42,741 bases of DNA, from positions 1 through 42,741 of IMG/VR virus record IMGVR_UViG_3300042543_000165; one strand, written 5' to 3'. Each line of letters starts with the position of its first letter. Positions within the stretch are counted from its first letter, which is position 1. This document shows, in pieces, positions 1 to 42,741 of this stretch. The translations under genes and the position numbers were made by a program. This stretch comes from a virus. The notes beneath the pieces are model-generated. The model was not told the DNA's origin and ran no database searches. It saw only the letters and a program-made list of their open reading frames with translations.

Positions 1-127
1 CCTGCGCGACGGTCTCTCCCGTGACGTCTCCGTCCTGGTCGTCGCCGGCGGCGGCGGCGGCGCTGGCGGCATCATCGGCACGCGAGGCGACGGCGGCGGC
101 GGCGCTGGCGGCCTGATCGAGACGGTC
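1..127. repeat. Terminal direct repeat, left copy
   Basis: Bases 1-127 are identical to 42615-42741. The fibre reading frame is continuous through the overlap, so this looks like the assembly overlap of a circular contig rather than a biological repeat. Confidence 0.95.
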
Positions 128-796
128 TACCGCGTGACGCTGGGCACGGCCTACAACGTCAGCGTCGGCGGCGGGGGCGCTGCGCAGACCCGCGGCACTG
201 GAAGCAGATTCGGTGACTTCGTTGCCATTGGCGGCGGTGCCGGTCCTGTCGGAGTGGCGTCAGCTGGCGGTTCCGGTTGCGGAGCAAACGGTGGTGGTGG
301 TGCGACAGGTGCAACGGTGGCATCGACGCAAGGCAACGCTGGTGGCACCGGGACGGGCAATCGCGGTGGTGGTGGCGGTGGGGCAGGAGCCGCAGGCGGG
401 AACGCCAGCGCCACGCAAGGAGGCAACGGCGCGAACGGAAAGGCTTCCACGATCACAGGCTCGTCGGTCACCTACGCAGGCGGAGGCGGAGGCGGAGCAG
501 CGAACGGCGGCACCGTGGCCTCGACTGGCGGGACCGGCGGCGGCGGGGCAGGCGCGAACAACGCGACGACCGCGGTAAGCGGTTCAGGGAACACCGGCGG
601 CGGAGGCGGTGCCGGATCGGGCACGAGCGGTTACACGGCGGCGGGCAGCGGAGGGAGCGGCATTGTTGTGCTGAGGTTCAATTCAGCCCTTAAGGTCACG
701 ATCGGCCCTGGGCTCGTCTCGACAACGACGACGGACGGCGCCGATACCGTCGTTTCGATCACCGGCGGCACCGCAGACACCGTCACCTGGAGCTAG
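1..796 (+). CDS. Glycine-rich fibre protein, 3' part (wraps round the circle)
   Basis: This is the downstream part of a gene that starts at 42571 and is cut by the window ends. Joined across the 127-base overlap it is one frame of 279 residues, read here from base 2. The centre is almost entirely Gly with Ala, Ser, Thr and Asn in runs such as VVAGGGGGAGG, typical of glycine-rich domains in phage tail or head fibres. It then changes to a beta-rich C-terminus (GIVVLRFN, later VSTTTTDGADTVVSI). It lies among other fibre genes and 3 bases before the next gene. Adhesin or fibre function is inferred from composition and neighbours. Confidence 0.8.
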   Translation, partial: LRDGLSRDVSVLVVAGGGGGAGGIIGTRGDGGGGAGGLIETVYRVTLGTAYNVSVGGGGAAQTRGTGSRFGDFVAIGGGAGPVGVASAGGSGCGANGGGGATGATVASTQGNAGGTGTGNRGGGGGGAGAAGGNASATQGGNGANGKASTITGSSVTYAGGGGGGAANGGTVASTGGTGGGGAGANNATTAVSGSGNTGGGGGAGSGTSGYTAAGSGGSGIVVLRFNSALKVTIGPGLVSTTTTDGADTVVSITGGTADTVTWS

Positions 797-799
797 GCG

Positions 800-1084
800 A
801 TGGCCCACTACGCCTTCATCGACGCCGACAACGTGGTGGTCGAGGTCTGCCCCGGCCGCGACGAAGGCCAGGGCATCGACTGGGAGAGCTACTACGCGGC
901 ACGCCGCGGCCTCCGCTGCCTGCGGACGAGTTACAACGCAAGAGACGGAATCAACACACGCACCGGCGGCCCTGGCTTCCGCCAGAACTATGCTGGCATT
1001 GGCTACCGATGGGTTCCGTCGTTCGGTCCTGACGGCGCCTTTCTCCCACCAGACACACTGACTGAAGAATCGCAGCCCCAATAG
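800..1084 (+). CDS. Small tail-fibre-associated phage protein
   Basis: A 94-residue protein with the pattern AFIDADNVVVEV, DWESYY, RTSYNARDGI, FRQNYAGIGYRW and a proline-rich end. The same pattern occurs in short proteins beside tail fibre genes of many tailed phages. The start is ATG at 800, with GGAG shortly upstream. It sits between the glycine-rich fibre and a collagen-like fibre, so it is probably a virion accessory protein. Its biochemical role is unknown. Confidence 0.65.
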   Translation: MAHYAFIDADNVVVEVCPGRDEGQGIDWESYYAARRGLRCLRTSYNARDGINTRTGGPGFRQNYAGIGYRWVPSFGPDGAFLPPDTLTEESQPQ

Positions 1085-1093
1085 GATTCAGCC

Positions 1094-1870
1094 ATGCCCT
1101 TCTATTCACTGCCAACCGGCGGATCTCCAGTGCTTGCCGGCAACGGTGCGCCAACCGGCGGCGTCGGCAACGTCGGTGACATCTACTTGGACAAAACGAA
1201 CAAAGGGCTTTACGGACCAAAAGACGCCGTTACGGGCTGGGGCGATCCTGTTGATGTGTCGTCGGGTCCGACGGGCAGCACGGGGCCGACGGGTGCGGCG
1301 TCTACGGTTACCGGGCCATCGGGGCCGACAGGCCCAACCGGCAGCACGGGCGCCACAGGCGCAGCTTCGGTTGTGACCGGACCAACTGGAAGCACCGGGC
1401 CGACAGGAGCCGCATCGACGGTGACAGGTCCGCAGGGCAACACCGGGCCGACAGGCAGATCAGTCACTGGCGCGACTGGAAGCGCTGGTGCAACTGGCGC
1501 AACTGGCCCATCGGTCACAGGTCCGACAGGCCCAACGGGCATTGGCGGCACATTCGCTGACGCACAGTCGCTTAACGAGCAGACAGCGGCCTACACGCTG
1601 GTGCTTGGCGATGCGGGAAAACTCGTCACTGTAGATGTGGCGACTGGCACGGTTAACGTCATCGTCCCGCCAGCTGCAGACGTTGCATTTCCGACCGGCA
1701 CGCACGTTGACATTGCCCGGATTGGAGCTGGCATCGTCCAAGTCACTGGCGCCACAGGCGTCGTCGTGAACGGGACGCCAGGCACGAAGCTGCGCGACCA
1801 GTATTCGGCCGGCACTGTGATTCTCTACGCAGCGAACACGTGGCTTCTGGTGGGAGACGTGGACGCATGA
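1094..1870 (+). CDS. Collagen-like fibre protein with GPTG repeats
   Basis: A 258-residue structural protein. Residues about 1-55 form a short N-terminal domain ([18 protein letters not shown]). Residues about 57-150 are a collagen-like block of Gly-X-Y triplets rich in Thr (GPTG, GATG, GSTG), interrupted regularly by cassettes such as [11 protein letters not shown]. The rest is a beta-rich head ([41 protein letters not shown]). Trimeric collagen-type stalks carrying a globular tip are common in phage fibres. The gene is coupled by ATGA to the next fibre gene. The Thr in GPT triplets is relevant to the nearby glycosyltransferases. Confidence 0.85.
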
Positions 1871-3324
1871 GGTGCAAGGCCGGTCTGTTCAGCCGGTTTG
1901 TAGCCCCTGCCGAAATCACGTTTGACGGCAGCAATGGCGCCACGATCAACGTTGGCGGCTCCAGCCGTTCCGGCACAGTGATCTACACCGGCAGCGGGCA
2001 CACCACGTCGCGTCAGTTCAACATGGCGGGCACGACCGGCGGCATGACGCTGGACGCATCTGGGACTGGCGCACTTGTTCTTACAACGGCAATCAGCACC
2101 AGCGTCAGCGGAGCCAAAACGGTCACGCTCACCGGCACCAGCACCTACGGCAACGCGCTCGCCGGGATTAGTCCGACGCACAATCCGGTTGGGCTGACAA
2201 AGTCTGGCACGGGGAAATGGCGCCTTACGGGGGCCAGTAGCCACACTGGCGCGTCCGTTGTTCTCGATGGAACGATAGTCATTGCCACGAATGCGCCGTC
2301 AAGTGGAAACGGTGCTTTTGGCTATTCGCAGACAGGCGGGCTTGGGTCCAACAGTTCGCCGGTTGTCGTCTTGGGAAGTGATGCGGAAAGCTCAAGCGGA
2401 ACGGTGGCGATGCTCTTGGACTCCGGTGCGCTGTTTGGCCGGCTGGTGACGATTCCGGCTCTGGGTACAGGCGGAACGCAGTCTGTTGTTGTTGGCGGCG
2501 AAAACACGACTGGCACGACTACCTTCCAGTCGGGCATGACCTTTTTCGTCAATCGCAACATAACCTTGCAGGCCGCGGCGGGCGGCACGGCAGAGTTCGC
2601 CAACGGCTGGTCATCTGGAGTTCCAGGCGACGGTGGGCCGCTCGCTGCGGCCATAGCTGTCGGTAGTTCCGGCAACACAGGAACGGTGCTTCTGTCGGGC
2701 AACCTTTCCACGTCGGAAACAATTGAAATCAACTACGGACTGTTCAAGGCGACTTCGACCGTTTCCGCGACGAATGGAATCACCGTTGACGGCAGCGGAG
2801 CAGAATTTAATTTCAGCGGTGGCGCAGCCATGGGCTCCGCGCTGACCCTGACGCAAGGAACGCTGTCCGGTTCCGGCGAAATCTCGTCGGCTGTCACGGT
2901 TGGAACAAACGCCACGCTGTCTCCAGGCGATCCTGTTGGGTCGCAAGCGTTTTCTGGCGGGCTGACGCTGGCCAGTGGCGGCACCTACCGCTGGCAAATC
3001 AACAACTGGACTGGGTCTGCAGGAACCGGGTTTGACCAACTGGCGGTTTCTGGCGACGACCTGTCGATTACGGCCACCAGTGGCAGCACGTTCACGCTCA
3101 AAATCGTCGGGCTCACGTCTGGTAATGCTCCCGGCGCGGTTCCCAACTTTGACAACACGACGTCCAAGTCATTCACGATTGCAACGTCAGGTACGTTGAC
3201 AGGATTCGCTGCCAACAAGTTCACAATCAACGACAGCGAATTCACAAACAACAACGATTTGGACGGCGGCACGTGGTCGCTGTCTGATTCGGGCGACGAC
3301 ATCGTTTTGACGTTCACGCCATGA
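1867..3324 (+). CDS. Fibre protein with autotransporter-associated beta-strand repeats
   Basis: 485 residues from the ATG at 1867, which overlaps the upstream stop as ATGA. An upstream in-frame start is possible but lies inside the previous gene. The sequence is Gly, Ser and Thr-rich beta solenoid. It contains units typical of autotransporter-associated strand repeats ([34 protein letters not shown]), then [18 protein letters not shown] and [11 protein letters not shown], a pattern of bacterial surface and PEP-CTERM proteins. No signal peptide or beta-barrel is seen, so it is more likely a virion fibre built from host-type surface repeats. Function is inferred. Confidence 0.75.
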
Positions 3325-4388
3325 TCGATCACCTAGCGGCCTTGAGCGTCCACGCCTTCTACGCAGGCGAACTGGACGCCGGCCGGCGGGCGTGTGAACG
3401 GCTGCTATCACTGCCCGGCATTCCGCAGGCGCTGGACATGCAGACCAGGGTAAACCGCACGTACTACACGCAGCTGCTGGAAGAGCTGGTTGGCTGCCGG
3501 TTTCACCGGCTGGACGTCGAGCCAGCGCAGCCTGGCTGGTCGCTGTTCAATCCGACGATTGCCGACGCTGGCGGGCTTGTCGCAATCGTGCGGTCAAGCA
3601 ACTACCGGATTGTCGATGGCGCCTATGTGATGCCACCGGAAGACGGCGGCCGGATTAGGACGCACAACCTGCTGGTTCGCCTGCGTGATGATCTCACTGT
3701 GGCAGACTGCCGCCCGATCACCGGGCCGGAATACCACCGGACCGAGTATCCGGTTGAAGGGCTAGAGGACTGCCGGCTGCGGATTACCCAAAATGGTATA
3801 GGCGTGTCCGCCACTGTCCGCGATGCGGCACCGCTCAACGGCGATTGCCGGATTGGGATTGCTGATCTGGACGTTGACCGTGCCGAGTTCACCAGCCTGC
3901 GAATGCTGGACTGTCTGTCGCTCCAGCAGCACGAAAAAAATTGGATGCCGCTGCAGGGCTCTGATTGCTGGGTGTATGCCGTCAGCCACTGCGGCCATAC
4001 CGTGACGGTTGACGCCGACAATTCGCTTGCCGGCGCTTATCTGATGCACCGCCGGTCCGCAGCGCCGCAGATCGCCAGCCAGTTCCGTGGCGGTTCGCAG
4101 TTTGTCCCGTTTAACGGCGGATGGCTTGGACTCATCCACGAAGTGGCGCACTGCGGCCACAGAGCCTACGAACATCGTTGGGTTTGGCTGGACAATTCGT
4201 TGACGCTCAAAAGGTGGTCGCTGCCGTTTTTCGTTCGGGAGCGGCAAGCAATCGAATTCGCCGCAGGGCTTGCCTTGGTTGGCGAACGCCTAGTGTGCAG
4301 CTTTGGCGTCAGGGACGCCGAGGCATGGATTGTCGAACTCGCACCTGCCGACATATGGTTGCTCTTGTCACAGGCTACGTCAGGCTGA
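3321..4388 (+). CDS. GH130-like five-bladed propeller protein
   Basis: 355 residues, coupled by ATGA to the fibre gene. Conserved-looking blocks resemble the family 130 glycosidase/phosphorylase-like propeller proteins that accompany glycosyltransferases: NPTIADAGGLVAIVRSSNY, GLEDCRLR, HEKNWMPLQ, FRGGSQFVPF, GLIHEV and YEHRWVWLD, then IEFAAGL. The N-terminal 60 residues look helical. It probably binds or processes a glycan and is the first gene of a three-gene sugar cassette. Whether it is catalytic cannot be told from sequence alone. Confidence 0.65.
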   Translation: MIDHLAALSVHAFYAGELDAGRRACERLLSLPGIPQALDMQTRVNRTYYTQLLEELVGCRFHRLDVEPAQPGWSLFNPTIADAGGLVAIVRSSNYRIVDGAYVMPPEDGGRIRTHNLLVRLRDDLTVADCRPITGPEYHRTEYPVEGLEDCRLRITQNGIGVSATVRDAAPLNGDCRIGIADLDVDRAEFTSLRMLDCLSLQQHEKNWMPLQGSDCWVYAVSHCGHTVTVDADNSLAGAYLMHRRSAAPQIASQFRGGSQFVPFNGGWLGLIHEVAHCGHRAYEHRWVWLDNSLTLKRWSLPFFVRERQAIEFAAGLALVGERLVCSFGVRDAEAWIVELAPADIWLLLSQATSG

Positions 4389-5050
4389 ACCAGCCGCGCA
4401 GCCATTCGCTCTATCTGGAACTGGGCCGGCGTCTGCTTGGGCTCGGCCTTCCTGCAGTCTGCTTCTATGACGGCCCCGCAAGCGATCTAGGCGCCCCATC
4501 TGGCGTGACCGTGCTGCCAGCCAGCCTGGACCGCTGTTGGCTTTACAGCGCCACTAGAGGCGCGCAGTCGCCATTGCCGGAAAGCCCCAAGGATGGCGTC
4601 GATTACATGGTCGTCCAGCACCAGAAGACAGCATGGTTGAAAGCCGCCGCAGAACTGACCGGCGCAGCGTTTGTGGTCTGGGTCGATTTCGGAATCATGC
4701 ACCTGCCGGGTTTTGTAGATCACGACATCGTGCCGTTCTTTGAGCGGGTGCCGAAGGCAGCGACTGACCGGGTGACCATGCCGGGCATCTGGCCGATATC
4801 GCCGCAGACGGCGATTGATAACAGCCGCGTGGCGTGGCACGTGGCCGGCAGCGTGGCGATCTGCCCAGGCGACCTGGCGGGCTGGTTCCATGCCGCCTCA
4901 GACCGCGAGGCTAGGCGGCACATCGAGCAGACCAACCAGACCACGTGGGAGGTCAACACGTGGGCGGCCGTCGCCAGAGACTTTCCAGAGCGGTTCCGCC
5001 TCTACGCGGCGGACCACGATTCCCGGCTTTTCACAGGGTTTCAGCCATGA
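4355..5050 (+). CDS. HtrL/YibB-like glycosyltransferase-type protein
   Basis: 231 residues from ATG 4355, overlapping the previous gene by 34 bases. A longer frame extends upstream, but that part is a shadow of the GH130-like gene. The N-terminus VALVTGYVRL, then SLYLELGRRLLGLGLPAVCF, and centrally KTAWLKAAAEL and VVWVDFGIMHLPG, match the layout of the HtrL/YibB family, which has a GT-A-like fold. WVDFGI would supply the acidic metal-binding position. It is flanked by a GH130-like gene and a GT2 gene, so it probably acts in the same glycan pathway. Substrate is unknown. Confidence 0.55.
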   Translation: MVALVTGYVRLNQPRSHSLYLELGRRLLGLGLPAVCFYDGPASDLGAPSGVTVLPASLDRCWLYSATRGAQSPLPESPKDGVDYMVVQHQKTAWLKAAAELTGAAFVVWVDFGIMHLPGFVDHDIVPFFERVPKAATDRVTMPGIWPISPQTAIDNSRVAWHVAGSVAICPGDLAGWFHAASDREARRHIEQTNQTTWEVNTWAAVARDFPERFRLYAADHDSRLFTGFQP

Positions 5051-6096
5051 AAATCGGCGTCTATGCCTTGGCCAAAAACGAAGAGAAACACGCCGCTGAT
5101 TGGGCGCAGTCGTGTGCTGACGCTGACGTGCGAGTGGTCACGGACACAGGGTCAACCGATGCGACCGTTGAGCGACTGCGAGCAGCTGGCGTCACTGTAG
5201 CCACTGGGAACGTCGTGCCGTGGCGCTGGGACGACGCACACAACCTGTCGCTCTACCACCTGCCGTCCGACGTTGACGTGTGTATCCGCCTTGACCTGGA
5301 CGAGCGATTGTCACCCGGCTGGCGGGAAGTGGTTGAACGTGATTGGACGGACGGCGTCAACCAGTTTTTCTACAAATACGTCTGGTCGTGGCACAAAGAC
5401 GGCACGGAGGATCTGGTATTCCTCTGCGACCGCATCCATGCCCGGCACGGATTCCGCTGGTCTGCGCCGACACATGAAGGGCTGATCTGTTGGCACGGCG
5501 AGAAACGCAGCCGGCTGGTTCACGGGCTGCAGATTTTCCATCACCGGGACGCAGGGAAGAAGCACAAGACTGACCTGGAACTGCTACGCATCGCCGTGCG
5601 TGAGGCACCGCACGACGCTCGGGCGCAGTGGTATCTGGCCCGCGAAATGGATTACGCCGGATTGCCAGAGGCACGGGAAGCGTTTGAACGCTACCTAAAA
5701 ATGGAAGGCGGGACGGCTACGGAACGCGCCTTTGCCTGCCGGATTCTCTGGAAGCTGGCCGGAGACCCGGCGTGGCTGGTGCAGGCGACCGGCGAAGCGC
5801 CAGACGAGCCGGAAGCGTGGGAACGGCTAGCGTTTCTGGCCTACCGCCAGCGTGACTGGAGCAAGGTCGTTGCGCTGGCCCGCAATGCCGTCGAGCGGCA
5901 GAACATCGGCACGCACTGCAGCGATCCAATGGCACGCACTAAGGCGATGGATTTGCTAGCTGTTGCGCTTTGGGAACTTGGCCAGCGACCAGAGGCACTG
6001 ACGTTTGCCCGGCAGGCTCTGGCACGATGGCCGGAAGATCCACGCCTGCGACAAAACGTGGCAAACATGGAAAACGTGCTTGGAGGCGCGGCGTGA
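5047..6096 (+). CDS. Glycosyltransferase family 2 with C-terminal helical repeats
   Basis: 349 residues from the ATG at 5047, overlapping the previous stop as ATGA. It begins like a GT2 enzyme: IGVYALAKNEEKHAADW, then DTGSTDATVERLRAAGV (nucleotide-sugar site), then RLDLDERL, which supplies the acidic metal-binding motif. After about residue 190 come helical TPR-like repeats (EAREAFERYLKM, RPEALTFARQALARWPEDP). TPR-bearing GT2 enzymes often modify protein or surface glycans. The product is unknown. Its location directly after Thr-rich fibres and before tail genes makes virion glycosylation attractive. Confidence 0.8.
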   Translation: MKIGVYALAKNEEKHAADWAQSCADADVRVVTDTGSTDATVERLRAAGVTVATGNVVPWRWDDAHNLSLYHLPSDVDVCIRLDLDERLSPGWREVVERDWTDGVNQFFYKYVWSWHKDGTEDLVFLCDRIHARHGFRWSAPTHEGLICWHGEKRSRLVHGLQIFHHRDAGKKHKTDLELLRIAVREAPHDARAQWYLAREMDYAGLPEAREAFERYLKMEGGTATERAFACRILWKLAGDPAWLVQATGEAPDEPEAWERLAFLAYRQRDWSKVVALARNAVERQNIGTHCSDPMARTKAMDLLAVALWELGQRPEALTFARQALARWPEDPRLRQNVANMENVLGGAA

Positions 6097-6554
6097 GTAG
6101 TTATCTGCGGCAGATTGCCGACGCTCTTGCCGATAGCCTTGGGGCTGTTACGTGGGAAATCAACACCACGACCGTTGAGCGAAAAAACTGGGTCAACATC
6201 GACGTTGAGTCAATGTCCAACCCGGTTGTCTACGTCACGCCTGGGTCAGCAGACGTGACCCGCATTGGTCGCCGGCAAACCCAAGTGGACTATGACGTCC
6301 AAGTGTTTGTCGGTCGGCACGTCAACACCGACCAAGAAGTTGACGACATGCTAGACCTGGCCAACGACATCTTCCGCCAGATTAAGGCGCACGAGTTTGA
6401 CGACCTAGAAAACTGGCCGGAAGGCGTGACGAGCCCGCAGACGGTGGCGATCGAGCTAAATCCTGACGATGCGTTGAGCGAGCGGAACGTATGGCGGGCG
6501 GCCATTGTCGCCACCTACCGCGTGCTTGAACTGGACGACCTGCCGCAGGAGTGA
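6093..6554 (+). CDS. Putative tail completion / terminator protein
   Basis: 153 residues from GTG 6093, overlapping the glycosyltransferase stop as GTGA. It starts SSYLRQIADALADSL and continues with a mixed alpha/beta region (QVDYDVQVFVGRHV, EVDDMLDLANDIFRQIKAH, VWRAAIVATYRVLEL). That is the size and layout expected of small neck or tail-terminator proteins. It is followed by a gp10/gpZ-like gene and the tail-tube genes, the usual order for siphoviruses. No specific family was recognised with certainty. Confidence 0.5.
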   Translation: MSSYLRQIADALADSLGAVTWEINTTTVERKNWVNIDVESMSNPVVYVTPGSADVTRIGRRQTQVDYDVQVFVGRHVNTDQEVDDMLDLANDIFRQIKAHEFDDLENWPEGVTSPQTVAIELNPDDALSERNVWRAAIVATYRVLELDDLPQE

Positions 6555-6560
6555 GCCGCT

Positions 6561-7355
6561 ATGCGAGCCAGCCGCGCATGGATTCGGCCAGGCCAGATTG
6601 GTGGCAATCGTCGGTCGCGGTCTGCTGAAACCGATCTGCGATTATCGCTGAACTTCAGAATCAAAAGCAGTTTTTTTGACCGTGCTAGTGTCGGCCGGAT
6701 GCTGGACGCCACCAATCAGCGATGCCTTATCAAGGCTGGGCTGGACATCAAGGAAGCGTCCAAGAAGGGCATTGGGCAAAAGCCGCCTGCAAAAACAAAG
6801 TCTGGACGACGTGCAGTCAGGGCCGGCGCCGTCGTTGAGTTCGCTGGCGGGTTGTATGAAGACCTGACCATGGTGAACAGCGGCAAGCCACGGTCTGCAG
6901 GCAACCCAATCAAGTCATGGGGGCCGAAGCGGTTTACCTATCAAGACATCAAAGACTATTTTGACACCAGCCGAAAGACAGCAGTTATTGGCGCCGCCAA
7001 GGCTACTTGGCTGAATCAACTGCATGAGTTTGGCGGGACGCTTCGGCTGCGAGCATGGCGCACTGGCGTTCGGGCAGCGCGGAATGCCTACCTGCGCCGC
7101 AGGGGCAATGGTCGCCAAGGAAGAGATGAGCGCGGCCGGTACACCACGGCACTGCCGCAAGCGAACCAGTTTCGCTATGGGCTGCTCGTCTGGACAAACA
7201 AAAAGCCAAGGCATTCCCGCAATTGGGAAGCCACCACGATCGTGAAGACCGCCCGCTATCCGGCTCGCCCCTTCATGCAGGGCGCAAGGCTGGTGCAAAA
7301 GGCAGTCGCCAAGGCCAACGAAAAGTGGCGGAACGCGCTGCGGAAAACAGGCTAG
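6561..7355 (+). CDS. Minor tail / tail completion protein (gpZ or HK97 gp10-like)
   Basis: 264 residues, ATG 6561 with AGGAG 9 bases upstream. It is very basic. The section LNFRIKSSFFDRASVGRMLD followed by AGLDIKEASKKGI resembles the start of phage minor tail protein Z/gp10-type proteins. The C-terminus YPARPFMQGARLVQKAVAKA resembles the conserved end of that group (aromatic-PARPFM). The position between the terminator-like gene and the tail-tube genes fits. It would act at the tail-to-head connection. Confidence 0.6.
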   Translation: MRASRAWIRPGQIGGNRRSRSAETDLRLSLNFRIKSSFFDRASVGRMLDATNQRCLIKAGLDIKEASKKGIGQKPPAKTKSGRRAVRAGAVVEFAGGLYEDLTMVNSGKPRSAGNPIKSWGPKRFTYQDIKDYFDTSRKTAVIGAAKATWLNQLHEFGGTLRLRAWRTGVRAARNAYLRRRGNGRQGRDERGRYTTALPQANQFRYGLLVWTNKKPRHSRNWEATTIVKTARYPARPFMQGARLVQKAVAKANEKWRNALRKTG

Positions 7356-7424
7356 CCACACCCCCTACGCCGCTCCTGTGTGCTGCCCCTAATCTGCAAG
7401 CACACCCCAGTTCAAGGAGCCCGC
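7353..7424 (+). promoter_or_regulatory. Spacer before tail-tube genes with TAGCCACACCCCCT motif
   Basis: The stop codon and the bases after it read TAGCCACACCCCCT, identical to 36480-36493 before the head module. Related TAGCC-type spacers are at 19861 and 24187. An AAGGAG ribosome site at 7414-7419 serves the next gene. The shared spacer could hold a late promoter or processing signal; this is inference. Confidence 0.35.
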
Positions 7425-7742
7425 ATGGCCATTACTCTCGGCAAGGACGTGACGATTACCGGCGTTTCCAACGCCCGGTCCTGCACCGTCACTTCAAGCG
7501 CTTCCGAAGTGGACGTCACCAAGTTTGGCGATTCGTCCCGCAAGTTCCGCAAAGCGCTGATTGAGCAAACGATCGAGGTCGAGTGCGTTGACGATCCCGG
7601 CGTTGAGGCTGGAGATGCGTTCACGATCACTGGCACCGAGACGGGCAACGCGGACTACATCTGCACCAGCGTAGCGCAGTCGGAGCCTCTGGACGGAATC
7701 GTGACGTTCACAGTGTCAGGCACTCGCACGGTCGCCTCGTAA
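7425..7742 (+). CDS. Tail-tube-like protein, paralogue 1
   Basis: 105 residues from ATG 7425, preceded by AAGGAG. It begins MAITLGKDVTITG and ends with DGIVTFTVSG. The same N-terminus (MAITLGKD) and C-terminal motif (DG, hydrophobic, TF) recur in the next two genes, so the three are tandem paralogues. Beta-rich proteins of about 105-120 residues just before the assembly chaperone and tape measure are expected to be tail-tube proteins. Which copy dominates the tube is unknown. Confidence 0.65.
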   Translation: MAITLGKDVTITGVSNARSCTVTSSASEVDVTKFGDSSRKFRKALIEQTIEVECVDDPGVEAGDAFTITGTETGNADYICTSVAQSEPLDGIVTFTVSGTRTVAS

Positions 7743-7767
7743 CACACCACACACTAAGGAACAACGT

Positions 7768-8085
7768 ATGGCCATTACTCTCGGCAAGGACCAGACGGCG
7801 CCTCCGAAGGGCACCAACATTATTTCGGCCACGTACACGGAGGAGTGCGAGGCAATCGACATCTCCAATCGTGACAACATCAGCGGCACGTCAGGAAATC
7901 CTGGCTACAAGATGTCCACGGCCGGATTCACCACAAAGACGTGGGAGATTGAGTGCCACGACGCCAGCGGCCTGGTGGCTGACCTTGAGGCTAACGCCAG
8001 CAGCGGCTGGAAAGTCATGTCCGTCACGGAGAACATCGGCATTGACGGCGCCGTGACGTTTTCGGTGACTGCCAAGGAGTTCTGA
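7768..8085 (+). CDS. Tail-tube-like protein, paralogue 2
   Basis: 105 residues, ATG 7768 with AAGGA upstream. It shares MAITLGKD and the closing DGAVTFSVTAKE with its neighbours, but the middle (NRDNISGTSGNPGYKMSTAG) differs strongly. It is separated from the third copy by only three bases. Together with copies 1 and 3 it may build a mixed tube, or it may be a specialised initiator or terminator subunit. Confidence 0.65.
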   Translation: MAITLGKDQTAPPKGTNIISATYTEECEAIDISNRDNISGTSGNPGYKMSTAGFTTKTWEIECHDASGLVADLEANASSGWKVMSVTENIGIDGAVTFSVTAKEF

Positions 8086-8088
8086 TCC

Positions 8089-8448
8089 TTGGCCATCACG
8101 CTTGGGAAGGACTGCACCGTATCGTTTGGCACAACCATTGCCAGCGCTCGGAACGTCACGTTTTCCGAAACGGCGCGCACCATCGACATCAACGAATTCG
8201 GCGTGCGTTACTCGTCTGTCTACTCGACTGGGTATGACGCAACCGTGTCTGTTGAGTTGAACGATTCGGCTGACGCGGATGGGCTGTTCACAACGCTTCA
8301 GAACGGCGACGAAGTCGCAATCAGCGGCGGCGCTGGTAGCTGGTCTTTTACCGCTGTAGTGACTGGCATTTCGGAGTCGTGTCCGATTGATGGCGTGGCA
8401 ACGTTCACGATTGAAGCAAAGATGACGAAGGACGGATTGCGGCAATAA
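8089..8448 (+). CDS. Tail-tube-like protein, paralogue 3 (TTG start)
   Basis: 119 residues. The start is TTG at 8089, supported by AAGGAG at 8074-8079 and by the N-terminus MAITLGKD shared with the two genes upstream. The body has TIDINEFGVRYSSVYSTGYDATVSVEL and ends DGVATFTIEAKMTKDG, matching the tail-tube pattern of the other copies. The rare start codon may lower its expression relative to copies 1 and 2. Confidence 0.65.
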   Translation: MAITLGKDCTVSFGTTIASARNVTFSETARTIDINEFGVRYSSVYSTGYDATVSVELNDSADADGLFTTLQNGDEVAISGGAGSWSFTAVVTGISESCPIDGVATFTIEAKMTKDGLRQ

Positions 8449-8461
8449 CCGGAGACCTTTT

Positions 8462-9022
8462 GTGCGCGAGTTCAAGGACGATGAGGGCAGGCCGTGGCGA
8501 CTGGCACTTACCGTAGCGTCGGCGTTGCGTGTTCGTGATATGGTCACGGCGGACGTCATGGACGACGACACAGGCGAGCGGAAGCAGGTGCCGTTCGATC
8601 TGGTGGACGCCGGTTCAATCGCGCAGACGTTTCAAGTGCTTCGCAGCCAGTTCGCCAAGTTGGGTGAGATCCTCTACGCCATGCTTGTGAAGCAAGTCGA
8701 GGAACGAAAGTTGTCCAAGGAGGAGTTCTTGGACGGGCTGCGTGGCGATTCTCTGGAGTCGGCATCTAAGGCGCTGGAGGCCGAGCTTGTCGATTTTTTC
8801 CCGCAGCGCCTCCGCAAGATGGTCGGGCTTCTCGGCAGCAAGATGGACGAAGTGCAAACCGAAATGCTCGGTCGGGCGGAGGCGCAGATGGCGGGCGTGA
8901 CAGTGGAGACGCTGACGGCCGCAGCGTCTGGGATGCCGTCTGGGAAGCCGCCGGAATTCTCGGAGTCCATCCAGGCAAATGGACCCTCCGACAGTTGCTC
9001 GCAGCCCGCAACGGCCGCCTAG
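8462..9022 (+). CDS. Tail assembly chaperone, short form
   Basis: 186 residues from GTG 8462 with GGAG at 8451-8454. It begins REFKDDEGRPWRLALTVASALRVRD and has an alpha-helical body (EEFLDGLRGDSLESASKALEAEL, RKMVGLLGSKMDEVQTEMLGRAEAQM). This is the usual form of the gene between tail tube and tape measure. The last part overlaps a conserved-looking segment in the -1 frame, as in gpG/gpGT systems. It is expected to bind the tape measure and tube protein during tail assembly and to be absent from the finished virion. Confidence 0.65.
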   Translation: MREFKDDEGRPWRLALTVASALRVRDMVTADVMDDDTGERKQVPFDLVDAGSIAQTFQVLRSQFAKLGEILYAMLVKQVEERKLSKEEFLDGLRGDSLESASKALEAELVDFFPQRLRKMVGLLGSKMDEVQTEMLGRAEAQMAGVTVETLTAAASGMPSGKPPEFSESIQANGPSDSCSQPATAA

Positions 9023-9204
9023 AGAACGATTGGTGGCATACCGCCAACCTGTTGGCCCAGCAAGTCAACCTGCATAAGGAACGACACGCCCCAAAAGCGG
9101 ACCCACGCAAATTCAACCCGTTTGCACGGAAGCCTAAGCCGCGCGAGGCATCACCAGAAGAACTAAAGCGGCTATTCGGCCCTGACTGGCACAAATACGC
9201 ATGA
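8926..9204 (+). CDS. Tail assembly chaperone frameshift extension (-1 frame)
   Basis: The -1 frame relative to the upstream gene reads VWDAVWEAAGILGVHPGKW, then TLRQLLAARNGRLENDWWHT and ANLLAQQVN. This resembles the pattern of short C-terminal domains of phage tail assembly proteins (tryptophan-rich, AGI, hydrophobic helix, FNPFARKPKP tail). The segment before the only plausible start, TTG 8995, has no start codon but is the best-preserved part. Translation by -1 frameshifting from the 8462 gene is therefore more likely than independent initiation. The exact slip site is unresolved; T-GGG-AAG at 8941-8947 is one non-canonical candidate. The start given here is approximate. Confidence 0.55.
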   Translation, partial: VWDAVWEAAGILGVHPGKWTLRQLLAARNGRLENDWWHTANLLAQQVNLHKERHAPKADPRKFNPFARKPKPREASPEELKRLFGPDWHKYA

Positions 9205-12200
9205 GCGCCTCAAAAGTACGTGCCGGTCAGGTTTATGTAGAAATCGGGGCAGACCCGAAAAAGTTCTTTGCCGCACTCGGCAGGGTCAATAAAGCCGTCG
9301 GTGCGATGGGCCGCAGCCTGTCGATGTCGGGCGCAGCGCTCACTGGCATCGGCGCAGGGATGGCGGCGCCGATCGTTGCGGCAGTTGCCGCAGGGGCGAG
9401 GTTTGAAGATCGCCTGCTGGCGATTAGGGCATCGACAGGCGCCACGCAGGGTGAGCTTGACCGCGTCAAAGCTGCCGCCATGGGCATGTCGGAGGCGCTA
9501 GGCGTCGGGCCGACTGAAGCCGCGGCCGGGATGCTGGAACTGCTCAAGGCTGGCATGAGCCTTGACGCTGTGCTGGGTGGTGCCGGAAGGGCCGCACTAG
9601 AGTTCGCCAAGGTCGGCCAGATGGACGTCGGCCAGGCGGCCGTCGTGATGTCGGACGCCATGAACGTCTTTGGCGTCAGCGGTGAGAAGGCCGCCAACAC
9701 GCTGTCAGCAGCTGCGGACGCATCGAGTACGTCGATTTCGCAGATGTCTGAAGCGTTCTCGATGTCTTCTGCAGTTGCGGCATTGGCGAACCAGTCGATT
9801 GACGATCTTTCGGCGGCGCTTGCCATCCTCGCCAACAACGGCGTTAAGGGAAGCGATGCCGGCACTAGCGTCAAGACCATGCTGATGAGGCTAATGGCGC
9901 CAGCCGATGACGCTGTAGGCGCGCTTGCTGAAATAGGACTCTCCGTTGATGCCTTCCGCGGCGCTGACGGCAAGATGAAACCTATGGTCGAGATTATCCG
10001 CACGCTCAACAATGCGCTTGCGGGCATGGATCAGGCGGCAAAGGATGACATTTTCCGCCGCATCTTCGGGCAAGACGCGATCCGTGCGGCTTCGATCTTG
10101 ACGAGCGCCGGCGTGGATGGCTTCGCCAACATGCAGGCAAGCATGGCGTCGGCGCTGCCGGTTGGCGAAAAATACAAGGTGATGATGTCCGGCCTATCTG
10201 GCACCATGGGCAACATCATGGCTTCACTTGAGCGGATGTCGATTGCCATATCCGACGCCGTCGCGCCGGCATTGGCTTCAGTCATTCCGTTTGCTGAAGG
10301 ATTGGCCAGAAGCCTTGTGGACTTGGTCACCAACAACAAGGACGCGGTGGCGCAGTTTGCAAAGCTGGCTGTGGCAACAATTGCCGCTGGCAGCGTGCTG
10401 ACAGGTTTGGGGCTGTCGCTTCAAGTGGCATCGTTCGCCATGGGCGGTCTCGGCAAAGCCGCCAGCGTGCTGCTGTCTCCGATGACTCTGCTGATTCGCG
10501 GTGCGCTGATCGCCAGCGGAACATTTTCGGCAGTGGGCACAAGCCTTGCTGGGTTTGGTTCCGCCGCCAAGGTTGCGTTGTCCGTAGCGGGATCTTCAGC
10601 GCTGTCGTTTGCGACATTGGCAACAAATGCAATCGGCGGCTTTGCCGTTGCTGGCACGGCGTCCGTCGCGCAATTCGTTGCCGCTGGGGTTGCTGGATTC
10701 TCCCGAATGACGGGTGCCGCAGTAATTGCAGCACAGGCGATGTTTCCCGTGTTTTTCACAGGATTCAGCAGAGGGATTGCTGCTGGTGCAGGGTTCTTTT
10801 CTGCCACCGTGCGTGGGCTCAATGGTGTCGTCATGGCGTCCAGCGTCCTGCGTGGCGCCCTATTCGCCGTGTCTGGCTCTGGCATGGCCCGGTTTGTTAC
10901 GGACATTGTCAGCGGGCTTACTCTCACATACAAGTCGTTTGTCTGGTGGGCTTCTGGCGCATCTGCCAGACTGGCGCAGTATGCTGTTGCACTTACTGGC
11001 GCCGTCGGGAAAACAATTGCATCGACGGCCGCCATGGCTGCTGCTTGGGCCGGGTCTGCGGCGAAAAGCGTCATGGCGTTTGCCGGATCTGCGGTCACTG
11101 CCATTGGCAGTTATCTGGCGGCAACTGCAATGGCAGTTGCTGGATCGGTTGCGTCTGCGGCCGCTGTTGCCGCGGCGTGGCTGGCTCCGCTTGCACCGTT
11201 CCTATTGCTAGGTGCTGCAATCGCCGGAGTTGCGGCTGTAGCCTATTCGTTCCGCAACACAATCGCAGGCGCCTTTTCTGGCCTTGGCGACTTGATCGGG
11301 CAGGCATCGTCGGCAATCGAGAGCACTTTTTCTAAGGTTGTTTCCGATGCGTCCGTTGTGTTCTCTGACTTGGCTACAACCGCCACCACGACATTCAGCG
11401 GCATCTACGAGGCGATTGCGGATGGCGACCTTGCCGGTGCTATGGACATCCTCTGGGCGGGGCTTGTTGCTGGCTGGCTACGTGGTTCTGAAGCGTTGAT
11501 GTCGTATGTGGACCCGTGGATTGGACTATTTCAAAACACGTTCACGGCACTTGGCGCCGGTATCTACAAAACGTGGGACACGATTTGGCTGAATCTGTCC
11601 AACGCTTTCAACACATTTAGCGCCGTGCTTTTGGGTGCGCTCGACAATCTATTCAACGGAATTGCTGCAACCTTTGATGGCATAGAGTCAACGGCCAGAA
11701 AGGCAATGAACTTGGCGAGCAAGGCGGCAAATCCGTTCATGGATCTTGCTGCGGCCAACGCCGAGGTTGATGCGGAAATGCAGCAGCGCGCGGACGCTCG
11801 GGCGGGCGCGCGCCCGGGCGTTGACGCCAGAGCCCGGCAGGCAGCGGATGACAATGCGCGGGCGACTGCGCAGCGTGATGAGCGCGCGGCTGCGATTGAT
11901 GCAAACACACAAGCGGCGGCAGATGCACGCGAAGCAGCAGACCGCCAGCGTGCCGACGAGCGACGTGCCGCAACGCAGGAAGCTGAATCCACGGTGGCCG
12001 GCAAGGGCAAGGGAAAGCGAGAGGCGCGCGCAAGGAACGATCAATTTACCAGATTGTTGTCGGACATTGAGAATGCTACATCAATCGACCAACTGCGAGA
12101 CCTCTACGGCGAGTTTGACGCGCTCAACGCAAACGGCAGACTGTCGGCCGTTCAAGCCAGCACTATTGAAGCTGCGCTGGAAGATGCACAGGAGCGGGTG

Positions 12201-12455
12201 ACCAGAAATTTGGTCAACGCACAGTCCGCGGCAGCGCAGGGCGCGGCACAGCGAGCGGCCCGTGCTGGGGCAATGGCCGCCGGCCAAGACGCTGCGCAGA
12301 GCAAGGCCGAGGTGGCTGGCACGTTCTCTGCTATGGCCGCCGAAGGCATGGGCTTCGGATCTAATTTGGCCGAGCGGGCATTGAAGGCCGCAGAGCGCAC
12401 GGCAAACGCTACTGAGCAAATGGCAGCGGAGGGCGGGCCACGGGCCGCTGAGTAA
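9201..12455 (+). CDS. Tail tape measure protein (TP901 core domain)
   Basis: 1084 residues, ATGA-coupled to the gene before. The N-terminal third has the TP901-type core: VNKAVGAMGRSLSMSGAALT, ARFEDRLLAIRASTGATQGE, a run of small residues around MSDAMNVFGVSG, and DAGTSVKTMLMRLMAP. Residues about 370-700 contain long Ala, Val, Ser and Gly-rich hydrophobic stretches, likely membrane-inserting. The C-terminal quarter is helical, charged and Ala/Arg-rich (DARAGARPGVDARARQAADD). Length should set the tail at roughly 150-170 nm by the usual scaling of about 1.5 angstrom per residue. Its size indicates a siphovirus-type tail. Confidence 0.93.
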   Translation: MSASKVRAGQVYVEIGADPKKFFAALGRVNKAVGAMGRSLSMSGAALTGIGAGMAAPIVAAVAAGARFEDRLLAIRASTGATQGELDRVKAAAMGMSEALGVGPTEAAAGMLELLKAGMSLDAVLGGAGRAALEFAKVGQMDVGQAAVVMSDAMNVFGVSGEKAANTLSAAADASSTSISQMSEAFSMSSAVAALANQSIDDLSAALAILANNGVKGSDAGTSVKTMLMRLMAPADDAVGALAEIGLSVDAFRGADGKMKPMVEIIRTLNNALAGMDQAAKDDIFRRIFGQDAIRAASILTSAGVDGFANMQASMASALPVGEKYKVMMSGLSGTMGNIMASLERMSIAISDAVAPALASVIPFAEGLARSLVDLVTNNKDAVAQFAKLAVATIAAGSVLTGLGLSLQVASFAMGGLGKAASVLLSPMTLLIRGALIASGTFSAVGTSLAGFGSAAKVALSVAGSSALSFATLATNAIGGFAVAGTASVAQFVAAGVAGFSRMTGAAVIAAQAMFPVFFTGFSRGIAAGAGFFSATVRGLNGVVMASSVLRGALFAVSGSGMARFVTDIVSGLTLTYKSFVWWASGASARLAQYAVALTGAVGKTIASTAAMAAAWAGSAAKSVMAFAGSAVTAIGSYLAATAMAVAGSVASAAAVAAAWLAPLAPFLLLGAAIAGVAAVAYSFRNTIAGAFSGLGDLIGQASSAIESTFSKVVSDASVVFSDLATTATTTFSGIYEAIADGDLAGAMDILWAGLVAGWLRGSEALMSYVDPWIGLFQNTFTALGAGIYKTWDTIWLNLSNAFNTFSAVLLGALDNLFNGIAATFDGIESTARKAMNLASKAANPFMDLAAANAEVDAEMQQRADARAGARPGVDARARQAADDNARATAQRDERAAAIDANTQAAADAREAADRQRADERRAATQEAESTVAGKGKGKREARARNDQFTRLLSDIENATSIDQLRDLYGEFDALNANGRLSAVQASTIEAALEDAQERVTRNLVNAQSAAAQGAAQRAARAGAMAAGQDAAQSKAEVAGTFSAMAAEGMGFGSNLAERALKAAERTANATEQMAAEGGPRAAE

Positions 12456-13357
12456 TGGCACTGACGTGGGTTGAGGACGGGGAGTCGCGGTCAGCGACCA
12501 TTCATCGCCTTGGCGTGAAGTCCACGGCCACAATGACGCGCTCGTACAAGGTGTTTGGCACAAAGGATGACGGTGAGTTGCACGCTGATTGCAACACTCG
12601 CATTTCAACGCTGTTGCCGTACTGGACATACCCAGGCACCACCGTCAGCCTGCGAGCCGAAAGCTATTCTGTTTCGTACTTAGGCGATGAAGCTTGGCAA
12701 GTCACGATCAACTATGAAAAGGTCGGTGCCGACGACCCAGAAAAGCCCGATCCCATAAAACGATCCCGATCGTTTGACACGTCTGGCGGCACGCAGCACA
12801 TCACGCAGTGCCAAACAATTGGTTCAGGCGCGTCTCTCGACTTTGAAAAGCGATTCCCAGCTGGCGCCGTGAACATGAGTGGCGCAATCGGCGTTGACGG
12901 CGACAGCGTTGCCGGCATTGACATCGTTGTGCCTCAACTTACTTGGACGGAAAACTACGATGTTCCAAGCACATACGTCACTAGTGCATATATTAAGGGC
13001 GTTGCCAGCCTGACCGGCACAGTTAATAACGCCACGTTTCGCACATTTGCCGCTGGTGAAGTGTTGTTCATGGGCTGCAGCGGCTCGCACGAATGGGACT
13101 CCGAGAAAGGCGACGGCCCATGGTCGCTGTCATACAAATTCGTAGCGTCTCCAAATGCAGGGGCAGGGCAAACGATGCCGCCGCTAACAATTGGCACAAT
13201 CAGTGGAATAAATAAGGGCGGCCATGAATATCTTTGGGTGAGGTATGAGTCTGATGTCGGCGGTGGCGAAGTTCTACTGCAGCACCCAAAGGCCGTTTAC
13301 GTCAACAAAGTCTATCGAGAGGACAACTTTAGCAATTTGGGGATTGGCACGGCGTAA
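12455..13357 (+). CDS. Distal tail / baseplate-region structural protein
   Basis: 300 residues, coupled to the tape measure by TAATG. It is beta-rich throughout, with segments such as FRTFAAGEVLFMGCSGSHEW, WSLSYKFVASPNAGAGQTMP and GHEYLWVRYES. Its place directly after the tape measure is that of the distal tail protein or a tip adaptor. No catalytic motif was seen and no family could be named with confidence. Confidence 0.5.
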   Translation: MALTWVEDGESRSATIHRLGVKSTATMTRSYKVFGTKDDGELHADCNTRISTLLPYWTYPGTTVSLRAESYSVSYLGDEAWQVTINYEKVGADDPEKPDPIKRSRSFDTSGGTQHITQCQTIGSGASLDFEKRFPAGAVNMSGAIGVDGDSVAGIDIVVPQLTWTENYDVPSTYVTSAYIKGVASLTGTVNNATFRTFAAGEVLFMGCSGSHEWDSEKGDGPWSLSYKFVASPNAGAGQTMPPLTIGTISGINKGGHEYLWVRYESDVGGGEVLLQHPKAVYVNKVYREDNFSNLGIGTA

Positions 13358-13887
13358 TGGCAGGGAACAACTACCGAATTGAAAAGGGCCAAAGGCTTTC
13401 GTCGGCAGTGTCTGCGCGTGCATGGAACCGCGCACAGGATGCGGCTGACGTTGTTCTCGGCTCTGTGCTAGGCAACAAAGCGGGCGAAAACGCTCCTGGC
13501 GCAAGAGCGTCAAACATCATCCTGCTTCGGAACACTACTGCACTTACGGTCCCGCAATTCGGCGTCCTGCGGATAGGTGTGCCGATCGTGTTGAATACTG
13601 AGAACCCTGCGCAGTTTTCCGAGCAAATGGTGCTGACAGGCTTGATGCCAGACGGGCTGTCTCCGTTTGCCGTTGCGCTTGAGCCTATTAGCGCTGGAAA
13701 GATCGGTCGATGCGCTATATCTGGCCGTTTTGCGTGCAAGGTCAAAGTCATTGACGCTGCGCACAAATATGCGCGATCAAGGAATAACGACGTAACACAA
13801 CTGATTAGCACGGCCTGCGGTGCCGTGCGGCTTGCTTGGAAAGAGTCAGGCACTGGTGAAAACAAATTTGCCGCTGGTGTGATGTGA
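13357..13887 (+). CDS. Tail-tip-region structural protein
   Basis: 176 residues, coupled to the gene before by TAATG. The middle (NTTALTVPQFGVLRIGVPIV), then DGLSPFAVALEPISAGKIGR and CAISGRFACKVKVID suggest a small beta-barrel particle protein. The C-terminus (VRLAWKESGTGENKFAAGVM) is like short structural proteins of other phages. It is probably a tail-tip component; no enzyme signature is visible. Confidence 0.45.
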   Translation: MAGNNYRIEKGQRLSSAVSARAWNRAQDAADVVLGSVLGNKAGENAPGARASNIILLRNTTALTVPQFGVLRIGVPIVLNTENPAQFSEQMVLTGLMPDGLSPFAVALEPISAGKIGRCAISGRFACKVKVIDAAHKYARSRNNDVTQLISTACGAVRLAWKESGTGENKFAAGVM

Positions 13888-16800
13888 CTTGCACTTGCTG
13901 CGTCTGCGCTGGCCTGCCGCTTACCCGTGGGCTTGGCGGCCCTTCTTGGTTGCCTTCAGACCGAAGCGACCAAAGCCTTGATTTTGCCAACACAAGGTTG
14001 GTGACGTGGGCCGACGCAGGAGGGTCAAACTACAACGTAGTTGACGGCCATGGCCCAGTTGAAATGCAAGGCCAAGCAGGGTGGTCGTCCTTTCTGGAAG
14101 GCCGCTGGCTAACAGGATCTTCCGTCACGTTCACGCAAATTGACGGCCCTGGCGCGTCGCTTGGAACGTACTTGTTTCCAAGCCTGTGGACAGTTGCCTA
14201 TCCGTTCAATGCGATTGAGTATCCAGACGACTTGGCGGCACTTCCCAAGTCTGGCGCCGTAACGCTGTCGCTTTGCGGTCAATCAGTGACGATGGCATAT
14301 GACCTGACTGTTCATGCACTTGACGGCTCAGTGAGCAACGCCGTCTACGTTAACAAAGGCGATGGTGAGCCACCCCCGTTCACGTCGTCCGCTGTTGTCC
14401 ACCAGCAGCTGCAGTCTGTCACCTTTACGCCAAACGGCAATCTGCCGTCTGTTTCAGATGCTTCGCAAACGATGGCGTCTAGTGGCGGAACGGCGATTAG
14501 TGAATTTACGGAACGGCCGTTAAGTGGGCTGAAGGATTTACTGTGCTGGCGTGAAGTGTTCAACGGCACCAGTGCAGACAAATGGAATGTCCAAGAACAG
14601 CAACTAGGCGGCGCAAACCAAACTCCCGCGCTGGCATCTGGTTACACACTTTCGCACAGGCTTGAATTTAACTCCGAAAATCGACTTCTATTGCCAGAAG
14701 GTAGCCAGAGACGGCCAACGTGGCCTTATCCGGTTTCGCTGTCTTTTGTTTGCAGCGGACAGCCGATTGACGAAGCATTGCCATCAGCAGGCTTCTGGAC
14801 TGCTGCTGCATTTCGGCCGACATATCTCGATTCTGCGCGGCAGACGCACATCGAATACGAAGTCACTGGCCCAACCGGAACGTCCGCACCGCACATCAAG
14901 GGAAATTTGGTTGGCATCGACCGCGGTAATACCGCCAACCAAGACGCCGGGTCGGGAATGCTTTATTCGCTTTCGTGCAATGGCGTTGAGACGCTACCGC
15001 CAACCCAAGCACCGACCAGGCAGCAACTGTTTGACGCGACCAGCGGCGAGGGATCGTACTTGGTAACAGTCACGCCGACTGGTTCTTACGGTTATCCAAG
15101 CACTGCAATTCCGACAAACAAGGATTTTTTTAGCTTCGTCATTGACAGGAAAAAGCCTGTCGTCGGATTTGCTCCCTTGGATGACATCTTTGCTCTCGGC
15201 GTCGTTCCTAATAGCGTCCTTACGTCCACAAAACCGCTGGCGGCTCCAAGCTGCCCAGACGAAGAATCAGCCGACGGCTTTTTGCCTAGGCCATTGTTTT
15301 TTGACGGCGTCAATAACTTCTTGAAGCAGGATGGCGTCAACGCCACTACTCTTGGCGCAACGCCCGGCACTTACACGCTCCAAGCGTTTTCTGTTTCCCA
15401 GTGCCATGATTTTTCCGGCAACAATCCAGACCAATCGTTTTCGCAGTCGTGGACTGTCCATGCCAAGCACGCCAACCACCGGCCAGAAAGTCAGGCTGGC
15501 GGGCATTCGTACTACGGCGCCATCCCAACAATTGAGCAGCCGGGCCTGCTGACGCGCGAGTATTACCGAGCACGGCTGCAGTCAGAGCAAGTCACGTCGT
15601 TACGGCTGACGTTCGATCGCCCGATTGACCCTGCCACTGTAGATGATTCGCAGGTGACGCTGTGGGCCAACGGTACGCAAGTTGGCGGTTGCACTCTAGA
15701 GCAAGTTGACACAACTACGCTCAACTGGAGGATCAACATTCCCGCAGGCGTGCAATCCTCTGCGACTTTTCTATTGCTGGAATATGACCCGGCCGGAGAT
15801 GTGATGACGGCCGAGACTTTTCCAGAGGTTCACTATCCGACAAAAGATGACTTTCCGACGGACCCGCTTCGGCAGGCAGAACTGTTTCGCCTTGTCTTCA
15901 TTTCCGATGATGACGGAAAACGCTATTCGGTCTCCGTGAATCCGGCCACGTTTGCAATTTCATATGTGGAGATAGTTGGGAATCCGCTGGACTGGAACGG
16001 AAACCCGTATGACCCAGAGCCGTCTGCGATTGCGGCCAGGGTTAGCTGGCTTATGGCGGACACTGGCGGCTGGCCCCGCATGATTGACACCAGTTCCGTG
16101 CTGCGCGGATTCGTTGTTGGGCGTGCCGCAAGCATCGGCGCAAGTTCGTCAATCAATATGCAGCAGAACGACTTGGCAATTTCGTCAAGCGGTGATATTG
16201 GGATTGCGGCAGAGTCTTCGCCTGGGCCGTTCAATTTTTTAGGGGCAACCGCTTTGCCTCCTGTGCAGCCGCAGCAGGATTTCACGGACTTTGGGCTAGT
16301 GTCGACGGCCGTGAACTACGAAGGATTTATTCCGCGCGTTCCCGTCACCGGCGCAACAGGACCGTTTTCCTACTGGGGCCTCGGCACGACGATTGATCCC
16401 AGCCCGCCAGCGCTGGTGTCGCAGTGCGCCGGGCCAAGCGAAGCGCAGTGGCACAGTTCAGCGATTGTGTGCGATACAGAAATCACGTCTTTCACTGCGC
16501 GCATTGTGATTCTGGATGGTGACGGGAATGAGATCGCTCCAACTGAGACTAGCGGCGGGTACATAGACAACAAGTTGGTATTCAACGGCGCCGCGCTAGG
16601 CGACTTCAACCACGTTGCGACTGACATTTTCCCACGCATCATGTGCCTAGATGGCCCGCCCGCGATAACGCTTGGCACAACATTCCAGGGCACCACGCTT
16701 TCACAGAACGTGTGGGCCTGTGTAAACGATGGTGGCGGCACGGAAATCACTGCCCAACCACAGGCGACTACCAGTGCTTATTTCTTGGACGGTGAATCTT

Positions 16801-17516
16801 TCACGGAGTCAAACCATTGGCTGGACGACACGCCGCATTTCTTGAGGCACTTCAACAGCGAGGAACAAACGTATGGCGATTCCGAAACAACTGAGGAAGA
16901 CGCAAAAGAAGGGCTGCGATTTACGGAAGACGATTTGCTGACAGACGGCCCGTTCCCATTTAGCGAGACAGAACTACAGCGAAAGGTTCGCTGCGTAAAG
17001 TCTGCGACCTATTCGTTGGAAGGCGTCCAAGGGATGCTGTCAGCCTCTAGGCAGGCAAAGACATTCCCGGCGCTCAAAACAACCACGCTTGGCCCGCTGG
17101 TGCTGACGCTGTCGCTGCGAGCGTGCATCAAGGCCGAGACGGAATACGAAGATTTCAGCGTCAAGCCAACGGAGTACGTGCGGCTCGTCGGAGAACCAAG
17201 CATCTGGGGCGGTCCCGGCTACATCTACCAAGAAAATATGACGTTTTCTGAAGCCATGGACTGGCTGCTAGACAATCTAATCGGCCTAGATGTCGAAGAA
17301 GACACATGGAAACTGCGTGCATTGATTTGGCTAATGTACTGCGAGAAAGACCAATCCCTTGCCACTCGCACGCTAACGGAACGAATTCTTAACGATTACG
17401 TCTACACCCACACGCTGACGCCTGACCAAGAGGTGGCGCTAGCCAATGGAGATGAAATTACGATGCCGCTTGGTGGCGTGGATGGCGGGTACAGCGTGAA
17501 GCTAAAGCGGAGCTAG
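13884..17516 (+). CDS. Very large tail-tip / receptor-binding candidate (1210 aa)
   Basis: 1210 residues from GTG 13884, overlapping the upstream stop. It starts with a cysteine cluster (MTCTCCVCAG). A long region is rich in beta strands and aromatic residues. Around residues 590-670 is an Ig-like stretch (LRLTFDRPIDPATVDDSQVT, ATFLLLEYDPAGD). The C-terminus becomes acidic and helical (MDWLLDNLIGLDVEEDTWKL). It is the largest gene after the tape measure and ends the tail operon. Tail tip, central fibre or receptor-binding protein is the natural assignment, but no known family was recognised. Confidence 0.45.
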   Translation: MTCTCCVCAGLPLTRGLGGPSWLPSDRSDQSLDFANTRLVTWADAGGSNYNVVDGHGPVEMQGQAGWSSFLEGRWLTGSSVTFTQIDGPGASLGTYLFPSLWTVAYPFNAIEYPDDLAALPKSGAVTLSLCGQSVTMAYDLTVHALDGSVSNAVYVNKGDGEPPPFTSSAVVHQQLQSVTFTPNGNLPSVSDASQTMASSGGTAISEFTERPLSGLKDLLCWREVFNGTSADKWNVQEQQLGGANQTPALASGYTLSHRLEFNSENRLLLPEGSQRRPTWPYPVSLSFVCSGQPIDEALPSAGFWTAAAFRPTYLDSARQTHIEYEVTGPTGTSAPHIKGNLVGIDRGNTANQDAGSGMLYSLSCNGVETLPPTQAPTRQQLFDATSGEGSYLVTVTPTGSYGYPSTAIPTNKDFFSFVIDRKKPVVGFAPLDDIFALGVVPNSVLTSTKPLAAPSCPDEESADGFLPRPLFFDGVNNFLKQDGVNATTLGATPGTYTLQAFSVSQCHDFSGNNPDQSFSQSWTVHAKHANHRPESQAGGHSYYGAIPTIEQPGLLTREYYRARLQSEQVTSLRLTFDRPIDPATVDDSQVTLWANGTQVGGCTLEQVDTTTLNWRINIPAGVQSSATFLLLEYDPAGDVMTAETFPEVHYPTKDDFPTDPLRQAELFRLVFISDDDGKRYSVSVNPATFAISYVEIVGNPLDWNGNPYDPEPSAIAARVSWLMADTGGWPRMIDTSSVLRGFVVGRAASIGASSSINMQQNDLAISSSGDIGIAAESSPGPFNFLGATALPPVQPQQDFTDFGLVSTAVNYEGFIPRVPVTGATGPFSYWGLGTTIDPSPPALVSQCAGPSEAQWHSSAIVCDTEITSFTARIVILDGDGNEIAPTETSGGYIDNKLVFNGAALGDFNHVATDIFPRIMCLDGPPAITLGTTFQGTTLSQNVWACVNDGGGTEITAQPQATTSAYFLDGESFTESNHWLDDTPHFLRHFNSEEQTYGDSETTEEDAKEGLRFTEDDLLTDGPFPFSETELQRKVRCVKSATYSLEGVQGMLSASRQAKTFPALKTTTLGPLVLTLSLRACIKAETEYEDFSVKPTEYVRLVGEPSIWGGPGYIYQENMTFSEAMDWLLDNLIGLDVEEDTWKLRALIWLMYCEKDQSLATRTLTERILNDYVYTHTLTPDQEVALANGDEITMPLGGVDGGYSVKLKRS

Positions 17517-17523
17517 CCGGCAC

Positions 17524-17802
17524 ATGGCACGGAAGCGACGCACGGTCTACGTGGGCGATCAACGCTGGAAGATTGAGCGCGCACGCCTGCGAGCCGATGA
17601 CGGCCAGTGCAACTACAACACCAAGACCATCCGCATTGCGGACAAGCTGGTTGGTGTTGACTTGCTCGATACGCTGATCCACGAACTGATTCACGCCCGG
17701 TGGCCGGATCTGCACGAAGACGCAGTAGCGGAGTTTGCCGAAACGCTTTCGGGTGTGATTGACGCCGAAGGCTTCCGGCGACCAGACGACCAGGAGGACT
17801 GA
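17524..17802 (+). CDS. Mini zinc-metallopeptidase-like protein (HELIH)
   Basis: 92 residues. A HExxH motif, HELIH at residues 53-57, lies in LLDTLIHELIHARWPDLHED, with further candidate ligands His64 and Glu70. The rest is short: a basic N-terminus (KRRTVYVGDQRWKIERARLR) and an acidic tail. This resembles SprT/ImmA-style minimal metallopeptidase cores. The gene is translationally coupled (TGATG) to the next one. It could process a virion or host protein; catalysis is inferred from the motif only. Confidence 0.6.
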   Translation: MARKRRTVYVGDQRWKIERARLRADDGQCNYNTKTIRIADKLVGVDLLDTLIHELIHARWPDLHEDAVAEFAETLSGVIDAEGFRRPDDQED

Positions 17803-18056
17803 TGGCAAAGGCGGCCAGCAGCATCGTGGACGAAATCGCGGCGGCGATCCCAGAGCCGAGCCACGGGAAACCGTGGTGGGTCAGGCTCACGCCGGAACAG
17901 GCGGAACTAGTGCAGCCAGTCCTGCAGGCGTGGAAACAAGGCCGATTCGGCAAACAGAAGATCACTGCGGCGCGTGCTATTTCCACGCACCTGACTCGTC
18001 ACGGGATCAAGATTGGCCCGCAAGGAGTTTTGGCGTGGCTGCAAAAAGGCGAATAG
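17802..18056 (+). CDS. Small protein of unknown function, HTH-like C-terminus
   Basis: 84 residues starting with the ATG of a TGATG junction. It has an acidic start (SSIVDEIAAAIPEPSHGKPW) and a C-terminal half with helix-turn-helix character (KITAARAISTHLTRHGIKIG, then PQGVLAWLQKG). Its N-terminus (IVDEIAAAIPEP) resembles that of the next gene (IVEEIAASLPAP), suggesting local duplication or a shared docking peptide. The 3' end overlaps the next gene. Possibly a DNA-binding or adaptor protein. Confidence 0.5.
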   Translation: MAKAASSIVDEIAAAIPEPSHGKPWWVRLTPEQAELVQPVLQAWKQGRFGKQKITAARAISTHLTRHGIKIGPQGVLAWLQKGE

Positions 18057-19207
18057 TCGAGGAGATTGCCGCTTCCCTGCCAGCGCCGAAACCTGCCGCA
18101 GATGCGGAGCAGGTGACGCAGTCGCAATCCGGCGACACGCTCGAAGCCCGCAGCACCAGCCGCCGAATCCGGACGGTGGACGATCTTCTGCGGCACATCG
18201 AAGCCGACATGACCCGGTTCGAAATCGCCGCTAGCGAGGCAACCAAATGGGAATGCGGCGACGGCGAAGGCGGAAGCATTGAACTGCACCGGGTGTTCGT
18301 GCGGCTCAAGCCGAAGGGCGGGCCGACAACGCTGGAGTGCGTATCTGCCATGATTTCCGCCGCCAAGCGTGACATCCGGCGGCCCTTGGCCAAAACTGTG
18401 AAGGCACCGAAAGGCAGCCTGTGGCAGGTGCTGGTGATCGCTGATCCGCATTTCGGGAAATACGCATGGGGCCGCACGACCGGCGGCGATGACTACGATT
18501 TGAGTCTCGCGGAACAACTGGTGGCCGCGGCCGGTCAGCAGCTGCTAGAAGTTGGCAACGCTGCGAAGCCGGCCCGTCGCACGATCGCTTTTCTTGGTGA
18601 CCTGTTCCACTACGATCGGCCAGACGGCAGCACCACCAGCGGAACGCCGCTTGAGCGGGACGGGCGGCTGCAGAAGATGATCGCAGTCGGCTGCGACACG
18701 TTGCTGTCAATCGTGGAACGGTCCGCGGCGACGGCGCCTACCGACGTCGTGATCGTCAACGGCAACCATGACGAAGTTCTGACGTGGACTTTCCAGCGCA
18801 TCCTTCTGGAGCGGTTCCGCAACTCAAAGTCAGTGCGAGTGAAAGAGGATTTCACTGGGCGGCAGTACCTGACGCACGGGCGGAATCTGCTGGGCTTCGC
18901 GCACGGTCACCGGGCCAAGCGGAAGCTGCCGCAGATCATGGCGCTAGAGGCTTCGCAGCACTGGGCCAAATGCCCATACCGCGAATGGCACACGGGCCAT
19001 TTCCACTCGCAGGCTGCTGAGTGGCAGCGCCCAATTGAAACGCTCGACGGCGTGATCGTCCGCACCGCACCGGCGCTTTGCCCGCCTGATGACTGGCATT
19101 CCGTCAACGGGTTCATCGGCTCACGGCAGGCGTGTGAAACGTTCCTCTATGACCACGACGGCGGGCTTTCGTCCATGCACGTCGCCTCGCCACGGCCACG
19201 CGCATGA
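18035..19207 (+). CDS. Calcineurin-like metallophosphoesterase
   Basis: 390 residues from GTG 18035, chosen because AAGGAG at 18022-18027 is correctly spaced. All phosphoesterase motifs are present: D137-x-H139 in VIADPHFGK, GD188-189 in AFLGDLFHYD, GNHD at 243-246, His290 in GFAHGHRAK, and GHFH at 321-324. The first 120 residues form a separate helical domain. Related phage proteins are annotated as DNA exonuclease-like or general phosphatases. It sits in a late module rather than beside RecT. Substrate unknown. Confidence 0.85.
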   Translation: MAAKRRIVEEIAASLPAPKPAADAEQVTQSQSGDTLEARSTSRRIRTVDDLLRHIEADMTRFEIAASEATKWECGDGEGGSIELHRVFVRLKPKGGPTTLECVSAMISAAKRDIRRPLAKTVKAPKGSLWQVLVIADPHFGKYAWGRTTGGDDYDLSLAEQLVAAAGQQLLEVGNAAKPARRTIAFLGDLFHYDRPDGSTTSGTPLERDGRLQKMIAVGCDTLLSIVERSAATAPTDVVIVNGNHDEVLTWTFQRILLERFRNSKSVRVKEDFTGRQYLTHGRNLLGFAHGHRAKRKLPQIMALEASQHWAKCPYREWHTGHFHSQAAEWQRPIETLDGVIVRTAPALCPPDDWHSVNGFIGSRQACETFLYDHDGGLSSMHVASPRPRA

Positions 19208-19863
19208 CGCTGCCGCCGGAATACTTGACAGAGTTGGAACATAGAGCCAGGCGGTTCAGCGGAGCCTACACAGGCACCAGTGGGACGCTTGCCGCCGGCG
19301 TCATTCATCTCATCAACGAAAGGGCAACCATGACTGCGACGATCGACACGCTGACGGCCGCCAACGCTGCATTGCGGGACGCCGTGGAAACACGCTTGGC
19401 CGGCGGCAGCGATGCAAAAGAGGGCTGGAAGGAACTGGCGCAGGAGTCTGCCGAGAAATACGCCGCAGAGCGTGAACAGAGAATTCCCGCTGACTGGATT
19501 TTGCAGGGGCAGCGGGAGCTTGAGGCGGGGCGCACGCCGGAAACGGCACCGCAAGACGGACTGCGGCCCGGCTCGCGCGAGTTCCTAGGCGTGCTAGAGG
19601 AGTGCAAGACGCTGCACTTGAAAAAGACGCTGGACTATGGCGTTGACGAAGACGCACTGTCGAACATTCGCAGCAGCGCCGACATCGTCGGCATGGAACC
19701 GTGGGCCGGTTGCATCCTGCGAATCATGGACAAGATGCACCGCATCAAGGCGTATTTCCGCCGTGGCAAATGCGAGTTCGACGGCATCGAGGACACGCTT
19801 AAAGACGTGATCTGTTACGCCGCTATCGCTTTGGTTTTCCACCGTCAGTCCAAGCGTCCATAG
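19204..19863 (+). CDS. DUF1599-type (nucleotide modification associated) protein
   Basis: 219 residues, ATGA-coupled to the phosphoesterase. The first 110 residues are helical and charged. From about residue 125 it matches the DUF1599 / nucleotide-modification-associated pattern: EECKTLHLKKTLDYGVDEDA, GMEPWAGCILRIMDKMHRIK and EDTLKDVICYAAIALVF. Such proteins have a MazG-like all-helical look and occur in phages that change nucleotide pools or bases. No other base-modification enzyme is visible nearby, so the role is uncertain. Confidence 0.65.
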   Translation: MTLPPEYLTELEHRARRFSGAYTGTSGTLAAGVIHLINERATMTATIDTLTAANAALRDAVETRLAGGSDAKEGWKELAQESAEKYAAEREQRIPADWILQGQRELEAGRTPETAPQDGLRPGSREFLGVLEECKTLHLKKTLDYGVDEDALSNIRSSADIVGMEPWAGCILRIMDKMHRIKAYFRRGKCEFDGIEDTLKDVICYAAIALVFHRQSKRP

Positions 19864-19916
19864 CCCCTGCCGTTTCAGCCGCTTGCCGCTCTACGCTTGC
19901 CGTAGGAGGCAGCGGC
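19861..19916 (+). promoter_or_regulatory. Spacer with repeated CGCTTGCCG and strong ribosome site
   Basis: Begins at the TAG stop as TAGCCCCTGCCG. It carries CGCTTGCCG twice, 5 bases apart, and TAGGAGG at 19903-19909 before GTG 19917. The layout (CCTGCCG, AGC, TTGCC, TCTAC, GCCG) is shared with the spacer at 36480-36529. Possible late promoter; not a classical sigma70 pair. Confidence 0.35.
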
Positions 19917-20150
19917 GTGATTCAAGCGGCTCACTGGCGGCGCGGTGGTGCAGACGGGCGCGAGGCTATCGCGTCCAGCAGCGACATCGTGTCCCTGGCC
20001 GCTACGTTCACGCCAAAGCCGCAGCACTGGGGCAAGATCACCAGCCGCCCGCAGCCGACTAGGGCAGACCTGGAACTGCTGGCCTTCCGCCTCGGCGTCA
20101 AGGTTTCGGCAGTCAAGCGAGCCATCGACTTGGGGCTTCTACATGGCTGA
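19917..20150 (+). CDS. Small protein with HTH-like C-terminus
   Basis: 77 residues from GTG 19917, fixed by TAGGAGG 7 bases upstream. The N-terminus is short (IQAAHWRRGGADGREAI). The C-terminus (ADLELLAFRLGVKVSAVKRA, then IDLGLLHG) reads as a helix-turn-helix. The 3' end overlaps the next gene by 8 bases. A small regulator or a structural adaptor of the following beta-rich proteins are both possible. Confidence 0.5.
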   Translation: MIQAAHWRRGGADGREAIASSSDIVSLAATFTPKPQHWGKITSRPQPTRADLELLAFRLGVKVSAVKRAIDLGLLHG

Positions 20151-20658
20151 CTCCGTCACTGACGTCCTGGCAGCAACTCTGCGCACAACGCTTTCGTGGA
20201 CGCGCACGGACTCGCAGGAAGTCGGCAGCGTCGTCAGCCGCAAGACGATCCTCGGCAACTACACGATTGCAGACGGTTCCGGCGCCGGTCAGGCGGATCT
20301 GGTGTTCGCAGATCAGCGGACGATTCCAGCCGACACGATTGAAGAGTTTGATTTGCTGGACTTGGAACAAACGGCCCTTGGCGTGTCCGTCCCGTTCGTG
20401 TTCCGCCAACTGCGGCTTATCAAGATCACGAACAACGAAACGGCCGCTGGCCAGACGCTGCTGGTTGGCGTTGATCCCGGCAGGCCAACGGCAGTCTATG
20501 CCGCTGCGGTCGGCCCAGGCTCCGAGTGGTTCGCCATCAACAACACCGATAGTTGGATAGTCACTGAAGACAACAGCATCGTGCGGATCGCCAACACGAC
20601 CGAAGATCCAATCAATTATTCGCTCTATCTGCTCGGCACTTCTACGGAGGCCGAGTGA
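20143..20658 (+). CDS. Beta-rich structural protein, paralogue A
   Basis: 171 residues from ATG 20143. After a short start (ADSVTDVLAATLRTTLSWTR) it is beta-sandwich-like (NYTIADGSGAGQADLVF, RQLRLIKITNNETA, SIVRIANTTEDPINYSLYLL). The ending, hydrophobic strands then LLGTS, parallels the next protein (ASFAIYIVGVKT). The pair therefore looks like a diverged duplication. Probable minor virion protein; no enzyme motif. Confidence 0.5.
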   Translation: MADSVTDVLAATLRTTLSWTRTDSQEVGSVVSRKTILGNYTIADGSGAGQADLVFADQRTIPADTIEEFDLLDLEQTALGVSVPFVFRQLRLIKITNNETAAGQTLLVGVDPGRPTAVYAAAVGPGSEWFAINNTDSWIVTEDNSIVRIANTTEDPINYSLYLLGTSTEAE

Positions 20659-21155
20659 TGCCACAGGCATTTTCGCTCACCAGCGCCTTGCGTGTCGTGC
20701 CGTCTTGGTCGGACGACCTGACCACCACGACCGTGACCGACAGCGTGACGGCATTGCTGACGCTGTCGCTGGCGAACGGCGCGGGCAACGACCAGGCGAA
20801 CGGCTTTTGGAAAGACGTCATATCGGTTGCCGGATCTGCCACGTCGCTGATTGATCTGCGGGCGCTGCCGCTGGTCGTGTTTGGCGGGACGGGGAGCCTG
20901 TCCCTGGCCAGCGTCAAGATGCTGCTGATTGAGAACAGGTCAGCCACGGTTTCGCTGTCGATCGCCACCAGCACGACCAACCGCTGGACAAACTTTTCCA
21001 GCGATTCAACCGTCATCCCGCCTGCCGGTGTGCTGTACGCCACGGCCCCGAAAGCCGGCTGGGCCACGACCACCACAAACAAGGTGCTGTCGGTCACGAA
21101 CAACGGCGGCACGTCTGCATCGTTCGCCATCTACATAGTTGGAGTGAAGACATGA
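20658..21155 (+). CDS. Beta-rich structural protein, paralogue B
   Basis: 165 residues. ATG 20658 is preferred over the adjacent GTG 20655 because CGGAGG at 20645-20650 is better spaced. The sequence (SDDLTTTTVTDSVTALLTLS), then SLSLASVKMLLIENRSATVS and LSVTNNGGTSASFAIYIVGV has the same order of strands as paralogue A. Probably a virion or capsid-surface protein. Coupled to the next gene by ATGA. Confidence 0.5.
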   Translation: MPQAFSLTSALRVVPSWSDDLTTTTVTDSVTALLTLSLANGAGNDQANGFWKDVISVAGSATSLIDLRALPLVVFGGTGSLSLASVKMLLIENRSATVSLSIATSTTNRWTNFSSDSTVIPPAGVLYATAPKAGWATTTTNKVLSVTNNGGTSASFAIYIVGVKT

Positions 21156-21523
21156 TTTCGTCGGCTCCGATGACGGCCGCAAACGACCTGACGACCTTTG
21201 CCGACAAGGTTTCGGCGTTCGTTGCGATTGCCAAGCTCAAGGCCCGTGACGGGCTGACCGTTGCCGAGTTTGGGGAACTCGCCGTTGCGCTGCTGCGAAT
21301 CTCGATTGCCGCTCTGGACAGCGTGCCGGCAGACGGGGCGCAGAAAAAGCAGTGGGCGCTAGACGCCGTGGCAATGCTGTTTGACGCCCTGGCTGACAAG
21401 TGCGTGCCAATGCTGGCCTATCCGGTCTGGCTGATCGTCAAGCCGGCGGTGCGCCAGCTTGTGCTGCTCGCCGCTGCCGGCGCCATCGAATCACTTCTGC
21501 CGCTTGTGAGGATCGCCGCATGA
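21152..21523 (+). CDS. Small helical, partly membrane-like protein
   Basis: 123 residues. The first two thirds are amphipathic helix (DLTTFADKVSAFVAIAKLKA, GLTVAEFGELAVALLRISIA). The last third is hydrophobic (MLAYPVWLIVKPAVRQLVLL), followed by AAAGAIESLLPLV. It starts the run of small membrane genes that ends with the papain-like protease. Holin-related function is possible but not shown by any family motif. Confidence 0.5.
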   Translation: MISSAPMTAANDLTTFADKVSAFVAIAKLKARDGLTVAEFGELAVALLRISIAALDSVPADGAQKKQWALDAVAMLFDALADKCVPMLAYPVWLIVKPAVRQLVLLAAAGAIESLLPLVRIAA

Positions 21524-21774
21524 TTTTGACTGCCGCACTGATTGCATCAGCCGTCGCCGTATTTTTCTGGCCGGCAAGCAAGCCGATCGTGTTGCCTGGG
21601 ATGCCCGGCAATATCGACGCCACGCCGCATGCGTCTGCGGTCTCGTACCAGACGGCCATGGCCCAGCTGGCCACGGTGCGCTTGCGACTGCTGCAGACGG
21701 AGCAGTTAAGCGACGCCGAGCGAAAGTCGATCGACACGCTGACGCTGGCCTTGGTGGCCGGGAGTGACAGATGA
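21520..21774 (+). CDS. Small membrane-anchored protein
   Basis: 84 residues from ATG 21520, ATGA-coupled on both sides. The N-terminal segment ILTAALIASAVAVFFW is a transmembrane or signal-anchor helix. It is followed by a soluble helical part (SYQTAMAQLATVRLRLLQTE, then LSDAERKSIDTLTLALVAGS). Part of the putative lysis and envelope cluster. No family recognised. Confidence 0.5.
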   Translation: MILTAALIASAVAVFFWPASKPIVLPGMPGNIDATPHASAVSYQTAMAQLATVRLRLLQTEQLSDAERKSIDTLTLALVAGSDR

Positions 21775-22220
21775 GCGTTCGCCTTGCTGTCGCCGCGCTA
21801 CTGGTCGTGGCTGCGATTGTGTCCGCCATGGCGAAGCCTGGGAGCCCGACGCCTGCGCCGCCGGGCGGTGACATCGTCTTGGCGGGAAAGTTCGCCGGCC
21901 CGACGGCCGCTGCCGACGCGGCCATTACGGCTGGAATGTTTCTGGAACTGGCAGATGAGCTTGCCTATGACTCCGAGCGACCGGGCGGGCCGCACCTGAC
22001 GACTGGCGTGGCGTTTGACGACCTGCGCACCCGTGCGTTCGACATGCGGTGCCGCGGGGCAAAGGTTGGCGACCGCCAGCCGCGCGTGCGCGAGGCAATC
22101 AGGGCGCACCTGACGGCAAAGGTCGGCGTGTCTGGCGGTCCGGTTGGACCGGAGCAGCGCACGGCGTGGGTTGCCGCCTTCCGCGAAATCGGGAGGGCTG
22201 CGGCCGATGCTGCGAGATAA
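21771..22220 (+). CDS. Secreted or membrane-anchored protein of unknown function
   Basis: 149 residues. The N-terminus SVRLAVAALLVVAAIVSAMA looks like a signal peptide or anchor with a possible cleavage after MAKP. It is followed by a proline-rich linker and a helical domain (AADAAITAGMFLELADELAY). The gene overlaps the protease start by 14 bases, suggesting co-translation and a partner role at the envelope. Confidence 0.5.
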   Translation: MSVRLAVAALLVVAAIVSAMAKPGSPTPAPPGGDIVLAGKFAGPTAAADAAITAGMFLELADELAYDSERPGGPHLTTGVAFDDLRTRAFDMRCRGAKVGDRQPRVREAIRAHLTAKVGVSGGPVGPEQRTAWVAAFREIGRAAADAAR

Positions 22221-23319
22221 CACGTTTCGCTGGCGGCTGCTGGTTGCGGTCTGCCTGATTGTCCTGGCGTTCGTTGTCGGCATCCGTTCGGCAATGGTGC
22301 TTGAGCAGAGCATCGGCACGAACAACTTTGGCTACACGCCCAATCCAGAGGCAACGCGCGAGTTTCTTGGGGAACTCAAGCACCCGTTTTTTGCTGACGC
22401 TGGCAGCGAGTGCATCGCCAAGGCACAGGGCAAAGACGCCTACCTGTACCGATATGCCGACAAGGCGCACCGGGCCGTTTACGGCAAGCCGTTTGGGCCG
22501 TGGAACCAAGGGCCAATCGGCACGTGCGTGTCGTTCGGCTGGGGAATGGGCAGCTACATCGGGCAGTCGGTCGATTGGGCCACTGGCCAACTGCCAGCGC
22601 CACCGAAGTTGGTTGCGACTGAACCACTATATGCAGGTTCTAGGACCGCTGCGAGGCTTCCGCCGGTCGCGTTCGCCGGCTGGAGCGATGGCAGCTATGG
22701 AGCCGCTGCTGCCCGCTGGGTATCAGGCCAGTGCAAAGAGAAAGGCATTGGAGGAATTCTGTTTCGTCAGCAATACGGCGAATTCGATTTGTCCGCCTAC
22801 TCAACAAGCCTGTCTAAGCAGTGGGGCGCCTACGGCTGTCCGCGACCGCTAGCGATTGAAGCCAATAAGCACACAGCAAAAGCGGTAGCGCTCTGCGAGG
22901 ACTGGGACAGCCTGACGTCCGCACTGGAGTCAGGCATGTGCGTGCCGATCTGCTCCAACGTCGGCTTCGCTGGCCAAGAGCGCGACGCAGATGGATTCGT
23001 TTCGCGCCGGTCAACGTGGAACCATTGCATGGTGATTTGCGCTGTGAAGTGGGCGAAGAACAGCGGCAAGAATGGTGAGCCGCCTATGCGGAACCCGCGC
23101 GATGGCGTGTGCGTTTTGAATAGCTGGGGCGACTATCAGCGAGGTGGAAAGCATCCGCCAGACCAGCCCGACGGATCATTTTGGATCACTCGCCAAGACG
23201 CCGAAATCATCCTTGCACAGCGCGATAGTTTCGTCATTGGCAGCGTCAACGGCTTTGCCTACCGCGACCTTGACCACGGCGCCTTCTTTGCGCCCAACCC
23301 GACTGAGGGCCAGAAATGA
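22207..23319 (+). CDS. Membrane-anchored papain-like (C1) cysteine peptidase
   Basis: 370 residues from ATG 22207. Residues 9-30 form a single transmembrane or signal-arrest helix (WRLLVAVCLIVLAFVVGI). The catalytic set of family C1 is complete and in order: Gln101 and Cys107 in NQGPIGTCVSFG (usual six-residue spacing), His273 in WNHCMV and Asn305 in VLNSWGDY. The gene lies in a block of small membrane proteins at the end of the late region. No lysozyme, amidase or transglycosylase was seen elsewhere, so this may be the lysis enzyme or act on envelope protein. That role is inference; the peptidase family is well supported. Confidence 0.85.
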   Translation: MLRDNTFRWRLLVAVCLIVLAFVVGIRSAMVLEQSIGTNNFGYTPNPEATREFLGELKHPFFADAGSECIAKAQGKDAYLYRYADKAHRAVYGKPFGPWNQGPIGTCVSFGWGMGSYIGQSVDWATGQLPAPPKLVATEPLYAGSRTAARLPPVAFAGWSDGSYGAAAARWVSGQCKEKGIGGILFRQQYGEFDLSAYSTSLSKQWGAYGCPRPLAIEANKHTAKAVALCEDWDSLTSALESGMCVPICSNVGFAGQERDADGFVSRRSTWNHCMVICAVKWAKNSGKNGEPPMRNPRDGVCVLNSWGDYQRGGKHPPDQPDGSFWITRQDAEIILAQRDSFVIGSVNGFAYRDLDHGAFFAPNPTEGQK

Positions 23320-23585
23320 TTCTTGATAAGCGTTTCGTCTGGGCATTCGTCCTTGGCTGTCTGTTCTGCTACTGGATCAACAGCGGTCGTGGCCCGGTTC
23401 CGTCGCCGTTCAACCCGATGCCGATCCCGCAGAACGACCGCCCGGTGCTGCGGCTCATTGCCAAGGCTGCGAAAACAGCGCTGTGGTTCATGCTGATTGC
23501 CGAGCCGAAGCCAGAGCAAAACCTTGTGCAGCACGCCGTCGGCAGTGACGGCTTTCCGACCATCGACCACGCGAGGGCTTTCTAG
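23316..23585 (+). CDS. Small membrane protein (holin candidate)
   Basis: 89 residues, ATGA-coupled to the protease. The N-terminus DKRFVWAFVLGCLFCYWI is a transmembrane helix. A second hydrophobic segment (IAKAAKTALWFMLIAEP) lies near the middle. Two membrane segments, small size and location next to a putative lysin make it a holin candidate. No family motif confirms this. Confidence 0.5.
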   Translation: MILDKRFVWAFVLGCLFCYWINSGRGPVPSPFNPMPIPQNDRPVLRLIAKAAKTALWFMLIAEPKPEQNLVQHAVGSDGFPTIDHARAF

Positions 23586-23797
23586 TGTTTGAATGGCTGT
23601 TGCAGCTGCTGGTGTGGCTGTCCGCTGATCCGGTCACGCTAGACCAGGAGCACGCCCGCGCTGCCGCTGCGGTAGCCACGGCCAGCGCCAGCATGGCAAC
23701 CGAGCCCGTGCCGGCGAAAGACTGCCCAACAGGCAAATGCGTGCCCGGCGTGGCGCCCGCGACAGTTTCACCGGCCAGCCCGATCGGCAGGAGGTGA
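23585..23797 (+). CDS. Small membrane-anchored protein with CPTGKC motif
   Basis: 70 residues from GTG 23585, sharing a base with the previous TAG. The first 12 residues (FEWLLQLLVWLS) are hydrophobic. Then come an Ala-rich helix (ARAAAAVATASASMA) and CPTGKC, which could bind metal or form a disulphide, with a Pro/Ser-rich end. Possible lysis accessory protein. Confidence 0.45.
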   Translation: MFEWLLQLLVWLSADPVTLDQEHARAAAAVATASASMATEPVPAKDCPTGKCVPGVAPATVSPASPIGRR

Positions 23798-23799
23798 CG

Positions 23800-24189
23800 G
23801 TGGGCGCCGCGCCGGTCACGTCGATAGAAGACCTGCGCGCCGAGATCCGCAGCCGCATCGGGCCGCAGGCCCTTGAACTGGCGCACTGCTGCGATGTGTT
23901 CGTTTCGCAAGTCTGCCGCTATTGGCCAGAGAGGCACATGGCAAACTTGGCGCGGCAGATGACGAGCGCCGGGTCAGGGGCTGGTGCCTTGGACGCCTTG
24001 GCAGTCGTGACTGCGAAGTGCCGCGAAGACCTTGAAGCACGGTGGAAGTTGACCGGCAACAACTCCGCTGCGCTGGATCTCTTGCTGCAAGCCGTGGTCA
24101 TCGAAATGGCAAACCTCTGGTTCAGCAGTCCAGAAATGCGGATTGCCCTGCGCGCCGTCATATTCCAAGTGCGCGGCTTGACAGGCTAG
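23800..24189 (+). CDS. Helical protein of unknown function
   Basis: 129 residues from the GTG at 23800, chosen because AGGAGG at 23789-23794 lies just upstream. GTG 23794 would overlap that site. It is a helical protein with several cysteines (LAHCCDVFVSQVCRYWPERH) and a C-terminus LLQAVVIEMANLWFSSPEMR. It ends the gene cluster before a TAGCCACAC spacer. No family recognised. Confidence 0.5.
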   Translation: MGAAPVTSIEDLRAEIRSRIGPQALELAHCCDVFVSQVCRYWPERHMANLARQMTSAGSGAGALDALAVVTAKCREDLEARWKLTGNNSAALDLLLQAVVIEMANLWFSSPEMRIALRAVIFQVRGLTG

Positions 24190-24203
24190 CCACACTTGCG
24201 GCC

Positions 24204-24644
24204 ATGGCCGAAGTCCAGCAGTCTTTTTTTGCGCGAGACAAACCGCCAACAACGGATGCGGTCGAGCCGTCGCAGGCTGCTAGACGGACGCGATTTGAAC
24301 ACAACATCGAGCCCAAGATCCGCGGCTGGCTCATGCGCGCCACAAGGCTTCACGCACACATCTGCAGCGTGGTGAGGATCTATGCCAGGCCGGGGAAAGT
24401 CAGCCGCACTGGCGATTCCTACGCATCAAGGGCGGCCCGCGGTGACCAAACGCTTCTGTTTGACTGCATGAGGCTAGTGGGTGACGAGGGCCACGCCATC
24501 GCAGACGAGATCCTAGCGGAGATGGACGCAGCGAAACCGACAGCTGCGTTGCCAGGAACGAAAGACAAGGTCGATGAAATGCGGCGCCGAGCGTTGCGCG
24601 GTGAAAGCCTGTTTTCACCACGCGATGGGCGGACGCCGCTGTGA
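24204..24644 (+). CDS. Basic helical protein of unknown function
   Basis: 146 residues from ATG 24204. No good ribosome site is visible; the start was chosen as the first ATG after the TAGCCACAC spacer. The body is helical and basic (FEHNIEPKIRGWLMRATRLH, VRIYARPGKVSRTGDSYAS). A role in transcription or packaging regulation is possible because it is the last gene before the control region, but nothing in the sequence shows it. Confidence 0.45.
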   Translation: MAEVQQSFFARDKPPTTDAVEPSQAARRTRFEHNIEPKIRGWLMRATRLHAHICSVVRIYARPGKVSRTGDSYASRAARGDQTLLFDCMRLVGDEGHAIADEILAEMDAAKPTAALPGTKDKVDEMRRRALRGESLFSPRDGRTPL

Positions 24645-24799
24645 GCCGGGCGGCGGGTTGAGGCGGCGTGTTTCTCCCTTTCCGCGCTGCCTCCCCGCTT
24701 GCCCGGTTGACATACGTCAAGCCGCCGGCGTGATCGGCAACTGTTGGCATCACTTGGCACGTTGCGGCACATTGATGCTGATTGATCGGCGCTTAAAGC

Positions 24800-24827
24800 T
24801 TGCACTGTGAACGAACGTCGCTAGAGT
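24800..24827 (+). promoter_or_regulatory. Promoter TTGCAC-N16-TAGAGT
   Basis: The sigma70-like hexamers TTGCAC (24800-24805) and TAGAGT (24822-24827) are 16 bases apart. The promoter lies 33 bases before the start at 24860. It is overlapped by the inverted repeat ACGAACG / CGTTCGT at 24811-24844. Confidence 0.5.
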
Positions 24828-24844
24828 TCTGGCGGGTCGTTCGT
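24811..24844. promoter_or_regulatory. Inverted repeat ACGAACG...CGTTCGT over promoter
   Basis: Perfect 7-base arms (24811-24817 and 24838-24844) flank the -10 element, which is typical of a repressor operator. No third copy was found in the window. Confidence 0.45.
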
Positions 24845-24859
24845 AAAAAGGAGATGCAA

Positions 24860-25153
24860 ATGGATTTTTTATTGGGCACACATTTCGGACTGCTGTACAA
24901 GCTCACCGACGCAGACAGGCTGACCGTTTGCCAAAAAATTGCAGAGGCGTGCGAGCAATCTTTTCGCAGAGGATTCATGCACGGCTACCAAGGCGCCGAG
25001 CCAGTTGTTGTGGATACGATGGAATGGCGATTCAATGTCCCGCTTTCCGAATCCCCGTCGCCACATGGAACGTATGACGATGACGCCCTGCATCGCCACA
25101 CACACGAGGTGGGCTTGCCGACTTACGTGGCTTCCCCAGAACGGCAGTTGTGA
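24860..25153 (+). CDS. Conserved-looking small protein of unknown function
   Basis: 97 residues. ATG 24860 is chosen over ATG 24854 because AAGGAG at 24848-24853 would abut the earlier codon. The sequence has a helical N-terminus (DFLLGTHFGLLYKLTDADRL), an AEACEQSFRRGFMHGYQ helix and an unusual SPSPHGTYDDDALHRH segment. It has its own promoter and operator-like repeat and faces the integrase across a hairpin. It could be an establishment or lysogenic gene. Confidence 0.55.
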   Translation: MDFLLGTHFGLLYKLTDADRLTVCQKIAEACEQSFRRGFMHGYQGAEPVVVDTMEWRFNVPLSESPSPHGTYDDDALHRHTHEVGLPTYVASPERQL

Positions 25154-25171
25154 CCTCCTACCACGGCTGCT

Positions 25172-25203
25172 GCGGGCCGGCTTGTCTCACCAAGCCGGCC
25201 CGC
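25172..25203. terminator. Bidirectional hairpin between convergent genes
   Basis: A perfect 12-base stem (GCGGGCCGGCTT / AAGCCGGCCCGC) with an 8-base loop lies between the 24860 gene (+) and the integrase (-). There is no long T run on either side, so termination strength is uncertain. Its location between convergent genes supports a terminator. Confidence 0.6.
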
Positions 25204-25231
25204 CTGGGTGAGCCACGATAGGCCACCAAGG

Positions 25232-26185
25232 TCAAGCCGCCGGTCTATCCCCGTCCTTTTGCCCTTGACCAGAATTGTCAACCGGCGGCGGTTCCGCGAA
25301 GTTCAGCGGCGGCAGGCAGTCCACGCTGCTCTGCTCCGTTGGGCAAATCGTCGGATCAACATAGACCTCTTGCAGATTCGGGTCCGAGTGGTCAAGCACC
25401 TGAGTAGCCGCAGCCTTTCCGCCGGCTAGGGCTGCATAGGAAGCCCGTGTCCTGCGAAGCCCGTGGAAGCCTCGGTATTTCACGCCTGCGTTTTTGCAGA
25501 GCAATTTGAGGCTTGTCCACAGCGAACCGCGGCAACGGTCCCAAACCCAGATCCGTTCCTCTGGCCCGCCTTTGTGCTTCGCCAGCATGGCTGCGAGATC
25601 GGCCGTAAAGTCCCGGTCGAGGTCTCGGGTCTGCCCTTTGCGGGTTTCTCCCCGGAACAGCACTCGACGCCGCTCTAGGTCAACGTCAGACCAGCGGAGC
25701 GACATCAGCGCTTCGGCCCGTTCACCTGTGCAATAGCCCATGTAGAGCAACGTAGCCCACCACCAGCGGCTCGGCTTTCCGCCGGTGCTGCCGTTCCTCC
25801 GTAGGGCGGTACGGATCAGTGCCGCCACGTCTGCGGATTGGTAGGCCCGCCCAACCGGGATGGATTTCGGCACCTTGATGCGGGGCAGTTCTGGGAAGTC
25901 TTTGCACCACCGTTTTCGCGCTGCGTAGTTCCAGACCGCCTGGATCATCACCTTGTCTTTCTGCACAGAAGCCGACCGGATCGGCTTGCCAGCCCAGGAC
26001 TGCGTAGCTCGCTCTCTGAGGTAGCGACTGATGACAAGGTCATCTAGGTCGTCCACGGTTGGAGCGTGTCCTAGAAACGCTTCTAGACGTTCCAGAAGCA
26101 TCCAGTACAGCGCGGCCGTCTTGCTGCTCAAGTTCCGCAGATCGCAATACCGCTCAACCAGTTCTTTCAGCGTCATCGGTTCCAT
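25232..26185 (-). CDS. int: Tyrosine recombinase (phage integrase)
   Basis: 317 residues on the minus strand; GGGAGG on that strand precedes the ATG. The N-terminal half is the SAM-like core-binding domain. The catalytic set is complete: Arg156 (TGER), Lys183 (TRKGQ), His241-x-x-Arg244 (HGLRRTRAS), His266 (LDHSD) and Tyr275 (EVYVD). It should integrate and excise the phage, showing a temperate lifestyle. It is the only gene of the window on this strand, and its upstream region has several palindromes. A Pro- and acid-rich tail of about 40 residues follows the catalytic domain. Confidence 0.95.
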   Translation of the reverse strand: MEPMTLKELVERYCDLRNLSSKTAALYWMLLERLEAFLGHAPTVDDLDDLVISRYLRERATQSWAGKPIRSASVQKDKVMIQAVWNYAARKRWCKDFPELPRIKVPKSIPVGRAYQSADVAALIRTALRRNGSTGGKPSRWWWATLLYMGYCTGERAEALMSLRWSDVDLERRRVLFRGETRKGQTRDLDRDFTADLAAMLAKHKGGPEERIWVWDRCRGSLWTSLKLLCKNAGVKYRGFHGLRRTRASYAALAGGKAAATQVLDHSDPNLQEVYVDPTICPTEQSSVDCLPPLNFAEPPPVDNSGQGQKDGDRPAA

Positions 26186-26210
26186 GTGGCACCCTCCCTT
26201 TGTGAATCAA

Positions 26211-26227
26211 TGTACACGTAGTGTACA
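26211..26227. promoter_or_regulatory. Operator-like palindrome TGTACAC-gta-GTGTACA
   Basis: Perfect 7-base arms about 26 bases upstream of the integrase start. On the minus strand it includes TACACT, a possible -10. Related half-sites recur at 27237-27243 (GTGTACA) and 27292-27305 (TGTAC-gccg-GTACA). Confidence 0.6.
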
Positions 26228-26351
26228 GCGTTCAGTACTGGAGCCGCCTCCAGTCCTGAAAACTGTCCACAACACTATCGGCTCAACGGTCGTTCCGATT
26301 CCAAGGGATGCGCCGACTGGGCGATTTTGGGTGGACGGCGGGTTGGACAGT

Positions 26352-26379
26352 TTGACTCTCGTTCCCGTATCGGTACCAT
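26352..26379 (+). promoter_or_regulatory. Promoter TTGACT-N16-TACCAT
   Basis: TTGACT (26352-26357) and TACCAT (26374-26379) are 16 bases apart. The expected transcription start is at or near the ATG at 26386, so the mRNA could be leaderless. The -10 lies in TATCGGTACCATTGG, similar to the site at 26693-26704. Confidence 0.5.
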
Positions 26380-26385
26380 TGGGGC

Positions 26386-26625
26386 ATGATCGTGGCACTG
26401 CGAAACGACAAGGGCAGGAAACTCATCTCATGCCGAGAGGCTGCCGAGGCATACGGCTGCACGATGTCCTACATCCGCCGGCTGGCCCGTTTGGGCCGTC
26501 TTCAGACGGAGGAGGTTGGAGGCTGCTACTTCTTTGAGGAAGCCGACGTAAAGCGTCTGGCGGCCCAGGCAGCCAAGGGCGAAGGCCGGCAGCGGAAGCG
26601 GGCGGAAGGCTTCCAAGCAGGCTAG
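26386..26625 (+). CDS. HTH protein, excisionase/MerR-like
   Basis: 79 residues from ATG 26386. The core (LISCREAAEAYGCTMSYIRR), then LARLGRLQTEEVGGCYFFEE and ADVKRLAAQ matches the short helix-turn-helix domain of excisionase and MerR-type proteins, with a basic tail (GRQRKRAEG). It is divergent from the integrase, where excisionase or an integrase regulator is expected. There is no well-spaced ribosome site; the -10 is only 7 bases before the ATG. Confidence 0.7.
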   Translation: MIVALRNDKGRKLISCREAAEAYGCTMSYIRRLARLGRLQTEEVGGCYFFEEADVKRLAAQAAKGEGRQRKRAEGFQAG

Positions 26626-26675
26626 GCCCACTTTTCAGCGGCAAAAGCAGGGGTAAAAAATCTTTTCAAGACCCC

Positions 26676-26704
26676 TTGCCAATGGTTCCGATATCGGTAT
26701 CATT
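26676..26704 (+). promoter_or_regulatory. Promoter TTGCCA-N16-TATCAT overlapped by near-palindrome
   Basis: TTGCCA (26676-26681) and TATCAT (26698-26703) are 16 bases apart. The whole spacer is the 24-base near-palindrome AATGGTTCCGAT / ATCGGTATCATT (26681-26704; 10 of 12 arm positions match). Repressor binding here would block the promoter of the 26755 gene. Confidence 0.55.
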
Positions 26705-26754
26705 AGGCCATGCGATCAAATGAGACCAGCAGCCACGAACTTGGAGACGGAACG

Positions 26755-26946
26755 ATGAAGACATTTACGCTGATCGACGCCAACGGCTTCAAGACGCGGT
26801 TCACTGTTCACGCCAGCGGAAACGTTTCGATTGAGGATTTTGACCGCGACGGCAATTCGATGGGCTGGCCGTTTACGACCGACACGCACGGAGGCCGATG
26901 CGAGTACCGGAAGTGCGTCACTAAGTTTGGCATGAAGCCCATTTGA
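26755..26946 (+). CDS. Small early protein of unknown function
   Basis: 63 residues from ATG 26755, preferred to ATG 26710 because GGAG at 26743-26746 is well placed. 26710 lies where transcription would start. The protein (MKTFTLIDANGFKTRFTVHA), then SGNVSIEDFDRDGNSMG and CEYRKCVTKFGMKP looks like a small beta-rich fold with two cysteines. It is first in a rightward early operon under the palindromic operator. Confidence 0.5.
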   Translation: MKTFTLIDANGFKTRFTVHASGNVSIEDFDRDGNSMGWPFTTDTHGGRCEYRKCVTKFGMKPI

Positions 26947-27033
26947 CAAAACAAGGTGGGGCCACCCGGCCTTCCGCCAGCTGCGAAACGGGTGGCATTT
27001 TACACACAGGATTCTCTGGCCAAGGAGGGCCAC

Positions 27034-27177
27034 ATGCAACGCACGCTCGACAACATCTTTCCAGCGCTAGTGCTGATCCGCATCGGCCAGGAACTTGGAA
27101 CGGACTCCCCAGCCGCCAGGGCCGTTCACGATCTGCTTGAACTCCTGGCTTCTTTCCCGTGGCGGATTCTTGGTTGA
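27034..27177 (+). CDS. 47-residue helical protein
   Basis: Starts at ATG 27034 with AAGGAGG at 27022-27028. The sequence MQRTLDNIFPALVLIRIGQE, then LGTDSPAARAVHDLLELLAS is two short amphipathic helices. Too short for family recognition. Located in the early region, so a small regulatory or host-takeover peptide is possible. Confidence 0.5.
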   Translation: MQRTLDNIFPALVLIRIGQELGTDSPAARAVHDLLELLASFPWRILG

Positions 27178-27332
27178 CAACTGGTTCCGATTCCGCAACA
27201 CTTCGCCCCGCCTGAATGGTTCCGAATTGGCAACACGTGTACAGCCGTTCGACTCCCCTCATTTTGTTGGCCGACCCCCTTGACCGACATATGTACGCCG
27301 GTACAGTACCGCACCAAACGAAAGGAAATTCG
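27178..27332. promoter_or_regulatory. Early promoter region with repeated operator-like elements
   Basis: Two 20-base direct repeats, TGGTTCCGATTCCGCAACAC (27182-27201) and TGGTTCCGAATTGGCAACAC (27217-27236), differ at 3 positions. GTGTACA follows at 27237-27243. Then come promoter hexamers TTGACC (27280-27285) and TACAGT (27302-27307), and TGTAC-gccg-GTACA at 27292-27305 overlaps the -10. This is the probable main early promoter and operator. Confidence 0.6.
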
Positions 27333-27554
27333 ATGGACCCGAATCACAACGAATACCTCGCCGCAATCGCCGGACTGCCTGAGCAGACGCCATCACGCAC
27401 GGTTCGCAACGAGCCTGCCGTTGGCGACTTCGTCAGCGGCTTGACCGCTGGCAAACGCTGGAGCGGTCGCGTTCAGGCGTGCTACCGCAATTGGCTGGCG
27501 ATCGACTGCGACGGCGCGTGGCTCACGGTGCCTCCGCAGGACATCACGCACTGA
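27333..27554 (+). CDS. Small early protein of unknown function
   Basis: 73 residues, ATG 27333 with AAAGGAA at 27321-27327. It starts DPNHNEYLAAIAGLPEQTPS and ends GRVQACYRNWLAIDCDGAWL then TVPPQDITH. The latter part resembles a small beta-barrel (SH3-like), as in KOW-type proteins. First gene of the RecT operon downstream of the early promoter. Confidence 0.5.
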   Translation: MDPNHNEYLAAIAGLPEQTPSRTVRNEPAVGDFVSGLTAGKRWSGRVQACYRNWLAIDCDGAWLTVPPQDITH

Positions 27555-27709
27555 AACAGGACCGCCTGCCGGTGGAACCGGCTTGCGGAAGGAAGCGGCA
27601 TGGAGCCGCAGGCCAAGGAAGGGACGATCACCCGCAACGCATGACGCCGAGCGGGTCATACCAGAAAAGCGACGAAAAACGCAGGTTTTCCAATACGAAA
27701 GGACGCGGC

Positions 27710-28609
27710 ATGACCACGGAGATTTCAACACAACGGGCCACTGGATTGGCCCTTCAGACGTTCGACGACGCTATGCGATTCGGCAAGATGGTTGCCGATT
27801 CGGAGTTCGCACCGAAGGACTTTCGCGGCAAGCCGGCCAGCTGCGTGCTGGCGATCCAAGCCGGTGCCGAGATCGGGTTGAGCCCGATGCAGGCGCTGCA
27901 ATCGATCGCGGTCGTGAACGGACGGCCGAGCGTTTTCGGTGACGCTGCCCTGGCGGTGTGCAAGGCCAGCCCGGTCTGCGAATTCGTTTGGGAGCAAGTC
28001 AACGGCGACGGCGATCAGATGGTCGCCATGTGCCAAGCCAAGCGGCGTGGATACGAAAAGGCAACCACCGTCACGTTCAGCGTGGCGGACGCCAAGAAGG
28101 CTGGATTGTGGGGCAAGTCAGGCCCGTGGACGCAGTACCCCAAGCGAATGCTGCAAATGCGGGCCAGGGGCTTCGCACTGCGTGACGCCTTCCCAGACGT
28201 TCTGCGCGGGCTTGTGACAGCAGAGGAAGCTCAGGACTACCCAACGCCTGAGCCAGCCCGCGAGCCCGTCGTCGTTCGTCCGAAGTTCGATCAGCCGGCA
28301 ACGCACACGCCCGACATCACGACTGACCAGCCCAGTGTGGTCACGCTGAAGACGAAGCGTCAGCCGCCAGAAATCACAGACCCGGTGGCAAAGGCACGGC
28401 TGGCGATTAACCGGGCCAAGACCCTTGAGGACTGCGACAAGCTGCGGGATCTCATCACGGCCCGTCATGCGGAAGGCGTGTTCACAGACGCCGACCGTGA
28501 CGAACTGGTGAAGCTCCTGCACGGCAAGGCGGAACTGCTGATTAACGCAGAGGACAGCGGCACGGATTTCCCCCACGAAGCGGCCCAGCACGAGGTGGCA
28601 CATGGCTGA
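27710..28609 (+). CDS. recT: RecT-family single-strand annealing protein
   Basis: 299 residues from ATG 27710 with AAAGGA at 27699-27703. Longer in-frame starts lack this site; ATG 27641 adds 23 poor residues. The core (PKDFRGKPASCVLAIQAGAE) and IGLSPMQALQSIAVVNGRPS, then FGDAALAVCKA and WTQYPKRMLQMRARGFALRD is that of RecT/Bet annealing proteins. It promotes annealing in phage recombination and replication. The C-terminal third is variable and charged. No RecE or lambda-type exonuclease gene adjoins it. Confidence 0.88.
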   Translation: MTTEISTQRATGLALQTFDDAMRFGKMVADSEFAPKDFRGKPASCVLAIQAGAEIGLSPMQALQSIAVVNGRPSVFGDAALAVCKASPVCEFVWEQVNGDGDQMVAMCQAKRRGYEKATTVTFSVADAKKAGLWGKSGPWTQYPKRMLQMRARGFALRDAFPDVLRGLVTAEEAQDYPTPEPAREPVVVRPKFDQPATHTPDITTDQPSVVTLKTKRQPPEITDPVAKARLAINRAKTLEDCDKLRDLITARHAEGVFTDADRDELVKLLHGKAELLINAEDSGTDFPHEAAQHEVAHG

Positions 28610-28829
28610 TTACAAGCGTGATTTTGAAACCGAAGAACAGTACCGGCAGCGCATTGCCGACCCGCTCACGGTCGAGACCGACATCGGCAAGGTCTTGGAC
28701 GACGAAGTGCCGTCGCCATGGATCGTTGACCAGGGGCCGGTTTGGAACTCGCGGCGGGACGAGCGAGCGATACGCCGCGAGAACCAGCGGATTTTTGAGT
28801 TGGACGAGCGAGACAGACTTCCAAGGTGA
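28602..28829 (+). CDS. Small charged early protein
   Basis: 75 residues, overlapping the end of recT by 8 bases. Highly charged and helical (DYKRDFETEEQYRQRIADPL, DEVPSPWIVDQGPVWNSRRD). It is probably translated with RecT. No family recognised; an accessory of recombination is only a guess from position. Confidence 0.5.
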   Translation: MADYKRDFETEEQYRQRIADPLTVETDIGKVLDDEVPSPWIVDQGPVWNSRRDERAIRRENQRIFELDERDRLPR

Positions 28830-28999
28830 TGCCACCGGCACGCGATTGCCGCAGCGGCAGTGATTCCAGCCGCATTCGCCCGTAACGCCGGCCCAGTGCG
28901 GATCAACGCCGGCAGTTGAGAGACGCGGACAACCTCCTACTACCGCTGAGACTCAACCGAATGCCCCACGTTACGGGGCCAATACACAAGGACGTGACC

Positions 29000-29311
29000 A
29001 TGAGCAACGACCACTACACGCCGTCACTCGACACGCTTCCGCTCTTCCGCCGCACAGATCCGGTCACCAGCAAGGCCGCAGCTGCGGAGGCGAAGACGTT
29101 TCGTGGCGAACACCACGCGGCGATTCTTGACGCACTCGCGCAAGGCCCGGCAGGCGCCAGCGGGATCGCCGCTCGATGCGGACTGGACGGGCACCAAGTT
29201 GGACGTCGCATCAACGAGCTTGCCAAGTCTGGACAGATCGTCGAGACGGGGCGGAACGTCAAAAGTGCGAGCGGGAAATGGCAGCGGGAATGGAGGGTGG
29301 CGTGCCATTAG
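29000..29311 (+). CDS. Winged-helix DNA-binding protein
   Basis: 103 residues from ATG 29000, supported by AAGGA at 28988-28992 over upstream starts. The start (LPLFRRTDPVTSKAAAAEAK) and the wing region (AILDALAQGPAGASGIAARC, GLDGHQVGRRINELAKSGQI) are typical of short phage winged-helix proteins. It probably regulates early transcription or assists replication. The last bases overlap the next gene. Confidence 0.65.
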   Translation: MSNDHYTPSLDTLPLFRRTDPVTSKAAAAEAKTFRGEHHAAILDALAQGPAGASGIAARCGLDGHQVGRRINELAKSGQIVETGRNVKSASGKWQREWRVACH

Positions 29312-29979
29312 TAGTTGCCGTATGGCCAAACAACACCATCAGCATTCTGCGCGTTTCGGCAGGCTTCTCAATGCTTGATCTGTTTGCATTGATAGACGTA
29401 GAAGCGAATCCGTTGGATGCAACGTGCTATCAGGTGGGGTCTGACGAAGACGGCCTGCACATAACGTTTGACTGGAAGCATTTGGACGACGGCAGCAACG
29501 TTACGCCTGAGTCTGCTGGCTTAGCGATCGGAAAACTGTTCGGCAAAATCAAACAGCTGCCTTGGCCAGAAGACATTGTGAAGCAGTGGCTGCGCCAGCT
29601 GTCACACAATATGCGACGCCAGGATCACATGGATCGCTCTCGGTTTTTGCTCGCTGATGAGATACCGAAGTTTCCATGCGCTCCACCACCTACACATAGC
29701 GTGTGCGAAGTTCGCCGCATGCGCCCGTTTTGCGGCGTGTACTTTGCGTTTAACGAAGACGGAACTTGTCATTACGTTGGCGAGTCCGAGGACGTAACGA
29801 AGCGCGTTAGCAAATCTCGTCCTGAAATTGGCAACAGGATGATTGGGCTGATTGAGTGCATGCCGCATGACCGGAGGCGTATTGAGGCTTACTTCGTTGC
29901 CTTGCTTGATCCGCCTGGAAATGGCGCTTCATCGCACCGCATGAAAGAGAAGGAGGCCACTGATGGCGCAGCAGGTTGA
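29302..29979 (+). CDS. Protein with GIY-YIG-like C-terminal domain
   Basis: 225 residues from GTG 29302, preceded by GGAGGG. ATG 29290 and 29278 are in-frame alternatives. The first 150 residues are of unknown fold. Residues about 160-212 resemble a GIY-YIG nuclease core: FCGVYFAFNEDG, then CHYVGESEDVTKRV, then RRRIEAYFVALLDPPGN, where the late Glu would be the metal ligand. It could be a nicking or structure-specific nuclease for replication. The fusion with the unknown N-terminal domain is unusual. Confidence 0.6.
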   Translation: MPLVVAVWPNNTISILRVSAGFSMLDLFALIDVEANPLDATCYQVGSDEDGLHITFDWKHLDDGSNVTPESAGLAIGKLFGKIKQLPWPEDIVKQWLRQLSHNMRRQDHMDRSRFLLADEIPKFPCAPPPTHSVCEVRRMRPFCGVYFAFNEDGTCHYVGESEDVTKRVSKSRPEIGNRMIGLIECMPHDRRRIEAYFVALLDPPGNGASSHRMKEKEATDGAAG

Positions 29980-30847
29980 CCACTACATACCGTTCTTCGG
30001 GCGTGACTTTTACGCATCCACGGCCATGTGGACGGCCGCCGAAGTTGGCCACTACATCCGTCTGCTGGTCATCCAGTGGGACAGCGGATCGCTTCCGCCT
30101 GAACTCGAACGCCTTGAACTTGTATCGCCTGGGATCACGTCTGTGTGGCAATTGCTCCAGACAAAGTTCCCAGTTTGCGAAGACGGCCAGCGCCGCAACG
30201 CCCGCATGGAGGAACACCGGGCAAAGGCACAGGAACTGAAAGAGGCCAGGGCCGAGGCCGGAAGGCGTGGAAACGAAAAGCGGTGGGATCGCAAACCGAT
30301 CGCAAAGGTATCGCAAACCGATCGCAAACCGATCGCAAAGGGTATCGCAAATGGTATCGCAAAAGTATCGCCTCCATCCCCATCCCCATCTTCTTCTCCT
30401 TCGGAGAAGAAGAACACACACACCGCATGCGAGAATGCGGACGACTTTGGCCACCAAGGATGGGCCGCAGACGAGTGGGACCGCTTCCTAGCCATCTGGA
30501 ACGCCACAGAGCGGGCTGCAAAGTGGACCCCGCTAATGGCGCCCACTGGCTGGGTTGACCTTGCAGCATCACCTGGGTGGCTGGAACGGGCTCGTCTGGC
30601 GGCGGCTCGACTGCCCAGCTGCAAGTTTTTTGAGAACCCGTTGGCCGTCACGAAGTTTTTTGAGTTTGTAGACCGCATCCTTGCTGGCGAGTTTGACAAC
30701 GCAAAGAAGCATCGCGGCAAAGACGCGCCAGACGAGAAGCCGCCGCCGAAGGTCTGGAAGGACGAATACCGTCCAGCCCCCTACCGCAGACCAGCCGAGG
30801 CAGTCGCGCTTGCACAGTCGTTGAAACTCAAGGACGAGGAACCATGA
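29963..30847 (+). CDS. DUF1376-type replication initiator-like protein
   Basis: 294 residues. The N-terminus (YIPFFGRDFYASTAMWTAAE) and VGHYIRLLVIQWDSGSLP belong to the DUF1376 group found in phage replication modules. The middle encodes repeated DRKPIAK-type peptides because the DNA carries iterons. The C-terminus (WDRFLAIWNATERAAKW, KFFENPLAVTKFFEFVDRIL) resembles primosomal/DnaT-like helical domains. Like lambda O, this gene apparently contains its own origin. Coupled to the next gene by ATGA. Confidence 0.75.
   Translation: MAQQVDHYIPFFGRDFYASTAMWTAAEVGHYIRLLVIQWDSGSLPPELERLELVSPGITSVWQLLQTKFPVCEDGQRRNARMEEHRAKAQELKEARAEAGRRGNEKRWDRKPIAKVSQTDRKPIAKGIANGIAKVSPPSPSPSSSPSEKKNTHTACENADDFGHQGWAADEWDRFLAIWNATERAAKWTPLMAPTGWVDLAASPGWLERARLAAARLPSCKFFENPLAVTKFFEFVDRILAGEFDNAKKHRGKDAPDEKPPPKVWKDEYRPAPYRRPAEAVALAQSLKLKDEEP
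30288..30371 (+). repeat. ori: Iteron array of ATCGCAAA, candidate replication origin
   Basis: Seven exact copies of ATCGCAAA start at 30288, 30299, 30310, 30321, 30332, 30344 and 30356, spaced 11, 11, 11, 11, 12 and 12 bases, with a partial eighth (ATCGC) at 30367. The spacing follows the DNA helix, so bound protein would line up on one face. The array lies inside the initiator-like gene, as in lambda O. A perfect hairpin follows at 30390-30412. Confidence 0.8.
30390..30412. repeat. Perfect hairpin beside the iterons
   Basis: CTTCTTCTCC (30390-30399) and GGAGAAGAAG (30403-30412) form a 10-base stem with a TTC loop. It sits 19 bases after the last partial iteron. Could be a replication start or single-strand priming structure. 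Confidence 0.5.
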
Positions 30848-31074
30848 CCGAAACAAAAACACCACCCCCGGTAGCACTCACGGAACGGCAGGCCGAAGTA
30901 CTGGCGTTCATTGAAAAGAATTCCGGCATGTACGGCCCGACCGTGCGCGAGATCGCTGCCGGCTTGGGAATCCGATCGCCCAACGGCGTCACTGGCCACC
31001 TTGACGCTCTTGAGAAAAAGGGCGTCATCCGCCGCAAGCCAAACTGCGTCCGTGGGATTGAGGTGATCGCATGA
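30844..31074 (+). CDS. LexA-type DNA-binding domain protein without peptidase
   Basis: 76 residues. It corresponds to the N-terminal winged-helix domain of LexA: LTERQAEVLAFIEKNSGMYG, PTVREIAAGLGI, then SPNGVTGHLDALEKKGVIRR and GIEVIA. The Ser/Lys self-cleavage domain is absent, and the next frame encodes an unrelated protein. It could compete with host LexA or regulate early genes without SOS-dependent cleavage. ATGA-coupled on both sides. Confidence 0.75.
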   Translation: MTETKTPPPVALTERQAEVLAFIEKNSGMYGPTVREIAAGLGIRSPNGVTGHLDALEKKGVIRRKPNCVRGIEVIA

Positions 31075-31262
31075 AGGATTTCCCTTACGAGCTTCCGGCG
31101 CCGAGCGTCGTTGCTGATATGTGCGCCATCCAGGCGTGGAAAGACCACATCGACGATGACAGCCGGATCTTGCATGAGATGAGTGCAGACACGATCCGAG
31201 TGCTGATGAATCGTTGCGTGCGTCTGTCGCAGGCGCTCGAACGCAAGGAGGCGCGGGCATGA
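31071..31262 (+). CDS. Small helical protein
   Basis: 63 residues, coupled to the LexA-like gene by ATGA. Sequence DFPYELPAPSVVADMCAIQA, then ILHEMSADTIRVLMNRCVRL. Probably two helices. No family recognised; it may be a partner of its neighbours. Confidence 0.5.
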   Translation: MKDFPYELPAPSVVADMCAIQAWKDHIDDDSRILHEMSADTIRVLMNRCVRLSQALERKEARA

Positions 31263-31459
31263 CCGTTTCGCAACTCACATTGATCTGTGCCGGGTTTTCG
31301 CTCAATGCCCTGACTTTCGGTTTGGGCATCGTGGTTGGTGTGGCTCTCTCTAATCGAAAGGATTCGACAAATGGCAACTGCAACGAAGGAACGAAGGGGA
31401 AAGAATACTGGCACGGCGTTGAACGCCGCGGAACTCAAGGCAGCACTGGCGACCGTTAG
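31259..31459 (+). CDS. Small single-pass membrane protein overlapping dnaN
   Basis: 66 residues from ATG 31259. The N-terminal SQLTLICAGFSLNALTFG followed by LGIVVGVALS is a transmembrane segment; the rest is polar. The last 89 bases overlap the dnaN start in another frame. The overlapping part of the protein is low-complexity, so a shorter functional product is conceivable. Confidence 0.45.
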   Translation: MTVSQLTLICAGFSLNALTFGLGIVVGVALSNRKDSTNGNCNEGTKGKEYWHGVERRGTQGSTGDR

Positions 31460-32486
31460 CCCAGCAGTGCAAGCACGCAGCCCGAAGCCAGTGCTTGCCA
31501 ACGTCAGGCTTGGTGACGGTTTTCTATCCGGCACCGATCTTGAAGTGCGCATTGACTCTGCCGTGGACTACCACGGTGAGCCGATGCTTCTGCCCCACGG
31601 TCGCCTGACGGCGATTTTGAGCGCCGCTGGTGGCGACACGGTGACGCTTGACCATCAAGGCACGTCCTGCATCGTGCGGGCCGGCAACGGAACGTGGACG
31701 CTTCCTGTGGAAGACGCCGCGGAGTTCCCGACGTGGGCGACTGAAAACGCCAAGCCTGTGACGCGACTGCCTGCGGATCAGTTCGTCAGAGCGGTGCGTG
31801 GCACCGTGTTCGCGGCTGATGCTGAGTCCAGCCGCTACGCGCTTGGCGCAGTGCTGGTCGAAGTAAAAGGCGAAACGGTCAGCCTTGTTGCTACCGACGG
31901 CCGGCGACTGTGCCTGTGCGAGATCGAACACGACCTGGCGGTTGATGACTCGCAGACGCTCGTTCCTAGCAAGGTCATGGCGATTGTGGGCCGCATCGCA
32001 TCCGCAGCCGGTGATGACTCCGTTCAGCTGGAAGCGACCGGCAACGAACTGGTTGCGACCATCGGCGGAACGACGGTCACGGCAAGGCTCATGGACGGAC
32101 GTTTCCCAAGGTGGCGGGACGTGATCCCGGCGACTGAGGCCGAGCCAACGACAGTGCAGGCAGCGGAACTGTTGTCCGCGACCAGGGCGGCGGCAATCGT
32201 CACCAGCGAGCAGTCGAAGGGCGTGCAATACACGTTCACCAAGGACGGTCTGCACCTACACGGTCAGTCGGCCGAAGCCGGTGAGTCGTCCGTAACGTGC
32301 GACATCGTTGAGTTTGGAAAGGCGTGCAGCGTCAAGCTGGACCCGACATTCGTCCGTGAATGGCTACAAGGGCTTCCCGCAGACGGTGAACCCACAGTGA
32401 GCGTCCAGGCGACGGACGCTCAATCGGCTGTCGTCATGCGAACTGACACATTTACCGGCGTCATCATGCCACTGGCGGTGGACTGA
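31371..32486 (+). CDS. dnaN: DNA polymerase III beta subunit (sliding clamp)
   Basis: 371 residues from ATG 31371 with GAAAGGA at 31356-31362. It has the triplicated clamp layout. Recognisable DnaN blocks include GFLSGTDLEVRIDSAVDYHG in domain 1, RYALGAVLVEVKGETVSLVA TDGRRL in domain 2, DGRFPRWRDVIP, and a C-terminus VVMRTDTFTGVIMPLAVD close to the bacterial consensus. The phage has no recognisable DNA polymerase, so the clamp probably recruits host Pol III or the phage initiator. It is in the replication module between the LexA-like and RusA genes. Confidence 0.88.
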   Translation: MATATKERRGKNTGTALNAAELKAALATVSPAVQARSPKPVLANVRLGDGFLSGTDLEVRIDSAVDYHGEPMLLPHGRLTAILSAAGGDTVTLDHQGTSCIVRAGNGTWTLPVEDAAEFPTWATENAKPVTRLPADQFVRAVRGTVFAADAESSRYALGAVLVEVKGETVSLVATDGRRLCLCEIEHDLAVDDSQTLVPSKVMAIVGRIASAAGDDSVQLEATGNELVATIGGTTVTARLMDGRFPRWRDVIPATEAEPTTVQAAELLSATRAAAIVTSEQSKGVQYTFTKDGLHLHGQSAEAGESSVTCDIVEFGKACSVKLDPTFVREWLQGLPADGEPTVSVQATDAQSAVVMRTDTFTGVIMPLAVD

Positions 32487-32791
32487 TGGAGTACAGCGTC
32501 AACGACGTGCGCAGGCTGTGGGTTCAAGGGCTGCACGTCAGGGACATTGCCAAGCAGTTGAATGTGACGTCTGCGGTGATTTATCGACTCAAGACGGTGC
32601 ATAAATTCCCGAGGCGTCAGCGGGTGTGCTTGCGCGAGGGCAAAGACCCAACACCCCAAGAGATCCAGCAGCGTGCTGCGGAGATCAGGGCACGACACCT
32701 TGAGCGATTGCGTAGCGAAGATTCCGTTGCGACCACCAATCGGCTGTCGCATGAGAAACGGCGAGCCGGAACGGCTTGCCATGGCCTGTAG
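32486..32791 (+). CDS. HTH protein
   Basis: 101 residues, sharing one base with the dnaN stop (TGATG). The N-terminal half (SVNDVRRLWVQGLHVRDIAK) and QLNVTSAVIYRLKTVHKFPR is a clear helix-turn-helix. The second half is basic and helical (PTPQEIQQRAAEIRARHLER). It could be a transcription regulator or, less likely, a small terminase-type protein. None of the other genes before the large terminase looks like a small subunit. Confidence 0.6.
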   Translation: MEYSVNDVRRLWVQGLHVRDIAKQLNVTSAVIYRLKTVHKFPRRQRVCLREGKDPTPQEIQQRAAEIRARHLERLRSEDSVATTNRLSHEKRRAGTACHGL

Positions 32792-32814
32792 TGTTTCGTT
32801 GGTTCGTTTTTATG

Positions 32815-32824
32815 CCCCCCCCCC
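32815..32824 (+). other. Run of 10 cytosines followed by GGG
   Basis: The longest homopolymer in the window lies in the 32792-32850 spacer. It could be a real regulatory tract or a length error; the adjoining genes do not cross it. Confidence 0.6.
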
Positions 32825-32850
32825 GGGTCTTTTTTACGAAAGGATTCGTA

Positions 32851-33150
32851 ATGCGTTTTCCTTACGGATTGATTTTTGCGGTGCTGTTGGCAACGGTCGC
32901 CAATGCTGAAACGGTCGTCGTCACGCGGCGCCCAGTGATCGTGACGGCGCAAGACCACGCTGTTGTTCTGGCGCGTCGCGGCACGTTGGTTCACAGCAGC
33001 TGCGGTCAAACGGAAGGCATAGGCTGCGGGCCAACGATTGAGTCTGCACGCCGCAACTGTTGTTTCTTCGGCCAGCGGCAGATCGTGGAAGAAGGCGTGG
33101 CGTACTCGCCGGCCACGCGCCGCTGGTTCGCTGTGATTCGTTACCGCTGA
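32851..33150 (+). CDS. Secreted Cys-containing protein
   Basis: 99 residues from ATG 32851 with GAAAGGA at 32838-32844. The N-terminus RFPYGLIFAVLLATVANA is a signal peptide with a probable cleavage after ANA. The mature part (SCGQTEGIGCGPTIESARRN), then CCFFGQRQIVEEGVAYSP and WFAVIRY has four cysteines and resembles small exported proteins of planctomycete-type genomes (not verified). A secreted product expressed in the early region could be a moron or superinfection factor. Confidence 0.6.
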   Translation: MRFPYGLIFAVLLATVANAETVVVTRRPVIVTAQDHAVVLARRGTLVHSSCGQTEGIGCGPTIESARRNCCFFGQRQIVEEGVAYSPATRRWFAVIRYR

Positions 33151-33161
33151 TCGACAAGGTC

Positions 33162-33222
33162 GCCGCCCTGTCCGCTGGTGCATCAGCGGTGCAATAGCTT
33201 CCGCACGGAGGCACAGGGCGGC
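33162..33222. other. Possible structured RNA (three-way junction) in spacer
   Basis: Outer stem GCCGCCCTGT / ACAGGGCGGC (33162-33171, 33213-33222) encloses a hairpin CCGCTG / CAGCGG (33172-33189) and a second CTTCC / GGAGG hairpin near 33198-33211. This could be a structured leader, terminator or small RNA. No long T tract follows. Confidence 0.4.
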
Positions 33223-33260
33223 CACCAGTCGAGCGTTTTCAATTTTCCAGAAAGTGAGAA

Positions 33261-33497
33261 ATGCCAGACATCGTCCAGCGTCTCCGCGACCGTTCGTTCT
33301 CCAGCAAGGTCCGCGACCCGTTGGTGGAGGAGGCCGCAGACGAGATTGAGCTGATGCGGCTCACCGAAGCGGAGCGGGAGGCGATTGGGCGAGGGATAGA
33401 CCGTCTTGTCGGCGTTGAAGATATTTCGGCTCACGCCGGAACGGCAGACGATGCAGCCGCCTGCACGCTGCGCGGCCTGCTTGATCGTCTTGCTTGA
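33261..33497 (+). CDS. Small early protein of unknown function
   Basis: 78 residues, ATG 33261 with AAAGTGAG just upstream. Helical and acidic (PDIVQRLRDRSFSSKVRDPL, EEAADEIELMRLTEAEREAI). Short proteins with this DPLVEEAADEIE start are often seen in phage early regions. Function unknown. Confidence 0.55.
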   Translation: MPDIVQRLRDRSFSSKVRDPLVEEAADEIELMRLTEAEREAIGRGIDRLVGVEDISAHAGTADDAAACTLRGLLDRLA

Positions 33498-33518
33498 CAC
33501 GTTCACCATGCTTCGTGC

Positions 33519-33668
33519 ATGGCACCGTGGCTCATAGCACTGACAGGCGGCATCTATCTGATCGTTGCGGCTGATCTCGCCGCGCACGGCAAGCTAGGGC
33601 TTGCGCTGGCATACCTTGGTTACGCCTTTGCCAACGTCGGCTTGTACCTCGCAGCGAGGGCAAGTTGA
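33519..33668 (+). CDS. 49-residue membrane protein overlapping rusA start
   Basis: ATG 33519 to TGA 33668. The protein (APWLIALTGGIYLIVAADLA), then AHGKLGLALAYLGYAFANVG and LYLAARAS has two hydrophobic helices. Its stop overlaps the TTG start of rusA (TTGA), which argues for translational coupling and hence a real gene. Confidence 0.55.
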   Translation: MAPWLIALTGGIYLIVAADLAAHGKLGLALAYLGYAFANVGLYLAARAS

Positions 33669-34084
33669 AAACGCTGACGTTCACAGTTCCTGGCGACCCT
33701 GTGCCACAACCACGCCACAAGATCACTGCGCGTGGGCCTTTCGCGCACGCCTACATACCCAAGGGCCATGCGATTCACGCCTATAGGGCCGCAATAGCAA
33801 AGGCTGCGATTGAAGCAGGGGCTACGCCAACAGATGCCGAGCCACTGACGCTTGTGCTAGTGCTGCAGTTTGAGCGTCCCAAATCGCATTGGAACAAGTC
33901 CGGTTTGAAGAAGAACGCACCGAAGTTGCCAAGGCCAGACGTCAGCAACTGCATCAAAGGGATTGAAGACGCTCTGAATGGAGTTGCGTGGCACGACGAT
34001 CAGCAGGTTGCGACTGTGATTGCAAGGAAACAATTTGGAAATGAAGCAATGACAGTCGTGAAGATTGAGTGCGAAAATGCCTAG
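33665..34084 (+). CDS. rusA: RusA-like Holliday junction resolvase
   Basis: 139 residues from TTG 33665, with GAGGG just upstream; the codon overlaps the previous stop. It starts TFTVPGDPVPQPRHKITA. The core PKLPRPDVSNCIKGIEDALN, then GVAWHDDQQVATV carries the RusA pattern: Asp of PDVSN and the DD pair of HDDQQV as metal ligands, and Lys of IKG. It resolves branched replication intermediates before packaging. Last gene of the early operon. Confidence 0.88.
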   Translation: MKTLTFTVPGDPVPQPRHKITARGPFAHAYIPKGHAIHAYRAAIAKAAIEAGATPTDAEPLTLVLVLQFERPKSHWNKSGLKKNAPKLPRPDVSNCIKGIEDALNGVAWHDDQQVATVIARKQFGNEAMTVVKIECENA

Positions 34085-34382
34085 AAAACAAGTGCGAAAC
34101 GAATGCGAAGTGCGAGAAAGCCTACAAAAACAGGGCAAAACAAAGTCAAGAAAATTGAAATGAACAAGCCGAAATGGCATGATGCGAAAAGGCCTATTTT
34201 TATTGTGTTTTCGTGATGTCACGTTCAAAAAAGCCTATAAAACAAGGCCAAAACGCACTGTTGCAAAATGCTACACCCCAGCCAGGGGGGGGTGGGGTTG
34301 GGTGGGTCCTTCCAGCCTAAATCGGCGGAAGCCTCACCGGCGAGCCTCCCTAAAATCGCGCGTTTTTTAGCCCATACTGACC
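34085..34382. promoter_or_regulatory. 298-base noncoding region before terminase; candidate packaging/promoter region
   Basis: AT-rich compared with the rest. Two 25-base direct repeats that differ slightly lie at 34117-34141 and 34230-34254 (both start AAAGCCTA and end with AAAAC). TGCGAA-type repeats are at 34092-34110, and the G-quadruplex motif is at 34285-34306. There is no convincing gene. Its place directly upstream of the large terminase makes cos/pac or the late promoter likely locations. Confidence 0.5.
34285..34306 (+). other. G-quadruplex motif (G8-T-G4-TT-G3-T-G3)
   Basis: Four G runs are separated by loops of 1, 2 and 1 bases, a textbook intramolecular quadruplex. Located 77 bases before the terminase start. 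It may act in packaging initiation or late transcription. Confidence 0.6.
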
Positions 34383-36482
34383 ATGGCAGTTCGAGCAGAC
34401 CAGAAAAAACGCACTGACGCAGCCAAGGCCCGCTATGACGACATCAAGCGCAGGACCGGGGAACGCTCGCGCATGGTCGGCGCCGCCGGCCGCGACATCG
34501 GCTCCATACCGCCGGTCAAAGACAAGAAACGGCGCGAGTCCTGCCGCAATGATTTCCGCAAGTTCTGCGAGACATACGGCGGCGAATCCTTCCCGCTGGC
34601 GTGGTCTGCGGACCACCTGACGGCGATAGGCAAGATTGAAGGCGCGGTCCTGCGCGGCGAGTTGTTTGCATTCGCCATGCCCCGTGGTTCCGGCAAATCC
34701 ACGCTCTGCGAATGGGCATGCCTTTGGGCCATGCTTTACGGGCATCGGCCTTTCGTGATGCTCATTGGCTCGGACCAGGCGATTGCCTGCCAGATGCTGG
34801 ACAGCATCAAGAGCCACCTTGAGCAAAACGACCTGCTGCTGGAAGACTTCCCGTCAGCCGCCTTCCCAGTGCGGGCGCTGGAAGGGATCACGGCCCGCGC
34901 TCGGGGGCAGACCTCTGCCGGTGAGCCTACGCACATCGAGTGGACCGCCGACCAGATCACGCTGCCATGGGTTGCCAAGGCGGAATCGGCCGGCGCCTGC
35001 GTGCGTGTCGCGGGGATCACGGGCCGCATCCGTGGCATCAAGCACACCCGCCCAGACGGCAAGACGGTGCGACCATCGCTGGTGCTGATTGACGACCCGC
35101 AGACGGACGAATCAGCCGGTAGCCCTGCCCAGTGCGCCACGCGGGAAAAGATCCTGTCAGGTGCGATCCTTGGCCTTGCCGGGCCGGGCGCGAAAATCGC
35201 CGGGCTCACGACCATCACGGTGATCCGTCCCGATGACCTGGCCGACCGCCTGCTTGATCGGTCAAAGCATCCATCGTGGCAGGGCGAGCGGACGAAGCTG
35301 GTCTACGAATGGCCGACTGCGGAAGAACTCTGGAGCCAGTACGCAGAACTGCGGCGCGAGGGTCAGCGGAACGGGACCGGGACAGCCGCGGCGGACGACT
35401 TCTACCGTGCAAACCAAACTGCCATGGATTCCGGAGCGCGCGTGGCGTGGCCGGAACGGCGGAACGCGGACGAGTTGTCCGCGATCCATCACGCTTGGAA
35501 CCTGCGGATTGACCGTGGTGAATCGGCTTTCATGGCCGAGTACCAGAATCAGCCGCTTGCCGATGACATAGCCAGTGACAAGCTGGACAAGCGGTCGCTG
35601 GCGTTGCGGGCAACCAACGTGGAACGTGGCGTTGTGCCGCTTGACCACCAGACGCTGACAGCGTTCGTGGACGTGCAAGAAAAGTTGTTGTTCTGGCTGG
35701 TGGCTTCGTGGAACCAGTCCTTTGGTGGTCACGTGGTGGCCTACGGCACCTACCCTGACCAGGCGTCATCGTTCTTTGAGGCCAAGCACGCCAAGCGGAC
35801 GCTAGCCCTAGCGGCAAAGGGCGCTGGTTTCGAGGCGGCACTACACGCTGGGCTGGAGGCCGTTACGCAGCTGCTACTGGGCCGGGACTGGAAGCGCGAG
35901 GACGGCGCCGCCATGCGGATCGGCCAGCTGATGATTGACGCCAACTGGGGACAGAGTACGTCCACCGTGCGGACGTTCTGCCGCCGGTCGCCGTTTGCTG
36001 GCAGCGTGCTGCCTAGCCACGGCAAGGGCATCGGCGCTTCAAGCCAGCCGATTGGCGAAAAGAAGGGGCGTGGCGACCGCATCGGAATCAACTGGAAAGT
36101 TGGGCAAATATCCGAAGGTCAGCGGTCGTGCCTCTATGACACCAACTATTGGAAGACGTTCTGCGCCGCCCGTCTGCGGTTGCAGCTAGGCGATCCAGAA
36201 GCCATTGCGTTCCACGCTGGTGACCATGAATTGCTGTTTGAACACCTGACAGCTGAATACCCAGTTCGGACCGAAGCACGTGGCCGAGTCGTGGACGAAT
36301 GGAAAATGGCTGGCCGTGACAACCACTGGCTGGACTGTCTGGTTGGTGCCGCTGTGTCTGCGTCGATTGCGGGTGTGCAGCCGGTGGCTACAGAGGCTGG
36401 CGGACGACGGCGCCGGAAGGTTGAGATTCCTGCCAGCGGTTCCGGCAAGCGCGTCATCACGCTGAAGCGGCTTGGCACGTAG
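34383..36482 (+). CDS. terL: Large terminase subunit
   Basis: 699 residues. After an N-terminal helical region, the ATPase has Walker A PRGSGKST at about residues 99-106 and Walker B LVLIDDPQ, followed by TTITV-type coupling residues. The nuclease part begins near residue 420 with AFVDVQEK (first Asp), then MIDANWGQS (second Asp) and GRDNHWLDCLVGAA (third Asp), the RNase H-like layout. It cuts and packages DNA. No recognisable small subunit lies beside it. The ATG has no strong ribosome site. Coding begins downstream of the noncoding 34085-34382 region. Confidence 0.93.
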   Translation: MAVRADQKKRTDAAKARYDDIKRRTGERSRMVGAAGRDIGSIPPVKDKKRRESCRNDFRKFCETYGGESFPLAWSADHLTAIGKIEGAVLRGELFAFAMPRGSGKSTLCEWACLWAMLYGHRPFVMLIGSDQAIACQMLDSIKSHLEQNDLLLEDFPSAAFPVRALEGITARARGQTSAGEPTHIEWTADQITLPWVAKAESAGACVRVAGITGRIRGIKHTRPDGKTVRPSLVLIDDPQTDESAGSPAQCATREKILSGAILGLAGPGAKIAGLTTITVIRPDDLADRLLDRSKHPSWQGERTKLVYEWPTAEELWSQYAELRREGQRNGTGTAAADDFYRANQTAMDSGARVAWPERRNADELSAIHHAWNLRIDRGESAFMAEYQNQPLADDIASDKLDKRSLALRATNVERGVVPLDHQTLTAFVDVQEKLLFWLVASWNQSFGGHVVAYGTYPDQASSFFEAKHAKRTLALAAKGAGFEAALHAGLEAVTQLLLGRDWKREDGAAMRIGQLMIDANWGQSTSTVRTFCRRSPFAGSVLPSHGKGIGASSQPIGEKKGRGDRIGINWKVGQISEGQRSCLYDTNYWKTFCAARLRLQLGDPEAIAFHAGDHELLFEHLTAEYPVRTEARGRVVDEWKMAGRDNHWLDCLVGAAVSASIAGVQPVATEAGGRRRRKVEIPASGSGKRVITLKRLGT

Positions 36483-36529
36483 CCACACCCCCTGCCGGTG
36501 AGCATTGCCATTCGTCTACCGTCGCCGGT
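36480..36529 (+). promoter_or_regulatory. Spacer with TAGCCACACCCCCT motif before head genes
   Basis: The stop and following bases repeat the 7353-7366 spacer exactly for 14 bases and share the layout of 19861-19909. Possible late promoter for the head module. Confidence 0.35.
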
Positions 36530-36739
36530 ATGAGCGACGAACTGCGCGACAAGATTTCCGAGACGGCCCAAGGCCCGAAGCGCGTCCGTACTGATGCGGG
36601 CGAAGTCGAGTCGCAATCCCTGGCGGACATGATCGAGGCCGACAAGTACCTGTCTGGCAAGACCGCCGCAACGTCGTCTGCCACCAACACGCGGCGTGGA
36701 TTGCGGTTCAACAAGCTGGTTCCGCCAGGGACGATCTGA
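36530..36739 (+). CDS. Small head-tail connector-like (gpW-type) protein
   Basis: 69 residues between terminase and portal, where gpW-type or similar small proteins lie in lambda-like genomes. The sequence (SDELRDKISETAQGPKRVRT, VESQSLADMIEADKYLSGKT) ends RRGLRFNKLVPPGTI, resembling short connector proteins. Assignment rests mainly on position and size. It is immediately followed by the portal start. Confidence 0.5.
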   Translation: MSDELRDKISETAQGPKRVRTDAGEVESQSLADMIEADKYLSGKTAATSSATNTRRGLRFNKLVPPGTI

Positions 36740-38188
36740 ATGGGTCTGTTCGGCAACCTCTGGGCCAAATCGAAGCCGGCGGCGCAGCCGATGCCCGTGC
36801 GCGTCCGCGCGAAGTTCGACGCCGCGGAGAAGGGCGACGACTACCGGCACTGGGCTGCGGCGGATGCATTCGCTGCGGACGCTGCACTGTCGCCAAACGT
36901 GCGGCGGACGCTGCGGAACCGCGCCCGTTACGAACGCCAAAACAACTCTTGGCTGGCGGGCATTTCCGGCAGCGTGGCGGCAAGTCTGATCGGCACCGGG
37001 CCGCGGCTGCAGCTGGACACTGGCGATGCTGAAAGCGACCGCGCGATAGAGCGGCTGTTTTTCGATTGGTCGTGGTCAATCGACCTGCCGGCGAAGCTGC
37101 GGACGATGCGCGAGGCGCTGGTCGTGGATGGCGAAGCGTTCGCGCTGATGATTTCCAATCCTCGCCTGCCGGGCGTGCAACTCGACGTGCGGCTTGTCGA
37201 AGCCGAAATGGTGGCAACGCCGACCGAGTTGATGTCGCAGACGATCACGCCGGAAGGGAACATAGTTGACGGCTTGGAGTTCGACGCAATCGGCAACGTC
37301 ATTGCGTACCAAGTGCTGAACTTCCATCCCGGCAGCAACTACCGCGTCAATAACCTGCAGTTCCAGCGGGTGCCCGCCAACCAAATGGCGCACTGGTTCC
37401 GCGCCCAGCGGCCGGGTCAGCATCGTGGCATTCCCGAAGTAGCGCCGGCTTTGAAGCTGTTCGGGCAGCTGCGCCGCTACACCGACGCCGTGATCGCCGC
37501 GGCTGAGACTGCCGCCGACTTCGCCGCTTTCCTCCACAGCAATTCGCCTGCCGCCGAGGTTGACGAAGTGACGGCGTTTGCAGAGATGCCCATCGAAAAG
37601 CGGTCGATGGTGACGCTGCCGGAAGGCTGGGACATTTCGCAACTGCGGGCGGAACAGCCCACCACGCAGTACCCGGCGTTCGTCAAGCAGATTCTCAACG
37701 AGATCGCCCGCTGCCTGCAGATCCCGTTCAACGTCGCCGCGCTCAATTCGTCGGAATACAACTACGCATCCAGCCGCATGGACTGGCAGATTGCTGGCAT
37801 GCACGAGCGCGTTGACCGTGACCAGCTAGAGCGTGTCCTGCTCGACCGCCTGCTTGCGGCGTGGGTCAACGAAGCGAGCCTGGCCGGCGTGCTGCCCGGC
37901 GCCCTGCCGCCGTTCTCCGAATGGAACTGGTCGTGGCAGTGGGACGGCAAGGATCACGTGGACCCGGCCAAGGAAGCCACGGCGTCAGAAACGCGGCTGC
38001 GAACGCACACCACCACGCTGGCGGCTGAATACGCCAAGCAAGGCAAGCAGTGGGACGTTGAGTTGCGGCAGCGTGCTGCTGAAGTGGCGCTGATGAACGA
38101 ACTTGGCCTGTTCGTGGATTTCACGCCCGAAACGAACTACGGCGGAACGCTGGACGAAAACGGCCAGCCGCAGGGAGCCGACGCATGA
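36740..38188 (+). CDS. Lambda-type phage portal protein
   Basis: 482 residues. It matches the lambda gpB group: RRTLRNRARYERQNNSWLAG, then SLIGTGPRLQL, MREALVVDGEAFALMISNPR, HWFRAQRPGQHRGIPEVAPA and SSEYNYASSRMDWQIAGMHE. It forms the dodecameric DNA entry ring at the capsid vertex. Coupled to a tiny ORF by ATGA. Confidence 0.9.
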   Translation: MGLFGNLWAKSKPAAQPMPVRVRAKFDAAEKGDDYRHWAAADAFAADAALSPNVRRTLRNRARYERQNNSWLAGISGSVAASLIGTGPRLQLDTGDAESDRAIERLFFDWSWSIDLPAKLRTMREALVVDGEAFALMISNPRLPGVQLDVRLVEAEMVATPTELMSQTITPEGNIVDGLEFDAIGNVIAYQVLNFHPGSNYRVNNLQFQRVPANQMAHWFRAQRPGQHRGIPEVAPALKLFGQLRRYTDAVIAAAETAADFAAFLHSNSPAAEVDEVTAFAEMPIEKRSMVTLPEGWDISQLRAEQPTTQYPAFVKQILNEIARCLQIPFNVAALNSSEYNYASSRMDWQIAGMHERVDRDQLERVLLDRLLAAWVNEASLAGVLPGALPPFSEWNWSWQWDGKDHVDPAKEATASETRLRTHTTTLAAEYAKQGKQWDVELRQRAAEVALMNELGLFVDFTPETNYGGTLDENGQPQGADA

Positions 38189-38244
38189 ACTGGCTCGGCA
38201 TCTACGAAACCGACGACATCGACACCGTCTGGGAGTTTGATTGA
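38185..38244 (+). CDS. Translationally coupled micro-ORF between portal and capsid genes
   Basis: 19 residues (MNWLGIYETDDIDTVWEFD). ATG overlaps the portal stop (ATGA) and the stop shares a base with the capsid ATG (TGATG). It may simply couple translation of the capsid gene, or be a small capsid accessory. Confidence 0.4.
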   Translation: MNWLGIYETDDIDTVWEFD

Positions 38245-40079
38245 TGAACAAGATTTCTCTCGACACTCGCGTGACGTTCCTGACGGCCGCCGATGGCGAT
38301 GCCGCCGCAGCGCCGAAGCGGTTTTCGATCGAAGCCTACACGGGCTCGCAGATCCGCCAAGGCTGGTCCCGTGAGCCGGTCGTGATCGACCTGGCCGGAA
38401 TGTCGTTCAAGCAAAAGTTGCCGATTGTCCTGGGCCACGACTACGGCCTTGGCAGCATCCTCGGCCAGACCGACAGCGTCCGAGTGGAAGCCGGCAAGTT
38501 GATCGTGGAAGGCGAGATCCTTGCCGACAGCGATACGGCCCGCCAAGTGCTGGCGCTGGCAGAGCGTGGCTATCAGTGGCAAGCGTCCGTTGGCGCAGAC
38601 GTTCGGCGCCATCAGAAGATCGACGCCGACGCAGTCGCAACCGTCAACGGACAGGCCCACGTCGGGCCTGTGCGAATCGTAAAAGCCTCAAGTCTCCGTG
38701 AGGTTTCTTTCGTCACTCTTGGCGCTGACGCGGAGACCAGCGTTGCCATCGCGGCGGAAGCCGACGAGGAGATCACCATGGCGGACAACGCCAACCAGAC
38801 GCCTGCCGAGGAGCCCGTTGTGGCTGCTGCGGTGGAAGCCACGGCGAGTGTCGCCGTGGAAGCCCCCAAGGTCGAAGCCGGCGAGACCAACGAACTCAAG
38901 GCCAAGATCGAGATCCTTACCAAGAAAGTCGAAGACATGCAGAAGCTGAACGCGACCCGCGACGAGCGCCCGGCCCCGCCGGCCGTCCACGTTGCGACGA
39001 AGGCCGCCCCCACGGCGGAAGTGATCGAGGCGTCTTTCGCCCTTCAGGGCGGGCTGCCGAATGTCGAGAAGAAGTATTCCGCCGAGACGCTTGAGGCTGC
39101 CCACAAGGTGCAGCGCTCGACCACGCTTGGCGAGGTGCTTCTGGCGGCTGCCGAGGCGAACGGTTATGACGGCCCGCGCCGCCTGACCGCTGCGACCCTG
39201 CGTCCGATCCTGGCGGCTGCGTGGGCTACCCACTCGATCGCCGGCATCCTGTCCAGCACCGTTAACAAGTTCCTCCTGGCAGGCTTTGACGGCGTTGAGT
39301 CCACGTGGCGGTCGATCTCGGCGGTGCGCAGCGTCAACGACTTTAAGTCGGTGACCAGCTACCGGCTGAACGGCGGGTTCAAGTTTGAGAAGGTCGCCAA
39401 CGGCGGCGAACTCAAGAACGCTGCCGCTTCTGACGAGTCGCGGACTATCAGTGCCGACACCTACGGCATCATGACGTCGGTCACCCGCACGGATCTCATC
39501 AACGACGACCTCGGCGCTCTGACCGCTGTTCCGCAGCGGATCGGCCGTGGCGGTGCGTTGAAGCTCAATGACGTGTTCTGGGCTGCGTTCCTTGATGACT
39601 CGGCCTTCTTCACCACGGCGCGTGGCAACAAGAAGACGAGCGCCACGGCGCTGTCGATCGCTGGTCTGAAGGAAGCGGTTCAGCTGTTCCGCAAGCTGAC
39701 CGATCCCGATGGCAACCCCATCGCGGTTCGTCCCAGCGTGCTGCTGGTTCCGCCGGAGCTTGAGGTTACCGCTGCCGAGATCATGGGTTCCGCCCTGATC
39801 CAGAGCGGCGCCACGGGTGGACAGCCGTCCGCGAACGTGTTTGCCGGGCGCTATCAGGTGGTCGGTTCGGCCTACCTGACGAATGCTTCGGACTACTACC
39901 TGCTTGCCTCGCCGGCTGACCTGCCGGTGATGGAAGTGGCGTTCCTCCAGGGCGTGCAGAGCCCGATCGTGGAGACGGCGGAAGCCGACTTCAACACGCT
40001 CGGCGTGCAGATGAGGGGTTACTTCGACTTTGGCGTTGCCAAGGCTGAGTACCTCGGCGGCGTCAAGATGGACGTCTAG
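38244..40079 (+). CDS. Prohead protease-scaffold-major capsid fusion
   Basis: 611 residues from ATG 38244 with GGGAG at 38231-38235. Residues about 1-175 look like an HK97-type prohead protease, with His65 in IVLGHDYG and Ser115 in WQASVGAD as the likely catalytic pair. Residues 179-290 are Ala/Glu-rich with a coiled coil (NELKAKIEILTKKVEDMQKL), scaffold-like. From about residue 300 is a gpT-like major capsid domain (RSISAVRSVNDFKSVTSYRL, TDLINDDLGALTAVP, VLLVPPELEVTAAEIM). In-frame ATG 38778 has its own AGGAG, so shorter capsid protein may also be made. Confidence 0.88.
   Translation: MNKISLDTRVTFLTAADGDAAAAPKRFSIEAYTGSQIRQGWSREPVVIDLAGMSFKQKLPIVLGHDYGLGSILGQTDSVRVEAGKLIVEGEILADSDTARQVLALAERGYQWQASVGADVRRHQKIDADAVATVNGQAHVGPVRIVKASSLREVSFVTLGADAETSVAIAAEADEEITMADNANQTPAEEPVVAAAVEATASVAVEAPKVEAGETNELKAKIEILTKKVEDMQKLNATRDERPAPPAVHVATKAAPTAEVIEASFALQGGLPNVEKKYSAETLEAAHKVQRSTTLGEVLLAAAEANGYDGPRRLTAATLRPILAAAWATHSIAGILSSTVNKFLLAGFDGVESTWRSISAVRSVNDFKSVTSYRLNGGFKFEKVANGGELKNAAASDESRTISADTYGIMTSVTRTDLINDDLGALTAVPQRIGRGGALKLNDVFWAAFLDDSAFFTTARGNKKTSATALSIAGLKEAVQLFRKLTDPDGNPIAVRPSVLLVPPELEVTAAEIMGSALIQSGATGGQPSANVFAGRYQVVGSAYLTNASDYYLLASPADLPVMEVAFLQGVQSPIVETAEADFNTLGVQMRGYFDFGVAKAEYLGGVKMDV
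38778..40079 (+). CDS. Alternative internal start: scaffold-capsid product
   Basis: In-frame ATG 38778 (MADNANQTPAEEPV) with AGGAG at 38767-38771, 6 bases away, would yield 433 residues lacking the protease. This is the stoichiometric capsid product expected of a nested gene. Inferred from the ribosome site and domain boundary. Confidence 0.45.
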   Translation: MADNANQTPAEEPVVAAAVEATASVAVEAPKVEAGETNELKAKIEILTKKVEDMQKLNATRDERPAPPAVHVATKAAPTAEVIEASFALQGGLPNVEKKYSAETLEAAHKVQRSTTLGEVLLAAAEANGYDGPRRLTAATLRPILAAAWATHSIAGILSSTVNKFLLAGFDGVESTWRSISAVRSVNDFKSVTSYRLNGGFKFEKVANGGELKNAAASDESRTISADTYGIMTSVTRTDLINDDLGALTAVPQRIGRGGALKLNDVFWAAFLDDSAFFTTARGNKKTSATALSIAGLKEAVQLFRKLTDPDGNPIAVRPSVLLVPPELEVTAAEIMGSALIQSGATGGQPSANVFAGRYQVVGSAYLTNASDYYLLASPADLPVMEVAFLQGVQSPIVETAEADFNTLGVQMRGYFDFGVAKAEYLGGVKMDV

Positions 40080-40096
40080 TCCAGAGATCAACCGGA

Positions 40097-40130
40097 GTTG
40101 CCGGGCGGGAGCCCAAGCCCGCCCGGCAAC
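40097..40130 (+). terminator. Hairpin after the major capsid gene
   Basis: Perfect 13-base stem (GTTGCCGGGCGGG / CCCGCCCGGCAAC) with an 8-base loop. No U run immediately follows, so it may act as an attenuator or mRNA stabiliser that raises capsid mRNA relative to downstream genes. Confidence 0.6.
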
Positions 40131-40170
40131 CTGACTATCCACAACCACTTTTTTCCTGCGAGGTTTTCTA

Positions 40171-40488
40171 ATGGCTTCCTATGTTGCTGATGGCGATTTG
40201 CTCGACCACACGCCCGCCGCCGCCGTTGCGGCTGGTGAGGTGGTCGTGATCGGTGCGATGGTTGCGGTTGCCCCGCGGCCGATCGCCGCTGGTGCGCTCG
40301 GCGCTCTGGCTGTCGAAGGCGTGTTCGAGCTTCCGTGTGCGACCGGCGCAACCGGCGCGCAGGGCTCGGCCATCAACTGGTACGCCACGTCGGGCGTGGC
40401 CCATGCTTCAACCGGCGTTGCCGCCGGCAAGCTGGCCAAGGCCCGTGCCGCTGGTGATGCCACGGTTCACGTGCTGTTGAACAAGTAG
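40171..40488 (+). CDS. DUF2190-family capsid decoration/cement protein
   Basis: 105 residues, ATG 40171 with GAGG at 40160-40163. The start (VADGDLLDHTPAAAVAAGEV), then VVIGAMVAVAPRPIAAGALG and ALAVEGVFELP is the DUF2190 pattern. Such proteins lie directly after the major capsid gene and often stabilise the shell. Two strong hairpins frame this gene. Confidence 0.8.
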   Translation: MASYVADGDLLDHTPAAAVAAGEVVVIGAMVAVAPRPIAAGALGALAVEGVFELPCATGATGAQGSAINWYATSGVAHASTGVAAGKLAKARAAGDATVHVLLNK

Positions 40489-40498
40489 TCGTTCCCAC

Positions 40499-40548
40499 GC
40501 AAGCCCCCGAAGCCGCTGCGTTCACTCGCGCGGCTCGGGGGCTCTTGC
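40499..40548 (+). terminator. Long imperfect hairpin after DUF2190 gene
   Basis: GCAAGCCCCCGAAGCCGC at 40499-40516 pairs with GCGGCTCGGGGGCTCTTGC at 40530-40548, with one or two bulges. Likely a partial terminator between capsid and neck genes. Confidence 0.55.
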
Positions 40549-40563
40549 GCAGTGAGGTGATAC

Positions 40564-41253
40564 GTGTCCGACCTTCTCCAGACCGGCGCGGCGTGGCTGG
40601 CCAATCGGTTGGCGGACTCTGCGGCCAGTCTCTGCACCTATCACCGGGGCAACAGCTACGCCCAGGTCCGTGCCACGGTCGGCAGTTCGACGTTTGAGGC
40701 CCAGTCACAGTCAGGCGTCATCGAGACGTGGCAATCACGCGATTTCATCATCAAGACTTCCAGCCTACCGTTTGGTGAGCCTGCCAGGCACGACACAGTC
40801 GTTGAGACAATTGACGGCGTGGATCTGACGTATGAGGTGACGAGCCCGTCGGGCATGCCTGTTTTTCGTTACGCCGATCCGTACCGCAACTGCGTGCGCG
40901 TCCACACGATTGCCACCGACAAGAGTTCCGCCGTTCTGCCGACGCTCAAGCAACGCTATTGGGGCGTGTCGGCGCTGACGTCCGTGACTAACCAGCAGAT
41001 CGTTGACCTGTTCTCAAGCGACCTTGCCGGGAACAACGGGCAGTCGCGGACGCTGTCGCCTTCCGGCCAGCACCTGTATTTCGTGCTGCCCGCATCCTTT
41101 GGCGCAGCGTCGTTCACTGTGAACGGTCTGTTCACGTCTGCTTGGGAAACGACCACTAGGTCAATCACGTTCCCGTCACAGTCTGCGGCAAGCTACACGA
41201 TTTACCGTTCCACATACGCCATCACCGGAAACGCAAAGGTGGTTGTGTCGTGA
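40564..41253 (+). CDS. Head-tail joining protein fused to fibre-type C-terminal domain
   Basis: 229 residues from GTG 40564. Residues about 1-118 ([55 protein letters not shown]) have the form of small head-tail joining proteins found after DUF2190. Residues about 120-229 ([39 protein letters not shown]) match a domain usually seen at the C-termini of phage fibres and other surface proteins. The combination would place a binding domain at the neck. Coupled by GTGA to the collagen-like fibre. Confidence 0.6.
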
Positions 41254-42245
41254 GCGAAATAAAGGGAACGAACGTCATTGCCCCTGTCGTTCCGTTTGAT
41301 ACGACGGACACGCACGCCAGCCATTTGGCGAAATACGGCCAAGGCGGATACCGCACCGTTGCCGACACGACTGAACGGGATGCGATCCCTGCCGGCCGGC
41401 GTGAGGCAGGAATGCTCGTCTATGTCACTGCCGCAGACACGATCTACAAGTTGGGCAGCGACCTGACGACGTGGGACGAGTTCGGCGGGCCAACAGGCCC
41501 AACGGGGTCTGTTGGTGCGCAAGGCGCAACCGGGTCGGCTGGCGTCGTCAGCGTCTCGGCGCCACTCGCCAACAGCGGCACCAGTACTGCCGCTTCGTTG
41601 AGCCTTAATTACGGCACTGGTTTCGGCGTTATCAATGACCAACTGATCCTGTTCAACGTGCCGCAGTCCAGCATTTCTGGCCTGACGGATGCGCTGATTG
41701 GGAAAGCCGCAGTCGGGCATACGCATGCGCTAAGCGCGCTGACGCAGTCCGGTGCTGCGTCTGGTCAAGTAGCAGCGTGGAACGGGACAGCTTGGGCGCC
41801 TGCTTCGCCGTCAGCTGGTCCGACTGGCGCAACTGGCCCAGCCGGTGCTGCATCAACGGTTACCGGACCCACCGGGCCTGCTGGCGCTAGCGGTGCAGCG
41901 TCAAACGTAACTGGCCCCACTGGGGCAACCGGCTCTTCCGGCGCAGCGTCCACTGTGACAGGTCCGACTGGAGCAACCGGCGCCACCGGTGCGGCTTCGA
42001 CAGTGACGGGACCAACCGGCGCGGACGGCGCACCGTCCACGGTGACCGGGCCAACTGGAGCCGCCGGCGAGGCGTCCACTGTTACTGGACCGACCGGCTC
42101 TATTGGTGCGACAGGACCGACAGGCCCAGCAGGTGGTGGCGGCGGCGGCGGAAGCTCTTCGGCATCAGACCTGACGAGCGGCACGCTGAGTCAAAGCCGC
42201 TTGGACTTCATTCCGTTTCATCCCTTTTTGTTTATGGGTGGCTGA
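41250..42245 (+). CDS. Collagen-like fibre protein, neck or head side
   Basis: 331 residues from GTG 41250. The N-terminal domain ([40 protein letters not shown]) resembles the attachment domain of head or neck fibres. A GPTG/GATG collagen-like block (residues about 195-305) contains six cassettes of the type (G/A)S(T/N)VTGPTG, then poly-Gly and a short hydrophobic end ([13 protein letters not shown]). It shares these cassettes with the 1094 gene. It lies directly after the neck gene and is probably a fibre on the head or collar. Confidence 0.8.
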
Positions 42246-42574
42246 TGCCGCAAACACACAAAGTCTTGGGCCAGTCGAATCCTGCGGCCACAACGGCGAC
42301 AGCGCTATACACGGTGCCGTCGGCCACGTCGGCGGCGTGCAGTTCGATCACGATTGCCAATTTGGCGAACACATCGACAACGTACCGCGTGGCAATCAGG
42401 CCCGCCGGCGCGACGCTCGCAAACTCGCACTACCTTGCGTATGACGCGAGCCTGCCGGCGAATGACACGACAATCCTCACGATCGGGATCACCCTGGCGG
42501 CCACCGACGTCGTCACGGTCTACGCCGGATCTGCAAACGTGGCGTTCGGCCTCTACGGCTGCGAGATAACGTGA
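42245..42574 (+). CDS. Small virion protein next to fibre genes
   Basis: 109 residues, ATG 42245 shared with the previous stop. The sequence (KVLGQSNPAATTATALYTVP), then YRVAIRPAGATLANSHYLAY and ILTIGITLAATDVVTVYAGS is a beta-rich pattern found in many phages beside baseplate or fibre genes. Structural role likely, precise position in the virion unknown. Confidence 0.65.
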   Translation: MPQTHKVLGQSNPAATTATALYTVPSATSAACSSITIANLANTSTTYRVAIRPAGATLANSHYLAYDASLPANDTTILTIGITLAATDVVTVYAGSANVAFGLYGCEIT

Positions 42575-42741
42575 GCATCCGTTTCGCCAGCACGAGCCGA
42601 GCCAGCCGCGCCGACCTGCGCGACGGTCTCTCCCGTGACGTCTCCGTCCTGGTCGTCGCCGGCGGCGGCGGCGGCGCTGGCGGCATCATCGGCACGCGAG
42701 GCGACGGCGGCGGCGGCGCTGGCGGCCTGATCGAGACGGTC
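42571..42741 (+). CDS. Glycine-rich fibre protein, 5' part (continues at position 1)
   Basis: Begins at GTG 42571, overlapping the previous stop. The first 15 residues (SIRFASTSRASRADL) are followed by the strand DVSVLVVAGGG. Truncated by the window end; the remainder is the CDS at 1-796. Confidence 0.8.
   Translation, partial: MSIRFASTSRASRADLRDGLSRDVSVLVVAGGGGGAGGIIGTRGDGGGGAGGLIETV
42615..42741. repeat. Terminal direct repeat, right copy
   Basis: Identical to 1-127; see the left copy. Confidence 0.95.

Follow-up and report, generated by a model that had tools for sequence, protein, structure and literature searches.

The three genes at positions 3321–6096 of the window, by which we mean the whole 42,741-nucleotide stretch of viral DNA analysed here (IMG/VR record IMGVR_UViG_3300042543_000165), can with moderate confidence be regarded as a virion glycosylation module that is expressed with the late structural genes, and the phage, whose host group is probably the Planctomycetota, probably attaches sugars to its own fibres. 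The earlier note on this DNA had made the latter proposal, and at the level of sequence it is supported by the position of the cassette by fibres rich in GPT triplets, by a family-wide link to collagens and by the polypeptide-modifying relatives of the encoded GT2 enzyme; virion glycosylation is the likely role. Collagen-like fibres and orphan glycosyltransferases (GTs) are both common in phages, and for the latter the usual explanation is that they protect DNA or modify the host surface. The features are listed in Table 1.

Table 1. Fibre, cassette and flanking genes in the window.
Feature	Position	Strand	Basis
Fibre 1: anchor, GPT-rich collagen-like region and C-terminal head; probable acceptor	1094..1870	+	258 aa; PHROG minor tail/tail fibre
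PATR/autotransporter-type beta-strand-repeat fibre	1867..3324	+	PF12951, E 2.8e-7; TIGR02601, E 3.8e-8
Cassette gene 1: GH130-like beta-propeller enzyme, conserved first gene; putative glycan extension	3321..4388	+	Fold only
Cassette gene 2: variable middle gene, unassigned enzyme family	4355..5050	+	Family alignment A3
Cassette gene 3: GT2 with C-terminal TPR, predicted polypeptide O-glycosyltransferase (SgtA/GmaR-like architecture)	5047..6096	+	phrog_13126, E 5.8e-78; TPR Pfam matches
Next structural gene (tail region)	6093..6554	+	GTG start overlaps GT2 stop; sequence at 6085–6130
Fibre 2: N-terminal virion anchor (sequence of 22 residues) and interrupted GPT-rich collagen-like region; probable acceptor	41250..42245	+	331 aa; PHROG tail fibre matches

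Operon arrangement and fibre proteins

An exact repeat of 127 bp is found at both ends of the window, and this terminal repeat means that fibre 2, at the far end, really precedes fibre 1 by about 1.6 kb, both being part of a single late operon. The cassette follows the fibre genes, precedes the next tail gene and is translationally coupled on both sides; the earlier description of a three-gene sugar cassette inside the structural operon is correct. ATGA coupling to the fibre genes, also claimed earlier, is present where the PATR gene joins the cassette (and likewise fibre 1), but not at the middle gene, which starts with ATG 4355 and overlaps gene 1 by 34 nt, hence has no ATGA junction. The cassette shares its operon with the collagen fibres, but its immediate upstream neighbour is the PATR beta-strand-repeat fibre and not a collagen. 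The genes flanking the cassette here adjoin each other in cassette-less relatives, with the orthologue of the tail gene directly after the fibre region (G027, 11961–12419).

The two fibres carry GPTG triplets as the earlier note had observed, 9 in fibre 1 and 10 in fibre 2, against means of 0.15 (maximum 3) and 0.12 (maximum 2) when each protein was shuffled 5000 times. Thr occupies the Y position in 15/23 and 16/34 triplets respectively, and a scan of all window ORFs gave no further one with at least two GPTG. In relatives fibre 1 is found in the GPT form only and is absent throughout the cassette-less clade; the fibre-2 orthologue is GPT-rich in phages with the cassette and GPQ/GPA-type or collagen-free in the clade lacking it, where the anchor is kept without GPT.

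Enzymes of the cassette

Pfam, PHROGs, the AF2 fold (pLDDT 92.8) and profile search all agree that gene 3 encodes a GT2 with a TPR-like tail, as had been proposed. The nearest solved relatives by fold (Foldseek) are SunS and ThuS (E 2.8e-14; range 3e-14 to 1e-13), and by profile GmaR (E 3e-9) and ThuS (E 5e-6), with SunS also among the nearest. GmaR is the flagellin glycosyltransferase of Listeria, and all three are polypeptide glycosyltransferases; SunS is derived from the SPbeta prophage. D83-x-D85 (DxD) and DTGSTD are invariant in the family alignment, and judged from the sequence the nucleotide-sugar site is intact.

The model of gene 1 (AF2, pLDDT 88.5) is a five-bladed beta-propeller with GH130 mannoside phosphorylases as top Foldseek matches (E 5e-11, TM 0.5–0.57), followed by Leishmania MPT-2 (E 1e-5). 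There was no Pfam match at E up to 1, and in the profile search the GH130 structure 5b0p appeared only at E 0.99. The GH130-like propeller of the earlier note is therefore retained for its fold and not for its sequence, and the product is classified as GH130-like, not GH130, a sequence-level assignment having been dropped. Within the family E149-D150 are invariant and R152 nearly so (GLEDCR), and E205-K206-N207, R256, H273 and Y283 are invariant; E149-D150 may be the counterpart of the GH130 catalytic acid.

The middle gene is exchanged in relatives for O-methyltransferases or other GTs. The HtrL/YibB identity suggested earlier was dropped, since PF09612 was matched by 2/8 family members at E 0.13 at best and not by the window protein. 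The three enzymes are of cytosolic type and are translated from the fibre-coupled operon, and none has a transmembrane segment.

Association with Thr-rich collagens and alternative roles

In bacteria and phages alike, GT2-TPR genes are associated with genes for Thr-rich collagens. Bacterial homologues occur beside GPT collagens: a collagen lies within 10 kb in 37/80, Thr-rich in 35 cases and mostly adjacent (57–216 bp), and among loci with full flanks 12/40 have one within 1 kb. In whole Clostridia genomes GPTGPTG is present in 6/7 with the GT and 14/140 without (p=2e-5). In an unbiased sample of unrelated viral loci a GT2-TPR gene accompanies 13/141 Thr-rich and 0/80 Thr-poor collagens (p=0.002), the GTs coming from 7 clusters at 60% identity; the other 128/141 Thr-rich phage collagens have no such GT in the stretch examined.

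The search suggested in the earlier note, for the cassette next to GPTG fibres in related phages, found this arrangement in 22 related records, and three-gene synteny with a fibre upstream in about 30 related contigs; Actinomycetia phage DSL-LC01 is an example of a cultured phage arranged in this way. One phage clade has lost the cassette, fibre 1 and the GPT content together, although L093 within it still has Thr at Y in 17/36 triplets. On the tree the co-loss in the MCP lineage is a single evolutionary event, and the evidential weight therefore falls on the independent viral and bacterial samples. None of 199 Planctomycetota genomes contained P0003 relatives; related prophages in Planctomycetota genomes have neither collagen nor cassette and are thus of no use as a covariation test.

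The earlier note had named as contrary evidence that homologues be confined to phages lacking Thr-rich fibres. This does not hold for most homologues, but a smaller number are without collagen. In the same lineage five relatives (G013, G014, L457, L461 and L468) have kept the cassette beside fibres without any collagen, and several large phages have GT2-TPR genes in glycan clusters whose surroundings contain no collagen for 10 kb, indicating that GPT collagen is not the sole acceptor of the family. The cassette might accordingly act on a virion protein but not on the GPT threonines, the target being for instance the PATR beta-helix fibre, which is the gene directly coupled to it, or a LamG-type fibre, with GPT collagens as one acceptor among several, and SgtA of Clostridioides difficile takes Ser too (PMC7157674). 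We consider this unlikely, as in bacteria and in unrelated phages the family-wide link to Thr-rich collagens needs no PATR or LamG fibre and the PATR gene is restricted to the closest relatives.

Modification of a glycan on the host surface, for receptor masking, superinfection exclusion or lysogenic conversion, would make the position by the fibres a reflection only of a host-adaptation region, and phage GTs are often interpreted in this way; the phage encodes an integrase, and the glycan clusters of large phages hold related genes. This is unlikely here, given the missing transmembrane segments, the two-sided translational coupling within a late structural operon, the action of solved GT2 relatives on polypeptides, and the bacterial homologues that adjoin collagen genes where there is no host to convert. 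Modification of lipopolysaccharide in particular was rejected, as the cassette has no membrane protein.

That the cassette merely hitch-hikes in a fibre hotspot, GPT-rich collagens being common in phages, would fit the frequency of GPTGPTG in viral contigs, the single event behind the co-loss and the several exceptions in which the cassette or GT2-TPR gene stands without collagen. It is nevertheless very improbable, since the association is significant in three independent samples (bacterial loci, Clostridia genomes and viral loci) and GT2-GH130-like fusion genes follow straight after GPT collagens (L283, L206). Glycosylation of the phage DNA was rejected as most implausible: phage GTs acting on hypermodified bases are generally known (cited in PMC12619734), but the early genes scanned (RecT, exonuclease, sliding clamp, RusA) include no base-hypermodification gene, the cassette belongs to a late operon and the GT has a polypeptide-type architecture.

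Proposed mechanism

Glycosylation of the collagen fibres is favoured by the polypeptide-modifying relatives in structure and architecture, the collagen association and the gene coupling taken together. Late in infection the TPR arm would grip the collagen strand while the GT2 domain adds the first sugar, by analogy with SgtA from a GlcNAc-type donor, to Y-position Thr of GPT or GAT triplets, either before the strands trimerise or while they do so. The GH130-like enzyme, which probably works in the synthetic direction, might then lengthen the glycan, perhaps using a nucleotide sugar or sugar-1-phosphate to add a mannoside, and the exchangeable middle enzyme, elsewhere an O-methyltransferase or extra GT, would complete it. 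The outcome would be a collagen stalk coated with sugars, its outer glycan varying among close phages and affecting stability, receptor contact or recognition. More tentatively, tailed phages may possess a modular, serotype-like virion glycosylation in which swappable methyltransferases or GTs lie between two constant enzymes, a polypeptide GT and a GH130-like protein that would work as a glycosyltransferase and extend the O-glycan, with closely related phages bearing different glycans on the same collagen fibre.

Sugars on the fibres could change binding or recognition of the virus, and the link suggests that recognition can be altered by swapping a sugar-modifying gene while the fibre itself stays unchanged. 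It also gives GT2-TPR genes by Thr-rich collagens a testable general function and points to many candidate glycosylated phages. In the open-licence literature we found no paper linking phages with collagen glycosylation, and a variable, coupled fibre-glycosylation cassette looks new.

Comparison with known systems

SgtA of C. difficile has by experiment been shown to place beta-O-GlcNAc on Thr of GPT peptides of the collagen BclA3, and its gene adjoins bclA3 (PMC7157674). Compared by architecture and description rather than by sequence, it resembles gene 3 in having a GT-A domain and C-terminal TPR in about 350 aa with DxD, and a GPT-rich collagen neighbour is common to SgtA and the GT2-TPR family, although in the window PATR and two cassette genes stand between gene 3 and fibre 1. 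It differs in serving a bacterial spore protein and in being a lone GT, with no GH130-like partner described (PMC7157674). GmaR and SunS/ThuS combine a GT2 domain with polypeptide acceptors, as predicted for gene 3, but these acceptors are flagellin and bacteriocin peptides, and SunS/ThuS form S-links. The GH130 mannoside phosphorylases and GT108-type Leishmania MPTs share the fold of gene 1 at an identity of only 12–15%, and gene 1 has no Pfam match.

Among viruses, Mimivirus L230 glycosylates the virus's own collagen-like protein, but by glucosylation of hydroxylysine with an unrelated enzyme in a giant virus of amoebae (PMC9614988). In mycobacteriophages the GTs Che8 gp110 and Corndog gp38 are reported to modify the phages' own structural proteins (Freeman et al. 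2023, PMC10527164); phage-encoded GTs there act on their own virion, as proposed here, the targets being capsid and tail tube and not collagen fibres.

Genome organization and host

Both ends of the window, an IMG/VR viral record, share an exact repeat of 127 bp, indicating that it is a complete genome, circularly permuted or terminally redundant, and the order of the late operon was read across the junction. Successive genes of the fibre and cassette region are joined by ATGA at 1867/1870, 3321/3324 and 5047/5050, genes 1 and 2 of the cassette overlap by 34 nt (4355–4388), and the stop codon of the GT2 gene (6094–6096) overlaps the GTG start of the following gene at 6093. The cassette is thus locked into the structural operon at both ends; in the cassette-less relative G027, the orthologue of the 6093 gene comes directly after the fibre region. 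The three tandem paralogues upstream of the tape measure gene are possibly multiple tail-tube or tail-completion proteins.

Features of the genome
Feature	Position	Remark
Terminase, portal, capsid/protease, head-tail joining protein		late operon, in this order, ahead of fibre 2
Capsid	38241–40079	homologues in Planctomycetota genomes
Fibre 2	41250–42245	GPT-rich; followed by a small gene
Glycine-rich protein	ends at 796	spans the junction
Small gene	800–1084	ahead of fibre 1
Fibre 1	1094–1870	GPT-rich
PATR fibre	1867–3324	beta-strand repeats
Cassette	3321–6096	followed by tail genes
Gene 1, GH130-like	3321–4388	
Gene 2, variable middle	4355–5050	
Gene 3, GT2-TPR	5047–6096	
Tandem paralogues	7380–7742, 7768–8085, 8089–8448	tail region; MAITLGKD motif in each
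Tape measure	9201–12455	
Late protein	13884–17516	1210 aa, kept in closest relatives; no PHROG match, no significant Pfam match
Integrase	25232–26185 (−)	phrog_1, E 1.7e-30
DNA polymerase III beta clamp	31335–32486	phage-borne; Pfam E 1.2e-19

Full-length capsid homologues, at most 48% identical (E down to 3e-139), were found in Planctomycetota genomes, with matches in 29/199, whereas Betaproteobacteria-side genomes gave only partial, weak capsid matches, in 5/143, and the host is therefore likely to belong to the Planctomycetota. The integrase together with these homologues suggests a temperate phage of this phylum, and neither collagen nor cassette is present in the related Planctomycetota prophages.

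Fibres and cassette enzymes

GPTG occurs 9 times in fibre 1 and 10 times in fibre 2, while shuffles of the same residues average 0.15 and 0.12. AASTVT-like breaks punctuate the collagen regions, whose triplets have Thr in the Y position only, never in X.

The gene 3 product (349 aa) belongs to phrog_13126, the PHROG "beta-1,4-glycosyltransferase" family (E 5.8e-78), has C-terminal TPR repeats, and carries DTGSTD and DLDE motifs that are invariant in a 20-member alignment with identity down to 33%. Its AlphaFold2 model (mean pLDDT 92.8) has the S-glycosyltransferases SunS and ThuS as top Foldseek PDB matches (E 2.8e-14 to 1e-13), and TPR proteins aside, a profile search of PDB sequences matched the catalytic half to GmaR (E 3e-9), ThuS (5e-6) and SunS (7e-4); these nearest solved relatives are polypeptide glycosyltransferases. 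Domain and profile searches found no sequence family for gene 1 (355 aa, pLDDT 88.5); its closest PDB folds are those of GH130 mannoside phosphorylases (E 5e-11), followed by the Leishmania GDP-Man-dependent mannosyltransferase MPT-2 (E 1e-5). Remote homologues of gene 1, annotated "beta-mannosyltransferase" and "MGP protein", were picked up by tblastn in two Synechococcus phages. The family search with gene 2 (231 aa) yielded no assignable family. None of the three products contains a transmembrane segment: over 19-residue stretches the Kyte-Doolittle mean peaks at 1.5.

Cassette and fibres in related phages

Viral scans gave 33 loci for gene 3, 15 for gene 1 and 2 for gene 2. Gene 1 is always first and gene 3 last, and the middle slot holds a gene 2 homologue, Methyltransf_24, an extra GT2, or FkbM-type or other methyltransferases, singly or combined. 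All 22 related records having both cassette and fibre region carry GPT-rich fibre 1 and/or fibre 2. Collagen-free fibres adjoin the cassette in G013, G014, L457, L461 and L468, and GT2-TPR genes lie distant from collagens in L471, L472, L476, L477, L478, L481 and L484, and likewise in jumbo phage PaBG, indicating that this family of enzymes extends beyond GPT collagens.

Cassette-less relatives, which serve as a natural control, were obtained by a capsid-gene scan followed by retrieval of whole records. They lack fibre 1, and their fibre 2 orthologue, recognized by a shared N-terminal anchor, is either a collagen-free anchor or of GPQ/GPA/KGD type with 0 or 1 GPT; Thr occupies 4/59 Y positions of this orthologue in G027 and 13/55 in G028. 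In the capsid tree they group in one clade (27 rows, support 100/100) that lies within the cassette-positive phages, so the loss counts as a single event. One member, L093, still has Thr at 17/36 Y positions. Others (G029, G035, G036) have long fibres with tandem WTQRTLPANA-type repeats in place of GPT fibres.

Independent tests of association

Among viral contigs chosen by DNA motif alone (GPTGPTG, GPAGPAG, GPQGPQG), GT2-TPR members (E<1e-20) were present in 13/141 loci with Thr-rich collagens vs 0/80 with Thr-poor ones (Fisher p=0.0024); clustering at 60% identity separates these members into 7 groups. Motif-drawn loci with GT2-TPR were of similar length and had a median Thr fraction of 0.66 vs 0.35 (p=0.0002); the viral GT typically lies 0–4 genes from the collagen. 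Single ORFs joining a GT2-TPR-like part to a GH130-like domain (L283, 2681–4789; L206, 12338–13630) directly follow GPT collagens, three in L283 and two in L206. A putative methyltransferase-like N-terminal half is fused ahead of GT2-TPR in L220 (8286–9875), L229 (4234–5862) and L255 (3–1517), with GPT collagens adjoining. In a named phage, Actinomycetia phage DSL-LC01 (L486), a pair of GPT collagens is followed by a gene with a tryptophan halogenase annotation (6433–8004) and then by the GT, which that gene overlaps.

For the best 80 bacterial homologues, one genome per species, a collagen was located within 10 kb in 37 loci, 35 of them Thr-rich and mostly at a distance of 57–216 bp, spread over Clostridia, Actinomycetota, Planctomycetota and Sphingomonadales. 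With full flanks only, the counts were 15/40 within 10 kb and 12/40 within 1 kb. Across 148 Clostridia genomes GPTGPTG was found in 7/8 GT-positive vs 14/140 GT-negative ones, and in 6/7 GT-positive (p=2e-5) when the chosen centre genome was left out. Clostridial L502, L506, L507 and L536 (~9989–12210) contain tandem GT2-TPR pairs without an adjoining collagen, and many GPTGPTG sites elsewhere in the genome.

Comparison with known systems

The GT2-TPR would initiate a glycan, which the GH130-like enzyme may extend and the variable middle enzyme may cap. The literature searched contained no report of glycosylation of phage collagen fibres. Phage GTs are known to glycosylate capsid and tail tube proteins of mycobacteriophages (PMC10527164), and a precedent for collagen glycosylation by a virus is mimivirus L230 (PMC9614988). 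SgtA of C. difficile (358 aa, GT-A and four TPR), whose gene adjoins bclA3, transfers beta-O-GlcNAc in vitro onto Thr of GPT peptides with UDP-GlcNAc and Mn2+ (PMC7157674); phage gene 3 resembles it in size, architecture and collagen neighbourhood.
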